DNA of 64,000 nt, from positions 112,003,401 to 112,067,400 of the forward strand of contig CM035806.1 in the NCBI GenBank assembly GCA_020466095.1, in the 5' to 3' direction. Below are positions 1 to 64,000 of this stretch, piece after piece (position 1 is the first letter of the stretch; every line of letters starts with the position of its first letter). The DNA comes from Chlorops oryzae. Lineage: Eukaryota > Arthropoda > Insecta > Diptera > Chloropidae. A model generated the notes under the pieces. That model had not been told where the DNA came from. It did not search any database and saw nothing but the letters and a program-made list of their open reading frames with translations. A program made the position numbers and the translations under genes.

Positions 1-35
1 CTAGTCTACACAGGGTAGGTATGCCTTACGCTACA
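1..35 (-). repeat. Element B 3' LTR, partial (window edge)
   Basis: These 35 bases match 18346-18380 with three mismatches, reading TGTAGCGTAAGG on the minus strand. They are the first bases of the 3' LTR; the rest is outside the window. Confidence 0.8.
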
Positions 36-50
36 TATACACTACATATA

Positions 51-61
51 CCCCCTTTTTT
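51..61 (-). other. Element B polypurine tract
   Basis: On the minus strand this reads A-run then GGGGG and lies about 15 bases before the 3' LTR start, the normal place for the plus-strand primer tract. Confidence 0.55.
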
Positions 62-134
62 AATTTTTTACTTCACAATTCAATATTTCAACATTAATGG
101 TAAGTATGTGTAATGTGTGTAATGGTTATTTGTT

Positions 135-1405
135 CTAATTGCTCGTTTTCCTTTCACGTAGGTTATATCTTTTGATTTTTAAGTTTTCATCGTCATTTTT
201 GTTTTCATTTTCCTCAATAATTTCAGTGTTCGTTAATTTTTCGGCATTTTCATTAATATTAATTTCATTACATTCTTGTACAGCAATTTTTGGTTTCAAT
301 ACATTAGATATTTGTAATTTATCATATGGATTTAATATGTCGAAACCATCGGTTTCTTTATAATCTCCCGAGCAGAAAAGTATTTGATTAGCATGTCGTT
401 TCCAAAGTTTTTCATTACTGGTTTTTACAATAAATGTTTGTTTTCCAATTTTTTTGAATATTACAGCTTTTTTCCAAAAAATTTTTCCTGGAGTTGAATA
501 ATCTCGTACAATCACTGAATCGTTTACTTTAAAACGATTCTGATTTGAACCTTTATAATATTGTTTTTGTTTTTCCTGTTGGTTTAGTGATTTTGTTTCA
601 ATTTCTTCTTTTGTTTGCTCATTGACTTTTCTTCTTGGATTAAGTATATCCAGTCTTGTTCTCAATTTCCTATTAAAAAATAAATATGCTGGGGAAACTC
701 CCGTGCTAACATGGACGGTGTTACGATAATCCAATAAGAAACGACAAAGATTGCTATTGAATTCTGACACTGGTTTGTTATGCATATTGCGCTTTAGTGC
801 AATTTTGATCGTTTTCACTGTGTTTTCAGCTTGACCATTTGATGCAGGGTGCCCCACCGCTGATGTCAAATGTTCTATCTTATTTATTTTTAAAAAATTT
901 TCGAACTCTTTCGAGACGAAAGCCGTTCCATTGTCAGATACTATCGTTTTCGGTAGTCCGAAACGCGCGAACACATCTCTTAAAACTGCAATCACTGCTC
1001 GACTTGTAGTGTTTTTTCCCATGTCTATACATTCAGCCCATTTAGAGGTGCTGTCTATTACTACTAGACAAAAGCGATTCATAAAAGGGCCAAAGAAGTC
1101 AACGTGTATTCTCGACCAAATTTTCTTCAGTCCTTTCCCATGGAATTAACTCTTGCTTTGCTGGGTTTTGCCTTGTTAAAAGGCAAGGCTCACAGCCTTT
1201 TACAACTTGTTCTAAATCCTGACTTTGCCGTGGCCACCAACAACATTCTCTGGCCATTGCTTTCATTTTAACAATGCCCATATGTGACTCATGTAAAAAT
1301 TTCACTATCTCTGAATGCAGTTCGCTTGGAATGACTATCCTATATCCCCAAAATAAACAGTCGTTTTCTTCTAGTAGTTCAAACCTTTTTGTAAAAAATG
1401 GTAAC
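135..1405 (-). pseudogene. Element B pol, 3' part: integrase
   Basis: The upstream segment (1405 to about 1120) encodes the integrase zinc-binding domain, with H...H and CEPC cysteines. The downstream segment (1082-135) carries the integrase core, with IDSTSKW and SDNGTAF motifs, then GHPASNGQAENT with the catalytic Glu, and ends in a basic tail. The two segments are in different frames: an indel near 1115-1135 breaks the reading frame just before the first catalytic Asp region (IHVDFFGPF, readable in the second frame). Upstream it was contiguous with the piece at 15416-18131 before element A inserted. The copy cannot make a full integrase. Confidence 0.85.
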
Positions 1406-1409
1406 AGTT

Positions 1410-1826
1410 TGTTGTGAGCATGCAAACATACAGCAGATTCGAGGGCTTACTGTTTGCATTAAGCTCAGCAACGAATACGGGGCAACGCAAAATGCACCCG
1501 TAAGCAGACACGGAAAGAACTGGGTCAAGACGACACACGCGGAAATGAAGAAAGAAGCGAGAATGCAGAGTGCAAGTGGAATGCACAAGAAGACCGCTGA
1601 TGCAGCAGAAGAAGAGACTGCAGCAGAGTTCGCAGCGGCGAACCTAGTTGTAAGTTATAAGTAGAGGTGAAGTTTTTAGAATTAATTAATCAAGTTTTGT
1701 GTTGGGATTTCGTGGTAACGGTCTTTAACTTCGTTGTAACCAAATTGAAAGTAAAAATACAGAAATAAAGAAATAAATGAAAATATAAAAGACATATCCT
1801 CATTTTTTATGTTGATCGGAAACTAA
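1410..1826 (+). repeat. Element A 5' LTR
   Basis: The copy begins TGTTGTGAGC and is identical by eye to 14998-15412, with no indel. A TATAA at 1656-1660 could serve as core promoter; AATAAA occurs at 1764-1769 and 1772-1777. Similarity between the copies ends near 1826, yet the PBS starts only at 1851, preceded by TTACA. The true U5 end may therefore be 1850, with the 3' copy missing about 24 bases. Confidence 0.9.
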
Positions 1827-1850
1827 AACGGTACGAGGAAACCATTACAT

Positions 1851-1862
1851 TGGCGCAGCCGG
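1851..1862 (+). other. Element A primer binding site (tRNA-Ser-like)
   Basis: TGGCGCAGCCGG follows the 5' LTR. It closely resembles the tRNA-Ser primer site TGGCGCAGTCGG of the 17.6/297 group of Drosophila errantiviruses. The family comparison is from memory. Confidence 0.75.
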
Positions 1863-2427
1863 TAGTCCAGAAAGTGCGGTTTCTGGAAAGGAAAATAAAA
1901 AGAACCAAAAAACACTCCCAAGATCCTTTAAATAAAAAAAAAAATTTATACAAGATACAGACTTGAAATTGATTGTTTTAAAGAAAATTCTTAGTGTTTA
2001 ATGAAATCTTAGCCCCCACGAAAATTTGTGCAAAATCTTTTGGTTAAAAAAGGAAGTGTGTTAAAGGCAGTTTTTCTTCATCTTTAACAATAAATCTCAT
2101 AAAAAAAAAAAAAAAAAAAAAAATAAGAAAGAAAAAAAAATATATATTATATAAATATATTAAAAGGAAAAAAGGGAAAAAGTACAAAATAAAAGAACAA
2201 TTGAAAACAAAGTGAACAAGTGACAAAATATATAAAAGGAAACAGAAATTGTAAAATAATTGAGAATTCCTTGAATATTGAATAATATTTGAATAATTGA
2301 ATTCCTTCCAAGTGTGCACGTGTCTAGTGACAACTTTAGAAGCAAGTAAAACAAAATCCAAATCGTTACATCATCGTTATAAAATCTTAGGAGCATGCAG
2401 ACAACGGAAAAAACAACGAGCAGGGCG

Positions 2428-2439
2428 ATGGCGAAATGG
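2428..2439 (+). CDS. Four-codon leader exon with splice donor
   Basis: ATG GCG AAA TGG is followed directly by GTGAGT (2440-2445), a near-consensus splice donor. If the RNA is not spliced, this frame stops three codons later and is only a seven-codon upstream ORF. If the donor is used, the exon would supply the start codon and first four residues to a downstream frame. Candidate acceptors at 4292, 10194 and 11358 all follow in phase 0. Env and ORF3 have no good start of their own near their 5' ends, which makes this exon the likely start of both. This is inferred from the sequence and not shown experimentally. Confidence 0.6.
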
Positions 2440-4292
2440 GTGAGTGCCTAAAAGTTGTAAAATTTTTTTTATATATTTTATTGTGCGTTACAAAATATAA
2501 TTGTTTTTATTAACCATAAAGTGTTGGTGAGATATAAAAAGGGGACCCTTGCGAACTTTCGGAGAACTGGGAAAGTATCAGGCTCTTGTGGATAGACGGA
2601 CCAGGATCCGTGGAGAGTGGAACAGAGTTAATTAGTGACGGTTGGTGGATCGTACCCTCGGGCAACGACAGCAACCGAACAGAGTAGAGAGGAGTGGCGA
2701 GATTACTACTCATCCAAGGGCAAGTGTCCGCCAGACTCCTCGCCATAGTGCAGGAATAGGGAAATTTCTGGGATTGGGATTGAAAATACGCCAGGAGTTA
2801 CAAGAGACCTGATCGTCAATATCGGTTATTTCATAAAGGTGCAGTCAAATAGCGATACAGTTGGCGCCGACTGACCCACCCGGAACTGCTTGCAGTTTTA
2901 AAAATATGACAATGTCACAAACCGACTAGGTGGATCCTTCATGTCTGGCTGTATAAATCTTTGACGTACCGAGGGAAAGATAATACGTTTAGCGAGCATT
3001 CCCGGATGTGCGCTGTTCATAATATCTGCCACAAATAACTGGGGGAAAAAGGAAAAATGAGAAAGAATATTTTGGTAAATATTTTATTTATATTATATTT
3101 TATTTAACATTGGTATTCGACTGACTTTCAGTGGATGCGAAACAAGGCTCAAAGCTTTTTATAAAGGAGTTATCCTGAAAATTTTTGAAGTACGACGTGC
3201 GAAAAAATAAAGAGTTCAGTTGAAGCGGAACCTTGCAGGTTTTAAAAAATTGGTAAACAAAAACCGAAAAAGCCGAACTCAAAAATTCGTAATTCATACC
3301 GCAAAAACAATTAATATAACTCAAACAAAGTTAAATTTGCCCGAAGACGTTTGTTAACGTATTCGGCCGATTTTTCTTTGATAAAGTTTTAATCCTTGAA
3401 GTAGGAATAATATTTTGTCTCCTGCCTTGCGAGCTTTATCCCTTGTGAAAAATAAGAAATTTTTAACTATCTTGAATTGAATAAACGCATTTGTTTAACT
3501 GACCTACAACGTACGTACATAGTCATCTACCTACATATCTATGTATGTAATTTTTACAATTGATTTTTAACTTCCTAACAAGCTTGTTTTAACTATAAAC
3601 CCAATTTTTCGTTCTTAGAACATGCGATTTCAATTACGCGAGAATAATATATAAACGTCCGAGATATTATTGTTTTTCCTCCATATAAAGAGCTGGACCA
3701 GAAGGCGCAGGCTGTCTTTGCAACGATTCAACTTTTTCGCTGCACTACTAGTGGAAGAAAATGCCATTAGTAGACGGGGTGTGAAGGCGAAGGAGTAAGC
3801 AAAGGCAGATACGCATTCGGTGAGCAATACTTATCGTTCTTAGAACATAGGTTAGAGAATATAGATTTTTGGACCTTTCACTGGCTAAAGCGCGCACTTG
3901 CACAAACATAGTAAGCATTTTCATTTCTTCGCTGCTATACTCGTTTCATATTAGTAAAGGGGTGTGAAATGAAAGAAGCAAAGCAATGTACAAATGCAAG
4001 CTCGATGAGCAGTGAAAGCCGACCAAAACCACAAATAAATTTTGTTGGAAATTTCTGATTGTTCGTACAATTCAAATAATTCGTTTGTTTAGATGCGAAT
4101 AAATTTGTCATTGAAACGGAACTTCGACAAAGACAAAGATAGATCGGCATTAAAGCAATGTGAAGTTTTGCAAATATTCCACTACACGCATGCATTTTTT
4201 TTTTTCTTTCCTCTTCTCACTCGAGAGATTGTAATTGCAAACGTTTTATGACATACAAAGGTCCCATTTCTTTGAACTGATGGGTACGACAG
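2440..4292 (+). other. Element A long 5' leader / candidate intron
   Basis: This 1.85-kb stretch lies between the leader donor and gag and has no convincing gene. A second PBS-like string, TGGCGCCGACTG, lies at 2862-2873. A pyrimidine-rich tract is at about 4195-4222, a CTGAT branch-site-like string at 4277-4281, and a candidate acceptor CAG ends at 4292, nine bases before the gag ATG and in frame with it. A 23-base A-run (2101-2123) lies just upstream of the donor. Many short upstream ATGs would hinder plain scanning to gag. Confidence 0.45.
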
Positions 4293-4301
4293 GGCGACTT
4301 A

Positions 4302-6383
4302 ATGGAGGAGAGTAAACACTATGTGGAGTCACTAGTTAGAGAAGCGAAAAGTTTTTCGGAGGACGTAGGAAAATTAAAGGAACTGTTGTGGGATTTAATT
4401 GTACAGAAAGACAATAATAAGGAATTCCTCGAACTAACTAAAAGTAGACTCAGAGAGAGCCAGGGCCGTGGACAGTCGGTTTTCAAAGAATTCGAGGTAT
4501 TAATTGAGGTATTGGCGGAGCTGAGTGAGTGCCAAGACCGGGTACATTCCGAGGCAGAATTAGAAAAATTTAAGAAACTGAATAATAGTTTGAAAGCCCA
4601 TGAGCGTAAATTGAGGGATGCACTGCGGAAATCAGACGAATGTCTAGTAGAATTGGAACAGGAGAATGAACATCTGAGACAGGCACTACGGCAGAGGTTT
4701 TCAGACGAACAATTGCAGCTAATAGTGGACAGTCAGAACGCAATAAAGAGTTACAAAGAAGAAGTCAAGAGTTTAAGAGAACAATTACGTGTGAGCAGGA
4801 AGGAAATAGATAGAATAACGAAATTTAAGTCAGTGAGTCTTCCCCGAGAAGAACAGGATACGCCTAGTGAAGATAGCGAAACCATTAGGGAGAATAAGAG
4901 AAGCCTCGCCCCGGGTAGTTCAGTTACTGTACGTCCTAGAAATACTTTAGAAAACATAGAAGAAGAGGCCATGGCTACCCACTCATCACCACTAGCAGGA
5001 AAAGGGAGCGGGGGAGATCGACCTCCAATGATTCCACCGCCACCACCTCCACCTTTAAACGCACCAGGCATAAATATGAGTGCGGGAGCCCTCCAATCAA
5101 GCACATCCGGTATAAATAAAAGTACGGGGGTTCTACAGGCAATGCGGGAACAGCTTGAAGGGGTATTTTCTGGAAGAAAAGAAGTAGAGAATGCCAGAGA
5201 GGCAAGGGATCAAGGACAACGAATGAATACTTTGTTATCGCCCATCAGCAGCCAATCAGAAAGAAGGGATGGCATGACGGGAGCCTCCATAATGAAGCTA
5301 GTGGAAACTTTCGTGCCACTATTTTCAGGGACACCCAGCCCGGAGCTACGGTCAGATGTGTCGAAATTCATTAGCGGATGCCAGTTCTTGGGGAACGAAT
5401 TAAGAAGAGAAGATACTGAGAGAGCGGTGCAGTATATAGTGAAACAAAGACTGCTAGGGGGGGCATACCAAAGGCTGGGTGCCAAACGATTTAGAAATAT
5501 CGATGAATTATGCGAATTAGTGAAGGATATTTACCTAAGGAGAAGAGACATAGAGGATATCCAGGAAGAGATGATGAATATGAAACAGGGGATGCGGGAG
5601 TCCGTGATTTTGTTTGGGATGAGAATTGAGAGTTTGCTAGACGAAGCGGAGACAGTAGTGCGAGATGCTTTGGGAGACATGGGCATGATGAAGTTCTTTA
5701 GGAAACTGGCAGTTAAGGCATTCGTGAAAGGAATGAGGGACCAATCTCTCCGCCACGTTTTCATTGGCCATGAGGAGGATTCAATAGGTCAGTTAGTGAG
5801 CTTAGTCCAACGGTCAACGATCCTGTTAGGAGAAAACGGGTCGAACACGAATTATACAGCTAACACGAGCTATACAGGACTTGGTGGGACGATGGGTTCC
5901 GTTCCAGAGGAGATAGTTGTAAACCACCCGGAACGCCCTTCGATACCCTGCAGTTTTTGTAAGAAATTGGGGCATTTCTATGTGAACTGCGAGGTACGAC
6001 TAAACACTCCTTACTGCAGACAGTGCAAGACATACGGACACGAAGAAACGAATGACTGTCACCAGCAGAAAAAATCCACCAGGGAGTCTGGGGAGCCGCA
6101 TACGAACCCTTTGCTTTGCACGTTCTGTAAAAGGGGGGGGCATATAGTAGATAAATGTTTCGAGCGACTGAAAACATTATTTTGTGAGCGTTGCCAGACA
6201 CCCGGACACGAACAGAATCGATTTTGTCGGGGACAAGCAGGCGGACAGATAGACGCGCAGCGCCCCAGTGACCGGCGGAACGTGTGCATGAGGTGCAATC
6301 AGCCAGGTCATTGGGCTAGGACGTGCCCTTTGGGTAATGCGACCCAATCGGGAAACGCGAGGGGGCCCAGCTCGAACCAATAA
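4302..6383 (+). CDS. gag: Element A Gag
   Basis: A 693-residue structural protein. The N-terminal 170 residues are charged and heptad-rich, predicting coiled coil. A proline run (about 245-252) follows. A capsid-like helical region lies at about 330-490. The nucleocapsid holds five zinc knuckles between residues 550 and about 675, alternating CX2CX4HX4C and CX2CX4HX5C; the first two and the next two look like a duplicated pair. The ATG at 4302 is chosen because it is the first in the open frame, although a spliced start upstream is possible. The last 30 bases carry the frameshift signal for pol. There is no internal stop, so the frame appears functional. Confidence 0.9.
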   Translation: MEESKHYVESLVREAKSFSEDVGKLKELLWDLIVQKDNNKEFLELTKSRLRESQGRGQSVFKEFEVLIEVLAELSECQDRVHSEAELEKFKKLNNSLKAHERKLRDALRKSDECLVELEQENEHLRQALRQRFSDEQLQLIVDSQNAIKSYKEEVKSLREQLRVSRKEIDRITKFKSVSLPREEQDTPSEDSETIRENKRSLAPGSSVTVRPRNTLENIEEEAMATHSSPLAGKGSGGDRPPMIPPPPPPPLNAPGINMSAGALQSSTSGINKSTGVLQAMREQLEGVFSGRKEVENAREARDQGQRMNTLLSPISSQSERRDGMTGASIMKLVETFVPLFSGTPSPELRSDVSKFISGCQFLGNELRREDTERAVQYIVKQRLLGGAYQRLGAKRFRNIDELCELVKDIYLRRRDIEDIQEEMMNMKQGMRESVILFGMRIESLLDEAETVVRDALGDMGMMKFFRKLAVKAFVKGMRDQSLRHVFIGHEEDSIGQLVSLVQRSTILLGENGSNTNYTANTSYTGLGGTMGSVPEEIVVNHPERPSIPCSFCKKLGHFYVNCEVRLNTPYCRQCKTYGHEETNDCHQQKKSTRESGEPHTNPLLCTFCKRGGHIVDKCFERLKTLFCERCQTPGHEQNRFCRGQAGGQIDAQRPSDRRNVCMRCNQPGHWARTCPLGNATQSGNARGPSSNQ

Positions 6384-6389
6384 GCTGGG
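6350..6389 (+). promoter_or_regulatory. -1 ribosomal frameshift signal of element A
   Basis: GGGAAAC at 6350-6356 is in the Gag frame as G-GGA-AAC, the canonical X-XXY-YYZ phasing. After a nine-base spacer, CCCAGCT (6366-6372) pairs perfectly with AGCTGGG (6383-6389) across a ten-base loop. The pol frame opens at 6338, after a TAA at 6335, so the shift must occur in the 6338-6383 overlap, exactly where this signal lies. Pol is in -1 relative to Gag, as required. Confidence 0.85.
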
Positions 6390-9300
6390 GTACCCCAAAT
6401 TTTAGAGAAATAGGAAACTTTGAGACTACCAAAGAAGAAAAACAGAAAAGAGTTAGATTTAGAGAAGACGTAGAAGTGAATATCATAAGCCGGTACATAT
6501 CCGGAGGGGGGAGATTACGACTACGGGGGAAAATGGCTGGAGTGTCGGCAGCATACGCAAAGAAGGTTCGAGAGAGAGAGTCGGAGGGGGAAATAACAGA
6601 AAGAGGACCTATAGCTTCGGTAGGAGTTGGAGAGTCAACTGTTGGGGAAGATATTTTTATTAGGATACCCTGTGAGCAGGCAGTTAATGGAGAAATACTG
6701 CTGCTAGTAGATACAGGCGCGGATACGAGTTTAGTGAAGCAAGGAGTATTGCGTCGGGGAGTAAAGTTAGATTCAAGTGTGAGGAAGTGGCTCACTGGAG
6801 CATTTGGAGGGGGAGTGACCACGGAAGGGAGAGTACAGATTCGACACGCGGACACTAGTTTACAGTTCAATTTGCACGTAGTGAGTGGAGATGAAGGTTT
6901 ACCCGCAGATGGACTGCTGGGGAGGGACGTTTTATGGCATGGAGCCACCATAGACACTCGACGGGGGATTCTTGTTTTAGACTCGCCAAGGGGAGGCGAG
7001 ATAACTTTTAAATTAACAAATAGGCGCAGGGAGAATAGAATAGGCATAGTAGAACAAATAAAAATGCCAGCTAGGACCACGGGCGTGGTAAAAATACGCG
7101 TGGATTCGTCCGACGGCAATATTGTAATACACAAGAAGGAGCTAGAGACAAACTTGTTTTTAGGAGAAGTACTCACGTCTGTTAGTAGTGGGATAGCGTA
7201 CGCACCAATTTTGAACGCCCAGGACACAGCAGTGTTAGTAAAACCTGTAGAGATTAGGTTCACACCGGCAGAACAGTTCCACGAAGTAACGGCCGGCGGT
7301 TCTGATAAGAATGCCGAAACGGAAAATAGGATAAACGAAATCATGCGTGTGTTACAAATAGACCCCAACTTGACCGCAGAAGAACGGCATTCTATAGAGA
7401 ATGTCGTAAAAAATTTTAGTGACGTTTTCCAAATAGAAGGGGAGGCCCTCACTTATACAGATGTATTAACACACGATATCCCTATCGGGCCAGGGGTAGC
7501 TCCTATTAACAGAAGACAATATAGATTACCGGAAGCCCACAGAGAGGAAATTAATAGGCAGGTTCAGGACTTATTAGACCAGGACATAATAGTGCCCAGC
7601 ACCTCGCCTTGGAACTCTCCAATCATACTGGTGCCCAAGAAATCGGCGGATAGCACCATCAAAAAATGGAGATTAGTAGTCGATTTCAGGCAATTAAACG
7701 AGGTTACCTTGAAAACGGTGTTCCCCATTCCAAGGATTGACGAAATTTTAGACCAATTAGGACGAAGTAGGTATTTTTCTACCCTCGATCTGGCCAGCGG
7801 TTACCACCAAGTCTTGGTGGACGACAGAGATAGGGAGAAAACCGCGTTCAGCACGGGCACGGGACATTACGAGTTTAAGCGTATGCCGTTTGGCCTTACA
7901 GGGGCCCCAGCAACCTTTCAACGGATTATGAATAGTGTGTTAACAGGATTACAGGGAATTGATTGCTTTGTATATTTAGACGACATCGTCGTTTATGGTA
8001 GAAATCTAGCTCAGCATGAGGAGAGACTGTCGCGGGTTCTGCAGGCCTTGCGGGTCAGCCGTCTGAAACTGAAAACAGAGAAATGCCATTTCCTACGTAA
8101 AGAGGTAGTCTATTTGGGCCATCATTGCTCGGAAAAGGGGGTGTCGCCAGATCCAGGTAGGGCCGAGTGCGTCAAAAACATGCCAGCTCCCCGCAATGTA
8201 AAAGAGCTCCAGGGGGTCCTCGGCCTTATAAACTACTATCGAAAATTCATTCCCAGTGCTGCCCGACTTATGCTGCCAATGACGAAACTTCTGCGGAAGG
8301 GTGCCAAATTTAAGTGGACGGTGGAGTGCCAGACCGCACTGGATTGCCTAAAGGAGGCCATAATTAATCCACCGGTACTCCGCTATGTCGATTTCTCTAA
8401 ACCAATTCGTCTAACGACAGATGCCAGTGGTGGCGCGTTAGGGGCAGTATTGTCTCAAGAGGAAGGGGAGGATGAATTTCCTCTATATTTCGCAAGTAGA
8501 GGTTTAAGCGAGACTGAGCTCCGCTATTCGACAATTGAGCGAGAATTTTTGGCAATTGTATGGGCCACCAAAGTATTTAGGTCCTATTTATTGGGTAGAA
8601 ATTTTACAGTGGTGACGGACCACAAGCCTCTAAAGGGGATAGCGAATTTAAAAGACCAAACTTCCCGTTTAGCTAGGTTCCGCCACAAACTTTCTGAATT
8701 TGATTTCAAAATAGTTTACAAACCTGGAAAGGAGAACTTAAACGCTGACGCGTTAAGTAGAATTCCCCAGGATTCACGTGCAACTACTGTTAACGTAATA
8801 ACCAGGGCTCAAGCAAGGGACGTCCAAACTAAGGAGTCAGAGACCGGAGTCCATCCAGTGGGCAAAGAGCCCCCCAACGGGTCCGCTAATGAGAATAGAA
8901 AAAGGGCAAAATTAATTGTCGAAAATCAGGTCCAATTCCTCGAGGACCGGGATCAGATAAAAGAAGTATTGAAACAATTCCACGACTCCCCATTGGGAGG
9001 GCACCGAGGAGTCACTGGTACGTGGCATCGAATTCGGCGCCAATATCGCTGGGTTAGAATGAGGAGCGAAATTCGCGATTATATCAGGGCCTGCCCCAAA
9101 TGTCAGAAAAATAAATCAGGTACCGAGGAAAGGGCTCCCATGCAGATAACAGACACATCCACGCTCCCTTTCGAGAAGGTCTTCATGGACATAGTCGGGC
9201 CGCTACCAGTAACAAGTAGTGGGAAGAAATACATCCTGACCTTCCAGGATGACGTGTCAAAGTACATGGCATGTGTAGCTTTAGAGGACGCAGAAGCATC

Positions 9301-10030
9301 CACGGTGGCCCAAGCATTTTTTTCCGAAATTATCGCACGGTTTGGCATTCCAAGAAAATTGGTTACCGACAATGGTACCAACTTCATGTCGAATTTATTC
9401 AAAAGCGTTTGTAAGATTTTAGGTATAAAAAAATTACACACCAGTCCATATCACCCACAGGCGAACGGCGCTTTAGAGCGAAGCCACCGACCCCTAGCAG
9501 AATATCTGCGAAATTTTGTTAACGAAGACGGAACCAACTGGGACCAATGGCTGTGCTACGCAATGTATGTACACAACCACACCCGACATGCCGCCACTCA
9601 ACAAACACCGACCGGAATACTGTACGGATTTGACGTGGACATGCCGACAAACTTAACAAAAACAACAGAACCAATTTACAATTCCGAATATTACCCTGCC
9701 CTCATGAAGTATCAACTTCAACGATCACATGAGTTGGCCAAGGAGACCTTAGGAAAAGCTAAGGTCCTATCTAAAAAACGTTATGATCAAGGAACACGTT
9801 CTAAAACCTTTAAACAAGGTGACTACGTATTAATTAAAAACCATGCGAGAAAAAATAAGCTCTCCCAACTTTGGGAGGGGCCTTTCATAGTAATTGGGGT
9901 CCCGGGCCCCGTAAACGTAATTGTTAAAATACGCGGACGAGATAAAACCTATCACGTCAATTCGGTTAAACGTTTTGTACCAAAACCTAATAAAGGCGAC
10001 TCAGAGACGCTTGGGTCCTCATCACAATGA
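6356..10030 (+). CDS. pol: Element A Pol (protease, RT, RNase H, integrase)
   Basis: About 1,224 codons read after the -1 shift. The apparent first codon of the open frame after 6470 is GTG, so independent initiation is unlikely. The protease DTG is at 6710-6718. The reverse transcriptase has LVVDFRQLN and the YLDD catalytic box at 7973-7984. RNase H begins near TTDASGGALG. The integrase has an HHCC zinc domain (H..H, CPKC), then catalytic Asp at 9188, Asp at 9368 and Glu at 9476, giving D-D-35-E spacing. A GPY/F-like tail (LWEGPF) ends the protein. No stop interrupts it. Chromodomain features are not seen. This is a complete Ty3/gypsy polymerase and appears catalytically competent. Confidence 0.95.
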   Translation, partial: REGAQLEPISWGTPNFREIGNFETTKEEKQKRVRFREDVEVNIISRYISGGGRLRLRGKMAGVSAAYAKKVRERESEGEITERGPIASVGVGESTVGEDIFIRIPCEQAVNGEILLLVDTGADTSLVKQGVLRRGVKLDSSVRKWLTGAFGGGVTTEGRVQIRHADTSLQFNLHVVSGDEGLPADGLLGRDVLWHGATIDTRRGILVLDSPRGGEITFKLTNRRRENRIGIVEQIKMPARTTGVVKIRVDSSDGNIVIHKKELETNLFLGEVLTSVSSGIAYAPILNAQDTAVLVKPVEIRFTPAEQFHEVTAGGSDKNAETENRINEIMRVLQIDPNLTAEERHSIENVVKNFSDVFQIEGEALTYTDVLTHDIPIGPGVAPINRRQYRLPEAHREEINRQVQDLLDQDIIVPSTSPWNSPIILVPKKSADSTIKKWRLVVDFRQLNEVTLKTVFPIPRIDEILDQLGRSRYFSTLDLASGYHQVLVDDRDREKTAFSTGTGHYEFKRMPFGLTGAPATFQRIMNSVLTGLQGIDCFVYLDDIVVYGRNLAQHEERLSRVLQALRVSRLKLKTEKCHFLRKEVVYLGHHCSEKGVSPDPGRAECVKNMPAPRNVKELQGVLGLINYYRKFIPSAARLMLPMTKLLRKGAKFKWTVECQTALDCLKEAIINPPVLRYVDFSKPIRLTTDASGGALGAVLSQEEGEDEFPLYFASRGLSETELRYSTIEREFLAIVWATKVFRSYLLGRNFTVVTDHKPLKGIANLKDQTSRLARFRHKLSEFDFKIVYKPGKENLNADALSRIPQDSRATTVNVITRAQARDVQTKESETGVHPVGKEPPNGSANENRKRAKLIVENQVQFLEDRDQIKEVLKQFHDSPLGGHRGVTGTWHRIRRQYRWVRMRSEIRDYIRACPKCQKNKSGTEERAPMQITDTSTLPFEKVFMDIVGPLPVTSSGKKYILTFQDDVSKYMACVALEDAEASTVAQAFFSEIIARFGIPRKLVTDNGTNFMSNLFKSVCKILGIKKLHTSPYHPQANGALERSHRPLAEYLRNFVNEDGTNWDQWLCYAMYVHNHTRHAATQQTPTGILYGFDVDMPTNLTKTTEPIYNSEYYPALMKYQLQRSHELAKETLGKAKVLSKKRYDQGTRSKTFKQGDYVLIKNHARKNKLSQLWEGPFIVIGVPGPVNVIVKIRGRDKTYHVNSVKRFVPKPNKGDSETLGSSSQ

Positions 10031-10177
10031 CCCAAGGGCTCTCACGCATATCAAACGTCTAGTATAAGATTTCCCATATAACTACATAATTAATGAAAAA
10101 ACAGTATAATCGCTTATTTATCATAAACGGTGGTGGGTATACACACGTTGTAGTGATAGGAAATATATGACGAAAAA

Positions 10178-10194
10178 TTAACATTTATTTTCAG
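10178..10194 (+). promoter_or_regulatory. Candidate splice acceptor before ORF3
   Basis: A T-rich run ending in TTTTCAG at 10194 lies at the head of the ORF3 open frame. The following base begins a codon in frame with ORF3 and in phase 0 with the leader exon ending at 2439. Confidence 0.55.
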
Positions 10195-11094
10195 ATTAAG
10201 AAGCTTGAAGACGTCGGCGCTTGGTCCCTGCGTTTGGTATCGACCATGTACGAGGGGAGGAAAGAAGACGCCAACACAGCCCTCGAAAACCTCGCCGTCC
10301 TCCACGACCATTTACGGCCAGATAAGTCGCATTTGATCCGGAGCCGGAAGCGAACAAGCGAATGCGCGGGCCCCAACCGTTGCCGAAAGTGCAGGAGGTG
10401 CATTCGCGATAGGCTAAATAATCATGCGCAATATAAACGAATGGCCGGCTGGGGAACATATTTGGTCGAGGAGTACATGAAGGACGTAGAGGTATACTTC
10501 ATAGACGGTGCCAACATCGCCGCCACGGCAACGCTCGTCAAGGTCATCGAGGCGAGCCTGCGCGAGTGGCATACCTCTACATACTTCGGGGACGGGGACG
10601 AGGGGCACCGCGAGCGTATCCGGAACCTAAAAAACGAGTCATTTAGGTATGAGGAGACCCTAAGCTTCCGAGCGAACGCCATCGCACTTGCGCTGCCCGA
10701 AATTTTAAGAAGAATTACCAATGAGGAACGAACCGCCGCCCGGGACCGAAATGGACTCATTCCACGTCGTGGGTTGGAGGTTCAAAGAAAGAGGGGCATG
10801 AGACTGCCACGCAGCAAAAGTGCAGATCGGTCCTACGAGTGGGGACCCAATGAAGAGTGGGACGCGTACGAAACGGTTCAAAAGGCTCTCCAACATTACC
10901 GGAATAAACTAGAAATGGTTGACATCATGGCGAAGTTGGATTGCTCGTTCACAATGATTGTGGACGGCGTGGTCGTAGAAGTCCACGAGCCAACGTACGA
11001 AATAGGAGACCTGTTTTTCGTGACCTTCTTTGGTCTTTTTCCCACCGAAATAAACGCCCCTCTGGCCAACATGTATAAAGATAATATTAGTTAA
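10195..11094 (+). CDS. ORF3: unrecognised basic protein between pol and env
   Basis: The frame is open from the acceptor to TAA at 11094, about 299 codons; the first internal ATG is at 10246. I recognise no family. Near the N terminus is a cysteine cluster with spacing CX5CX2CX2C (SECAGPNRCRKCRRC) within an Arg/Lys-rich stretch, suggesting metal or nucleic-acid binding. A mixed helical region follows, then a basic patch (RKRGMRLPRSKS). The C terminus is more hydrophobic, with VVEVHEP and FFVTFFGLFP. Standard insect errantiviruses place env directly after pol, so this frame is extra. It probably is expressed from a spliced RNA. A regulatory or RNA-binding accessory role is a guess from position and charge only. 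Confidence 0.7.
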   Translation: MKKLEDVGAWSLRLVSTMYEGRKEDANTALENLAVLHDHLRPDKSHLIRSRKRTSECAGPNRCRKCRRCIRDRLNNHAQYKRMAGWGTYLVEEYMKDVEVYFIDGANIAATATLVKVIEASLREWHTSTYFGDGDEGHRERIRNLKNESFRYEETLSFRANAIALALPEILRRITNEERTAARDRNGLIPRRGLEVQRKRGMRLPRSKSADRSYEWGPNEEWDAYETVQKALQHYRNKLEMVDIMAKLDCSFTMIVDGVVVEVHEPTYEIGDLFFVTFFGLFPTEINAPLANMYKDNIS

Positions 11095-11358
11095 GTTTTT
11101 AAAAAATATTTAGTTAAGTTGAAAAGAAAAAAAAAAAAAAAATCATATTTAAAAAAAAAAAAAAAAAATACATAATAATAATAATAATAAAGCTATTCAA
11201 AAAAAAAAAAACGGCGTTCCAATTTTTGTTTCATCCTCGTTATCACTGTAAGAAGACTTTATTAACAGAGAAAAAAAAAACGTTGTTCAACTGGATCAAC
11301 TCACCTACGGGGGTCCAGTTACCGAAATGTCTCTACACCTTTTTTTTTCTCCTTTCAG
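11095..11358 (+). other. A-rich spacer ending in the env splice acceptor
   Basis: A-runs and an ATA/ATAA repeat occupy 11120-11210. A pyrimidine tract at 11341-11355 ends in TTTCAG at 11358, a strong acceptor. The next codon is in the env frame and in phase 0 with the leader donor. No other gene is seen here. Confidence 0.65.
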
Positions 11359-12834
11359 CTCCTGGTCCAAGTAGCCCTTTCAATTTTGCCGCTCGTCAAG
11401 TCCCACCAACTACTTTACCTGGAAAAAATAGAGACGGAAACCGGTTTTGCGGAAATACACACGGGAACAGTGGATATTGTCACTAGGTTCGACTACATAC
11501 TCCATCAGATAGATCCAGCTGCGGTCCGCACTATGCTGAACGCGTTCCTGGACACCAAGAAAACTCTCAATAGTAGCATATATGACGCATTAATTGAAAC
11601 CCAAGTTGACGATATTGATTCCATGCTGCACACGTTCGGTCGATCAAAAAGAAGTCCATTCGACTTCATTGGTTCCAGCCTCAAGTGGTTATTCGGTACT
11701 ATGGATGCCAGCGATCGACAAAATGTAGAAGACCACCTCGCCACTGTAGACGTCAACAACCATAGGCTTATTGAAAACGGCAACCACCAGATCAAGATTA
11801 ACCGCGATTTTAGTGAGGCCCTAGAAAGTATGAGACAACTAGTGCAAGCCGATCAGAAGGCACTGACCGACATGAGAAAAATTAACTCTCAATCCGCTAG
11901 GGAAAACCGGGCAGACGAACTGGCACTCAGGCTATTCCTGAAAATCCAGCTACTGCGCAACCAAGTAGAGACGATTCAGCAGAATGTAGCAGCAGCAAGG
12001 ACGGGCATTATCCACCCCTCCATGCTCTCGAAATCCGAGATAGAACAGTATGACATAGGTTTCGAAAAGCTGAAAGATATGGCATTAGGCGTAGCCTCGC
12101 TACAGGACGGAATCATAATTTTCGTAATTAAGGTGCCCGCAGTGATGGGACAATTTCAGAAGAAATTGTTGGTACCGATACCGAACAGACATGGACAACA
12201 AATAAACGAAGAAATCGAGACGATTATCGAAAAGGACAACCAGACGTACACTTTTGAGGAAGGCAAGTCAGTTTTTGCACTACACCGGAGTACGAACTGT
12301 ATCGTTCGAGGACGTTGTGAATTAGTTAGCCGGACAGAAGAAGAAATAATTGAACTAGAAGAAAGCACAATACTCCTAATAAACGCAAGAAACATAAGCC
12401 TAAATAGTACATGCGACAGTAGGCGTATATTAGCTTCAGGAAATTTTTTTTTAACGTTCCAAAACTGCACCGTCTATTTAGGAAAATTCAGATTTGAATC
12501 AAAAATACGGGAATATAGGCAGATGTTTATCATTCCCAACGAGAGGCAGTTAGAAAAGGCGGAAGAAATACCAAGCTTTAAGGAAGTGGTCTTGAAGCAA
12601 TTCGAAAATAACGAGGAAATAAAAGAATTAAAGTTTCAGAAAAAACTTTTGAGTATTGGAGGAATAAGTCTAACGGGGGTTATAACCATAATAGTTATTT
12701 TAGTAATATGCTGTTTCTGTAAATTACGGAAACGAGCACAGAACCCAAGGCCACTCCCGCGCCCACGATCGTCGGACCCAATATCTACAATAGACGCTAT
12801 GTTAACGAAGTACGAAACACCGTTTAACGTCTAA
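11359..12834 (+). CDS. env: Element A Env, baculovirus-F-like fusion glycoprotein
   Basis: The frame has no ATG near its start and opens directly after the splice acceptor with a hydrophobic stretch fitting a signal peptide. A furin-type site RSKR lies at 11641-11652, about 98 codons in, followed by a hydrophobic glycine-containing segment of fusion-peptide type. This short-N-fragment, long-C-fragment layout is that of baculovirus F proteins and errantivirus Env. A heptad-rich region follows. A C-terminal membrane anchor lies at about 12652-12720, with a basic, proline-rich cytoplasmic tail of about 35 residues. The frame has no stop, so an infectious or cell-to-cell stage is conceivable. The start most likely comes from the leader exon at 2428. 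Confidence 0.88.
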   Translation, partial: LLVQVALSILPLVKSHQLLYLEKIETETGFAEIHTGTVDIVTRFDYILHQIDPAAVRTMLNAFLDTKKTLNSSIYDALIETQVDDIDSMLHTFGRSKRSPFDFIGSSLKWLFGTMDASDRQNVEDHLATVDVNNHRLIENGNHQIKINRDFSEALESMRQLVQADQKALTDMRKINSQSARENRADELALRLFLKIQLLRNQVETIQQNVAAARTGIIHPSMLSKSEIEQYDIGFEKLKDMALGVASLQDGIIIFVIKVPAVMGQFQKKLLVPIPNRHGQQINEEIETIIEKDNQTYTFEEGKSVFALHRSTNCIVRGRCELVSRTEEEIIELEESTILLINARNISLNSTCDSRRILASGNFFLTFQNCTVYLGKFRFESKIREYRQMFIIPNERQLEKAEEIPSFKEVVLKQFENNEEIKELKFQKKLLSIGGISLTGVITIIVILVICCFCKLRKRAQNPRPLPRPRSSDPISTIDAMLTKYETPFNV

Positions 12835-14978
12835 CATAACGTCTAGTAAAACAAGCAAAAACACCTTTTCATTTGAAAACAAATTTTACATTCGCCTCTG
12901 CACTCTCAGTGCAGCCCTTATTCAAGATACACTGAAGCGCTCAAACGCCCTTAAGTCAATGCACTTTGAGAACCTAGGACAACATTTTACGAACGAAGCG
13001 AAAAGAAAAAGAAAAGAAGATAAAATAAAAAACAAAAAAAAAAGAAAATGCCAAGCGAATTCAAAAATATTTTTTTTTTCTCTCTCTCTTCACTTTGTTT
13101 ACGTCAAAAACTTTTTTTTTGTGTCTTTTCTGCGCGTTCATCGCCCTTTTTCTTCGTTTTGTTTATTCAAAAAGGAAAAAATATATATATATATACAAGT
13201 TCTAACACGAAAAAGAAAAGACACATCCGTTCAAGAAGGGGGGCGAGCTACGTAAAAGAAATTTTTATATATTTAGAGCTACATTAAGGAAATTATTATA
13301 TATTTAGAAAATGCAACCGCCACGCAGGCCTATTAATGGCATTTAAATAAATATGTTTGTATAAGGAGATGCACTAGTCACGCCTAAGACTCACCGCTAG
13401 TGCCTCTCTCTTTTTGAATGTGTGTGGCATACATTTTCAACGCTGGCCCAACGCCTGAACGCGTATTTCACGGAGTGTTTGGCATTTTATATTAATGCCC
13501 GTTCCGTTCCGCATTTCTATTTTTTTATTATAACTTCTATTTTGTTTTTTTTTTTCTCCCTTCACGTCTATTTAAACTCTTAAACACTTTAACCACTTAC
13601 TTTAACCACATTAACTCGCACATAAAACAAATACAAATAATAAAAATAATACAAACTAACAAAGAAATAGAAACGCAAAACAACCACCGCGTCTATTGTA
13701 CGAGAACTAAGGCTACCATACCAACGCTCATGCGCACACAACTAAGTCAGAATCTACCACGAAATTTTTCAGAAACTACCATGATAAATGTTTAGTAGAA
13801 TTCCTCGGGAATGTTTTTGTGTCCATAATATTTCGGGCAAATTGATTTGACTTATTTGGTGCTGCAGTGCTCCTTTCCTTTTTCTCTTCTTTCTCTTTCT
13901 CGTCGAGCTGTCGTTCAAATTTTAGAAAACGGCAACACGACAAATAATGGACCTGTGTCCATACGAACAAATAGAAACGACCCAATAGGGAAAAGAAGAA
14001 ACACAGAGTCGGTGACCAGTTCCATAAAGTGGGGAAGTTGACAAAGTAAAGTTTGTTTTATTTTATAATTATGTTAACGTAACGTAATAAAGTTTTGTTG
14101 AATTTAACGTTGTATAACAAAATTTAGATCAAATTACTTTAAGTTCAAGGGACAGTCGTTTAGGTTAGCATTAAGAACAATATGTAACGAAATAGAAGTT
14201 TTCGGACGTATAAAGTAGGGGAGAATACGGGTAGAATAAGGACAAATTATATACATAAAAAAAAAAAAGAATAAAATAATAAAAAAAAAAATAAACAAAA
14301 GAAAAAAAAATAAAAAAATAAAAAAAACAAAAATATAAAAAAAAAAACACAAAAAAAAACAAACACAAAAAAAAAAAAAACAAACAAAATTATCAAAAAA
14401 AAAAGTATTTGTCAAAATAAAAAGATAAAAATTATTTAATTATACAGTAACGACAGCTGCGAGGGATCCGGCCGTATAACGACAGCAGCGAGGGATCCGG
14501 TACAACAACGAGTACAGCGAAGAATCAAGATATACACGGCGCGATATGTGCCGTAACGTGTAACTACAATAAGCAACGGCCGAATTGCCTTGGCCAGCAA
14601 TATGCACAACTAATGCCAAGGTCAATTAACAAATAAAGCAACGGGCTACAAGGCCAAGAGCATAGCCATACCACAAAACAAACCAGGCGTTAAAAGCTAG
14701 ATGACAGAGGGCCCCCGCAAATGGTAACCAACGGCACCTCCGCTAGTCTGGCACAAGAAATATCAAATACAACTGCAAGCTAAAAATTGGAACCCCCGAC
14801 GTCATAAAGTTGTTCGGTTGTTGTTCGAGAGCGTTGCATGTTCAAAGGCGTGAAGTGGTTAAATTGAGACAACACTACATCAAAATGAAGAAACTGCGGT
14901 ACAACCCCGAGACCAACAGATCTGAAACAAGCCCCTCTCCAAACAACAAACCGGTCCGCATAAATGCGGACCCATCGC
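12835..14978 (+). other. Element A long 3' noncoding region
   Basis: About 2.1 kb without a convincing gene. It contains an A-rich tract (about 14260-14405), a TA run (13180-13194) and two near-identical copies of a 26-base unit containing GCGAGGGATCCGG at about 14452-14503. Long apparent frames in the A-rich tract are low-complexity artefacts. Such a long gap between env and LTR is unusual and could hold regulatory DNA or decayed sequence. Confidence 0.5.
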
Positions 14979-14997
14979 AAAAAAGGGGGGGGAGGAA
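14979..14997 (+). other. Element A polypurine tract
   Basis: Six A then eight G plus purines lie immediately before the 3' LTR, the expected primer site for plus-strand synthesis. Confidence 0.8.
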
Positions 14998-15412
14998 TGT
15001 TGTGAGCATGCAAACATACAGCAGATTCGAGGGCTTACTGTTTGCATTAAGCTCAGCAACGAATACGGGGCAACGCAAAATGCACCCGTAAGCAGACACG
15101 GAAAGAACTGGGTCAAGACGACACACGCGGAAATGAAGAAAGAAGCGAGAATGCAGAGTGCAAGTGGAATGCACAAGAAGACCGCTGATGCAGCAGAAGA
15201 AGAGACTGCAGCAGAGTTCGCAGCGGCGAACCTAGTTGTAAGTTATAAGTAGAGGTGAAGTTTTTAGAATTAATTAATCAAGTTTTGTGTTGGGATTTCG
15301 TGGTAACGGTCTTTAACTTCGTTGTAACCAAATTGAAAGTAAAAATACAGAAATAAAGAAATAAATGAAAATATAAAAGACATATCCTCATTTTTTATGT
15401 TGATCGGAAACT
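14998..15412 (+). repeat. Element A 3' LTR
   Basis: Identical by eye to 1410-1824, with no gap (constant offset 13588). It ends at AAACTA next to element B sequence and is 24 or more bases shorter than the distance from the 5' LTR start to the PBS. Confidence 0.9.
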
Positions 15413-15415
15413 AAC

Positions 15416-18131
15416 TGGAAGGACACTTTTCTGGCCAACCATTTCTTAACATGTTGAAAATTGTTTGCAATAAGCTATCTGTTTTAGTTGCCTTTTTAAC
15501 TAATTCCAAATCGATAATAGTTTTGTTTCCCGTGTCTAAAAAATAATTCACATGTATGCCCTCGGCAATATCTTCCTTGGCCTCTGATATCTTTTGAGGA
15601 TAGCGAGAAAAATAATCCGCGACATTTCTATTAGATTTAACATATTCGATATCAAACTGATAGCCCGTTAAAAACAACGCTATGCGCTGCAATCGATTTG
15701 ATGCCATTGTTGGAATGCCTTTTTTAGGCCCAAATATGTATTGCAAGGGTTTGTTGTCTGTGACTAGAGTGAATTGACGGGCATACAAATAGTGATGAAA
15801 TTTTTTAACACCAAATAGTATGGCAACGGCTTCTCTATCCAGCTGAGAATATCTTTTTTCTGTGTCTGACAATGTGCGAGACGCAAACTCAATTGGTCGT
15901 TCCGTGCCCGTATTATCAATTTGAGACAAGATTGCTCCAACGCCTACTGGGCTTGCATCTACTGTCAGTTTTACTTTATGTTTCGGATCAAAATGTGCTA
16001 AACAGGTGTCTGCTGTTAATAAATTTTTTATTTCTGTTACCGCTTCCGAACATTCCTTCGACCAATAAAATTTGTTTTCGGACTTTAGTAAACTGTATAG
16101 TGGTTGTAAAACCGATGAAGCTCTTGGCAAAAACTTCCTATAAAAATTAACAACGCCCAGGAAAGCCAGCAATTCTTTGACGTTCGTCGGGTTAGGCATA
16201 TTCCTAATTGTTGCAGTTTTTTCCGGATTCATGTGTAACCCATTTTTGTCAATAATATGACCCAAATAATTTATTTTTTTTACAAAAAATTCACATTTTT
16301 CAATTGACAGTTTGAACCCGGAATCATTTAGCACAGATAGTACCTTTTTCAACCTTTCCACATGCAACTGCCTTGTTGGCGCGCTGATGAGAATATCATC
16401 AAGAAAAACTACGACTCCCTCTAACCTGGAAAACAGTGAATCCATGATTCGTTGAAAAATAGCTGGCGCAGATGCCAGACCTTAAACTAATCGGGTATAC
16501 TGAAATAATCCCTTCGATGTTGAAATTGTAGTTAGTTTGCGCGATTTTTCATCCAATACTACTTGTTGGTATGCCATACTCAGATCAAGCTTAGAAAATT
16601 CCACTCCTCCGTGTAGCCTTGAAAAAATATCCTCCACTCTGGGCAGTGGGTATTTTTCTGTTTGTAAGCACGGGTTAACCGTGACCTTAAAATCTCCGCA
16701 TATTCGTATTTGCCCATTCTTTTTCAAGACTGGCACGATTGGTGTACCCCAGGCGCTAAATTCTACTGGCTCTAACACTTTAAGCTTCACTAAATTATCA
16801 ATTTCTTGTTCCACTTTCTTTTTTATAGCTAACGGAACCGGACGCGGTCTAAAAAACTTGGGTGTTACGTCTTCTTTCATTTTTAAGGTTGCTTTCCCTT
16901 TTGTAAACATTCCTAATGATTTTTCGAACAGATTTCCGAACATTCCGAAAAGACGATTTTTTTCCGTTTCATCAATAAACGCATAATTTAACTCCGGAAA
17001 ATTTATCTCAAACATATTTAAAAATTTTCTGCCAAGTAGCGTCGGCCCGCCGTTTTTAATAATGACAAATGGAACACTTTCTTCCCGATTTTTAAACTTT
17101 AGTTTCATATTACATAACCCTACAGGAATAATATGCAAACCATTGTAAGTTTTCAATAGCATCTCAGATTTTTCAATTTTAAGATTTTGAAAAAATTTTT
17201 TGTAAGTTGCTTCAGACATAACATTATTTTCTGAACCAGTATCTAGCTCAAAAGTATGGTTCTTATTTTCACAAAATACATTTACTTTTATAGGTTTATC
17301 CGTTTCATTTCTGAAGAAAAACAAGGCCAGTTCGTTATTATCAAGAAAATTAATGTTTTGAGCTGTACACATTTTTTTTAAATGTCCACGCTGCTTGCAT
17401 TGATTACATTTATAATTTCTATATTTACAGTTTTCGCTTTTGTGATTCGTAAAACCACATACCTTACATTGCTGTTTTTGTTCTTGTTTTTTACCTTGCT
17501 GCTGCTGCTGATGCTGCTTGTCCTCTTTACTCTCCTGCTTCTTTCCTTTGCCGTTGTTCTTCTTAATGAAGTTAATATTTTGTTCGGCCTTAACCTCAAC
17601 ATTTTGGAATTGATGACGTATATACTCGGCACTATTTGCTATGTTGAACACGTGACTAAAAGAAGAATTGATGGATTCGAGAAAAATTTTGTCCCTGGCT
17701 GGACCCTTTTCCAACCCCATGACGAATTTATCTCGAATAGCAGTTTCCAAGACCACGCCAAATTCGCAGTTAATCGCTAATGCACGAACTCTTACTGCCC
17801 ATTCACTGATCGATTCGGATGGTAGTTTTGCCGCACTATAAAATTTAAATCGCTCTGCAAATCCAGCGGTCGGCGATTTGAAATGATTTCCCATTGTCTG
17901 CACACATAGTTCGAATGTCGTGTTTCTTTCCTCCACTTGTTTCGGACTTAATAAATTTTGCAACAGAGTGTATGCACCTTCTGACATTGAAGTGACCAGG
18001 ATCGCTTTCTTTTTGGATTCCTCGTTGATCTCATTCGCTAACAGAAATTGCTCCATTTGCTTTTGGAACACTATCCATTTGCTTTCGTTGTGATCGAAAA
18101 ATGGTGCTTTTCCTATTATTGGCATACTCAT
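15416..18131 (-). pseudogene. Element B gag-pol, 5' part
   Basis: Starting at the ATG at 18131 (the open frame extends slightly upstream from a GTG), it encodes a retrotransposon gag domain (AERFKFYSAAK), a Gln/Lys-rich linker, two CCHC knuckles (CKVCGF, CNQCKQRGHLKKMC), a protease with DTGS, and a reverse transcriptase. The frame is interrupted at 16482-16484 by TAA, inside the conserved PFGLASAPA stretch (readable as V-stop-GLASAPA), then continues in the same frame with FLDDILIS and RNase H (VDASPVGVGA). It stops at the element A insertion and resumes at 1405. Gag and Pol share one frame without a shift, unlike elements A and C. Confidence 0.9.
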
Positions 18132-18186
18132 TTCCAAACGTGGTGGTTTAGACACTTTTTAATTATGTATTTATTTTCGTCCCCAC

Positions 18187-18380
18187 TGTAGTATATCAGG
18201 AATGATATACGATTTACTTTATTTCAATTTTAAAACTAATTACAAAAGCACGTGTGTGTGCGCAGCTTATATCAATTCAAATGCGAGATATATTGTTTTG
18301 ACATTCGTTAGCTTATAATTTATGCTTGTCAGATTATTGTTACACCTAGTCTAAACAGGGTAGATATGCCTTACGCTACA
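18187..18380 (-). repeat. Element B 5' LTR
   Basis: A 194-bp LTR beginning TGTAGCG and ending CTACA on the minus strand. It is followed by GTGGGGACGA, a possible though non-canonical PBS. Only its first 35 bases can be compared with the truncated 3' copy. Confidence 0.75.
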
Positions 18381-19040
18381 TTTATGAAAACCACCCCTTT
18401 TCCACGACCACTTTTCCATTGTATTGGCAATTCTAATCGGAGGCTTAATATACGGTAAAATTCTAAGTTTCATTGAAATATTTCCAAAAAGTCCGATTTC
18501 GAGGCAGTTTTGGGATTTTTGTAACACTGGAGTACTGGAGGTACTCTCAATAATGGACCGACCAAGGGAACTTTTTGAGAGAATGTTTATGGCTACAAAG
18601 GAAGCATAAGTGCCAAATTCCGTTGAAGTCCCATTTGAATTTTGGGTGTAGGGGACAATTTTCGAAAAACGCCCTTCTGTCACGCCCACTTTTCCAATTT
18701 TTGGAATTCATATTACGTGCCTTTAAAAATGTTCAAATAACAAATTTCATCAAAATATCTTGAAAAACTTCCATTTTAGAGCAGTTTTTGTTGTTTTCGT
18801 AACAGACCCTGGTACTGGAGGTACTGGAGTCAAGATAGCTCAACTCCTTCGATAAGATAACTGTATACAGACAGACGGACAGACAGACAGACGGACAGAC
18901 GGACATGTCTATATCGAATCTCCTGGTGACGCTGATCATTTCTATATACATTTTGTATGGTCTATCTCGACTGGTTCTGGGTGTTACATACAACCCAACA
19001 AACGCAATATACCCTCGACACAGAGTGTGTCGGGTATAAA
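18381..19040 (+). mobile_element. HINE-A copy 1, 5'-truncated by element B
   Basis: Helentron-associated interspersed elements (HINEs, the DINE-1 type) are nonautonomous. Here family A complete copies run from CAAGTAAGGGTG, through a GTCAGGC/GCCTGAC hairpin, conserved blocks and a (GACGGACA)n core, to a terminal hairpin and GGGTATAAAA. This copy keeps the blocks from TTTATGAAAACC onward, the microsatellite (about 18865-18905) and the 3' end. The head was separated by the insertion of element B. Confidence 0.85.
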
Positions 19041-19365
19041 AAAAACTGGCCGATTTTAATTCAAAAGTTCTAACGTTTTTCTATTGCGAATACTAACACT
19101 ATTAATCGGTGAAAAGGATCTCGAGTGTTATTTTATAGTTTTCAAGAAAATTGAAAAAGAACCTGGTCTCTGTTACCGAAAATCAGTATTGTCAAGAAGT
19201 GTTAAATTTACTAAAATTTTCCGATAAAAAAGATATTCAATAATGAATAACTTCCAATGGCAGAGAATTTTAAGCGGTCGATTTTTATTAAATTTTCGAT
19301 TTAAAATCTGTGGTCATATGGAAGAGTAGCTTAAGTCGACTTTAACTTAAAATGAGTTATTAATA

Positions 19366-19538
19366 CAGTGAACTACGGATAAATGCAACACGAATAAATG
19401 CAAAAACCTCATAAGTGCAAGGTGCTTTGAAGCCTTTTTTATGATTTCCCATGAAAACATGCAAGTATTAATGCAAAGAACGCATAAGTGCACAAGAATT
19501 CGACCAAAAAACGTGTTGCATTTATCCGTACTCTACTG
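19366..19538. mobile_element. Pogo/Tigger-like MITE, 173 bp
   Basis: Flanked by TA on both sides, with inverted ends beginning CAGTG/CAGTA and sharing ACGGATAAATGCAACACG. The CAGT termini plus TA duplication fit the pogo branch of Tc1/mariner. The interior repeats AATGCA and AGTGCA. No transposase. Confidence 0.75.
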
Positions 19539-19618
19539 TACCACTGAATTCCCTTCAAAGAGACGCATCAGCATTCCCTAGCATTCTTCTAAAAAAAAAC
19601 TAATTCAAGAAATATTAT

Positions 19619-20537
19619 TATACCCGACACACTCTGTGTCGAGGGTATATTGCGTTTGTGTGGTTGTGTGTAACACCCAGAACCAGTCGAGATAGACCAT
19701 ACAAAATATATATAGAAATGATCAGCGTCACCAGGAGATTCGATTTAGACATGTCCGTCCGTCTGTCCGTCTGTCTGTCTGTCCGTCTGTCCGTCTGTTT
19801 GTATACAGTTATCTTATCGAAGGAGTTGAGCTATCTTGACAAAATTTGGTATGCGTGCTGACGGGGACATGAGTAAGAACAAGTTCGAGAATGGAGCCGA
19901 TCGGACCATTTTTAGGGGTACCTCCAGTACTAGGGTCTGTTACGAAAATCACAAAAACTGCTCTAAAATCGAAGTCCTTCAAGATATTTTGATGAAATTT
20001 GATTTTTGAACATGTTTAAAGGCAAGTAATACGCTTTCAAAAAATTGGAAAAGTGGGCGTGGCTTAAGGGCGTTTTTGGAAAATTCTCTCCTACACCCGA
20101 AATTCAAATGGGACTTGAACGAAATTTGGCACTTGTGCCTCGTATGTAGCCACAAACATCCTCCCCAAAATTTTTTTCGATCGGACCATTATTAAGGGTA
20201 CCTCTAGTACTAGGGTCTGTCACAAAAATCCCAAAAATGCCTCAAAAGCGGACTTTATTGAAATATTTCAACGAAACTTAGAATTTGAATGTATATTTAA
20301 GCCTCCGATTAGAATTGCAAAAAAAAAAAATGGAAAAGTGGGCGTGAAAAAGGGGCGGTTTTCATAAAGAAATTTAACAAAAGTCCGTATATGGGCAGTA
20401 ATGGCCTTTCAAGCCTTTTGAATATTCTTACTTAGTGGTCCTGTTTTTTGGGCGTTGTTCAAAAATTATTTAATCATGTGTGTCTGTGTCGGGTATTTTA
20501 TTGTCAGGCTCGCCTGACTATAACACCCTTACTTGTT
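19619..20537 (-). mobile_element. HINE-A copy 2, full length
   Basis: Runs from TATACCCGACAC with its hairpin (3' end in element orientation) to CCCTTACTTG at 20535. It has both terminal hairpins and the microsatellite at about 19750-19800. A small A-run expansion lies near 20320. It is inserted in the TIR element at 19308-20760. Confidence 0.9.
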
Positions 20538-21218
20538 ATTATTGTTATTTGTGTATTTCGCCTTAATGAATTAAGACGCAATCTTTAAAAAGTAAGAGGA
20601 GCTAGCTTCTGAGGCTATCGGCCTGCTGGCTGTTACAATTTAGATATTCAAGAAATAAAATTCCGTTTAACATGGAAAGGTATACGAAATACGCAACTTT
20701 AAAGCGCTTTTTCTCGAACCATCATTTTTCGACTTAAGCTACTCTTCCATACGACCACAGTATTGTTAGCGAGATCACAATAATGTTATATAACATCAAA
20801 GTTTTGCACAATAATGTTATTTAACATCAAAGCTTTGCAAATAAAGCTTTTTTTAACATTTTCTGCAAAAGTGTATGTTATTGTTATGTTAAAACTCTGT
20901 TAATAACATTATGTTAAAAACTGAACCCCTCGCCGTACCCTAACTTCACGCTAGTTTTTTAACATCTATTAATCCAAAAGGCATATTCACTTGATACTCG
21001 AGAATAGCAGTACCCTGCAGTATATTTTTTGGTATGCTTTACCCGAATCTGTGGCCAGAAGTCACCCACGACCCTTTACTTTGCTCAAAACCACTCAGAA
21101 ACACCCCTCCCCCCTTAAAGAGGACCCCCTTTCCCATCCCAACGTAGGGAAAGCTTTTAAAATCCATTAAACCATAGATATTTGAGTTGACTTTATTTAG
21201 CACGAGTAAATTTTATTT
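20538..21218. other. Intergenic, with a short tandem repeat
   Basis: A 31-base unit containing ATGTTATATAACAT is present twice in tandem at 20779-20840. Otherwise AT-rich sequence with no gene or recognisable element beyond the right TIR described above. Confidence 0.5.
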
Positions 21219-22694
21219 TATACCCGAGACACTCTGTGTCGAGCGTAGATATTGTGTTTGTGCGGTTGTGTGTAACACCCAAAACCAGTCCAGATAGACC
21301 ATACAAAATATACATAGAATTGATCTGTCTGTATACAGTTTTCTTATCGAAGAGGTTGAGCTATCTTGACGAAATTTGGTATGCGTACTCACAGGCACAT
21401 AAGTAAGAACAAATTCGAGAATGGACCCCATCGGACCATTTTAAGGGGTACCTCCAGTACCAGGGTCTGTTACGAAAACAACAAAAACTGCTCTAAAATC
21501 GAAGTTTTTCAAGATATTTTGATGAAATTTGTTATTTGAACATTTTTAAAGGCACGTAATATGATTTCCAAAAATTGGAAAAGTGGGCGTGACAGAAGGG
21601 CGTTTTTCGAAAATTGTCCCCTACACCCAAAATTCAAATGGGACTTCAACGGAATTTGGCACTTATGCTTCCTTTGTAGCCATAAACATTCTCTCAAAAA
21701 GTTCCCTTGGTCGGTCCATTATTGAGAGTACTTCCAGTACTCCAGTGTTACAAAAATCCCAAAACTGCCTCGAAATCGGACTTTTTGGAAATATTTCAAT
21801 GAAACTTAGAATTTTACCGTATATTAACATGGCGCCTCGACAGGCAATAATTATTGCTAGCAATCTGTCAACTTGAGCAATATTGCCAATGGAGACCGCT
21901 CATTTTGAAAAGATGGCAATATATGGCAAGCAATATTGCTTCGCTGCGATTGCCAATTTTGAGATTGGCAATGAGCTGTCATTTTGCTATTTGACAGCCG
22001 AATTTCATTTCTATGAATTTTTCAAAGTGTGTATATCGTCAAATTGGATTGGTGCGTCCCCGATATTTATAAGATAATAATTCTTTACCGACAATTCGAA
22101 TGTCTTTGGGCTATAAAACCTCATCATGTAAATGTACTGATATGAAAAATTAATGCGTGGCTTCAAATGGCGAAGGAAATTAAAAAGGACTACGTTGAAA
22201 TAAAAAAAATATTAAAAATTTGCGAACTGCCTATATCGCAGAGAAGAAAAAATAAGAGAGTTTCTTCTTTGTCACACTCATCGCAAAGTTGTTTCAAGGC
22301 ATCGAGAGCGCGTGCGCAGCGTAGTAGCCTGTTCGACGTCATTTTGAATATGAAGATGGCATAACATAAAAATCCCACCCTGGCAATATTGCCTCTACCT
22401 GGCAAAGCAATTTGACAGATTGCTAGCAATATTTATTGCCCGTCGAGGCGCAGCGTAAGCCTCCGATTAGAATTGCCAATAAAATGGAAAAGTGGTCGTG
22501 GAAAAGGGGTGGTTTTCATAAAGAAATTTAACAAAAGTCGGTATATGGGGCCCCTTATGGTCTTAAAAAGCTCTTGAATATTCTTACTTAGTGGTCCTGT
22601 TTTTTGGGCGTGGTTCAAAAATTATTTAAACATGTGTGTCTGTGTCGGGTATTTTATTGTCGGGCTCGCCTGACTATAACACCCTTACTTGTTT
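21219..22694 (-). mobile_element. HINE-A copy 3, diverged, interrupted by a MITE
   Basis: The 3' end reads TATACCCGAGACACTC, and the (GTCY)n core has shrunk to about one unit near 21327. The body is interrupted at 21828-22455 by a TIR element and resumes with GCCTCCGATTAG. The ACTTG terminus is at 22692. More mutated than copies 2 and 4, so probably older. Confidence 0.88.
21828..22455. mobile_element. PIF/Harbinger-like MITE, 628 bp
   Basis: Inverted ends share GCGCCTCGAC then AATCTGTCAA-type sequence over about 40 bases. TAA occurs on both sides (21825-21827 and 22456-22458), while uninterrupted HINE copies have it once. A three-base TWA duplication is the PIF/Harbinger signature. The interior repeats CAATATTGC-type palindromes. 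No transposase. Confidence 0.75.
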
Positions 22695-22733
22695 AGAATA
22701 GAAAAATAAGTAATTAATTATTGTGAACATTTT

Positions 22734-23610
22734 TATACCCGACACACTCTGTGTCGAGGGTATATTGCGTTTGTGTGGTTGTGTGTAACACCCAGAACCA
22801 GTCGAGATAGACCATAAAAAATGTATATAGAAATGATCAGCGTCACCAGGAGATTCGATTTAGACATGTCCGTCCGTCTGTCCGTCTGTCCGTCTGTCCG
22901 TCTGTTTGTATACAGTTATCTTATCGAAGGAGTTGAGCTATTTTGACAAAATTTGGTATGCGTGCTCGCGGGGACATGAGTAAGAACAAGTTTGAGAATG
23001 GACCCGATCGGACAATTTTTAGGGGTACCTCTAGTACTAGGGTCTGTTACGAAAATCACAAAAACTGCTCTAAACTCGAAGTTTTTCAACATATTTTGAT
23101 GAAATTTGATATTTGAACATGTTTCAAGGCAAGTAATACGGTTTCCAAAAATTTTAAAAGTGGGCGTGGCAGAAGGGCGTTTTTCGAAAATTGTCCCCTA
23201 CACCCGAACTTCAAGTGGGACTTGAACGAAAGTTGGCACTTATGCTTCTTTTGTAGCCATAAACATTCTCCCAAAAAATGTCCTAGATCAGTCCATTATT
23301 ACGGGTACCTCCAGTACTAGGGTCTGTCACAAAAATCTCAAAACTGCCTCAAAATCGGACTTTTTCCAAATATTTCAATGAAACTTAGGATTTGAGCGTA
23401 TACATATCTAAGCCTCCGATTAGAATTCCAAAAAATTGGAAAAGTGGGCGTGGAAGAGGGGCAGTTTTCATAAAGAAATATAACAAAAGTCGGTATATGG
23501 GGCCTCTTATGGCCTTAAACACCTCTTGATATTAAAAATTATTTGAACACGTGTGTCTGTGTCGGGTATTCTATTATCAGGCTCGCCTGACTATAACACC
23601 CTTACTTGTT
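22734..23610 (-). mobile_element. HINE-A copy 4, full length
   Basis: Both termini and hairpins are present; the GTCY core lies at about 22870-22908. It begins 40 bases after copy 3 in the same orientation. Confidence 0.9.
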
Positions 23611-23901
23611 TTCAATAATTTGTAGGGCTGTAGGTTTCGGAAATTGCGGATGAGGATAAGGATGTTTTTATAATGCTTACTTTTTTATATACTTATGTCT
23701 TTTAGGTGTAAGATTTCGTTTTATTTAATAATACAGAAAAAACCACATAGTTCCGGCTTAATATTATTATTAATATATACGAAGAAGCTTTTTTAAGCAG
23801 TTATTGTATCACTTTTGCAGGACTTTTTGAAAATTTTACAAATTCCGATATGTTTAGCCGAATGTGCAGGCAAAACAGAAGATGAAATCCTTTTTTGTTA
23901 T
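23611..23901. other. Intergenic, nothing recognised
   Basis: AT-rich sequence between two HINEs without gene, repeat or RNA signal that I can support. Confidence 0.5.
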
Positions 23902-24095
23902 GTCCATAAGGGGCCCCATATACCGACTTTTGTTGAATTTCTTTATGAAAACCGCCCCTTTGCCACGCCCACATTTCCAATTTTTTGGAATTCTAATCGG
24001 AGGCTAAAACATACGCTCAAATTCTAAGCTTCATTGAAATATTCCGTAAAAGTCCGATTTTGAGGCAGCTTTGGGATTTTTGAGACAGACCCTAG
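23902..24095 (+). mobile_element. HINE-A copy 5, left part
   Basis: Homology starts at the CATAAGGGGCCCC block, so the CAAGTAAG head is missing. It stops at GACCCTAG (24088-24095), the target duplicated by the hAT insertion, and continues at 33253. Confidence 0.85.
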
Positions 24096-24379
24096 TAGAG
24101 ATGGGCATGTGATTAAATATTCTGTCACACCACGCACAATCACGGAAATATATATTTACTCACAGTCACGGAATTCACGGGTTTTTTTTTTCTTTCACGG
24201 TATTCACGGATCACGCACGCGTTTTTTTTTTTGTATCTACCAGTTATCAATGTTCTGAAGTAAAAACCAATATTCGAAGTATTTTTTGTTAAGTTTATTA
24301 AGGTATTTTTTCATTTTAAAAACTATAAATACATTAACAGTAGGGTATTCCTTAATTTGAGTTGTATATGTATATACAT

Positions 24380-26171
24380 TAAGGTGGCCGCCAAATGTAT
24401 GGAAAAAAATAAGTGCATTCGTATTCACGCTCCTTGTGATTTAAAATCTTGGTATCTATTGAAAACTTACTCGTGCAAAATTTTGTGGCGATTGGGTAAT
24501 GTTTAGAGGGCGCTCATGGCCCCCGAAGTTGAGATAAATGTTGTTTTCATAACTTAAAATTGCCATAACTTGAGATGTGTTGCTGCTAGCTATAGACAAT
24601 GTTCCGTGGCCCTTCGTAGTTTTTAAAACTACATATTTCGTTCTCATGTCTCAAAGCTCTATCTCAACACATAAAAAAATTTTCCTAATACGACCCGATT
24701 TTTAAAGGAAATTCGTTTTTTGTATTTTGCGGGTTAATCTGACCTCTGACAGAAATAATATCTATGACCAGCCCCCCTTATTTTTGTTTCAGCTAACTTT
24801 TTTTCTTAGGCTATGAAGCTCTATCTCAACAATTTAAGGGACTTACCATACAAAAATGTAGAAAATTGCGATTTTTTCCCTCCATGGGTGCAATAACAAT
24901 CCGAGAAAGTTAACAATGAGTGGAAACCTCTTTTTTATGAATAAAGTATCATTTCTCATCATTCAATATGCTGATCTATCCTTCATGTTCAAACTAGCTG
25001 TCATACAAAATTTCCCATGTTAAAGGTAGCTGGAATTTGATGAAGACAACATTGCTCAAAGTTGCCCTTTTTGGAGATGGTTAAATACGTAATAATAGAT
25101 ATATTTACATCAAAAGACATGCATTATCAGTGGCGTTTTTAAATAATTAAAAAAACAAAAATTGATGCTACTAATTACAAAAAAAAAAAGTTTTAAAAAC
25201 GGGAGCATTTGTAGTAGCACAAATATGCAATAATAACCCTAAACGAGCTTGAAAAATAGAAAAAAGTTGGTATTGTGATCATTTCAAAACTTTACCAACT
25301 TTTTTCAATTTTTTCAAGCTCGTTTAGGGTTATTATTGCATATTTGTGCTACTACAAATGCTCCCGTTTTTAAAACTTTTTTTTTGTAATTAGTAGCATC
25401 AATTTTTGTTTTTTTAATTATTTAAAAACGCCAATGATAATGCATGTCTTTTGATGTAAATATATCTATTATTACGTATTTAACCATCTCCAAGAAGGGC
25501 AACTTTGAACAATGTTGTGTTCATCAAATTCCAGCTACCTTTAACATGGGAAATTTTGTATGACAGCTAGTTTGAACATGAAGGATAGATCAGCATATTG
25601 AATGATGAGAAATGATACTTTATTCATAAAAAAGAGGTTTCCACTCATTGTTAACTTTCTCGGATTGTTATTGCACCCATGGAGGGAAAAAATCGCAATT
25701 TTCTACATTTTTGTATGGTAAGTCCCTTAAATTGTTGAGATAGAGCTTCATAGCCTAAGAAAAAAAGTTAGCTGAAACAAAAATAAGGGGGGCTGGTCAT
25801 AGATATTATTTCTGTCAGAGGTCAGATTAACCCGCAAAATACAAAAAACGAATTTCCTTTAAAAATCGGGTCGTATTAGGAAAATTTTTTTATGTGTTGA
25901 GATAGAGCTTTGAGACATGAGAACGAAATATGTAGTTTTAAAAACTACGAAGGGCCACGCAACATTGTCTATAGCTAGCAGCAACACATCTCAAGTTATG
26001 TCAATTTTAAGTTATGAAAACAACATTTATCTCAACTTCGGGGGCCATGAGCGCCCTCTAAACATTACCCAATCGCTACAAAATTTTGCACGAGTAAGTT
26101 TTCAATAGATACCAAGATTTTAAATCACAAGGAGAAAGAATAAAAACACTTGTGCCAAAAAGGCCACCTTA
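24380..26171. mobile_element. Foldback element, 1.8 kb, about 890-bp arms
   Basis: TAAGGTGGCC at 24380 recurs inverted, ending at 26171. The arms pair almost throughout, with a loop of about 18 bases near 25273-25290. ATATACAT is duplicated at 24372-24379 and 26172-26179. The arms differ by few substitutions except in the outer 45 bases, which differ strongly. The 8-bp duplication and very long inverted repeats suggest a Foldback/Galileo-like or hAT-derived palindromic element; it encodes nothing convincing. Confidence 0.85.
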
Positions 26172-26210
26172 ATATACATACATAATAAATATATAAAACT
26201 CAATTTAAAA

Positions 26211-27103
26211 CAAGTAAGAAAGCTAAAGTCGGTCAAGCCCGACTTTGAAATACCCAGCGTCCCGACGTTATGAGCGCACTATGTTTTGCTTCCTTATTTA
26301 TGGGCGTGGCAGTGGGAGGGCCACATAAATTATTTCCCTACACCTTTCATTCGCCTCGGTGGACCTATGTTGCGAATTTGAAGCTTCTACGCCTTTTACT
26401 TCGGAAGTTACGAAAAGTCTTCATTTGTGGGCGTGGCAGTGGGCGGGCCAAATAAAATTTTTTCCTACACCTTTCATTCGCCTTGCTGAACCTATGTTGC
26501 GAATTTGAAGCTTCTATGCCTTTAACTTCGGAAGTTACGAAAATTCTCCATTTGTGGGCGTGGCAGTGGGCGGGCTACATAAATTTTTATTCCTTCACCT
26601 TTCATTTGCCTTTGTCAACCTATGTTGCGAATTTGAAGCTTCTACGCCTTTTACTTCACAAGTTACGATAAGCCCTTATTTGTGGGCTTATTTGTGTGCG
26701 TGGCTCACGGAGGGCGGCGTCCATTTTTTTCCAGGATATGTATCTTTTCGTAGTTTACCAGTACACCAAATATCAATGGAATGTGTTGAGTGGTTCGCAA
26801 GTTACAAGAATTTTACTGAAAACACATTATATTCATTTGTGGGCGTGGGCGGATGTCTCCCATTTTTACTTAGGATCATACTCGGATCCCGATATACCTG
26901 TGTGCCAAATTTCGACTTGATTGGTCCAGCCGTTTCGGAGGAGATCCGACCACGGACGGACGGACAGACGGACATGTCTAAATTGATTCAGTTTTTGATC
27001 CTGATCATTTCTATATATATATGTCTATATCTCCGGAGCTTAGTTCTCCCTGTTACAAGATTCGCACAAAACTAATATACCCCGCTTACGCTGGGTATAA
27101 AAA
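26211..27103 (+). mobile_element. HINE-B copy 1
   Basis: Family B begins CAAGTAAGAAAGC, has a GTCGG...CCGAC hairpin near its head, repeated blocks with GGGCGTGGCAGTGGGCGG, a short GACGGACA core, and ends CCCCGCTTACGC TGGGTATAAAA with a terminal hairpin. This copy has about four repeats of the GGGCGTGG block. Long open frames across the blocks are repeat artefacts. Confidence 0.88.
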
Positions 27104-27452
27104 GAATCAGAAACAATTTTTTAGGTAGTAGAACCGAACGGCGCGGTAGCCCAGCAGAATTACATACATATAACACATATACACTACTGCTCGAAAAATT
27201 ATACGCACCCATATTTTCAAGTACAGAGGGGCTTAATGTGTTTATATCATAAAAACGAAAATGAGGAACGAAAGATAATCAAAAATTAAAGTTTTTTAGC
27301 CAACAACAACAAAAGTTTGTTTTGGTTTATTTTACTGTTTGTGCATTTGTTTACTTTGGAAGGTGCTCATAAAATTATACGCACTTCGAGCAAAACACAA
27401 AGTTCAAGGATTTTGTAACAAAAGACATACAAATTTAATCAAATTATAATTT

Positions 27453-28081
27453 TTAATAGTGAGTAGAGCCACCCATATTTTGAATGAGCTCAAACACTCT
27501 ATCTGGCATGCTGTCTATAACCTTTTTTAAAGTAATAGTCGCAACCGAATCCCAAGCTTCAATAACGGCCGTTTTCAGCTCTGTAACGTTGCCAAACTGT
27601 CTGTTGTTGCTGTATATTCGGCGAACAAGGATTCCCCAAACGTATTCAATTGGGTTCATGTCCGGAGAACACGCCGGCCAATCCAAAACGTCAATATTTG
27701 ACAATCGAAGCCATTCTTTAGTTTGCTTGCTGCAGTGAATCGACGCATTGTCAAGCTGAAAAATGAACTTTTTGTCCTGGTTTCTATCCAAAAATGGCAA
27801 CAAGTTCATTCGCAATACATTTATGTACTCGTCCGAGTTCATCCGGCAGTTTCGAAAGGCCAGCTCTAGAGTTCCCTCTATTGAAATTCTGCCCCAAACC
27901 ATCAATGATCCTCCACCAAAGTTTCTTTTGGAAAAGTAACGTGGTTCCTTACGCAAATCCCTCCAATAAGAATTAAAACCGTCGGGACCGTCCAAATAAA
28001 ATTTTTTTTAGTCGGAAAAAATTAATTAGAAAATACTTGAAGTGAAAAAAATTTTAAGGCAATCGATTCAAGGTAAACGTA
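27453..28081 (-). pseudogene. Tc1 transposase, C-terminal part
   Basis: Encodes the DDE core with FQLDNASIH, then the SPDMNPIEYVW block (D-34-E spacing expected for Tc1). Just upstream, the FSDEKKF region reads FSD-stop-KKF near 28008, a nonsense change. The N-terminal parts lie beyond the mariner and HINE insertions at 29376-29660 and 30625-30756. Confidence 0.88.
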
Positions 28082-29375
28082 ACAGGTTGGCTGATAAGTA
28101 CCCGGTCTAACAAAGAAAAACACATTTTTTTGTCAAAATTCGGTTTTATTATTCAACATAGTTCCCTTCAAGAGCGATACAACGATTATAACGACCTTCC
28201 AATTTTTTGATACCATTTTGGTAGTACTCCTTTGGTTTTGCCTCAAAATAAGCCTCAGTTTCGGCGATCACCTCTTCATTGCAGCAAAATTTTTTCCCTG
28301 CGAGCATCCTTTTGAGGTCTGAGAACAAGAAAAAGTCGCTGGGGACCAGATCTGGAGAATACGGTGGGTGGGGAAGCAATTCGAAGCCTAATTCATGAAT
28401 TTTTGCCATCGTTCTCAATGACTTGTGGCACTGTGCGTTGTCTTGGTGGAACAACTCTTTTTTCTTCTTCATATGGGGCCGTTTTGCCGCGATTTCGACC
28501 TTCAAACGCTCCAATAACGACATATAATAGTAACTGTTGTTGGTTTTTCCCTTCTAAAGATAATCGATAAAAATTATTCCATGCCCATCCCAAAAAACAG
28601 AGGCCATTACTTTGCCAGCGAACTTTTGAGACTTTCCACGCTTCGGAGACGGTTCACCGATCGCTGTCCACTCAGCCGACTGTCGATTGGACTCAGGAGT
28701 GTAGTGATAGAGCCATGTTTCATCTATTGTCACATATCGACGCAAAAACTCGGGTGTATTGCGAGTTAACAGCTGCAAACACCGGTCAGAATCATCAACA
28801 CGTTGTTGTTTTTGGTAAAATGTGAGCTCGCGCGGCACCCATTTTGCACAGAGCTTTTTAATATCCAAATATTGATGAATGATATGACCAACACGTTCCT
28901 TTGATATCTTTAAGGCCTCTGCTATCTTGATCAACTTCATTTTACGGTCATTCAAAATCATTTTGTGAATTTTTTTGATGTTTTCGTCGGTAACCACCTC
29001 TGTCGGGCGTCCACTGCGTTCACCGTCCTCCGTGCTCATTTCACCACGCTTGAATTTTGCAAACCAATGAATTATTGTTGATTTTCCTGGGGCAGAGCCC
29101 GGAAACTCATTATCAAGCCAAGTTTTTGCTTCCACTGTATTTTTGCCCTTCAGAAAACAGTATTTTATCAAAACACGAAATTCCTTTTTTTCCATTTTTT
29201 TTCACAATAACAAAAGTTGCTTCACAAAAGACGCTCTATCTCACAAACTAATTGACTTACAGACGTCAAATTTTGACACGAATCATTTGAAGGTTGCCAC
29301 TATATAAAAATAATATGCATTTAATACTAGCGACGCCATCTATGTGTCAGACCGGGGACTTATCAGCCAACCTGT
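28082..29375 (-). mobile_element. Mariner, irritans subfamily (Himar1-like), 1.29 kb
   Basis: TA on both sides (28080-28081, 29376-29377). Inverted ends start ACAGGTTGGCTGATAAGT and resemble the Himar1 ends. The left end has ACCCGGTCTAAC and the right CCCCGGTCTGAC. It was inserted into the Tc1 transposase. Confidence 0.95.
28149..29195 (-). pseudogene. Mariner transposase, one nonsense codon
   Basis: From the ATG at 29195 to the stop at 28149 there are 348 sense codons plus one internal TAG, the family length. The N-terminal paired HTH region (KYCFLKGKN) is followed by WVPREL, where Himar1-type proteins have WVPHEL. The catalytic Asp residues are in TIDETW, HQDNAQCH and YSPDLVPSDFFLF, spaced as DD34D. 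The only block is TAG at 28554-28556, in the same frame, where relatives carry Glu. The copy is otherwise nearly intact, so it was probably active recently. Confidence 0.93.
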
Positions 29376-29660
29376 TACTTTGGACCAGTCTGTGCGCATG
29401 TTTTTTTTTCCAAATTCAAGGCGCGCAGCTTTGTGACGAATCTGCAATTTCGGTGCAGTCTTCAAATGTTGCCGTTTTATTACTCCTGATTGATTTAAAG
29501 TACGATGTGGTATGACGGGACACATTTAACTTGCAAGAAGTGATAATTTTTTTGGCACTTATTATTGAATTGCTCGCTGTTGCAATAACTCGCCGTTTAT
29601 CCCTATTAGAAAGCAATGGTTTCCGTCCAGATTTCTTGTAAGCTCCGTAGTCATCCCTTT
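29376..29660 (-). pseudogene. Tc1 transposase, middle part
   Basis: Encodes the second HTH and linker (GRKPLLSNRDKRRVI), then shifts frame near 29416 before RHKAARLEFGKKNM. It continues at 28081 across the mariner. Confidence 0.8.
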
Positions 29661-30624
29661 TTATACCCAGCGTAAGCGGGGTATATTAGTTTTGTTTATA
29701 CCCAGCGTAAGCGGGGTATATTAGTTTTGTGCGAATCTTGTAACAGGGAGAACTAAGCTCCGGAGATATAGACATATATATATAGAAATGATCAGTATCA
29801 AAAACTGAATCAATTTAGACATGTACGTCTGTCCGTCTGTCCGTCCGTCCGTCTGTCCGTCTGTCCGTCCGTCCGTGGTCGGATCTCCTCCGAAACGGCT
29901 GGACCAATCAAGTCGAAATTTGGCACACAGGTTTATCGGGATCCGAGTATGATCCTAAGTAAAAATGGGAGACATCCGCCCACTGCCACGCCCACAAATG
30001 AATATAATGTGTTTTCAGTAAAATGCTTGTAACTTGCGAACCACTCAACACATTCCATTGATATTTGGTGTACTGGTAAACTACAAAAAGGGACATATCC
30101 TGGAAAAAAATGGACGCCGCCCTCCGTGAGCCACGCCCACAAATAAGGGCTTATCGTAACTTATGTAGTAAAAGGCGTAGAAGCTTCAAATTCGCAACAT
30201 AGGTTCACCAAGGCGAATGAAAGGTGTAGGACAAAATTTTAATTGGCCCGCCCACTTCCACGCCCACAAATGAAGATTTTTCGTAATTTCCGAAGTAAAA
30301 GGCGTAGTAGCTTCAAATTCGCAACATAGTTTCATCAAGGCGAATGAAAGATGCAGGTAAAAATTTTATGTGCCCCCCCCCCCCCCCCCCCCCACTGCAC
30401 CGCCCACAAATGAAGGTTTTTCATAACTTCCGAATTAAAAGGCGTAGAAGCTTCAAATTCGTAACATAGGTTCACCAAGGCGAATGAAAAGTGTAGGGAA
30501 ATAATTTATTTTGCCCTCCCACTGCCACGCCCACAAATAGAGAAGCACAATATAGTGCGCTCATAATGGCGGGACGCTGGGTATTTCAAAGTCGGGCTTG
30601 ACCGACTTTAGCTTTCTTACTTGT
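29661..30624 (-). mobile_element. HINE-B copy 2, with duplicated terminus
   Basis: Inserted in the Tc1 transposase N-terminal region. The 35-base terminus (TATACCCAGCGTAAGCGG...) is present twice in tandem at 29662-29696 and 29697-29731. The (GTCY)n core is at 29826-29876. A run of 20 C lies at 30374-30393. The head hairpin and CTTACTTG end are intact. Confidence 0.88.
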
Positions 30625-30756
30625 TTTCAAATAATTTCGCACCACTCCATCAGAAAGATCGATTTTTCTCGCAGTTTCTCTTATTGATAAACCACTTTCC
30701 AAAAATGCAGAAATTTTGCCTATTTCTTGCTCCGTTAAGCGTTTTCCTCTTCCCAT
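30625..30756 (-). pseudogene. Tc1 transposase, N-terminal part
   Basis: The ATG at 30756 opens a helix-turn-helix segment (GKRLTEQE, then SIRETARKI), the paired-like DNA-binding domain of Tc1 transposases. It is cut by HINE-B copy 2. Confidence 0.8.
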
Positions 30757-31071
30757 TACTTCGGTTTTTCCACTTTAATCACGAAATCAATTTTTAAACG
30801 TGTGTTCACAAAGTAGTCCACAGTAAGAATGAACATTAAATATGTGCGTATAATTTTATGAGCACCTTCCAAAGTAAACAAATGCACAAACAGTAAAATA
30901 AACCAAAACAAACTTTTGTTGTTGTTGGCTAAAAAACTTTAATTTTTGATTATCTTTCGTTCCTCATTTTCGTTTTTTTGATATAAACACATTAAGCCCC
31001 TCTGTACTTGAAAATATGGGTGCGTATAATTTTTCGAGCAGTAGTGTATAATATTATACAGTCACTTTCAA

Positions 31072-32940
31072 TTATTTTAAATTTTTATTAAAAAAAATTA
31101 TTTTTTTAAATTTTTCGCTGAGCAAACGATTGCGTCTTTCTTCAAGTATTCGGCTTGAAGCCGAAAAAACGCACTCACATGTTGCTGAAGACGGTGGTAT
31201 CGAAAGAATTTGTCGGGCAAGTTCTTGCAATAAATTTAGCTCTTTGTTATTTTTCCAAAAAACAAGAATAGGCTCAATATCAAATATTTCCTTTTTCATA
31301 TATATTTCCAATTGCTTGTCGATCTCACTTCTTTCTTTATTTTTAGCAAAAGATGAATCTAAGAATTCAACAAACTGATTAGAGCCAATACTATTGAAAT
31401 CTGATTTTTTGTTTTCAGATTCTTGTTCACAATGTTTGGGCTTATTTTGATCAATATGACTAAGCATTGATTTAACAGTTTCTAAAACATGTTTGCGATT
31501 TTCTGGGGATAAGCAGTTAAGCTCTTTAAAAGGAGGATTTAAAAATAGAGCAACATAATGAATAGTATTCGGTTCAAAACGGTTCTCTAGTGCATTTTTG
31601 GTTATAATTTTGATTTCCTTTATTACTCCGGATTCTAAAGGATCTAAGCTGCAAAGATTTATAAGTTTTTTATACCACAATGCATATTCTTGTATAACGG
31701 GCTCATTTTCAGAACTCAAGCGCTCGGAACATTCCTTGAACGGTTTCAAGAAATCAATAATGTTTTGTAGAAGGAAAAATTCGATATTGGCAATCTTATT
31801 CAAATCGTTTCTATCCAATAAAATTTTTTGAATTTCCCTATGACTTTCTAAAATACTATTTAACATAGTAAAAATTGAATTCCACCTGGTTTTGACATGT
31901 TGTTTTAATGATTTTCTCAATTTGCTGTTTAGCTCAGAGTGCTTAAAATAAGCTGCTAACGCTTTAGAAGATTCTATCAATAGCTTTAGCTCTCGAATAT
32001 TTGCTTTTTCGAAAACATCGTTCATGACCAAATTCAGATTATGACAAGCGCAAGATAATCGCTTGTAGTTTTTGAAAGCAGCCTTAACATTGGCACCATT
32101 CTCCGTAACAAAAATAGAGGCATTGTGAATACTTTCTTCTAAGTGATACTCATTTAAAATTCCAATTACCAGATCTAAAATATTTGCTCCAGTCTTTCTT
32201 TCCGGTAAGAATTCACGGTTCGCCAAGACGTTTACTATTAGGTTGAAGTCTGATGAAATGTAGTGGGCAGTCAGAGTAAGAAAGCTACGCTGTGTGTATT
32301 CGTCAGTCCACATATCTGTAGTACACGCAAGATGTTCTTGGAAAAGCTTTTCCTTTATGGATGTCTTTGCCTTTTCAAATTCTTCGGACAGGACGGAATT
32401 CGAAATAGTTTTCCCCGATTTTAACAAATCACCAACTTTTTGTTTCCCATATTTTGCTCCAATATTTATGAGCTCTTGCGAAAGCTCCAAAAAACCTTCG
32501 CCTAAGATAGGAAGTTTATTTTAAAAGCATTAATATTTATATAATTTATTTTTTTGTCCAAAACAATTACTGTCGAAAACATTGAACGGCCTCAAATCCT
32601 TAACAACGAATAAAAGTTGCTTTCTTGATACATTTTCGAGAACATTTTGTGGCACATCTTTTTTATTAAAAAAATCGTCCAAGGTTTTATTTGTGGAAGC
32701 GTTTATGGTGGCTAATTTGGCGCACCGATGCCGGTGCAAACCTCCAGTACCAATACGCACCGATTGGGAAATCAATTCCTTGCATTTCTTACAGCACGCA
32801 AATTCTTGCTGTACACCATGTACGAATACGGCATCAAATCCTTCCCAAATCTCACTTTTTGCATTTTTTGGTGCTTTCAACTGGACTTTTGGATCACCAG
32901 CAGAAATTTTCTTTTTGAATTCTAACTTTGTCTGAGACAT
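31072..32940 (-). CDS. hAT transposase, two exons, apparently intact
   Basis: Exon 1 (32940-32571) starts at ATG and carries a BED zinc finger (CCKKC ... HRHRC). A 69-bp intron (32570-32502) has a GTAATT donor and CTTAG acceptor. Exon 2 (32501-31072) has the catalytic and insertion domains (CTTDMWTD, then CHNLNL) and the C-terminal hAT dimerisation motif (PPSSATCECVFSASS). The spliced length is exactly 600 codons including the stop, and the joint restores the conserved segment at the exon boundary. No internal stop is seen. It should bind the TAGAGATGGGC ends and cut and paste the element. The 5' end of the gene is near the right TIR, which may supply the promoter. Confidence 0.9.
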
Positions 32941-33252
32941 TTTATCGCGAATAAAAGAATTTTTGCATTTAGGGATGTAAATATTTTATCAATAGTTTAA
33001 CATATGTAGCTCCTAGATTGCGCTGTAAATATTTTGCCAATAATCGATAGCGATAAATCATGATCTTGGTAACTTTTTAGAACATTATGATTTTGCGTAA
33101 ATTCTGCGGTTATCAGTTCCGTGATTTCCGTGAGTTCGTGTGATTCACGGAATTCACGGAAATTTTTTCATTTGTTCACAATCACGCCATTCACGGACTT
33201 TTTAAATTATTCGCATATTCACACTCACACTCACGTCACATGCCCATCTCTA

Positions 33253-33728
33253 GACCCTAGTACTGGAGGTACCCTAAATAATGGACCGATCACGGAAATT
33301 TATGGCTACAAAGGACACATAAATACCAAATTTCGTTTAAGTCCCATTTGAATTTCGGGTGTAGGCGACAATTTTCGAAAAACGCCCTTCTGCCACGCCC
33401 ACTTTTCCAATTTTTGGAAATCATATTACGTGCCTTTAAACATGTTCAAATAACAAATTTCATCAAAATATCTTGAAAAACTTCGATTTTAGAGCAGTTT
33501 TTGTTGTTTTCGTAACAGACCCTGGTAATGGAGGTACCCCTAAAATTGGTCCGATCGGGTCCATTCTCGAACTTGTTCTTACATATGTCCCCGTGAACAC
33601 GCATACCTATTTTGTCGAGATAGCTCAACCTCTTCGATAAGAAAACTGTATACAGACTGGTGCTGTCTGTAATACACAACCACACGCAACGCAATATACC
33701 CTCGACACGAACTATGTCGGGCATAGAA
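33253..33728 (+). mobile_element. HINE-A copy 5, right part
   Basis: Resumes at the duplicated GACCCTAG and runs to GTCGGGCATAG at 33727. The GTCY core is almost lost (only GTGCTGTCTG remains near 33660), so this copy is older than most. Confidence 0.85.
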
Positions 33729-34647
33729 AACGTGTCAATCGGATCTACTGGAGCCGCTGATTATTTCCGTACCAATTTCCAATGGGATATCTCGACTTTT
33801 ATTCAAATAATCCATAATCTTGGGAATATGAATATTGAATATTCAAATAATCCATAATCTTGGGAATATGAATATTGATTTCCTGAATAATCCGTAATAC
33901 AAAAAGACTGATTATTCATTACTCAATCAATTCATAATCCTTTTATCTAAAATGTCGATTTTTCAAGCAATCGCAATTTTTCTTTTTATAAGTATTTTCA
34001 TATTTTTAATCCGAATTTTTTCACTTTGAAATATCAATTTTTCAGAAATTTTATTTTTGCAATTTGTGATTTCGTTTTATTCAATATCCAAGAATAAAAG
34101 AATAAAAAATTTTGGTCAATCCGCAATTAGTACCGATAATATTGCGGAAAATATTATTACTGCCAATCCCTGATATATATATATACTATATTAAAAGACC
34201 AAATGATGATTTGCCTTGACAGTAAATTCAATAACATTTAAAATTTATTTATCAAAACATTATTTGTATTTACCTGCATCGGATTAATGCTATGATTTGA
34301 GACAGGAATTTCTAATATAAATACGAAGTATGGTCTGACTAACCACAAATGAAGTATTGTATGAAGTTCTCGGGATATTCATACCATATTTCATATGCGA
34401 ATATCTCAGGATATTCATATCATACTACATAGGTGAGTACTCAGGCCTGGCTCAGGGCTTACGCATCACGCCTTATTTCCCTATGACATCGCTTAACAAA
34501 AGGAAATCAAGGGGTATTGCTGGATATCATGCATTAGCATTACCATTCAGGCCAGAAATATTGCAATACCTCAGGGCTGAACGCACCACTGGGTACATAC
34601 GAGGCGTCTATAGTTCGATTTTATCGAATGTTGATATAATAAATCTG
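33729..34647. other. Intergenic, with 40-bp tandem duplication
   Basis: ATTCAAATAATCC...AATATTGA is repeated twice at 33801-33840 and 33841-33880. A short TA run lies near 34173. No gene can be supported. Confidence 0.5.
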
Positions 34648-34800
34648 ACACGCGCGAAAGATATCGCTTGTTAGCGTAGTGGAAGCGTTTTTGCTTAGCA
34701 TTCTGAAAGGTCCGAGTTCGAACCCTGTCGCAGGCGAAAGAAATTGTGGGAAAATTGGGGCTTGAAAAAGGTAAAGTCAATTTTGAACTTGGAAAATGGA
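34648..34800 (+). repeat. tRNA-derived SINE fragment 1
   Basis: A degenerate tRNA-like head has an A-box-like TTAGCGTAGTGGAAG and a B-box-like GAGTTCGAACCC. CGCTTGT can pair with GCAGGCG as acceptor stem with two wobbles. The D and T stems do not pair well, so it is not a working tRNA. The tail (GAAATTGTGGGAAAATTGGGG) recurs in the inverted copy at 35937-36088. Confidence 0.65.
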
Positions 34801-35936
34801 AAAATTGATGTATTCGGGAAGGAGAGAACATAGTTGCCAGCGATAAACTTTGAAGTATCGATATTACCTTCAAAAACGTGGGTGTCCGTCATGTTCATGC
34901 TGTTTCAAGAATTCCTATGAGAGGTTTCTGCTGGAATCTTTTTTTAAAATTTTTTTTTTCCATAAAAAGATTGGTTGCAAGCTTTTTATTCCTCTTAAAT
35001 TTTTATTATAATTTATTATTATTACCTACTTATTCCTAGAAAAAAAAAAAATAAATGACGCTTGCCTGACTGGGGATTGAACTCGCCGACATCAGATTGT
35101 GATGCAATATCTCTCATTTTTTTTCGCTCTATGCATAAATTTGTTTTATAATTCATACGAAAAATTCTCAATATTTTCTCTCTTTATTTAAAACAAAAAG
35201 TTTTTAATTTAATTCCTTTTTGGCATTGTTATATATTATATAAAATCCAAAATTGGTATTAAACTTAAACTTTAGTTTTTACTGTGCGTACACTGAAAGT
35301 GGAACGAAAAAGCTGTGCGTTTGAAATTATTTCATAGTAGGGAGAACTTCATTGTATAGACGTTCACTATACGAAAGTTCGACTGTATTACTATTTTAAA
35401 CAATTTTAAAGCTACCACTTTTTATAAAAATCTACCACGTCTTCTTTAAAAATCTACCTCCTTTAAAAATTTTCAAGTCCGAGCACTGATTCCCAGAAAA
35501 CATTTACCCTTACTAAACAATTGGAAGTAATTTGCGAACCGCAAACAAAAGGCTCGGATCCAAGTGTTGGAATTTATTTGGAATTCAAGTGTAAATAACC
35601 AAAACGGCTCCCTTTTTATTCAATTGAATTTGAGATTGGAAAACATATAAATCCAAGCAATCGAATTAAATATTTTCCAAGCCTAAACAAGCAGTAATAA
35701 TCCGATGTAGGCGGGTTCAATCCCAGCTGCGGCGAAGGTTTTTTTTTTTTTTTTTTTTTTTTGAATACTTAGGTAGATAATATAACATTTCAATACTATA
35801 TCAAAACTTAGAGGAATATCAAGCTTTCATCCAAACATTTAGTTTTATTTTTAAAGAACATGTGTATGCATTACGTTTCTGACGACCGGATATGAACCTA
35901 AATTTATATCTGCCTACTTCCTTTCTCCCCTCTAAG
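34801..35936. other. Intergenic, with two further B-box-like sites
   Basis: GAGTTCAATCCCC (minus strand, near 35078) is followed by A/T-rich runs, and GGGTTCAATCCCAGC (plus, near 35718) is followed by a run of about 22 T at 35741-35762. Both look like Pol III B boxes with terminators and may be remnants of SINEs. No protein gene is seen. Confidence 0.4.
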
Positions 35937-36088
35937 TGGATCAAATTTTACCACAGATATCTTTCTACGTCCCAATTTTTCCACAATCTTGTTTCGCCCG
36001 CGACAGGAATCGAACTCGAGCCCTCCAGGTTGCAAATCGCAACACGCTTCAGTACGCAACCGAGAGATCTCATTCGCGCGTGCTAGAA
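35937..36088 (-). repeat. tRNA-derived SINE fragment 2
   Basis: On the minus strand it shares GCGCGA, GAGTTCGATTCCTGTCGC and the GAAAC-A-ATTGTGG tail with fragment 1. It lies in the opposite orientation 1.2 kb away. Confidence 0.65.
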
Positions 36089-37607
36089 TTAATAAATATA
36101 TTAACGTTCGAAAAAATCGAACTGCAGACGCCTCGTATGTATGTAACATACGATATCTATATAACATACATATTATTTTGGGTGGATTTGCGAAGTACTT
36201 GAGAAATTCAACGTTCCCCAAACACATTTTAAAAGCGTTTGGGAAATGTTTGCGAATTTAATATAGCACATATATGCTTGGAAAAAGTTTGGAAAATTAC
36301 TTGGAAACAAATGAATAGTAAGCACCTTTGTAAAAAGCTTATGCAAATGTTTGCAGGGTTATAGCTTGCAATATATTGTGTGTAAAGAATTGTTAAAGTC
36401 TATGTGTTAGTGTAAGCGGGGTTTTTAAACTAATTCAAAACTATTATGGGAAAGGCAAAGTTATTCTAGCTATTTTGCTCAATAGGAATGCCAGATATTT
36501 TTAAATTTTAGGTGTTCGGATCGTTGAATGAGTTAAGCGTGTTCAACCCAAACATTAAGAAATATTTAATTTTTTTTTTTTTAATTTGTAAAGTCAACAG
36601 AGATTAATTTTAGGTGCTATGGGGAATCGAATTTGCATTTTAAGCCTAGTTTTGGTGCGAAAATAATCTTCTAGAAAACAGATGAATATTAGTTTGTATA
36701 TAAAAATGTTGCCCACGTTCTATATACATACATATAAATGAGCACAAAAATAGCACATAAATATATACATTTAACTTGTGTCATTATTTTATGCCAATAC
36801 GACAAATTTGCAATGTGAAGCTATACCCCCTCCCCCTCCATACAAAATTTTCTTCTCCATAACTCCCATGGGAATGGAGCAAACATTTTTTGAAGGGGGA
36901 CGAAATTAGCACACAAAACGCACATAACTCTGGCATATAAGATTTGCGTGCGTTCGATAGGGCGGGGTGCACCTTCACAGACCTCTATTTTTGAATATAC
37001 ACAAACCAAATGCTTATTTCTGTCTTTCATAAATTCTAACTACATATATTATTTCAAATTGAATGAAAACCAAAAATATATTAAATGATCTAGCAAATTC
37101 ATGTCTGTCAAAATTTCACTTTTTAGGAATTTTAAAGCCTTTATCTTAAAAAATACTTGTTCTATTAAAACAAATGAGCCATCTATGGAATTCAGAGTGT
37201 GTCAGATCTCTATTGGTGCTATTTATATATACGCTGATTTTAAATTTTTAAAGATTCCTTCCAAAATTTAAAAAAAGGCAGAAAACAGTGGTTTTCTTTA
37301 TATGTCCGAAACAACCGAAAAAAGTTTTTTCATGAAATTTTTAACCCTAAGAAATTTTGCATCACTATTATCTCAACATGTGTGAAAAATTTCAGTTTTT
37401 TATCTCTTCAAATAACAAAGTTATTAATTAAGAGCCGCTAGATTGGCCTTTTGGCCCACTGTGCTTTGGTACAAAATGATTTTGTATCCACAATTTAAAG
37501 AAAATTGATTTTAAGCATGATATTAAGCATGAATAATCGCGTCCCAGACAATAAGAAGCTGCAGGAGGTACACTTGAGTCAAAAAGTTTACCACATGAAA
37601 CATGACT
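36089..37607. other. Intergenic, nothing recognised
   Basis: About 1.5 kb AT-rich. I see no gene, terminal repeat or RNA. TTTATT at 37608-37613 (AATAAA on the minus strand) could be a distal polyadenylation signal of the serpin. Confidence 0.5.
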
Positions 37608-37985
37608 TTATTCTTAAAGCGATTACTCCTTTTTATGATTTACGAAAAATATAGACCCAAAAAGGTCATATGACAGCCACAGAGCTGCTTGGTAAACATC
37701 TTGAAGATAATTTCAAGTTAACCCTCAGCAATTCGTCAAAGGACGACCACAAAAACAGAGCTAATTTACGATATTTAGAAGGAGAAATTTCCCTTTCTGC
37801 AAGGCTGGTAAAAGCTAATGACTGAATTATCAATACTAAGAATTTAAGAGGAACAATTTTTTTAAAGTATTTCAATTGTTTCAACATAATAGGGAACGTT
37901 CTTTCAATTATTCGATAGAAAAATTCCATATGTGTATATTGGGCGGATTGGAAATTTAAATGGAACATGAAGTCTTTCATAATAG

Positions 37986-39413
37986 TCAGACTTTGGTAAC
38001 TTGTCCAGCAAAGTAAATTGTGTCTCTATCCTTAATGGCGAACATGAACGGATGATCGACGTTGAACTCATAGACAGTGGTGTCTTTTGGCGGTTGTATG
38101 CCCATCATTGGAACAGCAATCACTGTGTAAAGGGAAGTATTTATAAATAAGTTCCATGAATATTGGGAAAATTTCGTTGTTGTTTTTGAGAAGCACTTAC
38201 TAGTAGCAGCCGATGCCTCTGTTCCGATTTCGTCCACTTCAATAAACGCCTTATGTATGACATCTGAGACTGGTAAAGGTTGATGGGATTTCAGAAGGCT
38301 ACCGAAATCTGCATTTCCCGAAAACATGGTCTTGATGCCCATCTGAATGATGCGATTAGGAATGGAAATGGGAATGAGAAAGGTGAAGGGGAGAAGTAAC
38401 AATTAACTGAAAGGAATTGATAAAGAAACCCACCTTCGAGAGGATTTCGTTGAGATTGATCTCAAACTCGATTTTGAATTTGGGAAAATGTAGGCGGACA
38501 TCCTTTTTTTCGAATCGGTCGTGCAAGGCTCGTAAATTAGCGGTCTTGAATTTTTCAGCAACCTCTTTCAAGCCGTTCACTTTCTTGGGCAACACAACCA
38601 ACATGAAAATATCGGTATTGACATAGCGAATTTGCAGAGCCGTCGCATCGATTTCATCCCAATCAGCATATTCGAAGTAATCCTTCTGGAACATCATATC
38701 AACAGGACTTTTCTCCGTTTCACTCACAAAGAAATTCTTCTTCTCGGTATCTTCAATGGCAAATCTGTCCTTCCAGTGGGCTTTGAAATAAATTGCGTTC
38801 ACTAAGACGGCAGACGTTGAGCTATCGAGACCATCAGGGCTTACAATATCACGAATCTTATTGTTGGTTTGCTCCGATACCCATGAGTTGATCTTTCTCG
38901 CCGTGGCAGCCGACTCGGCGAAATCAACCGGCTCGGCTACTGATTTGAAGTACTTCGTTGCCAATTCATTGAATTTCGGTGCAATCTCGTATTTCCGGTC
39001 CACAAAGACACGGTTGGCGATTGTAAATTTCGTTGACTCCTCATATCCACGGGGACGGAATTTTTGAAAGAAGTCCCCATACGACTGCGCTATCTCTTCT
39101 TTCGTATTACCATTCACTTCTAATAGATCCTTCAATTCGGCAGCTGTTGTCCCTTCGGCACCAAGATAAGCTAGCCCAAGGCTCGAGTACACCGAAGCTG
39201 GTGATATTATTATATTTGTGTTAGGATTCGAATCCACAACTTCGGTGAATAATTTCGCTGGGAATGGGACGTCCTTGGACGTTACAAACGCCAGGCTTGC
39301 AATATAAATCAAAAGAATCGCTGCAAAATAAGCACCAACAACAATACAAAAATCAAAAATTTTACACTCTGGAATTTTCACAAAAACTCCCAAAAATGTT
39401 CCTTACACTTCAT
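37986..39413 (-). CDS. Serpin, four exons, secreted protease inhibitor
   Basis: Exon 1 (39413-39407) is ATG plus four bases; exon 2 is 39320-38434, exon 3 38342-38201 and exon 4 38122-37986. All introns (86, 91, 78 bp) are GT-AG. The spliced frame is 390 codons plus stop, the normal serpin length. Exon 2 opens with a hydrophobic signal peptide. Serpin marks include the FSG/NADF region, the hinge GTEASAAT and the C-terminal HPFMFAI. Counting from the hinge Gly as P15, P1 is Met followed by Gly, which suggests a chymotrypsin- or elastase-like target. The alanine-rich hinge indicates a true inhibitor. It resembles insect Spn42D-type serpins, and I cannot name an orthologue. It appears intact. 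Confidence 0.92.
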
Positions 39414-39483
39414 GATCTCTTATCTTAGATTTGCTCTCGGCGAAGATGCTTAGTCAGAACTAAACTTTTAATATTTCCTCCTC

Positions 39484-39491
39484 TTTTTATA
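39484..39491 (-). promoter_or_regulatory. Serpin TATA box
   Basis: TATAAAAAG on the minus strand lies about 70 bases upstream of the start codon, with an initiator-like TTTAGTTC about 27 bases downstream (near 39463). Confidence 0.6.
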
Positions 39492-39759
39492 TGCATACAG
39501 GTATAAGACCTTTTGACTTTTGATTGTCATTATCAAACAACTCAATCTTAAAAGCTATTGAAACGGCTTGCGACCATTCCAGAGTAAATCGAATTCTTCT
39601 AAATTGGTTCTTTCTGAGGGCTAAAAAAATAATAAGGAAAAACAGTTCAAAAGTTAATTTTCCATAATTTTATTGTTCTTTTGCCCAAAGGATCATTTTG
39701 ATAACACTACTTTAAAAGTTTTGTGGCAGTTTTCCTTGGGTAGCTCTAAACGCCATTTT

Positions 39760-40788
39760 TATACCCAGCGTAAGCGGGGTATCTTAGTTTTGTGCAAATC
39801 TTGTAACAGGGAGAATTAAGCTCCGGAGATATAGAAAAATATATATAGAAATGATCAGGATCATAAACTGAATCGAATTGGACATGTCCGTCTGACCGTC
39901 TGTCCGTCCGTCCGTGGTCGGATCTCCTCTGAAACGGCTGAACCAATGAAGTCGAAATTTGGCACACATGTATATCGGGGTCCGAGTATGATCGTAAGTA
40001 AAAATGGGAGACATCCGCCCACTGCCACGCCCACAAATTAATTTATTGTGTTTTCAGTAAAATGCTTGTAACTCGCGAACCACTCAACACATTCCATTGA
40101 TATTTGGTGTGCTGGTAGACTACGAAAAGGGACATATCCTGGAAAAAAATGGACGCCGCCCTTGGTGACGCCCAGAAATAAGCCCACAAATAAGGGCTTA
40201 TCGTAACTTTTGAAGTAAAAGGCGTAGAAGCTTCAAATTCGCAACATAGGTTGACCAAGGCGAGGGAAAGGTGTAGGAAAAAAATTAAACTGGCCCGCCC
40301 ACTGCCACGCCCACAAATGAAGATTTTTCGTAACTTCCGAATTAATAGGCGTAGAAGCTTCGAATTCGCAACATAGGCTCACCAAGGCGAATGAAAGGTT
40401 TAGAAAAAAAATTTTTGTGTACCGCCCACTGCCACGCCCACAAAAAAAGATTTTTCATAACTTCCGAAGTAAAAGGCGTAGAAGCTTCAAATTCGCAACA
40501 TAGGTTCACCAAGGCAAATAAAAGGTGAAGATAAAAATTTTATGTGGCCCGCCCACTGCCACGCCCACAAATGAAGATTTTTCGTAACTTCCGAAGTAAA
40601 TGGCGTAGAAGCTTCAAATTCGCAACAGAGGTTCACTTAGGCGAATGAAAGGTGTAGGGAAATAATTTAAGTTTCCCTCTCACTGCCACGCCCACAAATA
40701 GAGAAGCAAAACATAGTGCGCTCATAATTTCGGGACGCTGGGTATTTCAAAGTCGGGCTTGACCGACTTTAGCTCTCTTACTTGTTTA
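39760..40788 (-). mobile_element. HINE-B copy 3
   Basis: Full length, with about five GGGCGTGGCAGTGGGCGG-type blocks, a short GTCY core near 39885-39915, and both terminal hairpins. It lies 350 bp upstream of the serpin start, in the same orientation. Confidence 0.9.
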
Positions 40789-41199
40789 AACTAATTAAGG
40801 GCTGCTGATTACGAAAATTACATCCATTTATTTTTCCAAAGAATAGTTGCTGAGATATAGGAAAAAACGAGTTTTTTGGTTAGTTTTCATTTCTTGCTAA
40901 ATAACTGTGTGTTTGACAAAAAATAAATACATATTATCAAAAAGAACAAGACATCTGAAGTTGGAAAAAAATTGAATTTTTAGAGATATGTGTGTAAACG
41001 GGTGCATTATTGTTAATCGTTCGACTCGAATTTCGTGTTCGAGGAGAATGTATTCCGAGTCGAACTACAGAGTTAGGCCTCCAGGTATCAATAACTTACT
41101 GTTTCATACTGAGCCATTGAGTTTTAGCTTATGGAATCTTTTCCCTAAATACGCATCTACCTTAAGGAACCATTTTCAACAAAGAAATTTATGTTGAAA
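40789..41199. other. Intergenic, nothing recognised
   Basis: About 400 bp between two oppositely oriented HINE-B copies, without features that I can support. Confidence 0.5.
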
Positions 41200-42247
41200 C
41201 AAGTAAGAAAGCTAAAGTCGGTCAAGCCGAACTTTGAAATACCCAGCGTCCCGACATTATGAGCGCACTATGTTTTGCTTCTCTATTTGTGGGCGTGGCA
41301 GTGGAAGGGCAACATAAATTATTTCCCTACACCTTTCATTCGCCTTGGTGAACCTATGTTGCAAATTCGAAGCTTCTACGCCTTTTACTTCGGAAGTTAC
41401 GAACAATCTTCATTTGTGGGCGTGGCAGTGGGCGGGCCGCATAAAATTTTTTCCTACACCTTTCATTCGCCTTGGTGAACCTATGTTGCGAATTTGAAGC
41501 TTCTACGCCTTTTACTTCGGAAGTTACGAAAAATCTTTATTTGTGGGCGTGGCAGTGGGCGGGCCACAAAAAATTTTTTCCTTCACCTTTTATTCGCCTT
41601 GGTGAACCTATGTTGCGAATTTGAAGCTTCTACGCCTTTTATTTCGGAAGTTATGAAAATTATCTATTTGTGGGCGTGGCAGTGGGCGGGCTACATAAAT
41701 TTTTGTTCCTACACCTTTCATTTGCCTTGGTCAACCTATGCTGCGAATTTGAAGCTTCTACGCCTTTTACTTCACAAGTTACGATAAACCCTTATTTTTG
41801 GACTTATTTGTGGGCGTGGCTCGAGGAGGGCGGCGTCCATTTTTTGCCAGGATATGTCCCTTTTCGTAGTTTACCAGCACATTAAATATCAATGGAATGT
41901 GTTGAGTGGTTCGCAAGTTACAAGCATTTTATTGAAAACACAATAAATTCATTTGTGGGCGTGGCAGTGGCGGATGTCTCCCATTTTTACTTAGGATCAT
42001 ACTCGGACCCCGATATACATGTGTGCCAAATTTCGACTTCATTGGTTCAGCCGTTTCGGAGGAGATCCGACCACGGACGGACGGACAGACGGACAGACGG
42101 TCAGACGGAAAGACGGACATGTCTAAATCGATTCAGTTTTTGATCCTGATCATTTCTATATATATTTTTCTATATCTCCGGAGCTTAATTCTCCCTGTTA
42201 CAAGATTTGCACAAAACTAATATACCCCGCTTACGCTGGGTTTAAAA
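41200..42247 (+). mobile_element. HINE-B copy 4
   Basis: Full length, inverted relative to copy 3, with five block repeats. The GACGGACA core is at 42075-42118. The terminus reads GGGTTTAAAA instead of GGGTATAAAA, a change that weakens the end hairpin. Confidence 0.9.
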
Positions 42248-42581
42248 ATGTGACTTAAGAGGTTTTTAAAATGGACGATTCAATTAAATTTGGGAAATTG
42301 TCAACAAAAAGTTAGAGTTTTTCCTCAAACGTGTATTTTCCTGGAAAACCTCTTCAATTTAGAAAACTAGTATATGAACAATCCTCGAAAATAAATGAAT
42401 ATATTCATTCATTCCGTAATTTACACATTTTCGCGTTGTTATCTTTGCGCTTTTAGGGGAATATCCAAATTTTATTGTCATTATCCTTGGACCGATTGAA
42501 AGGTCCGTTCTGTGACAACCTCGTAAAAGATTTAAATAAACTAAGTTGAAGACTAAAAACAAGATATTTTTGTTCTGTATT
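42248..42581. other. Intergenic, nothing recognised
   Basis: AT-rich sequence between HINE-B copy 4 and HINE-A copy 6. Confidence 0.5.
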
Positions 42582-43458
42582 TATACCCGACACACTCTGT
42601 GTCGAGGGTATATTGCGTTTGTGTGGCTGTGTGTAACACCCAGAACCAGTCGAGATAGATCATAGAAAATGTATAGAGAAATGATCAGCGTCACCAGGAG
42701 ATTCGATTTAGACATGTCCGTCCGTCCGTCCGTCTGTCCGTCTGTCCGTCTGTCCGTCTGTTTGTATACAGTTATCTTATCGAAGGAGTTGAGATATCTT
42801 GACAAAATTTGGTACGCGTGCTCACGGGGACATGAGTAAGAACAAGTTCGAGAATGGACCAATCGGACCATTTTTAGGGGTATCTCCAATACTAGGGTAT
42901 GTTACGAAAATCACAAAAACTGCTCTAAGAACGAAGTTTTTCAAGATATCTTAATTAAATTTGATATTTGATCATATTTAAAGGCCAGTAATATGATTTC
43001 CAAAAATTTGAAAAGTGGGCGTGGTAGAAGGGCGGTTTTCGGAAATTGTCTGCTTCACCCGAAATTTAAATGGGATTTGAACCAAATTTGGCACTTGTGC
43101 TTATTTGGAGCCGTTAACATCCTTCCAAAAAATTCTCTTGTTCGGTCCATTATTAAGGGTACCGCCAGTACTAGGGTCTGTCACAAAAATCTCAAAAATG
43201 CCCCAAAATCTGACTTTTTCGAAACATATCAACGAAACCTAGAATTTGATCGTATATTTAAGCCTCCGATTAGAATTCAAAAGAATTGGCAAAATAAGCG
43301 TGGCAAAAGGGTGGTTTTCATAAAGAAATTTAACAAAAGTCGGTATATGGGGCCCCTTATGGCCTTAAATAACTCTTGATATGAAAAACTTTTTGAACAT
43401 GTGTCTGTGTCGGGTACTCTATTGTCAGGCTCACCTGACTATAACACCTTTACTTGTT
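42582..43458 (-). mobile_element. HINE-A copy 6
   Basis: Full length. The GTCY core is at 42717-42760. Diverged in the middle (AAATAAGCGTGG instead of AAGTGGGCGTGG). The head reads CACCTTTACTTG. Confidence 0.9.
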
Positions 43459-45061
43459 TCAATTTCAATTTATGGTTATCGTAGGAATACCATAATTCCA
43501 AATAAATTAACAATCAAATCTTGAATCAACAAGCTCTTTAATTTTTTATCCTTCTCATACCTCATAAACCTCATGAAATAATACTCGAAAAAATTAAATA
43601 GGGGAATTCTCTGCCTATGTTAAAGCACGATTTTTTATTTCAAATAAATCGCATTTTTAATTGTGCCAAACCCAATGAAATCGTATAAATGGCTTAATTT
43701 TTATTTCTTTTAGGCCACATTTTATTAAAACCGTGCAAAAAAGCGTTTATAAAGATATAACGCACCCTTGCTACTAAATCGGCACAATTCAAAATTTCGC
43801 ATTTCTCGAAAATCATGTAATCTCTCTTGAAACTAAGGAGAAATAAAGTTTTTTTTAAACTTATATTACTCTCAATAGACTGTTGCATCAGTCAATATAA
43901 GCCTCGATTCTCAAGGTCTTGGGTTTCACATAGAAAAATTCAATCGAAAATAAAAAAAATAATTTTAAAAAATTTTGAATTGTGCCGATTTATTAGCAAG
44001 GGTGCGATATAGCACTTTCAGAAGTCGTTTTGTGCTCAAATGTAGCTCTCAGTTATTTTTTTTAGTATTCATCATTCCATTTAATTAAATTTTTTCTATT
44101 TGAGCTCTTATCAAAATCTGATTGCCATGTTAAGCAAATAGTCAATTTTTGAATTTTGATATATAATATGTATAAATATTTTAGCGTTCATGGGTATTTT
44201 TCATCAAGTCATTAAGGTTAATTAAAACTTTATGGGTGCATGATAACGAAATCGAAATTACTATTTTGGCAGCTAAAAATTGTCTAACACTGCAGCCACA
44301 CGTTCAATAATTTGCTTTCAAGTTGAGCACACCTACTGGTTGTTAAAATTCTTTAAAATTGAAGCTATGACGTAGGCTGCACGCAACTTGAAAGGCAATT
44401 TTATTTTCAAAATGCCGTCGTCAAAGAAACAACTTAGAATGCTATGCAACCAGTGGCGTGTCCAGAGAAAGAGTGCTTTGATAGTGCTTATATTTTCCAC
44501 AGTGGTATATTGAACAATTGTAAGACATTAACCCAAAAATATTTGGAGGGGGCTAGAGGAAGTTTAGAGAGTTATGGACCAAAAACCGAAAAAATACGAA
44601 AAATTCATGGCGTCCGATTTGGATGAAAATTTATATATAGAATAATGGGCAAAACAAGTTGAGTTGTGTCATAGGACACCAGATAAGAACGAAGTTCATT
44701 ATGGTATTTATAAATGTTAGTAAATTCGCAGCAAGGTTTTTCGCAAAAAAACAATTGTTTTTATTAATCGCAAAATATATGTATACAAGACGGCCATTAG
44801 ACAAAACTTTTTTTCATTACTTTTGTGTTTTTGAACAAAAAAATGCACAATCGAAGGTTATTGCTCTGCTGTTGTGCAGCAAATTATACTAATAAGTGCG
44901 TACTTTTATTCTTAATGGTGATCAATTCTAATCTGTCAGCTTTTTGTTGTTTTCAACCGTTCTTCACAAGCGAAAATGCATTACAGTACATTCTGCTTAG
45001 CTACATTCAATTATTTTCCAGACAATTTTATGCACTTTCGTGAAAAATGCATCTACCTGAT
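43459..45061. other. Intergenic, 1.6 kb, with one MITE
   Basis: Apart from the TIR element at 43761-44006 I see no supported gene. Short frames at 44444-45043 lack any family resemblance. Confidence 0.5.
43761..44006. mobile_element. TIR MITE, 246 bp
   Basis: CGCACCCTTGCTA...ATTCAAAATTT is repeated inverted at the right end with few mismatches over about 38 bases. ATATA occurs on both sides (43755-43759, 44007-44011), but one extra base separates it on the left. No transposase; superfamily not assigned. Confidence 0.65.
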
Positions 45062-45952
45062 TATACCCGACACACTCTGTGTCGAGGGTATATTGCGTTT
45101 GTGTGGTTGTGTGTAACACCCAGAACCAGTCGAGATAGACCATACAAAATGTATATAGAAATGATCAGCGTCACCAGGAGATTCGATTTAGACATGTCCG
45201 TCCGTCTGTCCGTCTGTCCGTCTGTCCGTCTGTCCGTCTGTCCGTCTGTTTGTATACAGTTATCTTATCGAAGGAGTTAAGCTATCTTGACAAAATTTGG
45301 TATGCGTGCTCACGGGGACATGAGTAAGAACAAGTTCGAGAATGGACCCGATCGGACCATTTTTAGGGGTACCTCCAGTACTAGGGTCTGTTACGAAAAT
45401 CACAAAAACTGCTCTAAAATCGGAGTTTTTCAAGATATTTTGATGAAATTTGGCATTTGAACATATTTTAGGCCAATTAATGTGATTTACAAAAATCAGA
45501 AAAATGGGCGTGGCAGAAGGGCGTTTTTCGAAAATTGTCTCCTACTCCCGAAACGCCTATGGGACTTGAACGAAAGTTGGCACTTATGCTTCTTTTGTAG
45601 CCATGAACATTCTCCCAAAAAATTTCCTAGATCGGTCCATTATTAAGGGTACCTCCAGTACTAGGGTCTGTCACAAAAATCTCAAAACTGCCTCAAAATC
45701 GGACTTTTTCCAAATATTTCAATGAAACTTAGGATTTGAAGGTATATCTAAGCCTCGGATTAGAATTCCAAAAAATTGGAAAAGTGGGCGTGGCAGAGGG
45801 GCAGTTTTCATAAAGAAATATAACAAAAGTCGGTGTATTGGGCCCCCATATGGCCTTAAACACCTCTTGATATTAAAAATTATTTGAACACGTGTGTCTG
45901 TGTCGGGTATTCTATTGTCAGGCTCGCCTGACTATAACACCCTTACTTGTTT
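45062..45952 (-). mobile_element. HINE-A copy 7
   Basis: Full length, with the longest GTCY core in the window (about 45198-45250, thirteen units). Very similar to copy 4. Confidence 0.9.
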
Positions 45953-46557
45953 TTTTGCTGCATTTTTGAGGAACATATCAGAATATCTTTAACAACACAT
46001 GGCAGGCGCTTAAAAGAACGCCGTCTTAATATTATTTTCATTAACAAAAAACATATTTAACTTTTGTATTAAAAGGAAAATTCTTTCATAACTGACTAGA
46101 AATAAAAAAAATTCAATAAAATGAAATGAAAAAAAATTGAGGTTCATCGTCTTCAACCTAGCTTAAACTTTTTGATGGTTTAAACTTTCAAATGATAGTC
46201 GCTTTGAGAGTTTAAACCAGGTTTATTAATTTTGTATCAAAATTTTTGAAAAAATCTTAAAAACCAAAGGAATCTTAGGTCGATAGGAAAGCGTTTGACA
46301 TTTAAAAGATAAATTTTCAACAGGGCTGTTAAAGGAACATTTTATTATGAAATTTTATTTCAAAAACCAAAAACAGGCTGCTGTTAAAGTGAATGTGCAC
46401 CTCAGTTGAATGCAGCTAAAATAGAAGTTTTCATACAAATACAGACCAAAATGCTGCCGTAGAATATTTTTGTGCAGGTATGCAACTTACATGTGCGCTA
46501 AAGGGCTCTGTGCTCTAAAGCAGCAAGTAAATTTCCTATACAGAACACATGTAGAAA
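45953..46557. other. Intergenic, nothing recognised
   Basis: AT-rich; GTTTAAAC-type strings occur near 46180 and 46220 but without clear element ends. Confidence 0.4.
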
Positions 46558-47312
46558 CAAGTAAGCTAAATTCGGTCAAGACCGACTTCGAAATACCCAG
46601 CGTCCCGACATTATTGGCGCACTATGTTCAGAAAAATCTCCATTGTGGGCGTGGCAGTTGGCGAGCTACATAAATTTTTTCCCTGCACCTTTCGTTCACC
46701 TTGGTCAACCTATGTTGCGAATTTGAAGCTTCTACACCATTTACTTCGGAAGTTAAAAATGATCTCTATTTTGGGGCGTGGCAGTGGGCGGGCCAAATAA
46801 AAATTTTCCTTCACCTTTCATTCGCCTTGATGAACCTATGTTGCGAATTTGAAGTTTCTACGCCTTTTACTTTACAAGTTACGATAAACCCATATTTGTG
46901 GGCTTATTTGTAGGCGTGGCTCGAGGAGGACGGCGTTAATTTTTTTCAGCATATGTCCCTTTTTGTAGTTTACCAGCACACCAAATATCAGTGAAATGTG
47001 TTGAGTGGTTCGCAAGTTACAAGAATTTTACTGAAAACACATTAAATTCATTGTTGGGCGTGGCAGTGGGCGGATGTCTCCCATTTTTACTTAGGATCAT
47101 ACTCGGATCCCGATATACCTGTGTGCCATATTTCGACTGCATTGGTTCAGCCGTTTCGGAGGAGATCTGACCACGGACGGACATGTCTAAATCGATTCAG
47201 TTTTTGATCCTGATCATTTCTATATATATTTGTCTATATCTCCGGAGCTTAATTCTCCCTGTTACAAGATTCGCACAAAACTAATATACCCCGCTTACGC
47301 TGGGTATAAAAA
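46558..47312 (+). mobile_element. HINE-B copy 5, shortened
   Basis: Both ends are present but only about three block repeats and a single GACGGACA unit remain. The terminal hairpin CCCCGCTTACGCTGGG is intact. Confidence 0.88.
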
Positions 47313-48466
47313 CAAATAAGTACTTTGACTTACTTTCACTACTTGAACGCATACGCTTATTACAAGTAATCGGACTCACAGGGTTGCAATTAAGTCATAC
47401 ATTTCCTATATTTCTATCGACCTGTCATCGAAATTTCAACTCTAATTTTCTTTCTTCAAAAGAATGAGCTCGTTACTTGTTTTCAATTTACTTTAACAGC
47501 GTTGAGCCCTTAAAGGGCGAATTTAGCTGGAATATATATATATATATATAAGTATATATATAATATATATATAGCGTGTAAAGGGTTTCCATCGCAAATG
47601 AGTTAGTCTCGAAAATGCGGATTTTCATACATAAAGATGTTTTATAGTATCGATATTTTTCACACCGGTATTACATCCGCAGCCCCCGGAGTACAGACGA
47701 TGATTTTAAAGAAGTTTTAATTATATACGAATTGACGGATACTTTGATAGCGCAAAAAATTTATAAGTTACCTAAACTGCCCTTATATATTTTCAAAAAC
47801 CTACTCATCGGAGTTATTCTGAAAACTTTCAGTCTGGCAGCACCACATTTAGTTTTGTTTTGTTTGAATGCATGTAAGCTTGTATGTTGTTGTGTAGCGT
47901 CTGAATTTAATAATTAATTGTTTTTTCGTGATATCTTCGGAAATAAGTGTCGCCTAAAAAAGTATAATATCTCGGCCGCATCAGCAAGTCATTTTACGTA
48001 AATATATGTATATTTGTTTTTCTCTGCAAAGGTTATTATACCCTTTTTTGCGAACTTCAATTTAGGTAACACGGATTTTATAGCGGTTTTTAACTTTTTC
48101 TCGACTAGGTGCTCTGTTACTACGTTTATACGTACGCCTTATTCGCGAATAAGAATATCGCGAATAGCGAATATTACCGTATAAACGGTCTTATTCACGA
48201 ATAGCTAATTCACGAAAGTTATTCGTGAATAGTTAGACTATTCGCGATAAACATGAGAGGTAATGCCACATTTTTCGCTGATTTCTCTCTTTTTGACGAT
48301 CCGGCAGCGCTTTTGTTTAATTTGAGTTCAAAAATCTAGCAAAAAAGATGGAGAACGGAAAGGAAACCAACCGCTGCACATGGATAATACTTAAATCAGA
48401 GACTAACAATTTTTCACTTTTGAAAAACTAATTGGTAAAAGCATTCCTGATGCTATGAAATCATGT
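47313..48466. other. Intergenic, with TA microsatellite and palindrome cluster
   Basis: A TA-rich microsatellite lies at about 47532-47572. At 48124-48253 several TTCGCGAA and TTCACGAA palindromes are packed together, including CTTATTCGCGAATAAG (48138-48153) and ACCGT/ACGGT (48176-48189). This may be a small MITE. No gene. Confidence 0.5.
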
Positions 48467-49218
48467 TGTGAGGACTCACAAAATCCACCGACCATCATAT
48501 CTGTAGATATTGTTTAAATTTTTTTTTATATTATAAATTTCTCTTTATATTATTTAATTCACTCTTATAATAAATATTAGTAAGTACGTAGGAACAACAC
48601 TAACGATAAGAAGTAGGTAAAAGTTATCGAATGGTAGGTTTAAATTATAATTTGGTAGATTTAAGGAAAACGTAAGATTGGCTTTTGTATATGATAGCAT
48701 CTAAACAAGGAACAGTTATGAGTAGGCGTACGAATTAGAATAGTATAAAGAATGATTGCCACCATTTAAAGTCCTAGGTTTAAGTATTTCATAGCCCATA
48801 ATTTGGGAAATATGTTTGTAACTGCGTGTAAAGAGTGACTAACGCCGAACAGCTGAACTCACTATGCAGAAGACCAAGAGTGGCAACACAACGAAAAGGG
48901 AAGCGAAGCGCTCTGCTAAGAGTTCGAAGTCACGATTGACTTCACTTGTTCCTGAGCACCCGAAACGATCGGACCGATCCCAACGTTTGGAACCAACACG
49001 GAAACGAATAGCGAGGAACACGACGAGGAGCCCCAAGCAAGCATCACGAATCATCCAGACGGAAAGAAACGAGAAATAAGGAAGCCAACCAAACGAAACA
49101 GGAAGAGGAACGGAGAGACGACGTCAGCAACAAGTCAGAGTGGTGAGATAACTTAAAGAAATTTGCAAGAATTATTTCACGTACTTTCGTGGCGGAACGA
49201 GGTTTTTTTTACGGATTA

Positions 49219-49803
49219 AATTCAGGACCTTATACCCGTTTCCACGCACAGTTGAAACTTGCGTGCGATTCAGGTTATTCTAGTAGTTACCACGTGCAGT
49301 TGAAACTCACGTGTGCCCAGAGGAAATATCTATTCAATTCAGGACCTCATACCCGTTTCCACGCACAGTTGAAACTTGCGTGCGATTCAGGTTATTCTAG
49401 TAGTTACCACGTGCAGTTGAAACTCACGTGTGCCCAGAGGAAAGATCTATTAAATTCAGGACCTCATACCCGTTTCCACGCACAGTTGAAACTTGCGTGC
49501 GATCCAGGTTATTCTAGTAGTTACCACGTGCAGCTGACACTCACGTGCGCCCAGAGGAAATCTCTATTTAATTCAGGACCTCATACCCGTTTCCACGCAC
49601 AGTTGAAACTTGCGTGTGATCCAGGTTATTCTAGTAGTTACCCCGTGCAGTTGAAACTCACGTGTGCCCAGAGGAAATATCTATTCAATTCAGGACCTCA
49701 TACCCGTTTTCACGCACAGTTCAAACTTGCGTGCGATTCAGGTTATTCTAGTAGTTACCACGTGCAGTTGAAGCTCACGTGTGCCCAGAGGACCCATTGG
49801 GGT
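49219..49803 (+). repeat. 117-bp tandem array, 5 units (5' LTR)
   Basis: Each unit contains two hairpin-forming modules, CACGCA-CAGTTGAAACT-TGCGTG and CACGTG-CAGTTGAAACT-CACGTG, sharing the core CAGTTGAAACT. The unit is a multiple of three and stop-free in one frame, so the array reads through as a 39-residue repeat, but it has no ATG. Confidence 0.9.
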
Positions 49804-49849
49804 CAACTTTCGTTCGCCACAGGGATTTAATCACCATAGTAAAATTCTA

Positions 49850-50097
49850 AAGCCAAGATCTATATACCCACGCACGGTCGATTCGTCGCGTTTACACGAG
49901 ACCAGTTGTACAAGCCAAGATCTATATACCAACGCACGGTCGATTCGTCGCGTTTACACGAGACCAGTTGTACAAGCCAAGATTTACCTACCGACGCACG
50001 GTCGATTCGCCGCGTTTACACGAGACCAGTTATACAAGCCAAGATTTATATACCGACGCACGGTCGCTTTTGCCGCTTTTACACTAGATCAGTTGCA
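49850..50097 (+). repeat. 62-bp tandem array, 4 units (5' LTR)
   Basis: Units begin AAGCCAAGAT and contain GCACGGTCG and TTTACACGAGACCAGTT; the fourth is the most diverged. The same four units lie at 56702-56949 in the 3' LTR. Confidence 0.88.
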
Positions 50098-50523
50098 TAA
50101 CCGCATTTAATACCCTCTGCACGAGCCTCCTTGAGTCGATTTCAAGAATTTCACGGATAGAGCTCCGCTCTGTCAAACCACTGTTCAGTTTCGCTGACGC
50201 ACCGAATTAATTGCAAAGAGGCTCTTTACGCGCAGATCAGTAGCTAGGCCCCGTGTAAAATAATTTAGTAGTAGTTAGTTAGTTAGACATTAATAAATTA
50301 GGTAGGAATATTTCGTACTCTCCCGATTGAATCCATCCTGGTCAAAGACCCTAAAGAAGTCGACCAGTTTGCCTGTAAATATAGTTTTATTAATTAAGAA
50401 TAAAATTGAAATTGTTATAAACTGAAAATCTTTTGTGGGTTTCCTATCAAATAAATAAGTGTAAGGAAACTGTCCTTGGTGACTCGGCTGAGTTAATACC
50501 CCGGCCTGGAAAGGTCCCTTACA

Positions 50524-51831
50524 ATGGCGCCCGAGCAGGGACCCACAAAGGATAAAAATCAGGAAACTGGCAAGGATGATTCAAGAAAGGAAGAGATATC
50601 AGAGGTGTCAAATTTGTTTGTGCCCACCGCTGATAGAGCTAGCAAATCTAGTGCCGATAATACCGCCGCGAAAAGCAAACTACGGATAGGGTGGATATAT
50701 AAAGTTAGGAAAGAGGATCTCGCGTCATATTTAGAGGAATTTGGACTAGATAACGCGGGGACGGTTGATCAGTTGAGACAGAGATTTTCCACTTATATAA
50801 ATGACAGCGAGCACGACGAAGACACAATGAGAGAGCTACAAAATCTTCAGAGCAAACATGCTCGTGGCAGTTCTCCTGTGCCTCCGATCGTGGTCACCGC
50901 AGACAACCCTATTCCGCCAGAAATTCCAAATCATGACCCCAGAACGTTATCGTTTACTCCAGTCGCTACTCCGCGGCAAACTAGCCACGCATCGGTCATA
51001 GACCAGGTCAGGAAATGGGCGGTGAAGTTCGACGGAAACAGTGAACCGTTGGAATTCATCGAAAGGGTCGAGAATTTGGCTGAAGCCTATGGCTTCCCAA
51101 CAGATGTCCTCGTCAAAGCACTCCCAGAACTCTTGAGTGGAAAGGCCCTGATGTGGTTTAGAAGCAGTAGAAAGTTTGAAGGCTGGATGGAATTTAAAGA
51201 CGAACTTTTCACAATTTTTCTGCCACCCCGATTCTAAAAACGGTTGGAGGAACGCATTAAAAATAGAAAACAAGCCTATTCCGAGCCATTCTCCGATTTC
51301 GCAATTTCATTGCGACACCTCATGAAGTTCACCACGTGGACAGAATGCGAGAAGTTGGATTTGCTGTATGAAAACAGTCTCGTAGGCCTCCAGCTGTATG
51401 TCAAGAGGCACGAAATCTTTTCCGTGGCGGATCTGATCTTCCATGCCAACGAATGGGAGAGAATCCAGGGCGACGGGGCTCAGGAGCCGCCGTCCCGAGT
51501 CCGCTCTCCCACATTCTCAAGAAAACGAGTCACTTTCGCTCCAGTCGAGAGCACTTTTCCTGATCCCGAGGGGACACCACATCAAGCTACTCTAGCCCAA
51601 GCTGAGAGTGCTACCTCCGAGTCTGTCCGTATACCAGCCACTTGCCGCCGCTGTGGGCAAACAGGCCACTGGGCAAAAACTTGCAAAAACCCGCAGCGAT
51701 TGTACTGCTGGGATTGCGGCAAGGAAGGTAAAAGAACCTACGAATGTTGCCGCACGGGAAACGGAAACGATCGCCAGGCCAGAGGGGCGACCTCAAGCGA
51801 TCGACCCCAAGCCGCCCCACCCAAAAAGTAA
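50524..51831 (+). pseudogene. gag: Element C Gag, one nonsense codon
   Basis: The ATG at 50524 overlaps the PBS (TGGCGCCCGAGCAGGG from 50525), so the first codons of Gag are the primer site itself. Residues 61-93 look SAP-like (VRKEDLASYLEEFGL). A retrotransposon gag domain follows (ALMWFRSS). TAA at 51235-51237 interrupts it after LPPRF, and the same frame continues to 51831 with a good CCHC knuckle (CRRCGQTGHWAKTC) and a degenerate one. The frame is otherwise complete, so the stop is likely a recent mutation. The end overlaps pol. Confidence 0.88.
51756..51762 (+). promoter_or_regulatory. -1 frameshift heptamer of element C
   Basis: GGGAAAC in the Gag frame as G-GGA-AAC, within the gag-pol overlap (51744-51831). 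A near-repeat GGAAAC follows at once. The pol frame is -1 to Gag. This is the same heptamer and phasing as in element A. I did not find an equally clear hairpin downstream. Confidence 0.7.
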
Positions 51832-54800
51832 ATCTCTTGTCCTCAGATGGTAGGCGCATTGACGCTCAAATAGAAGTTGAGGGCCAGGCGATGCGAGCTA
51901 CCATAGATACAGGGGCCACTCGTAGTTTCATAAAAGCGCACGTTGCCGAGCGACTGCGAACCCCTGAGAATTCACAAAAAACATCGGTGACAGTACATTT
52001 AGCAGATAGGTCCCCGTCTATAGTAAACGAGACCCTTCTGGTAGAAATTCAGTTGGGGCAAACCAGAGCACGAGTCCAAGTTCTCGTGATGCCAGAGGCC
52101 ATGGATGACTTCATAGTCGGTATGGAATTTCTGGCCACAGTAAATGCCGAAATGATAATAGGAACCCAGAGAATCAAAATTTCTTCCAGTGGAGGTCCGT
52201 CCGAGAAACGGCAGCGACATGGTGCCATTACCGAAATCAAGCCAAAGAGTACGGAAGATATTCAGGATTTTCTTGCTTCAGAATTAAAGCTGTTTGAAGG
52301 GCTTGCGGGAGTGACGCATATAGCCACTCACCGCATACAGATGAAGAGCGATATTCCGATCAAACAGCGATACTTTACGTATAACCCGATGAAACAAAAA
52401 ATTATCGATGAGGAAGTTGACCAACTATTAGAAAAGGGTTGCATCGAACCATCCCGAAGCCCTTACAGTTCACCCATCGTGCTGGTGAAAAAGAAAACTG
52501 ACACTTGGAGGCTGTGCATCGACTTTCGGAAAATCAATGCCAACTCTGTCCCAGACGCGTATCCATTACCACGGATACAGCACATCCTTGATCGATTGAG
52601 AGATGCAAAGTATATATCAACGCTTGACCTCAAAAACGGTTATTGCCAGGTCCCAATGGCTGAATCTAGTAAACCATACACGGCGTTTACCGTGCCTGGC
52701 CGTGGGTTGTTCCAATGGCGCGTCATGCCATTTGGCTTACATTCAGCCCCGGCAACCTTTCAGCGAGCTCTAGATACCGTCATCGGACCCGAGCTCGACT
52801 CTTACGCTTTTGCTTACCTCGACGATATCATCGTCATCGGAAAAAACTTGGAAGACCACCGACAAAATCTCCAAGAAGTATTCCGTCGGCTTCGTAAAGC
52901 CAATCTGCGACTCAACGTCGAAAAATGTGCGTTTTTCAAACAAGAACTGAAGTACCTCGGACATGTAGTGAGTGACAAAGGGATACACACGGATCCTGAC
53001 AAGGTGGCTGCCATTAAGGCTCTAAGCGTGCCACATAATATCCGCGATGTTAGGCGTATTCTAGGGGTCGCATCGTGGTACCGGAGGTTCGTACCCAGTT
53101 TCTCTACTCTTGTGCAACCGCTGACGACACTTCTCAAGAAAGGGAAACGGTGGAATTGGGGTGCGGAACAAAATCAAGCATTTGAGGCATTAAAGGATTG
53201 TTTGACACAGGCTCCAATCCTTACGTGTCCAAATTTTGAGGAGCGTTTCGTGTTACAGACAGACGCTAGTGATTTCGGATTAGGGGCGGTGTTAACACAG
53301 ACCGTCGACGGGGCGGAACGTGTTATTGCGTATGCCAGCAGGAGTCTAAATCCCGCCGAGAAAAACTACTCCCCGACAGAAAAGGAATGTCTGGCTATAG
53401 TTTGGGCCGTCCGGAAAATGAGGCCATATTTGGAGGGCTATCGTTTCACGATCATCACTGATCACCTCTCCTTAAAATGGCTGAACTCAATTGAGAGCCC
53501 GTCAGGTCGTATAGCTAGGTGGGCATTGGAACTGCAGCAGTTCCAGTTCGACGTCCAATACAGGAAGGGAAAACTTAATGTCGTTGCCGACACTCTTTCT
53601 CGTAATCCTCTAGAAACTCTAGGTCTCTCAATAGCGGACCAGTCAGTGGACTGCCTCTGGACGAAGAGCTTGCGGGACCGAATACAGAAAGAACCCGAGA
53701 AGTATCCGGATTATACCCTGATGAACGATCACATATACCGGCATTTTCCGACTACTGATGCCGCTGACTCTTTTACCTGGAAATTGTGTGTACCCAAGCC
53801 GGAAAGAGAACGCGTGTTAAAGGAAAATCATGATACGACTACAGCAGGCCATCTCGGAATTCGCAAAACCATCGCACGGATTTGCCGAAGCTACTATTGG
53901 CCAGGAATGTACCGAGACGTGCGGTCCTATGTACAAAAGTGCGGAAGCTGCCAGCGCTTCAAAGTTAGTCAGCAACAACCAGCAGGGAAAATGCTGACCT
54001 TATTACCTGAAGGTCCCTGGGAAGTCGTCAGCTTAGATTTTGTTGGACCTCTGCCACGTTCTAAAAAAGGGAACACCGTAATGTTGGTCATGGTCGATAA
54101 GTTCTCCAAATGGACGGAAGTGGCCCCCATGAGACGGGCTACTACTGACGCTACCACCAAGGCCATACGAGAACGGATCTTAAGTAGGTTTGGGGTCCCC
54201 AAGATGATCCTCACATACAACGGGACTCAATTCACCAGTCGAGGATTCAAGGAATTGCTGAAGGAGTGGGGCGTGGAACACCGTATGACTGCCCCCTACA
54301 CGCCACAGGAAAACCCAACCGAGAGGGTTAATCGTACTCTGAAAACAATGGTGGCACAGTTCACCGAAGGAAATCAACGAGATTGGGACGACAAGCTGCC
54401 AGAGCTGTCCCTCGCGCTGAATAGTAGCGTCGCTACCTCTACAGGGTTTACCCCCGCATTCATCGTGCAAGGACGGGAATTGCGACTACCCGGAACTCTA
54501 TATGACGAAATCACCCCGGGAACGGGGCACCTCAATATTTCCCCGAACGAGCGAGCTAGCCATCTTCAGGAGACGTTTGTTTGGGTCAAGAATCAACTGG
54601 CCATGGCCAGTCAAGAGCAGGCGAGGCACTATAATCTTCGACGGCGTCCATGGAAGCCCAAAGTAGGCGAACGAGTACTGGTAAGGACACACCCGCTGTC
54701 CAACGCGGCAGAGAGATTTGCTGCCAAATTGGCTCCAAAATATGAGGGGCCTCATGTCGTCAAGAAATTCGTTTCACCCGTCATCATCGAATACGCGGTG

Positions 54801-54899
54801 AAGGGGACCCGACGACTCCGAAGAGCACATTTAAGCGATTTGAAGGCGTTCCATGAAAATCGGGAGAAAGATGCGGATGATGAGGACCAGCCAGGGTAA
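51762..54899 (+). CDS. pol: Element C Pol, integrase active site altered
   Basis: About 1,045 codons after the shift. The order is protease (IDTGATRS), reverse transcriptase (WRLCIDFRKIN; YLDD at 52815-52826), RNase H (QTDASDFGLGAV), then integrase zinc finger (HLGIRKT ... CGSCQRF) and core. The first Asp is in LDFVGPLP and the Glu in NPTERVN. The second catalytic Asp is replaced: the codon at 54216-54218 is TAC, giving ILTYNGTQF where the family has ILTDNGTQF. The frame has no stop, but integrase should be inactive in this copy. No chromodomain or env follows. Confidence 0.92.
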   Translation, partial: RKRSPGQRGDLKRSTPSRPTQKVNLLSSDGRRIDAQIEVEGQAMRATIDTGATRSFIKAHVAERLRTPENSQKTSVTVHLADRSPSIVNETLLVEIQLGQTRARVQVLVMPEAMDDFIVGMEFLATVNAEMIIGTQRIKISSSGGPSEKRQRHGAITEIKPKSTEDIQDFLASELKLFEGLAGVTHIATHRIQMKSDIPIKQRYFTYNPMKQKIIDEEVDQLLEKGCIEPSRSPYSSPIVLVKKKTDTWRLCIDFRKINANSVPDAYPLPRIQHILDRLRDAKYISTLDLKNGYCQVPMAESSKPYTAFTVPGRGLFQWRVMPFGLHSAPATFQRALDTVIGPELDSYAFAYLDDIIVIGKNLEDHRQNLQEVFRRLRKANLRLNVEKCAFFKQELKYLGHVVSDKGIHTDPDKVAAIKALSVPHNIRDVRRILGVASWYRRFVPSFSTLVQPLTTLLKKGKRWNWGAEQNQAFEALKDCLTQAPILTCPNFEERFVLQTDASDFGLGAVLTQTVDGAERVIAYASRSLNPAEKNYSPTEKECLAIVWAVRKMRPYLEGYRFTIITDHLSLKWLNSIESPSGRIARWALELQQFQFDVQYRKGKLNVVADTLSRNPLETLGLSIADQSVDCLWTKSLRDRIQKEPEKYPDYTLMNDHIYRHFPTTDAADSFTWKLCVPKPERERVLKENHDTTTAGHLGIRKTIARICRSYYWPGMYRDVRSYVQKCGSCQRFKVSQQQPAGKMLTLLPEGPWEVVSLDFVGPLPRSKKGNTVMLVMVDKFSKWTEVAPMRRATTDATTKAIRERILSRFGVPKMILTYNGTQFTSRGFKELLKEWGVEHRMTAPYTPQENPTERVNRTLKTMVAQFTEGNQRDWDDKLPELSLALNSSVATSTGFTPAFIVQGRELRLPGTLYDEITPGTGHLNISPNERASHLQETFVWVKNQLAMASQEQARHYNLRRRPWKPKVGERVLVRTHPLSNAAERFAAKLAPKYEGPHVVKKFVSPVIIEYAVKGTRRLRRAHLSDLKAFHENREKDADDEDQPG

Positions 54900-54966
54900 A
54901 CGCTGGAAATTGACCATGAACAAGCAAGGCCGGTCATTTTTCACGTTTCCGTAAGAAGGGATGGGG

Positions 54967-57330
54967 TGTGAGGACTCACAAAATCCACCGACCATCATAT
55001 CTGTAGATATTGTTTACATTTTTTTTTATATTATAAATTTCTCTTTATATTATTTAATTCACTCTTATAATAAATATTAGTAAGTACGTAGGAACAACAC
55101 TAACGATAAGAAGTAGGTAAAAGTTATCGAATGGTAGGTTTAAATTATAATTTGGTAGATTTAAGGAAAACGTAAGATTGGCTTTTGTATATGATAGCAT
55201 CTAAACAAGGAACAGTTATGAGTAGGCGTACGAATTAGAATAGTATTAAGAATGATTGCCACTATTTAAAAGTCCTAGGTTTAAGTATTTCATAACCCAT
55301 AATTTGGGAAATATGTTTGTAACTGCGTGTAAAGAGTGACTAACGCCGAACAGCTGAACTCACTATGCAGAAGACCAAGAGTGGCAACACAACGAAAAGG
55401 GAAGCGAAGCGCTCTGCTAAGAGTTCGAAGTCACGATTGACTTCACTTGTTCCTGAGCAGCCGAAACGATCGGACCGATCCCAACGTTTGGAACCAAGAC
55501 GAAAACGAATAGCGAGGAACACGACGAGGAACCCCAAGCAAGCATCACGAATCATCCAGACGGAAAGAAACGAGAAATAAGGAAGCCAACCAAACGAAAC
55601 AGGAAGAGGAACGGAGAGACGACGTCAGCAACAAGTCAGAGTGGTGAGATAACTTAAAGAAATTTGCAAGAATTATTTCACGTACTTTCGTGGCGACACG
55701 AGGTTTTTTTTACGGATTAAATTCAGGACCTTATACCCGTTTCCACGCACAGTTGAAACTTGCGTGCGATTCAGGTTATTCTAGTAGTTACCACGTGCAG
55801 TTGAAACTCACGTGTGCCCAGAGGAAATATCTATTCAATTCAGGACCTCATACCCGTTTCCACGCACAGTTGAAACTTGCGTGCGATTCAGGTTATTCTA
55901 GTAGCTACCACGTGCAGTTGAAACTCACGTGTGCCCAGAGGAAAGATCTATTAAATTCAGGACCTCATACCCGTTTCCACGCACAGTTGAAACTTGCGTG
56001 CGATTCAGGTTATTCTAGTAGTTACCACGTGCAGTTGAAACTCACGTGTGCCCAGAGGAAAGATCTATTAAATTCAGGACCTCATACCCGTTTCCACGCA
56101 CAGTTGAAACTTGCGTGCGATTCAGGTTATTCTAGTAGCTACCACGTGCAGTTGAAACTCACGTGTGCCCAGAGGAAAGATCTATTAAATTCAGGACCTC
56201 ATACCCGTTTCCACGCACAGTTGAAACTTGCGTGCGATTCAGGTTATTCTAGTAGTTACCACGTGCAGTTGAAACTCACGTGTGCCCAGAGGAAAGATCT
56301 ATTAAATGCAGGACCTCATACCCGTTTTCACGCACAGTTGAAACTTGCGTGCGATCCAGGTTATTCTAGTAGTTACCACGTGCAGCTGACACTCACGTGC
56401 GCCCAGAGGAAATCTCTATTTAATTCAGGACCTCATACCCGTTTCCACGCACAGTTGAAACTTGCGTGTGATCCAGGTTATTCTAGTAGTTACCCCGTGC
56501 AGTTGAAACTCACGTGTGCCCAGAGGAAATATCTATTCAATTCAGGACCTCATACCCGTTTCCACGCACAGTTCAAACTTGCGTGCGATTCAGGTTATTC
56601 TAGTAGTTACCACGTGCAGTTGAAGCTGACGTGTGCCCAGAGGACCCATTGGGGTCAACTTTCGTTCGCCACAGGGATTTAATCACCATAGTAAAATTCT
56701 AAAGCCAAGATCTATATACCCACGCACGGTCGATTCGTCGCGTTTACACGAGACCAGTTGTACAAGCCAAGATCTATATACCAACGCACGGTCGATTCGT
56801 CGCGTTTACACGAGACCAGTTGTACAAGCCAAGATTTACCTACCGACGCACGGTCGATTCGCCGCGTTTACACGAGACCAGTTATACAAGCCAAGATTTA
56901 TATACCGACGCACGGTCGCTTTTGCCGCTTTTACACTAGATCAGTTGCATAACCGCATTTAATACCCTCTGCACGAGCCTCCTTGAGTCGATTTCAAGAA
57001 TTTCACGGATAGAGCTCCGCTCTGTCAAACCACTGTTCAGTTTCGCTGACGCACCGAATTAATTGCAAAGAGGCTCTTTACGCGCAGATCAGTAGCTAGG
57101 GCCCGTGTAAAATAATTTAGTAGTAGTTAGTTAGTTAGACATTAATAAATTAGGTAGGAATATTTCGTACTCTCCCGATTGAATCCATCTTGGTCAAAGA
57201 CCCTAAAGAAGTCGACCAGTTTGCCTGTAAATATAGTTTTATTAATTAAGAATAAAATTGAAATTGTTATAAACTGAAAATCTTTTGTGGGTTTCCTATC
57301 AAATAAATAAGTGTAAGGAAACTGTCCTTG
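54967..57330 (+). repeat. Element C 3' LTR, longer array, shortened end
   Basis: It matches the 5' LTR closely but carries eight 117-bp units (about 55720-56655) rather than five. The 62-bp array (56702-56949) still has four units. It stops after CTGTCCTTG at 57330, where unrelated sequence beginning CCCAGCAAAAC takes over; 45 terminal bases present in the 5' copy are absent. Confidence 0.9.
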
Positions 57331-57817
57331 CCCAGCAAAACAAGCTACCTAGATGCACTAATACATATGCATGTTTTCGAACGTCACTCACACATGCAAA
57401 CAGGCGGAAACGGAGGCATTTTGGTGATGTTCACATGCCAAAATTGGTACTCGTTGTAAGAAATAATGAAAAACGCATTTCATGGCATTTAATGGCTTTT
57501 TAAGAGTAAAGCAGTCTTAAAAAGTTATAAAAAGAATTATAACATACATGAAAATTAAAATTATCAAAATCTGAGGTTGATTTGGACGAATATTTTTTGC
57601 AAGCACCGAGTACTTTTTGTGTTAATACCAAGTACTTACTTACGAAAAAAAAAATCCTGATCTTACATCTCTAAAATAGTATACATTCATCAAAAGCCAC
57701 GCGTTCAAGAGCACATTAAATTTTAAAGTAAGTGAATGTTTTAACTTAATCAATAAAAATACAATATTTTAAATAATTTCTTCCATAAATTATTTTAGGC
57801 AGCAACAAGTAAGTGCC
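57331..57817 (+). other. 5' region and leader intron of the tnp2-type gene
   Basis: Starts exactly where the 3' LTR breaks off; CCCAGCAAAACAAG may be the end of a DNA transposon. TTATAAAAAG near 57525 could be a TATA box. A GTAAGT donor at 57728 and TTTTAG acceptor ending 57798 would remove a 71-bp leader intron just before the start codon. Confidence 0.45.
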
Positions 57818-59722
57818 ATGAAGAGAAGTACTTTATATTGTTACAAATGGAAGCTAAAGAAGAAGTACGAAAAGGAGAATTGTCGGCCAGAAGATGAAAT
57901 AAATTTGCCAGAAGAGCAGAACGTAGTAACAGAAGAGGAGAACGTGGCAACAGAAGAGAATAGAGCAACAGGAGGAAGCTACGATGAACAGGAATTTACA
58001 GCACAGGATTTGTATAATTTAGAAAATTTAGGGGAAACAGTAGAAGAAAAAAGTAGCACAATACGGGATGAAGTTGAAAAATGGGCTATACGGAATAATG
58101 TGCCTCATGCACATACCACTGACCTTTTAAAATCATTGGCCAAAGCAGGTGTTTCTGGCCTACCTTCTACCGCAAAAACTCTGCAAGGGGGACATTCACA
58201 AAGAATGCCAAACATTAGACAAATGGAACCTGGCGAATTCTGCTATTACGGCATACAAACCCACTTTTTCGCTAGAATTTACGATTCTTTACGGAATGTA
58301 AATGAAATTCATTTAGATATTGGTATAGATGGGCTAGCATTGTTTAAAAATTCACGTAGAACACTATGGCCAATTTTAGGTTCCGTTGTAGGTTTTTCAA
58401 ACATTAAGCCGTTCATTATAGGGTGTTTTTCTGGAATAGGTAAACCTAAATGTCCAAATGATTTTTTAACAGAGTTCGTTGAAGAAGTAAAAAGTCTACA
58501 AGAAAGTGGTGTAAAAATGGGAGACTCCCTTTTTAAAAAATTTTCATTAAGACTTTTCACATGTGATGCACCAGCACGTGCTTTTGTGACAGGCGTTCAA
58601 TCTCACACCGGTAAAAATAGTTGTCCAAAATGTTTTCAAAAAGGTACATACACACAAAATAGAGTTTGTTTTTCAAAAATTGTCGCTGAATCCAGAACAG
58701 ATGAAAACTTCACCTTAAGGCAGGATCAAAGTCATCACACAAATTCATTTAAAAATGTTTGTAATATCTTAGAAAGTATAGATGTTAAAATGGTTACACA
58801 GTTTCCAATTGATGCGATGCATTTAATTGATCTTGGAGTAACAAAAAAGTGGTTGCTTTTAGCCTTAAAAAAAACTGACATAGACCGAATGGATGAAAAA
58901 CTTTTGATTTTGTCTAATTCAGTTCCATCTGATTTTGGTAGATCTTGCCGTTCTTTGAAGGATGTTAATATATGGAAAGCAACAGAATTTAGGCAATTTT
59001 TACTATACAGTGGAATTTATGTTCTCAAAGATAATATAAGTGAAATTTTATACAATAACTTCTTGTTATTGCATACTGCAATAAGGCTTCTGTGTTGTCC
59101 GAAAACTCATATGTCCGAACTAAAAGTTGCCCAAGAGATTTTGGAAGAGTTTGTTCACTCCTTTGGAAATATTTTTGGAGATCATCTAGTTAGTTTCAAC
59201 GTACATGGGTTGCTACATTTAACTGAGTGCGTAAAGCTTTATGGGCCACTTGATAATTTTTCCGCCTATAAATTCGAAAATCATATGCAATATTTAAAAA
59301 AAATTATTCGCAAACCAAATCAGGTGCTTCAACAAATATTTTATAGAAGTAATGAAATAGATACTAATGAAGAATTCGCAACGACCTCTAATTCACGTTT
59401 TCGTTTTTATGTAGATTTTGTAAAAGAAAAAGATTCGTTCTGTTGCATAAAAAACATTGGGCCAATAAAAGTAGTATCTGTGGGCTCAAAGGATGGTAGA
59501 AGAACAGTTTGGGGGTATCCTTTTCAACATAGCAGAAGCTTTTTCGAATACCCTGTAAATTCATTAAATGCCTTAGGAATTTCAATTGGAAGTAGATTGA
59601 AGGAAAATATGAAGGTTTTTCTAGAAGATGATATATCATACAAATATTTTTCCGCCAATATGCAAAATAAAGAATTTTTGTTGATTCCAATATTACATCA
59701 GGTCTTTCATGCTTTCAACTAG
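57818..59722 (+). CDS. tnp2-type (CACTA/EnSpm-like) transposase
   Basis: A 634-residue frame from ATG without stops. After a charged Glu-rich N terminus it shows the tnp2/CMC-type layout: DIGIDGLALFKNS (167-179) with FWPI-like LWPILG, GKPKCPNDFL, then CDAPARAF (249-256) followed by a CPKC knuckle, and DAMHLIDLGVTKKW. These motifs are those of animal relatives of plant CACTA transposases. It is preceded by a short leader intron and followed within 15 bases by a second gene in the same orientation. The assignment is from remembered motifs and not a search. Confidence 0.75.
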   Translation: MKRSTLYCYKWKLKKKYEKENCRPEDEINLPEEQNVVTEEENVATEENRATGGSYDEQEFTAQDLYNLENLGETVEEKSSTIRDEVEKWAIRNNVPHAHTTDLLKSLAKAGVSGLPSTAKTLQGGHSQRMPNIRQMEPGEFCYYGIQTHFFARIYDSLRNVNEIHLDIGIDGLALFKNSRRTLWPILGSVVGFSNIKPFIIGCFSGIGKPKCPNDFLTEFVEEVKSLQESGVKMGDSLFKKFSLRLFTCDAPARAFVTGVQSHTGKNSCPKCFQKGTYTQNRVCFSKIVAESRTDENFTLRQDQSHHTNSFKNVCNILESIDVKMVTQFPIDAMHLIDLGVTKKWLLLALKKTDIDRMDEKLLILSNSVPSDFGRSCRSLKDVNIWKATEFRQFLLYSGIYVLKDNISEILYNNFLLLHTAIRLLCCPKTHMSELKVAQEILEEFVHSFGNIFGDHLVSFNVHGLLHLTECVKLYGPLDNFSAYKFENHMQYLKKIIRKPNQVLQQIFYRSNEIDTNEEFATTSNSRFRFYVDFVKEKDSFCCIKNIGPIKVVSVGSKDGRRTVWGYPFQHSRSFFEYPVNSLNALGISIGSRLKENMKVFLEDDISYKYFSANMQNKEFLLIPILHQVFHAFN

Positions 59723-59736
59723 ACTTAACATCCGCA

Positions 59737-61527
59737 ATGGCTTCCGGAGATGACAAAAGCTTTCCCATCAAAAAAAGATGCTTTGAAGTATCCATGCCGT
59801 ATGCTAATAGAGGTAAGTCAATGATTTTATAAATTGATATTTTCTTAGGTTACTTCGGAATTTTTGTATATCGTTTCGTAATTTTATTATAATATTTCTA
59901 AATATAACAAACTAATAAATTCTTTCTTTTCTTCAGAAAATATTCCGACGTCTAATTTTAATATACTTAATATAATCGCGCCCACAAACACTGTTCAGTC
60001 TTCTACGCATAAGCACTCCAGCCAACACGGTACTATACCTTTCTTTAGAATATTGTTTAAACTATCACTTAACAATGACGATTTTTCCAGAAATCACAAG
60101 CTTACTCTGTAATATAATAGAGAACCAGAAACGCATGCAGGAGCAGCTTAACAGTGTGCAAACGTTTTGTGATCGGCAACGAGACCTTGACAAAATTCTA
60201 CGCGAAAACTTGGTAATATCAAAGGAAACATTTAAAACTGTGAAAAAATTGTTTGGAGAAGGGCTTTCGCAGCTTGAGGAGGAAATGGGAGGTTTTCTGC
60301 CACTGTCAGCGCTTTGCGAAGCAGAGCAACTAGAAGAAAAACTCAAAGACAAAGCCAACGAAGCTGCAATGGTAACTTTCAAAAATTCAAAATTACCAAA
60401 TTTCAAAATACAATCTTTGTTTCACTTTAAAAAAGTTTTGAGTTCTATAATTTTTTCATAAAATGCAACCTTTTTTTATTTTTATTTTAGAAAACTTACT
60501 TAATAAGTAACAAGTAAGGGTGTTATAGTCAGGCGAGCCTGACAATAGAATACCCGACACAGACACACGTGTTCAAATAATTTTTAATATCAAGAGGTGT
60601 TAAGGCCATAAGGGGCCCCATATACCGACTTGTGATAGATTTCTTTATGAAAACTGCCCCTTTGCCACGCCCACTTTTCCAATTTTTTGGAATTCTAATC
60701 GGAGGCTTAAATATATGCTCAAATCCTAAGTTTCATTGAAATATTTGGAAAAAGTCCGATTTTGAGGCAGTTTTGAGATTTTTGTGACAGACCCTAGTAC
60801 TGGAGGTACCCTTAATAATGGACCGATCCAGGAAATTTTTTGGGAGAATGTTTATGGCTACAAAAGAAGCATAAGTGCCAACTTTCGTTCAAGTCCCATT
60901 TGAAGTTCGGGTGTAGGGGACCATTTTCGAAAAACGCCCTTCTGCCACGCCCACTTTTAAAATTTTTGGAAATCGTATTACTTGCCTTGAAACATGTTCA
61001 AATATCAAATTTCATCAAAATATGTTGAAAAACTTCGAGTTTAGAGCAGTTTTTGTGATTTTCGTAACAGACCCTAGTACTGGAGGTACCCCTAAAAATG
61101 GTCCGATCGGGTCCATTCTCGAACTTGTTCTTACTCATGTCCCCGTGAGCACGCATACCAAATTTTGTCAAGATAGCTCAACTCCTTCGATAAGATAACT
61201 GTATACAGACAGACAGACAGACGGACAGACAGACAGACAGACAGACGGACAGACGGACATGTCTAAATCGAATCTCCTGGTGACGCTGATCATTTCTATA
61301 TACATTTTGTATGGTCTATCTCGACTGGTTCTGGGTGTTACACACAACCCAACAAACGCAATATACCCTCGACACAGAGTGTGTCGGGTATAAAAAGGGA
61401 AACCAACCCCTAGATATGCTCTTCAGGAGACTGATAACAGATGAGATTGTGGATTTATATAATTGGGATGGACGATGCGGCAAGAAAATTCTGAAAAAGT
61501 ACAAATTGTTTGGAATTGTGTTGCGTG
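59737..61527 (+). pseudogene. DUF4806-like gene, exon 4 split by a HINE
   Basis: Exons 59737-59812, 59937-60029, 60091-60371 and 60491-60510 plus 61397-61527. Introns are GT-AG with compatible phases. Exon 3 has a coiled segment and FLPLSALCEAEQLEEKL; the continuation after the HINE has ITDEIVDLYNWDGRCGKK, a pattern I associate with DUF4806 proteins. Removing 60511-61396 exactly restores the frame across exon 4, so HINE-A copy 8 landed inside the exon without target duplication. A donor GTGAGT follows at 61528. It is probably the partner gene of the transposase upstream; its role is unknown. Confidence 0.7.
60511..61396 (+). mobile_element. HINE-A copy 8, full length
   Basis: 886 bp from CAAGTAAGGGTG to GGGTATAAAAA; GACGGACA core at about 61206-61258. 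It lies within exon 4 of the DUF4806-like gene. Precise removal restores that frame, which fixes its boundaries and shows insertion without duplication, as expected of Helentrons. Confidence 0.92.
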
Positions 61528-61560
61528 GTGAGTTTTTGCTTAACACAATTAAATTTTTCT

Positions 61561-61761
61561 CAAGTAATGAAATGGTTCGGAATTGTAACTTTTATTTCAA
61601 TCGCTTTATTTGTATATTGCTCTATACGTATTTCGGCAAATTCGTTTCCGCCTTCATCAGGATGAATTAGGAATCATCGAATTCGCCGAAATACTTATAG
61701 AGCAATATACAAATAAAGCGATTGAAATAAAAGTTACAATTCCGAACCATTTCATTACTTG
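61561..61761. mobile_element. Short hairpin element, 201 bp
   Basis: CAAGTAATGAAATGG at 61561 recurs inverted, ending at 61761. The arms of about 78 bp are nearly perfect and the loop is about 40 bases. It lies just after a donor-like GTGAGT, so probably in an intron of the DUF4806-like gene. Confidence 0.8.
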
Positions 61762-61971
61762 AAATATTTTCAACGCAGCAGACTCGAAAAACACAAAACA
61801 TAAATTTTTCTCTCTTATAAAAAATTATCTTTAAAGATGTGTACTAGGCTGGGTCGTTTTTACGAAAGTTCTATGATCGCGTTGGAATAGTAAAATTATG
61901 TTTCCTTATGTATAAAAAATAATTTTGTGTAAAAAAAAATTCAAAATAAGCTGCATCTTCATACCGCGCAA
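61762..61971. other. Short intergenic or intronic stretch
   Basis: AT-rich sequence between the hairpin element and the large palindrome. Possible further exon sequence cannot be decided. Confidence 0.4.
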
Positions 61972-62686
61972 GCGGATTGAAAGTTGGAAAAAGAAATTTA
62001 TATGAGATTTTTCCGACTTCAATGATAAAATTTAGAATTTGTCAGCTTTAATCTAATTTTTTTAATACATTATGTTCCCAGATATTTTTGGTCATAAAAC
62101 TATCTTTCAAAGGAAAGCAACGAAACTACGATCGACCAAAATTTTACGGAGATATGGTCGAAGAAACTCAGACCTGAGGAAATTGCTCCAAGACATGCCA
62201 AAAATGTGTTCGAACCTATCAATTTTGTAACCATTTGGAAGAAGGCATATTGCCATTTCAAAAAAATCTTCCTTGAAGAAAATCGGTTATTTCATAAGGT
62301 TGTTATAACAATTTATATATTTATCTATTTATCGGTTTCATTTTAGAACGTGCCCTGAAAAAAAAGTCCATGAAAGTTTAAAATCCTTCTACTTGAGCTC
62401 GAACAGGAAAAAACAACGCTCAATTACGACTATAGATTTTTTAAATCGGTTCACAGAAACCAAAGTTACACGGCTTTGAAATTGGACAATTTATTATTTT
62501 TTAAATCCTGTTTTAGTTAAAAAAAAATGCCGAAAAGTATACTACATTTTTTTTGATTCGATAATGAGCTCATGTTTTGGGAAAAATATATAGCAAAGTC
62601 ATACCCGACAAACTCTGTGTCGAGGGTATATGGCATTTTTTCGTCCGTACTCGAGATAGACTTAAAAAAAATTTATATAGAAATGG

Positions 62687-63010
62687 TTGTGATTTTCGCA
62701 ACAGACCCTAGTACTGGAGGTACCCCTAAAAATGTTCCGATCGGGTCCATACTCGAACTTGTTCTTACTCATGTGCTTGTGAGTACGCATATCAAATTTC
62801 ATCAAGATAGCTCAACTCCTTCGATAAAAAAAACTGTATACAAACAGACGGACAGACAGACGTACAGACAGACAGGCAGACATGGCTACACGGAATCTCC
62901 TGGTGACGCTTATCATTTCTATATATATTTTGTATGGTCTATCTCAACTGGTTCTGGGTGTTACAAACAACCACACAAATGCAATATACCCTCGACACAG
63001 AGTGTATAAA
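62687..63010 (+). mobile_element. HINE-A fragment within the palindrome centre
   Basis: Contains the CAGACCCTAGTACTGGAGG block, a GACGGACAGACAGACG-type core (about 62843-62880) and the ATATACCCTCGACACAGAGTG terminus, decayed to GTGTATAAAAAA. Confidence 0.8.
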
Positions 63011-63064
63011 AAACCGCAAATTGAATATATGGAATTTTCTGGTGATACTAACCATTTCTATCGG

Positions 63065-63290
63065 GCATGTGATTGGATTCCCTTTCCCCAAATTTTGGGG
63101 AAAGGGAATTTCGTTCCTCCAATATTTTGAAGAATGTATGGCAATTTTTAAAGAAATGACATTGTCAAAAACAAAAGAGCGGCTATACGATAAAGTTTTC
63201 GAATAAAAAAATTTCGAACATATTTAAATTCCCGAGTTTTTATTTCAATTTCCCGGGGAAATGAATTCCCGGGAATCCAATCACACACCT
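63065..63290. mobile_element. Small hAT-like MITE, about 226 bp
   Basis: Ends share GTGATTGGATTCCC in inverted orientation; the right end read outward is CAGGTGTGTGATTGG, a hAT-like terminus. It splits a HINE segment (CATTTCTAT / TATATAAA). The interior has GGGAAAGGG and CCCGGG-rich short repeats. Confidence 0.6.
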
Positions 63291-64000
63291 GTATATAAAT
63301 TTTTTTTAAGTCTATCTCGAGTACGGACGAAAAAATGCCATATACCCTCGACACAGAGTTTGTCGGGTATGACTTTGCTATATATTTTTCCCAAAACATG
63401 AGCTCATTATCGAATCAAAAAAAAATGTAGTATACTTTTCGGCATTTTTTTTAAACTAACACAGGATTTAAAAAATAATAAATTGTCCAATTTCAAAGCC
63501 GTGTAACTTTGGTTTCTGTGAACCGATTTAAAAAATCTATAATCGTAATTGAGCGTTGTTTTTTCTTGTTCGAGCTCAAGTAGAAGGATTTTAAACTTTC
63601 ATGGACTTTTTTTTCAGGGCACGTTCTGAAATGAAACCGATAAATAGATAAATATATAAATTGTTATAACAACCTTATGAAATAACCGATTTTCTTCAAG
63701 GAAGATTTTTTTGAAATGGCAATATGCCTTCTTCCAAATGGTTACAAAATTGATAGGTTCGAACACATTTTTGGCATGTCTTGGAGCAATTTCCTCAGGT
63801 CTGAGTTTCTTCGACCATATCTCCGTAAAATTTTGGTCGATCGTAGTTCCGCTGCTTTCCTTTGAAAGATAGTTTTATGACCAAAAATATCTGGGAACAT
63901 AATGTATTTAAAAAATGAGATTAAAGCTGAGAAATTCTAAATTTTATCATTGAAGTCGGAAAAATCTCATATAAATTTCTTTTTCCAACTTTCAATCCGC

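What the first reader, a model, noticed from the sequence alone, without database searches (positions are those of the whole stretch)
2428..11358. One four-codon exon may start three proteins of element A by alternative splicing
ATG plus three codons ends in a GTGAGT donor at 2440. Acceptor-like CAGs end at 4292 (before gag), 10194 (before ORF3) and 11358 (before env). Each continues in phase 0 with its frame, and the env frame opens into a signal-peptide-like stretch that lacks its own ATG. A single mini-exon feeding Gag, ORF3 and Env would be a multi-message strategy more like complex retroviruses than the single env splice known from gypsy.
Basis: partly seen in the sequence, partly recalled or inferred. 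Interest (0 to 1): 0.87.

Follow-up and report, generated by a model that had tools for sequence, protein, structure and literature searches.

The report
One start exon, two retroviral proteins
A gypsy-like endogenous retrovirus appears to make its envelope protein and an unknown accessory protein by splicing the same tiny exon, which carries the start codon, onto two genes that lack dependable starts of their own; a third fusion proposed for Gag is not supported.

Summary
Element A (1410-15414) is an errantivirus-like LTR element with gag, pol, an unfamiliar ORF3 and env. The donor (after 2439) scores best of 636 GT sites and the env acceptor (11358) best of 971 AG sites. In the host's own genome 37 of 37 alignable leader copies keep ATG 2428 in phase 0 with the donor and 36 keep the GT. 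YAG is kept at the env acceptor in 27 of 28 and at the ORF3 acceptor in 13 of 17 alignable copies, window included. In a second lineage (ORF3 about 43% identical) six full-length ORF3 frames begin directly after TTTAG, first Met residue 86; two leaders there end MAILKKM| and METLMKM|, again phase 0. ORF3 is mostly under purifying selection. Gag differs: acceptor rank 282 of 971, own ATG, and only 10 of 20 fetched copies in phase. One start exon probably serves Env and ORF3, not Gag. No RNA data were available.

The parts
1410..1826 (+). 5' LTR (part shared with the 3' LTR)
   Evidence: 417/417 identical to 14998-15414
14998..15414 (+). 3' LTR; lacks the 24 bases that lie between the shared part and the PBS at the 5' end
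1851..1868 (+). primer-binding site TGGCGCAGCCGG..., tRNA-Ser-like (assignment recalled)
   Evidence: sequence
2395..2439 (+). start mini-exon coding part, MQTTEKTTSRAMAKW, with in-frame ATGs at 2395 and 2428; phase 0 at its end
2440..2445 (+). splice donor GTGAGT
   Evidence: rank 1 of 636 GT; GT kept in 36 of 37 alignable copies
4276..4292 (+).
   Evidence: 52 exact genome copies, 0 for the reversed control; variable spacing to the gag ATG
4302..6383 (+). gag with its own ATG
   Evidence: zinc-knuckle matches below cut-off
6350..6356 (+). GGGAAAC -1 slippery heptamer in the right phase in the gag-pol overlap
   Evidence: downstream fold z -2.24
6338..10030 (+). pol (protease, RT, RNase H, integrase)
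10175..10194 (+). ORF3 splice acceptor AAATTAACATTTATTTTCAG
   Evidence: rank 25 of 971; YAG kept in 13 of 17 alignable copies, window included
10195..11094 (+). ORF3 coding exon, 299 aa, Cys-rich accessory protein of unknown family
11339..11358 (+). env splice acceptor CTTTTTTTTTCTCCTTTCAG
   Evidence: rank 1 of 971; YAG kept in 27 of 28 alignable copies, window included
11359..12834 (+). env coding exon, opening into signal-peptide-like LLVQVALSILPLV; Pfam Gypsy env
   Evidence: PF07253 E 1.3e-20, PF12259 E 1.4e-5

Best explanation
Element A is an errantivirus-type endogenous retrovirus. A short 5' exon downstream of the primer-binding site carries the AUG (2395 and/or 2428) and ends in phase 0 at a strong donor. 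Unspliced RNA is the genome and, by inference, the Gag and Gag-Pol message (own Gag AUG at 4302, -1 frameshift at GGGAAAC). Splicing from the one donor to 11358 gives Env its start and the head of its signal peptide; splicing to 10194 gives the start of ORF3, a conserved accessory protein. Competition between the two acceptors and no splicing would set the ratio of genome/Gag-Pol, ORF3 and Env, as in complex retroviruses. Shown: sites, phases, their conservation across copies and in a diverged lineage, lack of other dependable starts, selection on ORF3. Inferred: that the RNAs exist, that this donor is the one joined to ORF3, and how Gag is translated.
For: Donor 1 of 636 and env acceptor 1 of 971 in a scan of the whole element. 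Composition changes at the ORF3 acceptor: GC 0.28 and 0.25 in the two 60-base bins before 10200, 0.58 in the two after; the codon score of 10195-10248 is reached by 116 of 1739 open noncoding windows, suggestive only. Only 1 ATG between PBS and 2395 against 9.1 expected (0 of 2000 shuffles as low). Leader copies: ATG2428 in phase 0 in 37 of 37 alignable, GT in 36, GTGAGT in 32 (from the 41 matches). Env acceptor YAG 27 of 28, ORF3 acceptor YAG 13 of 17. ORF3's own ATG is absent in 7 of 17 aligned copies, 6 of which keep the YAG. Lineage II: of 15 loci examined, 6 have a 306-311 aa frame starting right after TTTAG, first Met residue 86, so no ordinary start; leaders L058 and L059 end MAILKKM| and METLMKM| at donors ranking 1 of 203 and 1 of 184 GT sites. 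dN/dS of ORF3 is 0.15-0.29 in 14 of 18 within-lineage pairs.
Against: No RNA evidence at all. The ORF3 acceptor is only moderate by score. Codon scores of exon 1 (reached by 328 of 2071 noncoding windows) and of the first 31 env codons (100 of 854) are not distinctive. Same-genome copies share ancestry, so counts within a lineage are not independent, and leader copies were found by similarity. Of 19 stretches fetched by coordinates in search of leaders, 5 held the pre-gag motif and 4 a phase-0 leader, only 2 of them lineage II; the rest missed or were rearranged. dN/dS is 0.71-0.84 in 3 of 15 lineage II pairs and 0.53 in lineage III. The one lineage III leader examined (L144) shows no GTRAGT donor with a phase-0 ATG, and the env of L077 seems to need another phase. 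Two copies with open env lack a full ORF3 frame upstream (L051, L052). ATG depletion continues into the first part of the proposed intron (2440-3057: 4 against 12.4). Most ORF3 copies are broken.
Confidence: 0.8

Rival explanations
1. The start exon serves Env only, as in ZAM and Beagle subclades; ORF3 is spliced from a different donor (for instance within gag or pol) or translated some other way.
For: Env splice from a short exon upstream of gag is published, and the Idefix subclade splices from within gag (PMC12992720). A GT at 5993 is open in phase 0 from the gag ATG and ranks 9 of 636.
Against: At 5993 L058 and L060 read GA instead of GT; L059 did not align there. ORF3 acceptors are phase 0 like the exon in lineages I and II. 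The exon-1 donor is the best in the window and in the two lineage II leaders scored.
Confidence: 0.15
2. One reading: the exon also starts Gag by splicing to 4292, removing a 1.85-kb leader intron.
For: CAG in phase 0 here; 19 upstream ATGs in 2440-4301 make scanning to 4302 awkward; the CAG sits in a 17-nt motif conserved between lineages; the codon score of 4281-4301, just before the gag ATG, is reached by only 42 of 3245 noncoding windows, though just three of those seven codons lie after the CAG.
Against: Acceptor ranks 282 of 971, and 327 of 525 antisense AGs score as well; no clear pyrimidine tract; spacing to the gag ATG is 9, 10 or 11 nt (10, 8 and 1 of 20 copies, 1 without ATG), so the phase is lost in many; Gag keeps its own ATG in 19 of those 20. 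Gypsy is reported to have IRESs (PMC4276936 passages), so a leader splice is not required.
Confidence: 0.06
3. ORF3 is not a working gene, and its acceptor and phase are chance or relics.
For: No relative found outside this genome by protein search; most copies broken.
Against: 113 matching stretches in the genome falling in at least five diverged groups, long open frames, dN/dS 0.15-0.29 in 14 of 18 within-lineage pairs; the frame starts at an acceptor-like YAG in groups I, II, IV and V and in 2 of 3 group III loci (L077 differs).
Confidence: 0.06

Closest known systems
ZAM and Beagle subclades of Drosophila insect endogenous retroviruses (PMC12992720: passages, and section 7 whole)
   [quoted passage not shown] F-type env; tRNA-primed.
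   Different: What I read reports one spliced product, env. Here a second gene, ORF3, appears to share the exon.
gypsy (PMC2585583 and PMC4276936, passages)
   Same: Splicing creates the env start codon; LTRs, gag, frameshifted pol, env.
   Different: In gypsy the splice joins AT to G to make the codon itself; no ORF3 of this kind appears in those passages; here whole codons come from the exon, phase 0.
LTR elements with extra ORFs between pol and env, and bdelloid rotifer ORF3s (PMC6431247 and PMC5408684, passages)
   Same: Capture of ORFs between pol and env is known in LTR elements, and rotifer ORF3s are stated to be expressed from spliced messages.
   Different: The rotifer ORF3s are GDSL, DEDDy, env-like or TM proteins; no shared start exon is described in the passages seen; this ORF3 has no significant Pfam match.
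Complex retroviruses (PMC3185809, search listing with start of abstract only; details recalled)
   Same: Extra genes made from alternatively spliced messages.
   Different: Unrelated proteins, a Metaviridae-type element, and no regulatory function shown.
Avian leukosis/sarcoma viruses (recalled)
   Same: Env takes its AUG and first codons from an upstream exon by an in-phase splice.
   Different: There the donor lies in gag, so Gag and Env share codons; here the exon is upstream of gag and separate.

Membership tests
Errantivirus (gypsy/gypsy insect endogenous retroviruses) | Paired LTRs and tRNA primer-binding site | tested here: met
   the 3' LTR ends 24 bases short of the 5' LTR-to-PBS stretch; tRNA assignment recalled
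Errantivirus (gypsy/gypsy insect endogenous retroviruses) | gag with zinc knuckles, then pol in order PR-RT-RH-IN in the -1 frame | tested here: met
   RVT_1, RNase H and integrase above cut-off; knuckles PF00098 20.4 bits (cut-off 20.8), PF13696 22.5 (27) and protease PF00077 20.6 (20.7) all below it; GGGAAAC in phase
Errantivirus (gypsy/gypsy insect endogenous retroviruses) | F-type env gene | tested here: met
   PF07253 73.8 bits (cut-off 27.5), PF12259 24.4 (24.1); RSKR furin-like site read in the sequence
Errantivirus (gypsy/gypsy insect endogenous retroviruses) | Spliced subgenomic env RNA | tested here: inconclusive
   splice signals and their conservation only; no RNA
Errantivirus (gypsy/gypsy insect endogenous retroviruses) | Pol phylogeny within the gypsy/gypsy clade | not tested
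   no named reference Pol sequences were at hand
Complex retrovirus-like expression | Extra gene made from an alternatively spliced message | tested here: inconclusive
   sequence evidence in two lineages; no RNA
Complex retrovirus-like expression | Extra gene is conserved and under selection | tested here: met
   4 of 18 pairs show weak or no constraint (0.53-0.84)
Complex retrovirus-like expression | Accessory or regulatory function (transactivation, RNA export, counter-defence) | not testable with these tools
   no significant family match; single-sequence model mean pLDDT 36.6, unusable

The most novel reading that the evidence does not exclude
This genome's gypsy-like elements evolved a complex-retrovirus way of life on their own: an ancient Cys-rich accessory gene between pol and env, started by the same mini-exon as Env in two lineages, and in two further lineages turned round so that it is read from the antisense strand, with its own poly-T/CAG acceptor, much as HBZ of HTLV-1 is read antisense from a spliced start exon (HBZ recalled).
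Probability: 0.35. Interest if true: 0.88.

Novelty: new variant of a known kind. Interest (0 to 1): 0.7.

Why it matters
Insect endogenous retroviruses are usually described as simple: gag, pol, env and one splice. A conserved, selected accessory gene that borrows the Env start exon would make them a second, independent case of complex retroviral gene expression, and would give a concrete gene in which to look for counter-defence, for example against piRNA silencing (a guess). Because the genome holds many copies and several diverged lineages, the claim can be tested directly with ordinary RNA data.

Tried and rejected
Gag fusion: rejected on phase and acceptor strength. Relatives outside the genome: scans of viral contigs with env, pol, gag, the env alignment and ORF3, and of genome contigs with the env alignment, gave no confirmed relative. 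Env found 2 proteins without genomic context at 30-32% identity that begin after the signal-peptide region and so say nothing on the splice. ORF3 gave nothing by single sequence or by alignment among predicted proteins and nothing significant in Pfam, NCBIfam or solved structures. Structure of ORF3 from one sequence: useless, no fold search made. A target-site duplication for element A was looked for by eye in the flanks and not found. Lineage III leader: unresolved. A start for ORF3 at its own ATG 10246 was rejected because that ATG is not conserved and the six full-length lineage II frames have none near their start; loss in broken copies alone would not prove it. Papers: the searches listed no report that I recognised of an errantivirus accessory gene between pol and env sharing the env start exon; the library is open-access only, and one directly relevant paper (Chary and Hayashi 2025) was not held.

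Full report
What is there. Its LTRs agree in 417 of 417 bases, it lies inside an older Ty3-type element on the minus strand, and it holds gag (own ATG 4302, to 6383), pol (6338-10030, -1 frame, GGGAAAC at 6350 in the correct phase), ORF3 (open from 10171) and env (open from 11266). Pfam finds RT, RNase H and integrase, a protease just below cut-off, and the Gypsy env family, and nothing significant for ORF3. A primer-binding site TGGCGCAGCCGG lies at 1851.

The observation. All three junction phases are as stated. Two things were missed. First, ATG 2395 is in frame with ATG 2428, so the mini-exon reads MQTTEKTTSRAMAKW. Second, the three acceptors are very unequal. With an approximate matrix recalled from general knowledge, the donor is the best of 636 GT sites in the element and the env acceptor the best of 971 AG sites (none of 525 antisense AGs scores as well); the ORF3 acceptor is 25th, but the best between 9900 and 10500; the gag acceptor is 282nd. 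Between PBS and 2395 there is 1 ATG where dinucleotide shuffles give 9.1 (0 of 2000 as low; CAT is not depleted, GTA slightly); depletion also holds in 2440-3057 (4 against 12.4) and 3058-3675 (4 against 8.6) but not in 3676-4292 (10 against 10.0). That favours scanning to the mini-exon and speaks neither clearly for nor against a leader intron.

The host genome as a test. The genome holding the window (unnamed, 442 Mb) could be searched from then on. The leader query gave 41 matches: the window, two already held, 36 newly fetched, one that does not reach the donor, and one fragment of a fetched copy. Of the 38 copies examined besides the window, 37 align at the donor. All 37 keep ATG 2428 in phase 0, 36 keep GT, 32 keep GTGAGT exactly, and 28 have ATG at the position aligned with 2395. 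In several of the most diverged copies the only alignable part of the query is about 50 bases round this exon end.

Env. Of 40 matches to the env acceptor region, 30 were given as loci; 28 align at the site and 27 keep YAG (window included). The signal-peptide-like start is kept in most of them (LLVQVALSILPLV here, LLVQVALIIFPFI in the diverged copies). In the window the first Met after the acceptor is residue 59. Env therefore needs a start from upstream. This mode is published for ZAM and Beagle subclades (PMC12992720, section 7), so here it is a new member of a known kind.

ORF3. Of 18 matches to its acceptor region, 17 align at the site, window included; 13 keep YAG, 4 do not. The inner ATG 10246 is ATG in 10 and something else in 7 of the 17; these are mostly broken copies, so decay is possible. 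The decisive material is a second lineage, about 43% identical in ORF3. Of 15 loci examined, 6 (L045, L046, L047, L053, L083, L085) have a 306-311 codon frame that begins directly after a TTTAG acceptor whose own TAG closes the frame upstream, and whose first Met is residue 86. Such a frame has no ordinary start. That acceptor ranks 1st or 2nd among AGs of the surrounding stretch in the four copies scored. Leaders were harder to reach: of 19 stretches fetched by coordinates, 5 held the pre-gag motif and 4 a leader with a phase-0 ATG and a GTRAGT donor, two of lineage I (L061, L064) and two of lineage II (L058, L059). The lineage II exons read MAILKKM and METLMKM, phase 0, first by donor score of 203 and 184 GT sites. 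L059 has another type of primer-binding site, TGGCGCCCGAGC; none of the types searched for was seen in L058. For L058/L053 and L059/L045, leader and ORF3 pieces belong to the same elements by coordinates (gag to ORF3 about 6.0 kb in each).

Is ORF3 real? It has 113 matching stretches in the genome, many of them pieces of one copy, in at least five groups, I-V. Within-lineage dN/dS is 0.28 (I, one pair), 0.16-0.29 in 12 and 0.71-0.84 in 3 of 15 pairs (II), 0.53 (III) and 0.15 (IV). Invariant positions among six I-III proteins include C57, C66 and H77 of the window protein, in a basic, Cys-rich patch. No relative was found among about 5.8 billion proteins, nor anything significant in Pfam, NCBIfam or solved structures; how well those collections cover insects is not known to me, so this does not show that ORF3 is confined to one species.

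Gag. The CAG at 4292 sits in a motif, ACTRATGGGTACGACAG, found 52 times exactly in the genome and never in the reversed control. I fetched 20 of the 52: the gap to the gag ATG is 9 in 10, 10 in 8, 11 in 1, and in 1 the ATG is ATA. In the 9 copies with a 10- or 11-nt gap a splice there would run into a stop. Since Gag keeps its own ATG and the motif itself holds an overlapping ATG, the motif looks more like a translational or RNA element; that is a guess.

Limits. There is no RNA. Copies are related, leader copies were collected by similarity, and the splice matrix is approximate. Lineage III did not give a clear leader: one copy examined, no GTRAGT donor with a phase-0 ATG. In lineages IV and V ORF3 lies on the strand opposite to pol and env in the copies examined (one each with pol, env and ORF3 placed, L080 with L142 and L081 with L143; one more, L079, with env and ORF3 only), so it cannot share their start exon there.

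Verdict. One start exon for Env and ORF3 is likely (0.8). The kind, an endogenous retrovirus with env spliced from a short upstream exon, is known, and extra ORFs between pol and env are known in LTR elements (PMC6431247 passages); a conserved accessory gene on the same start exon is, as far as the listed searches show, new.

Noticed in passing
L079, L080, L081 with L142, L143 (ORF3 at L080:825-1517 +, L081:949-1536 +, L079:127-819 -): In two diverged lineages the ORF3 homologue sits between pol and env but on the opposite strand; its frame still begins at a poly-T/CAG acceptor in phase 0. Possible antisense gene; no transcript seen.
   Followed up: partly
4276-4292 and 52 genome copies: ACTRATGGGTACGACAG just before gag is strictly conserved while its surroundings diverge; it holds an ATG, and in the copies with ATTTATTTTA after it (10-nt gap) the short frame from that ATG ends in TAATG overlapping the gag start.
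   Followed up: partly
1827-1850 and 15414: The 5' LTR and PBS are separated by 24 bases absent at the 3' end, and no target-site duplication was recognised; either the LTR is longer and its 3' copy is trimmed, or the PBS is spaced.
   Followed up: partly
6319-7452 (-): Open frame of 378 codons antisense to the gag-pol junction; not examined.
   Followed up: no
48467-56983 (+): Another Ty3-type element with a 1055-aa pol frame (51732-54896) and direct repeats about 6.5 kb apart, accompanied by 117-bp and 62-bp tandem repeats.
   Followed up: no
38359-39402 (-): Serpin gene or fragment (PF00079, E 2.2e-82); mariner- and hAT-type transposase frames at 28557-29201 and 31075-32520.
   Followed up: no
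L051, L052: Copies with a 491-codon open env frame but no full-length ORF3 frame in the 1.5 kb upstream.
   Followed up: no
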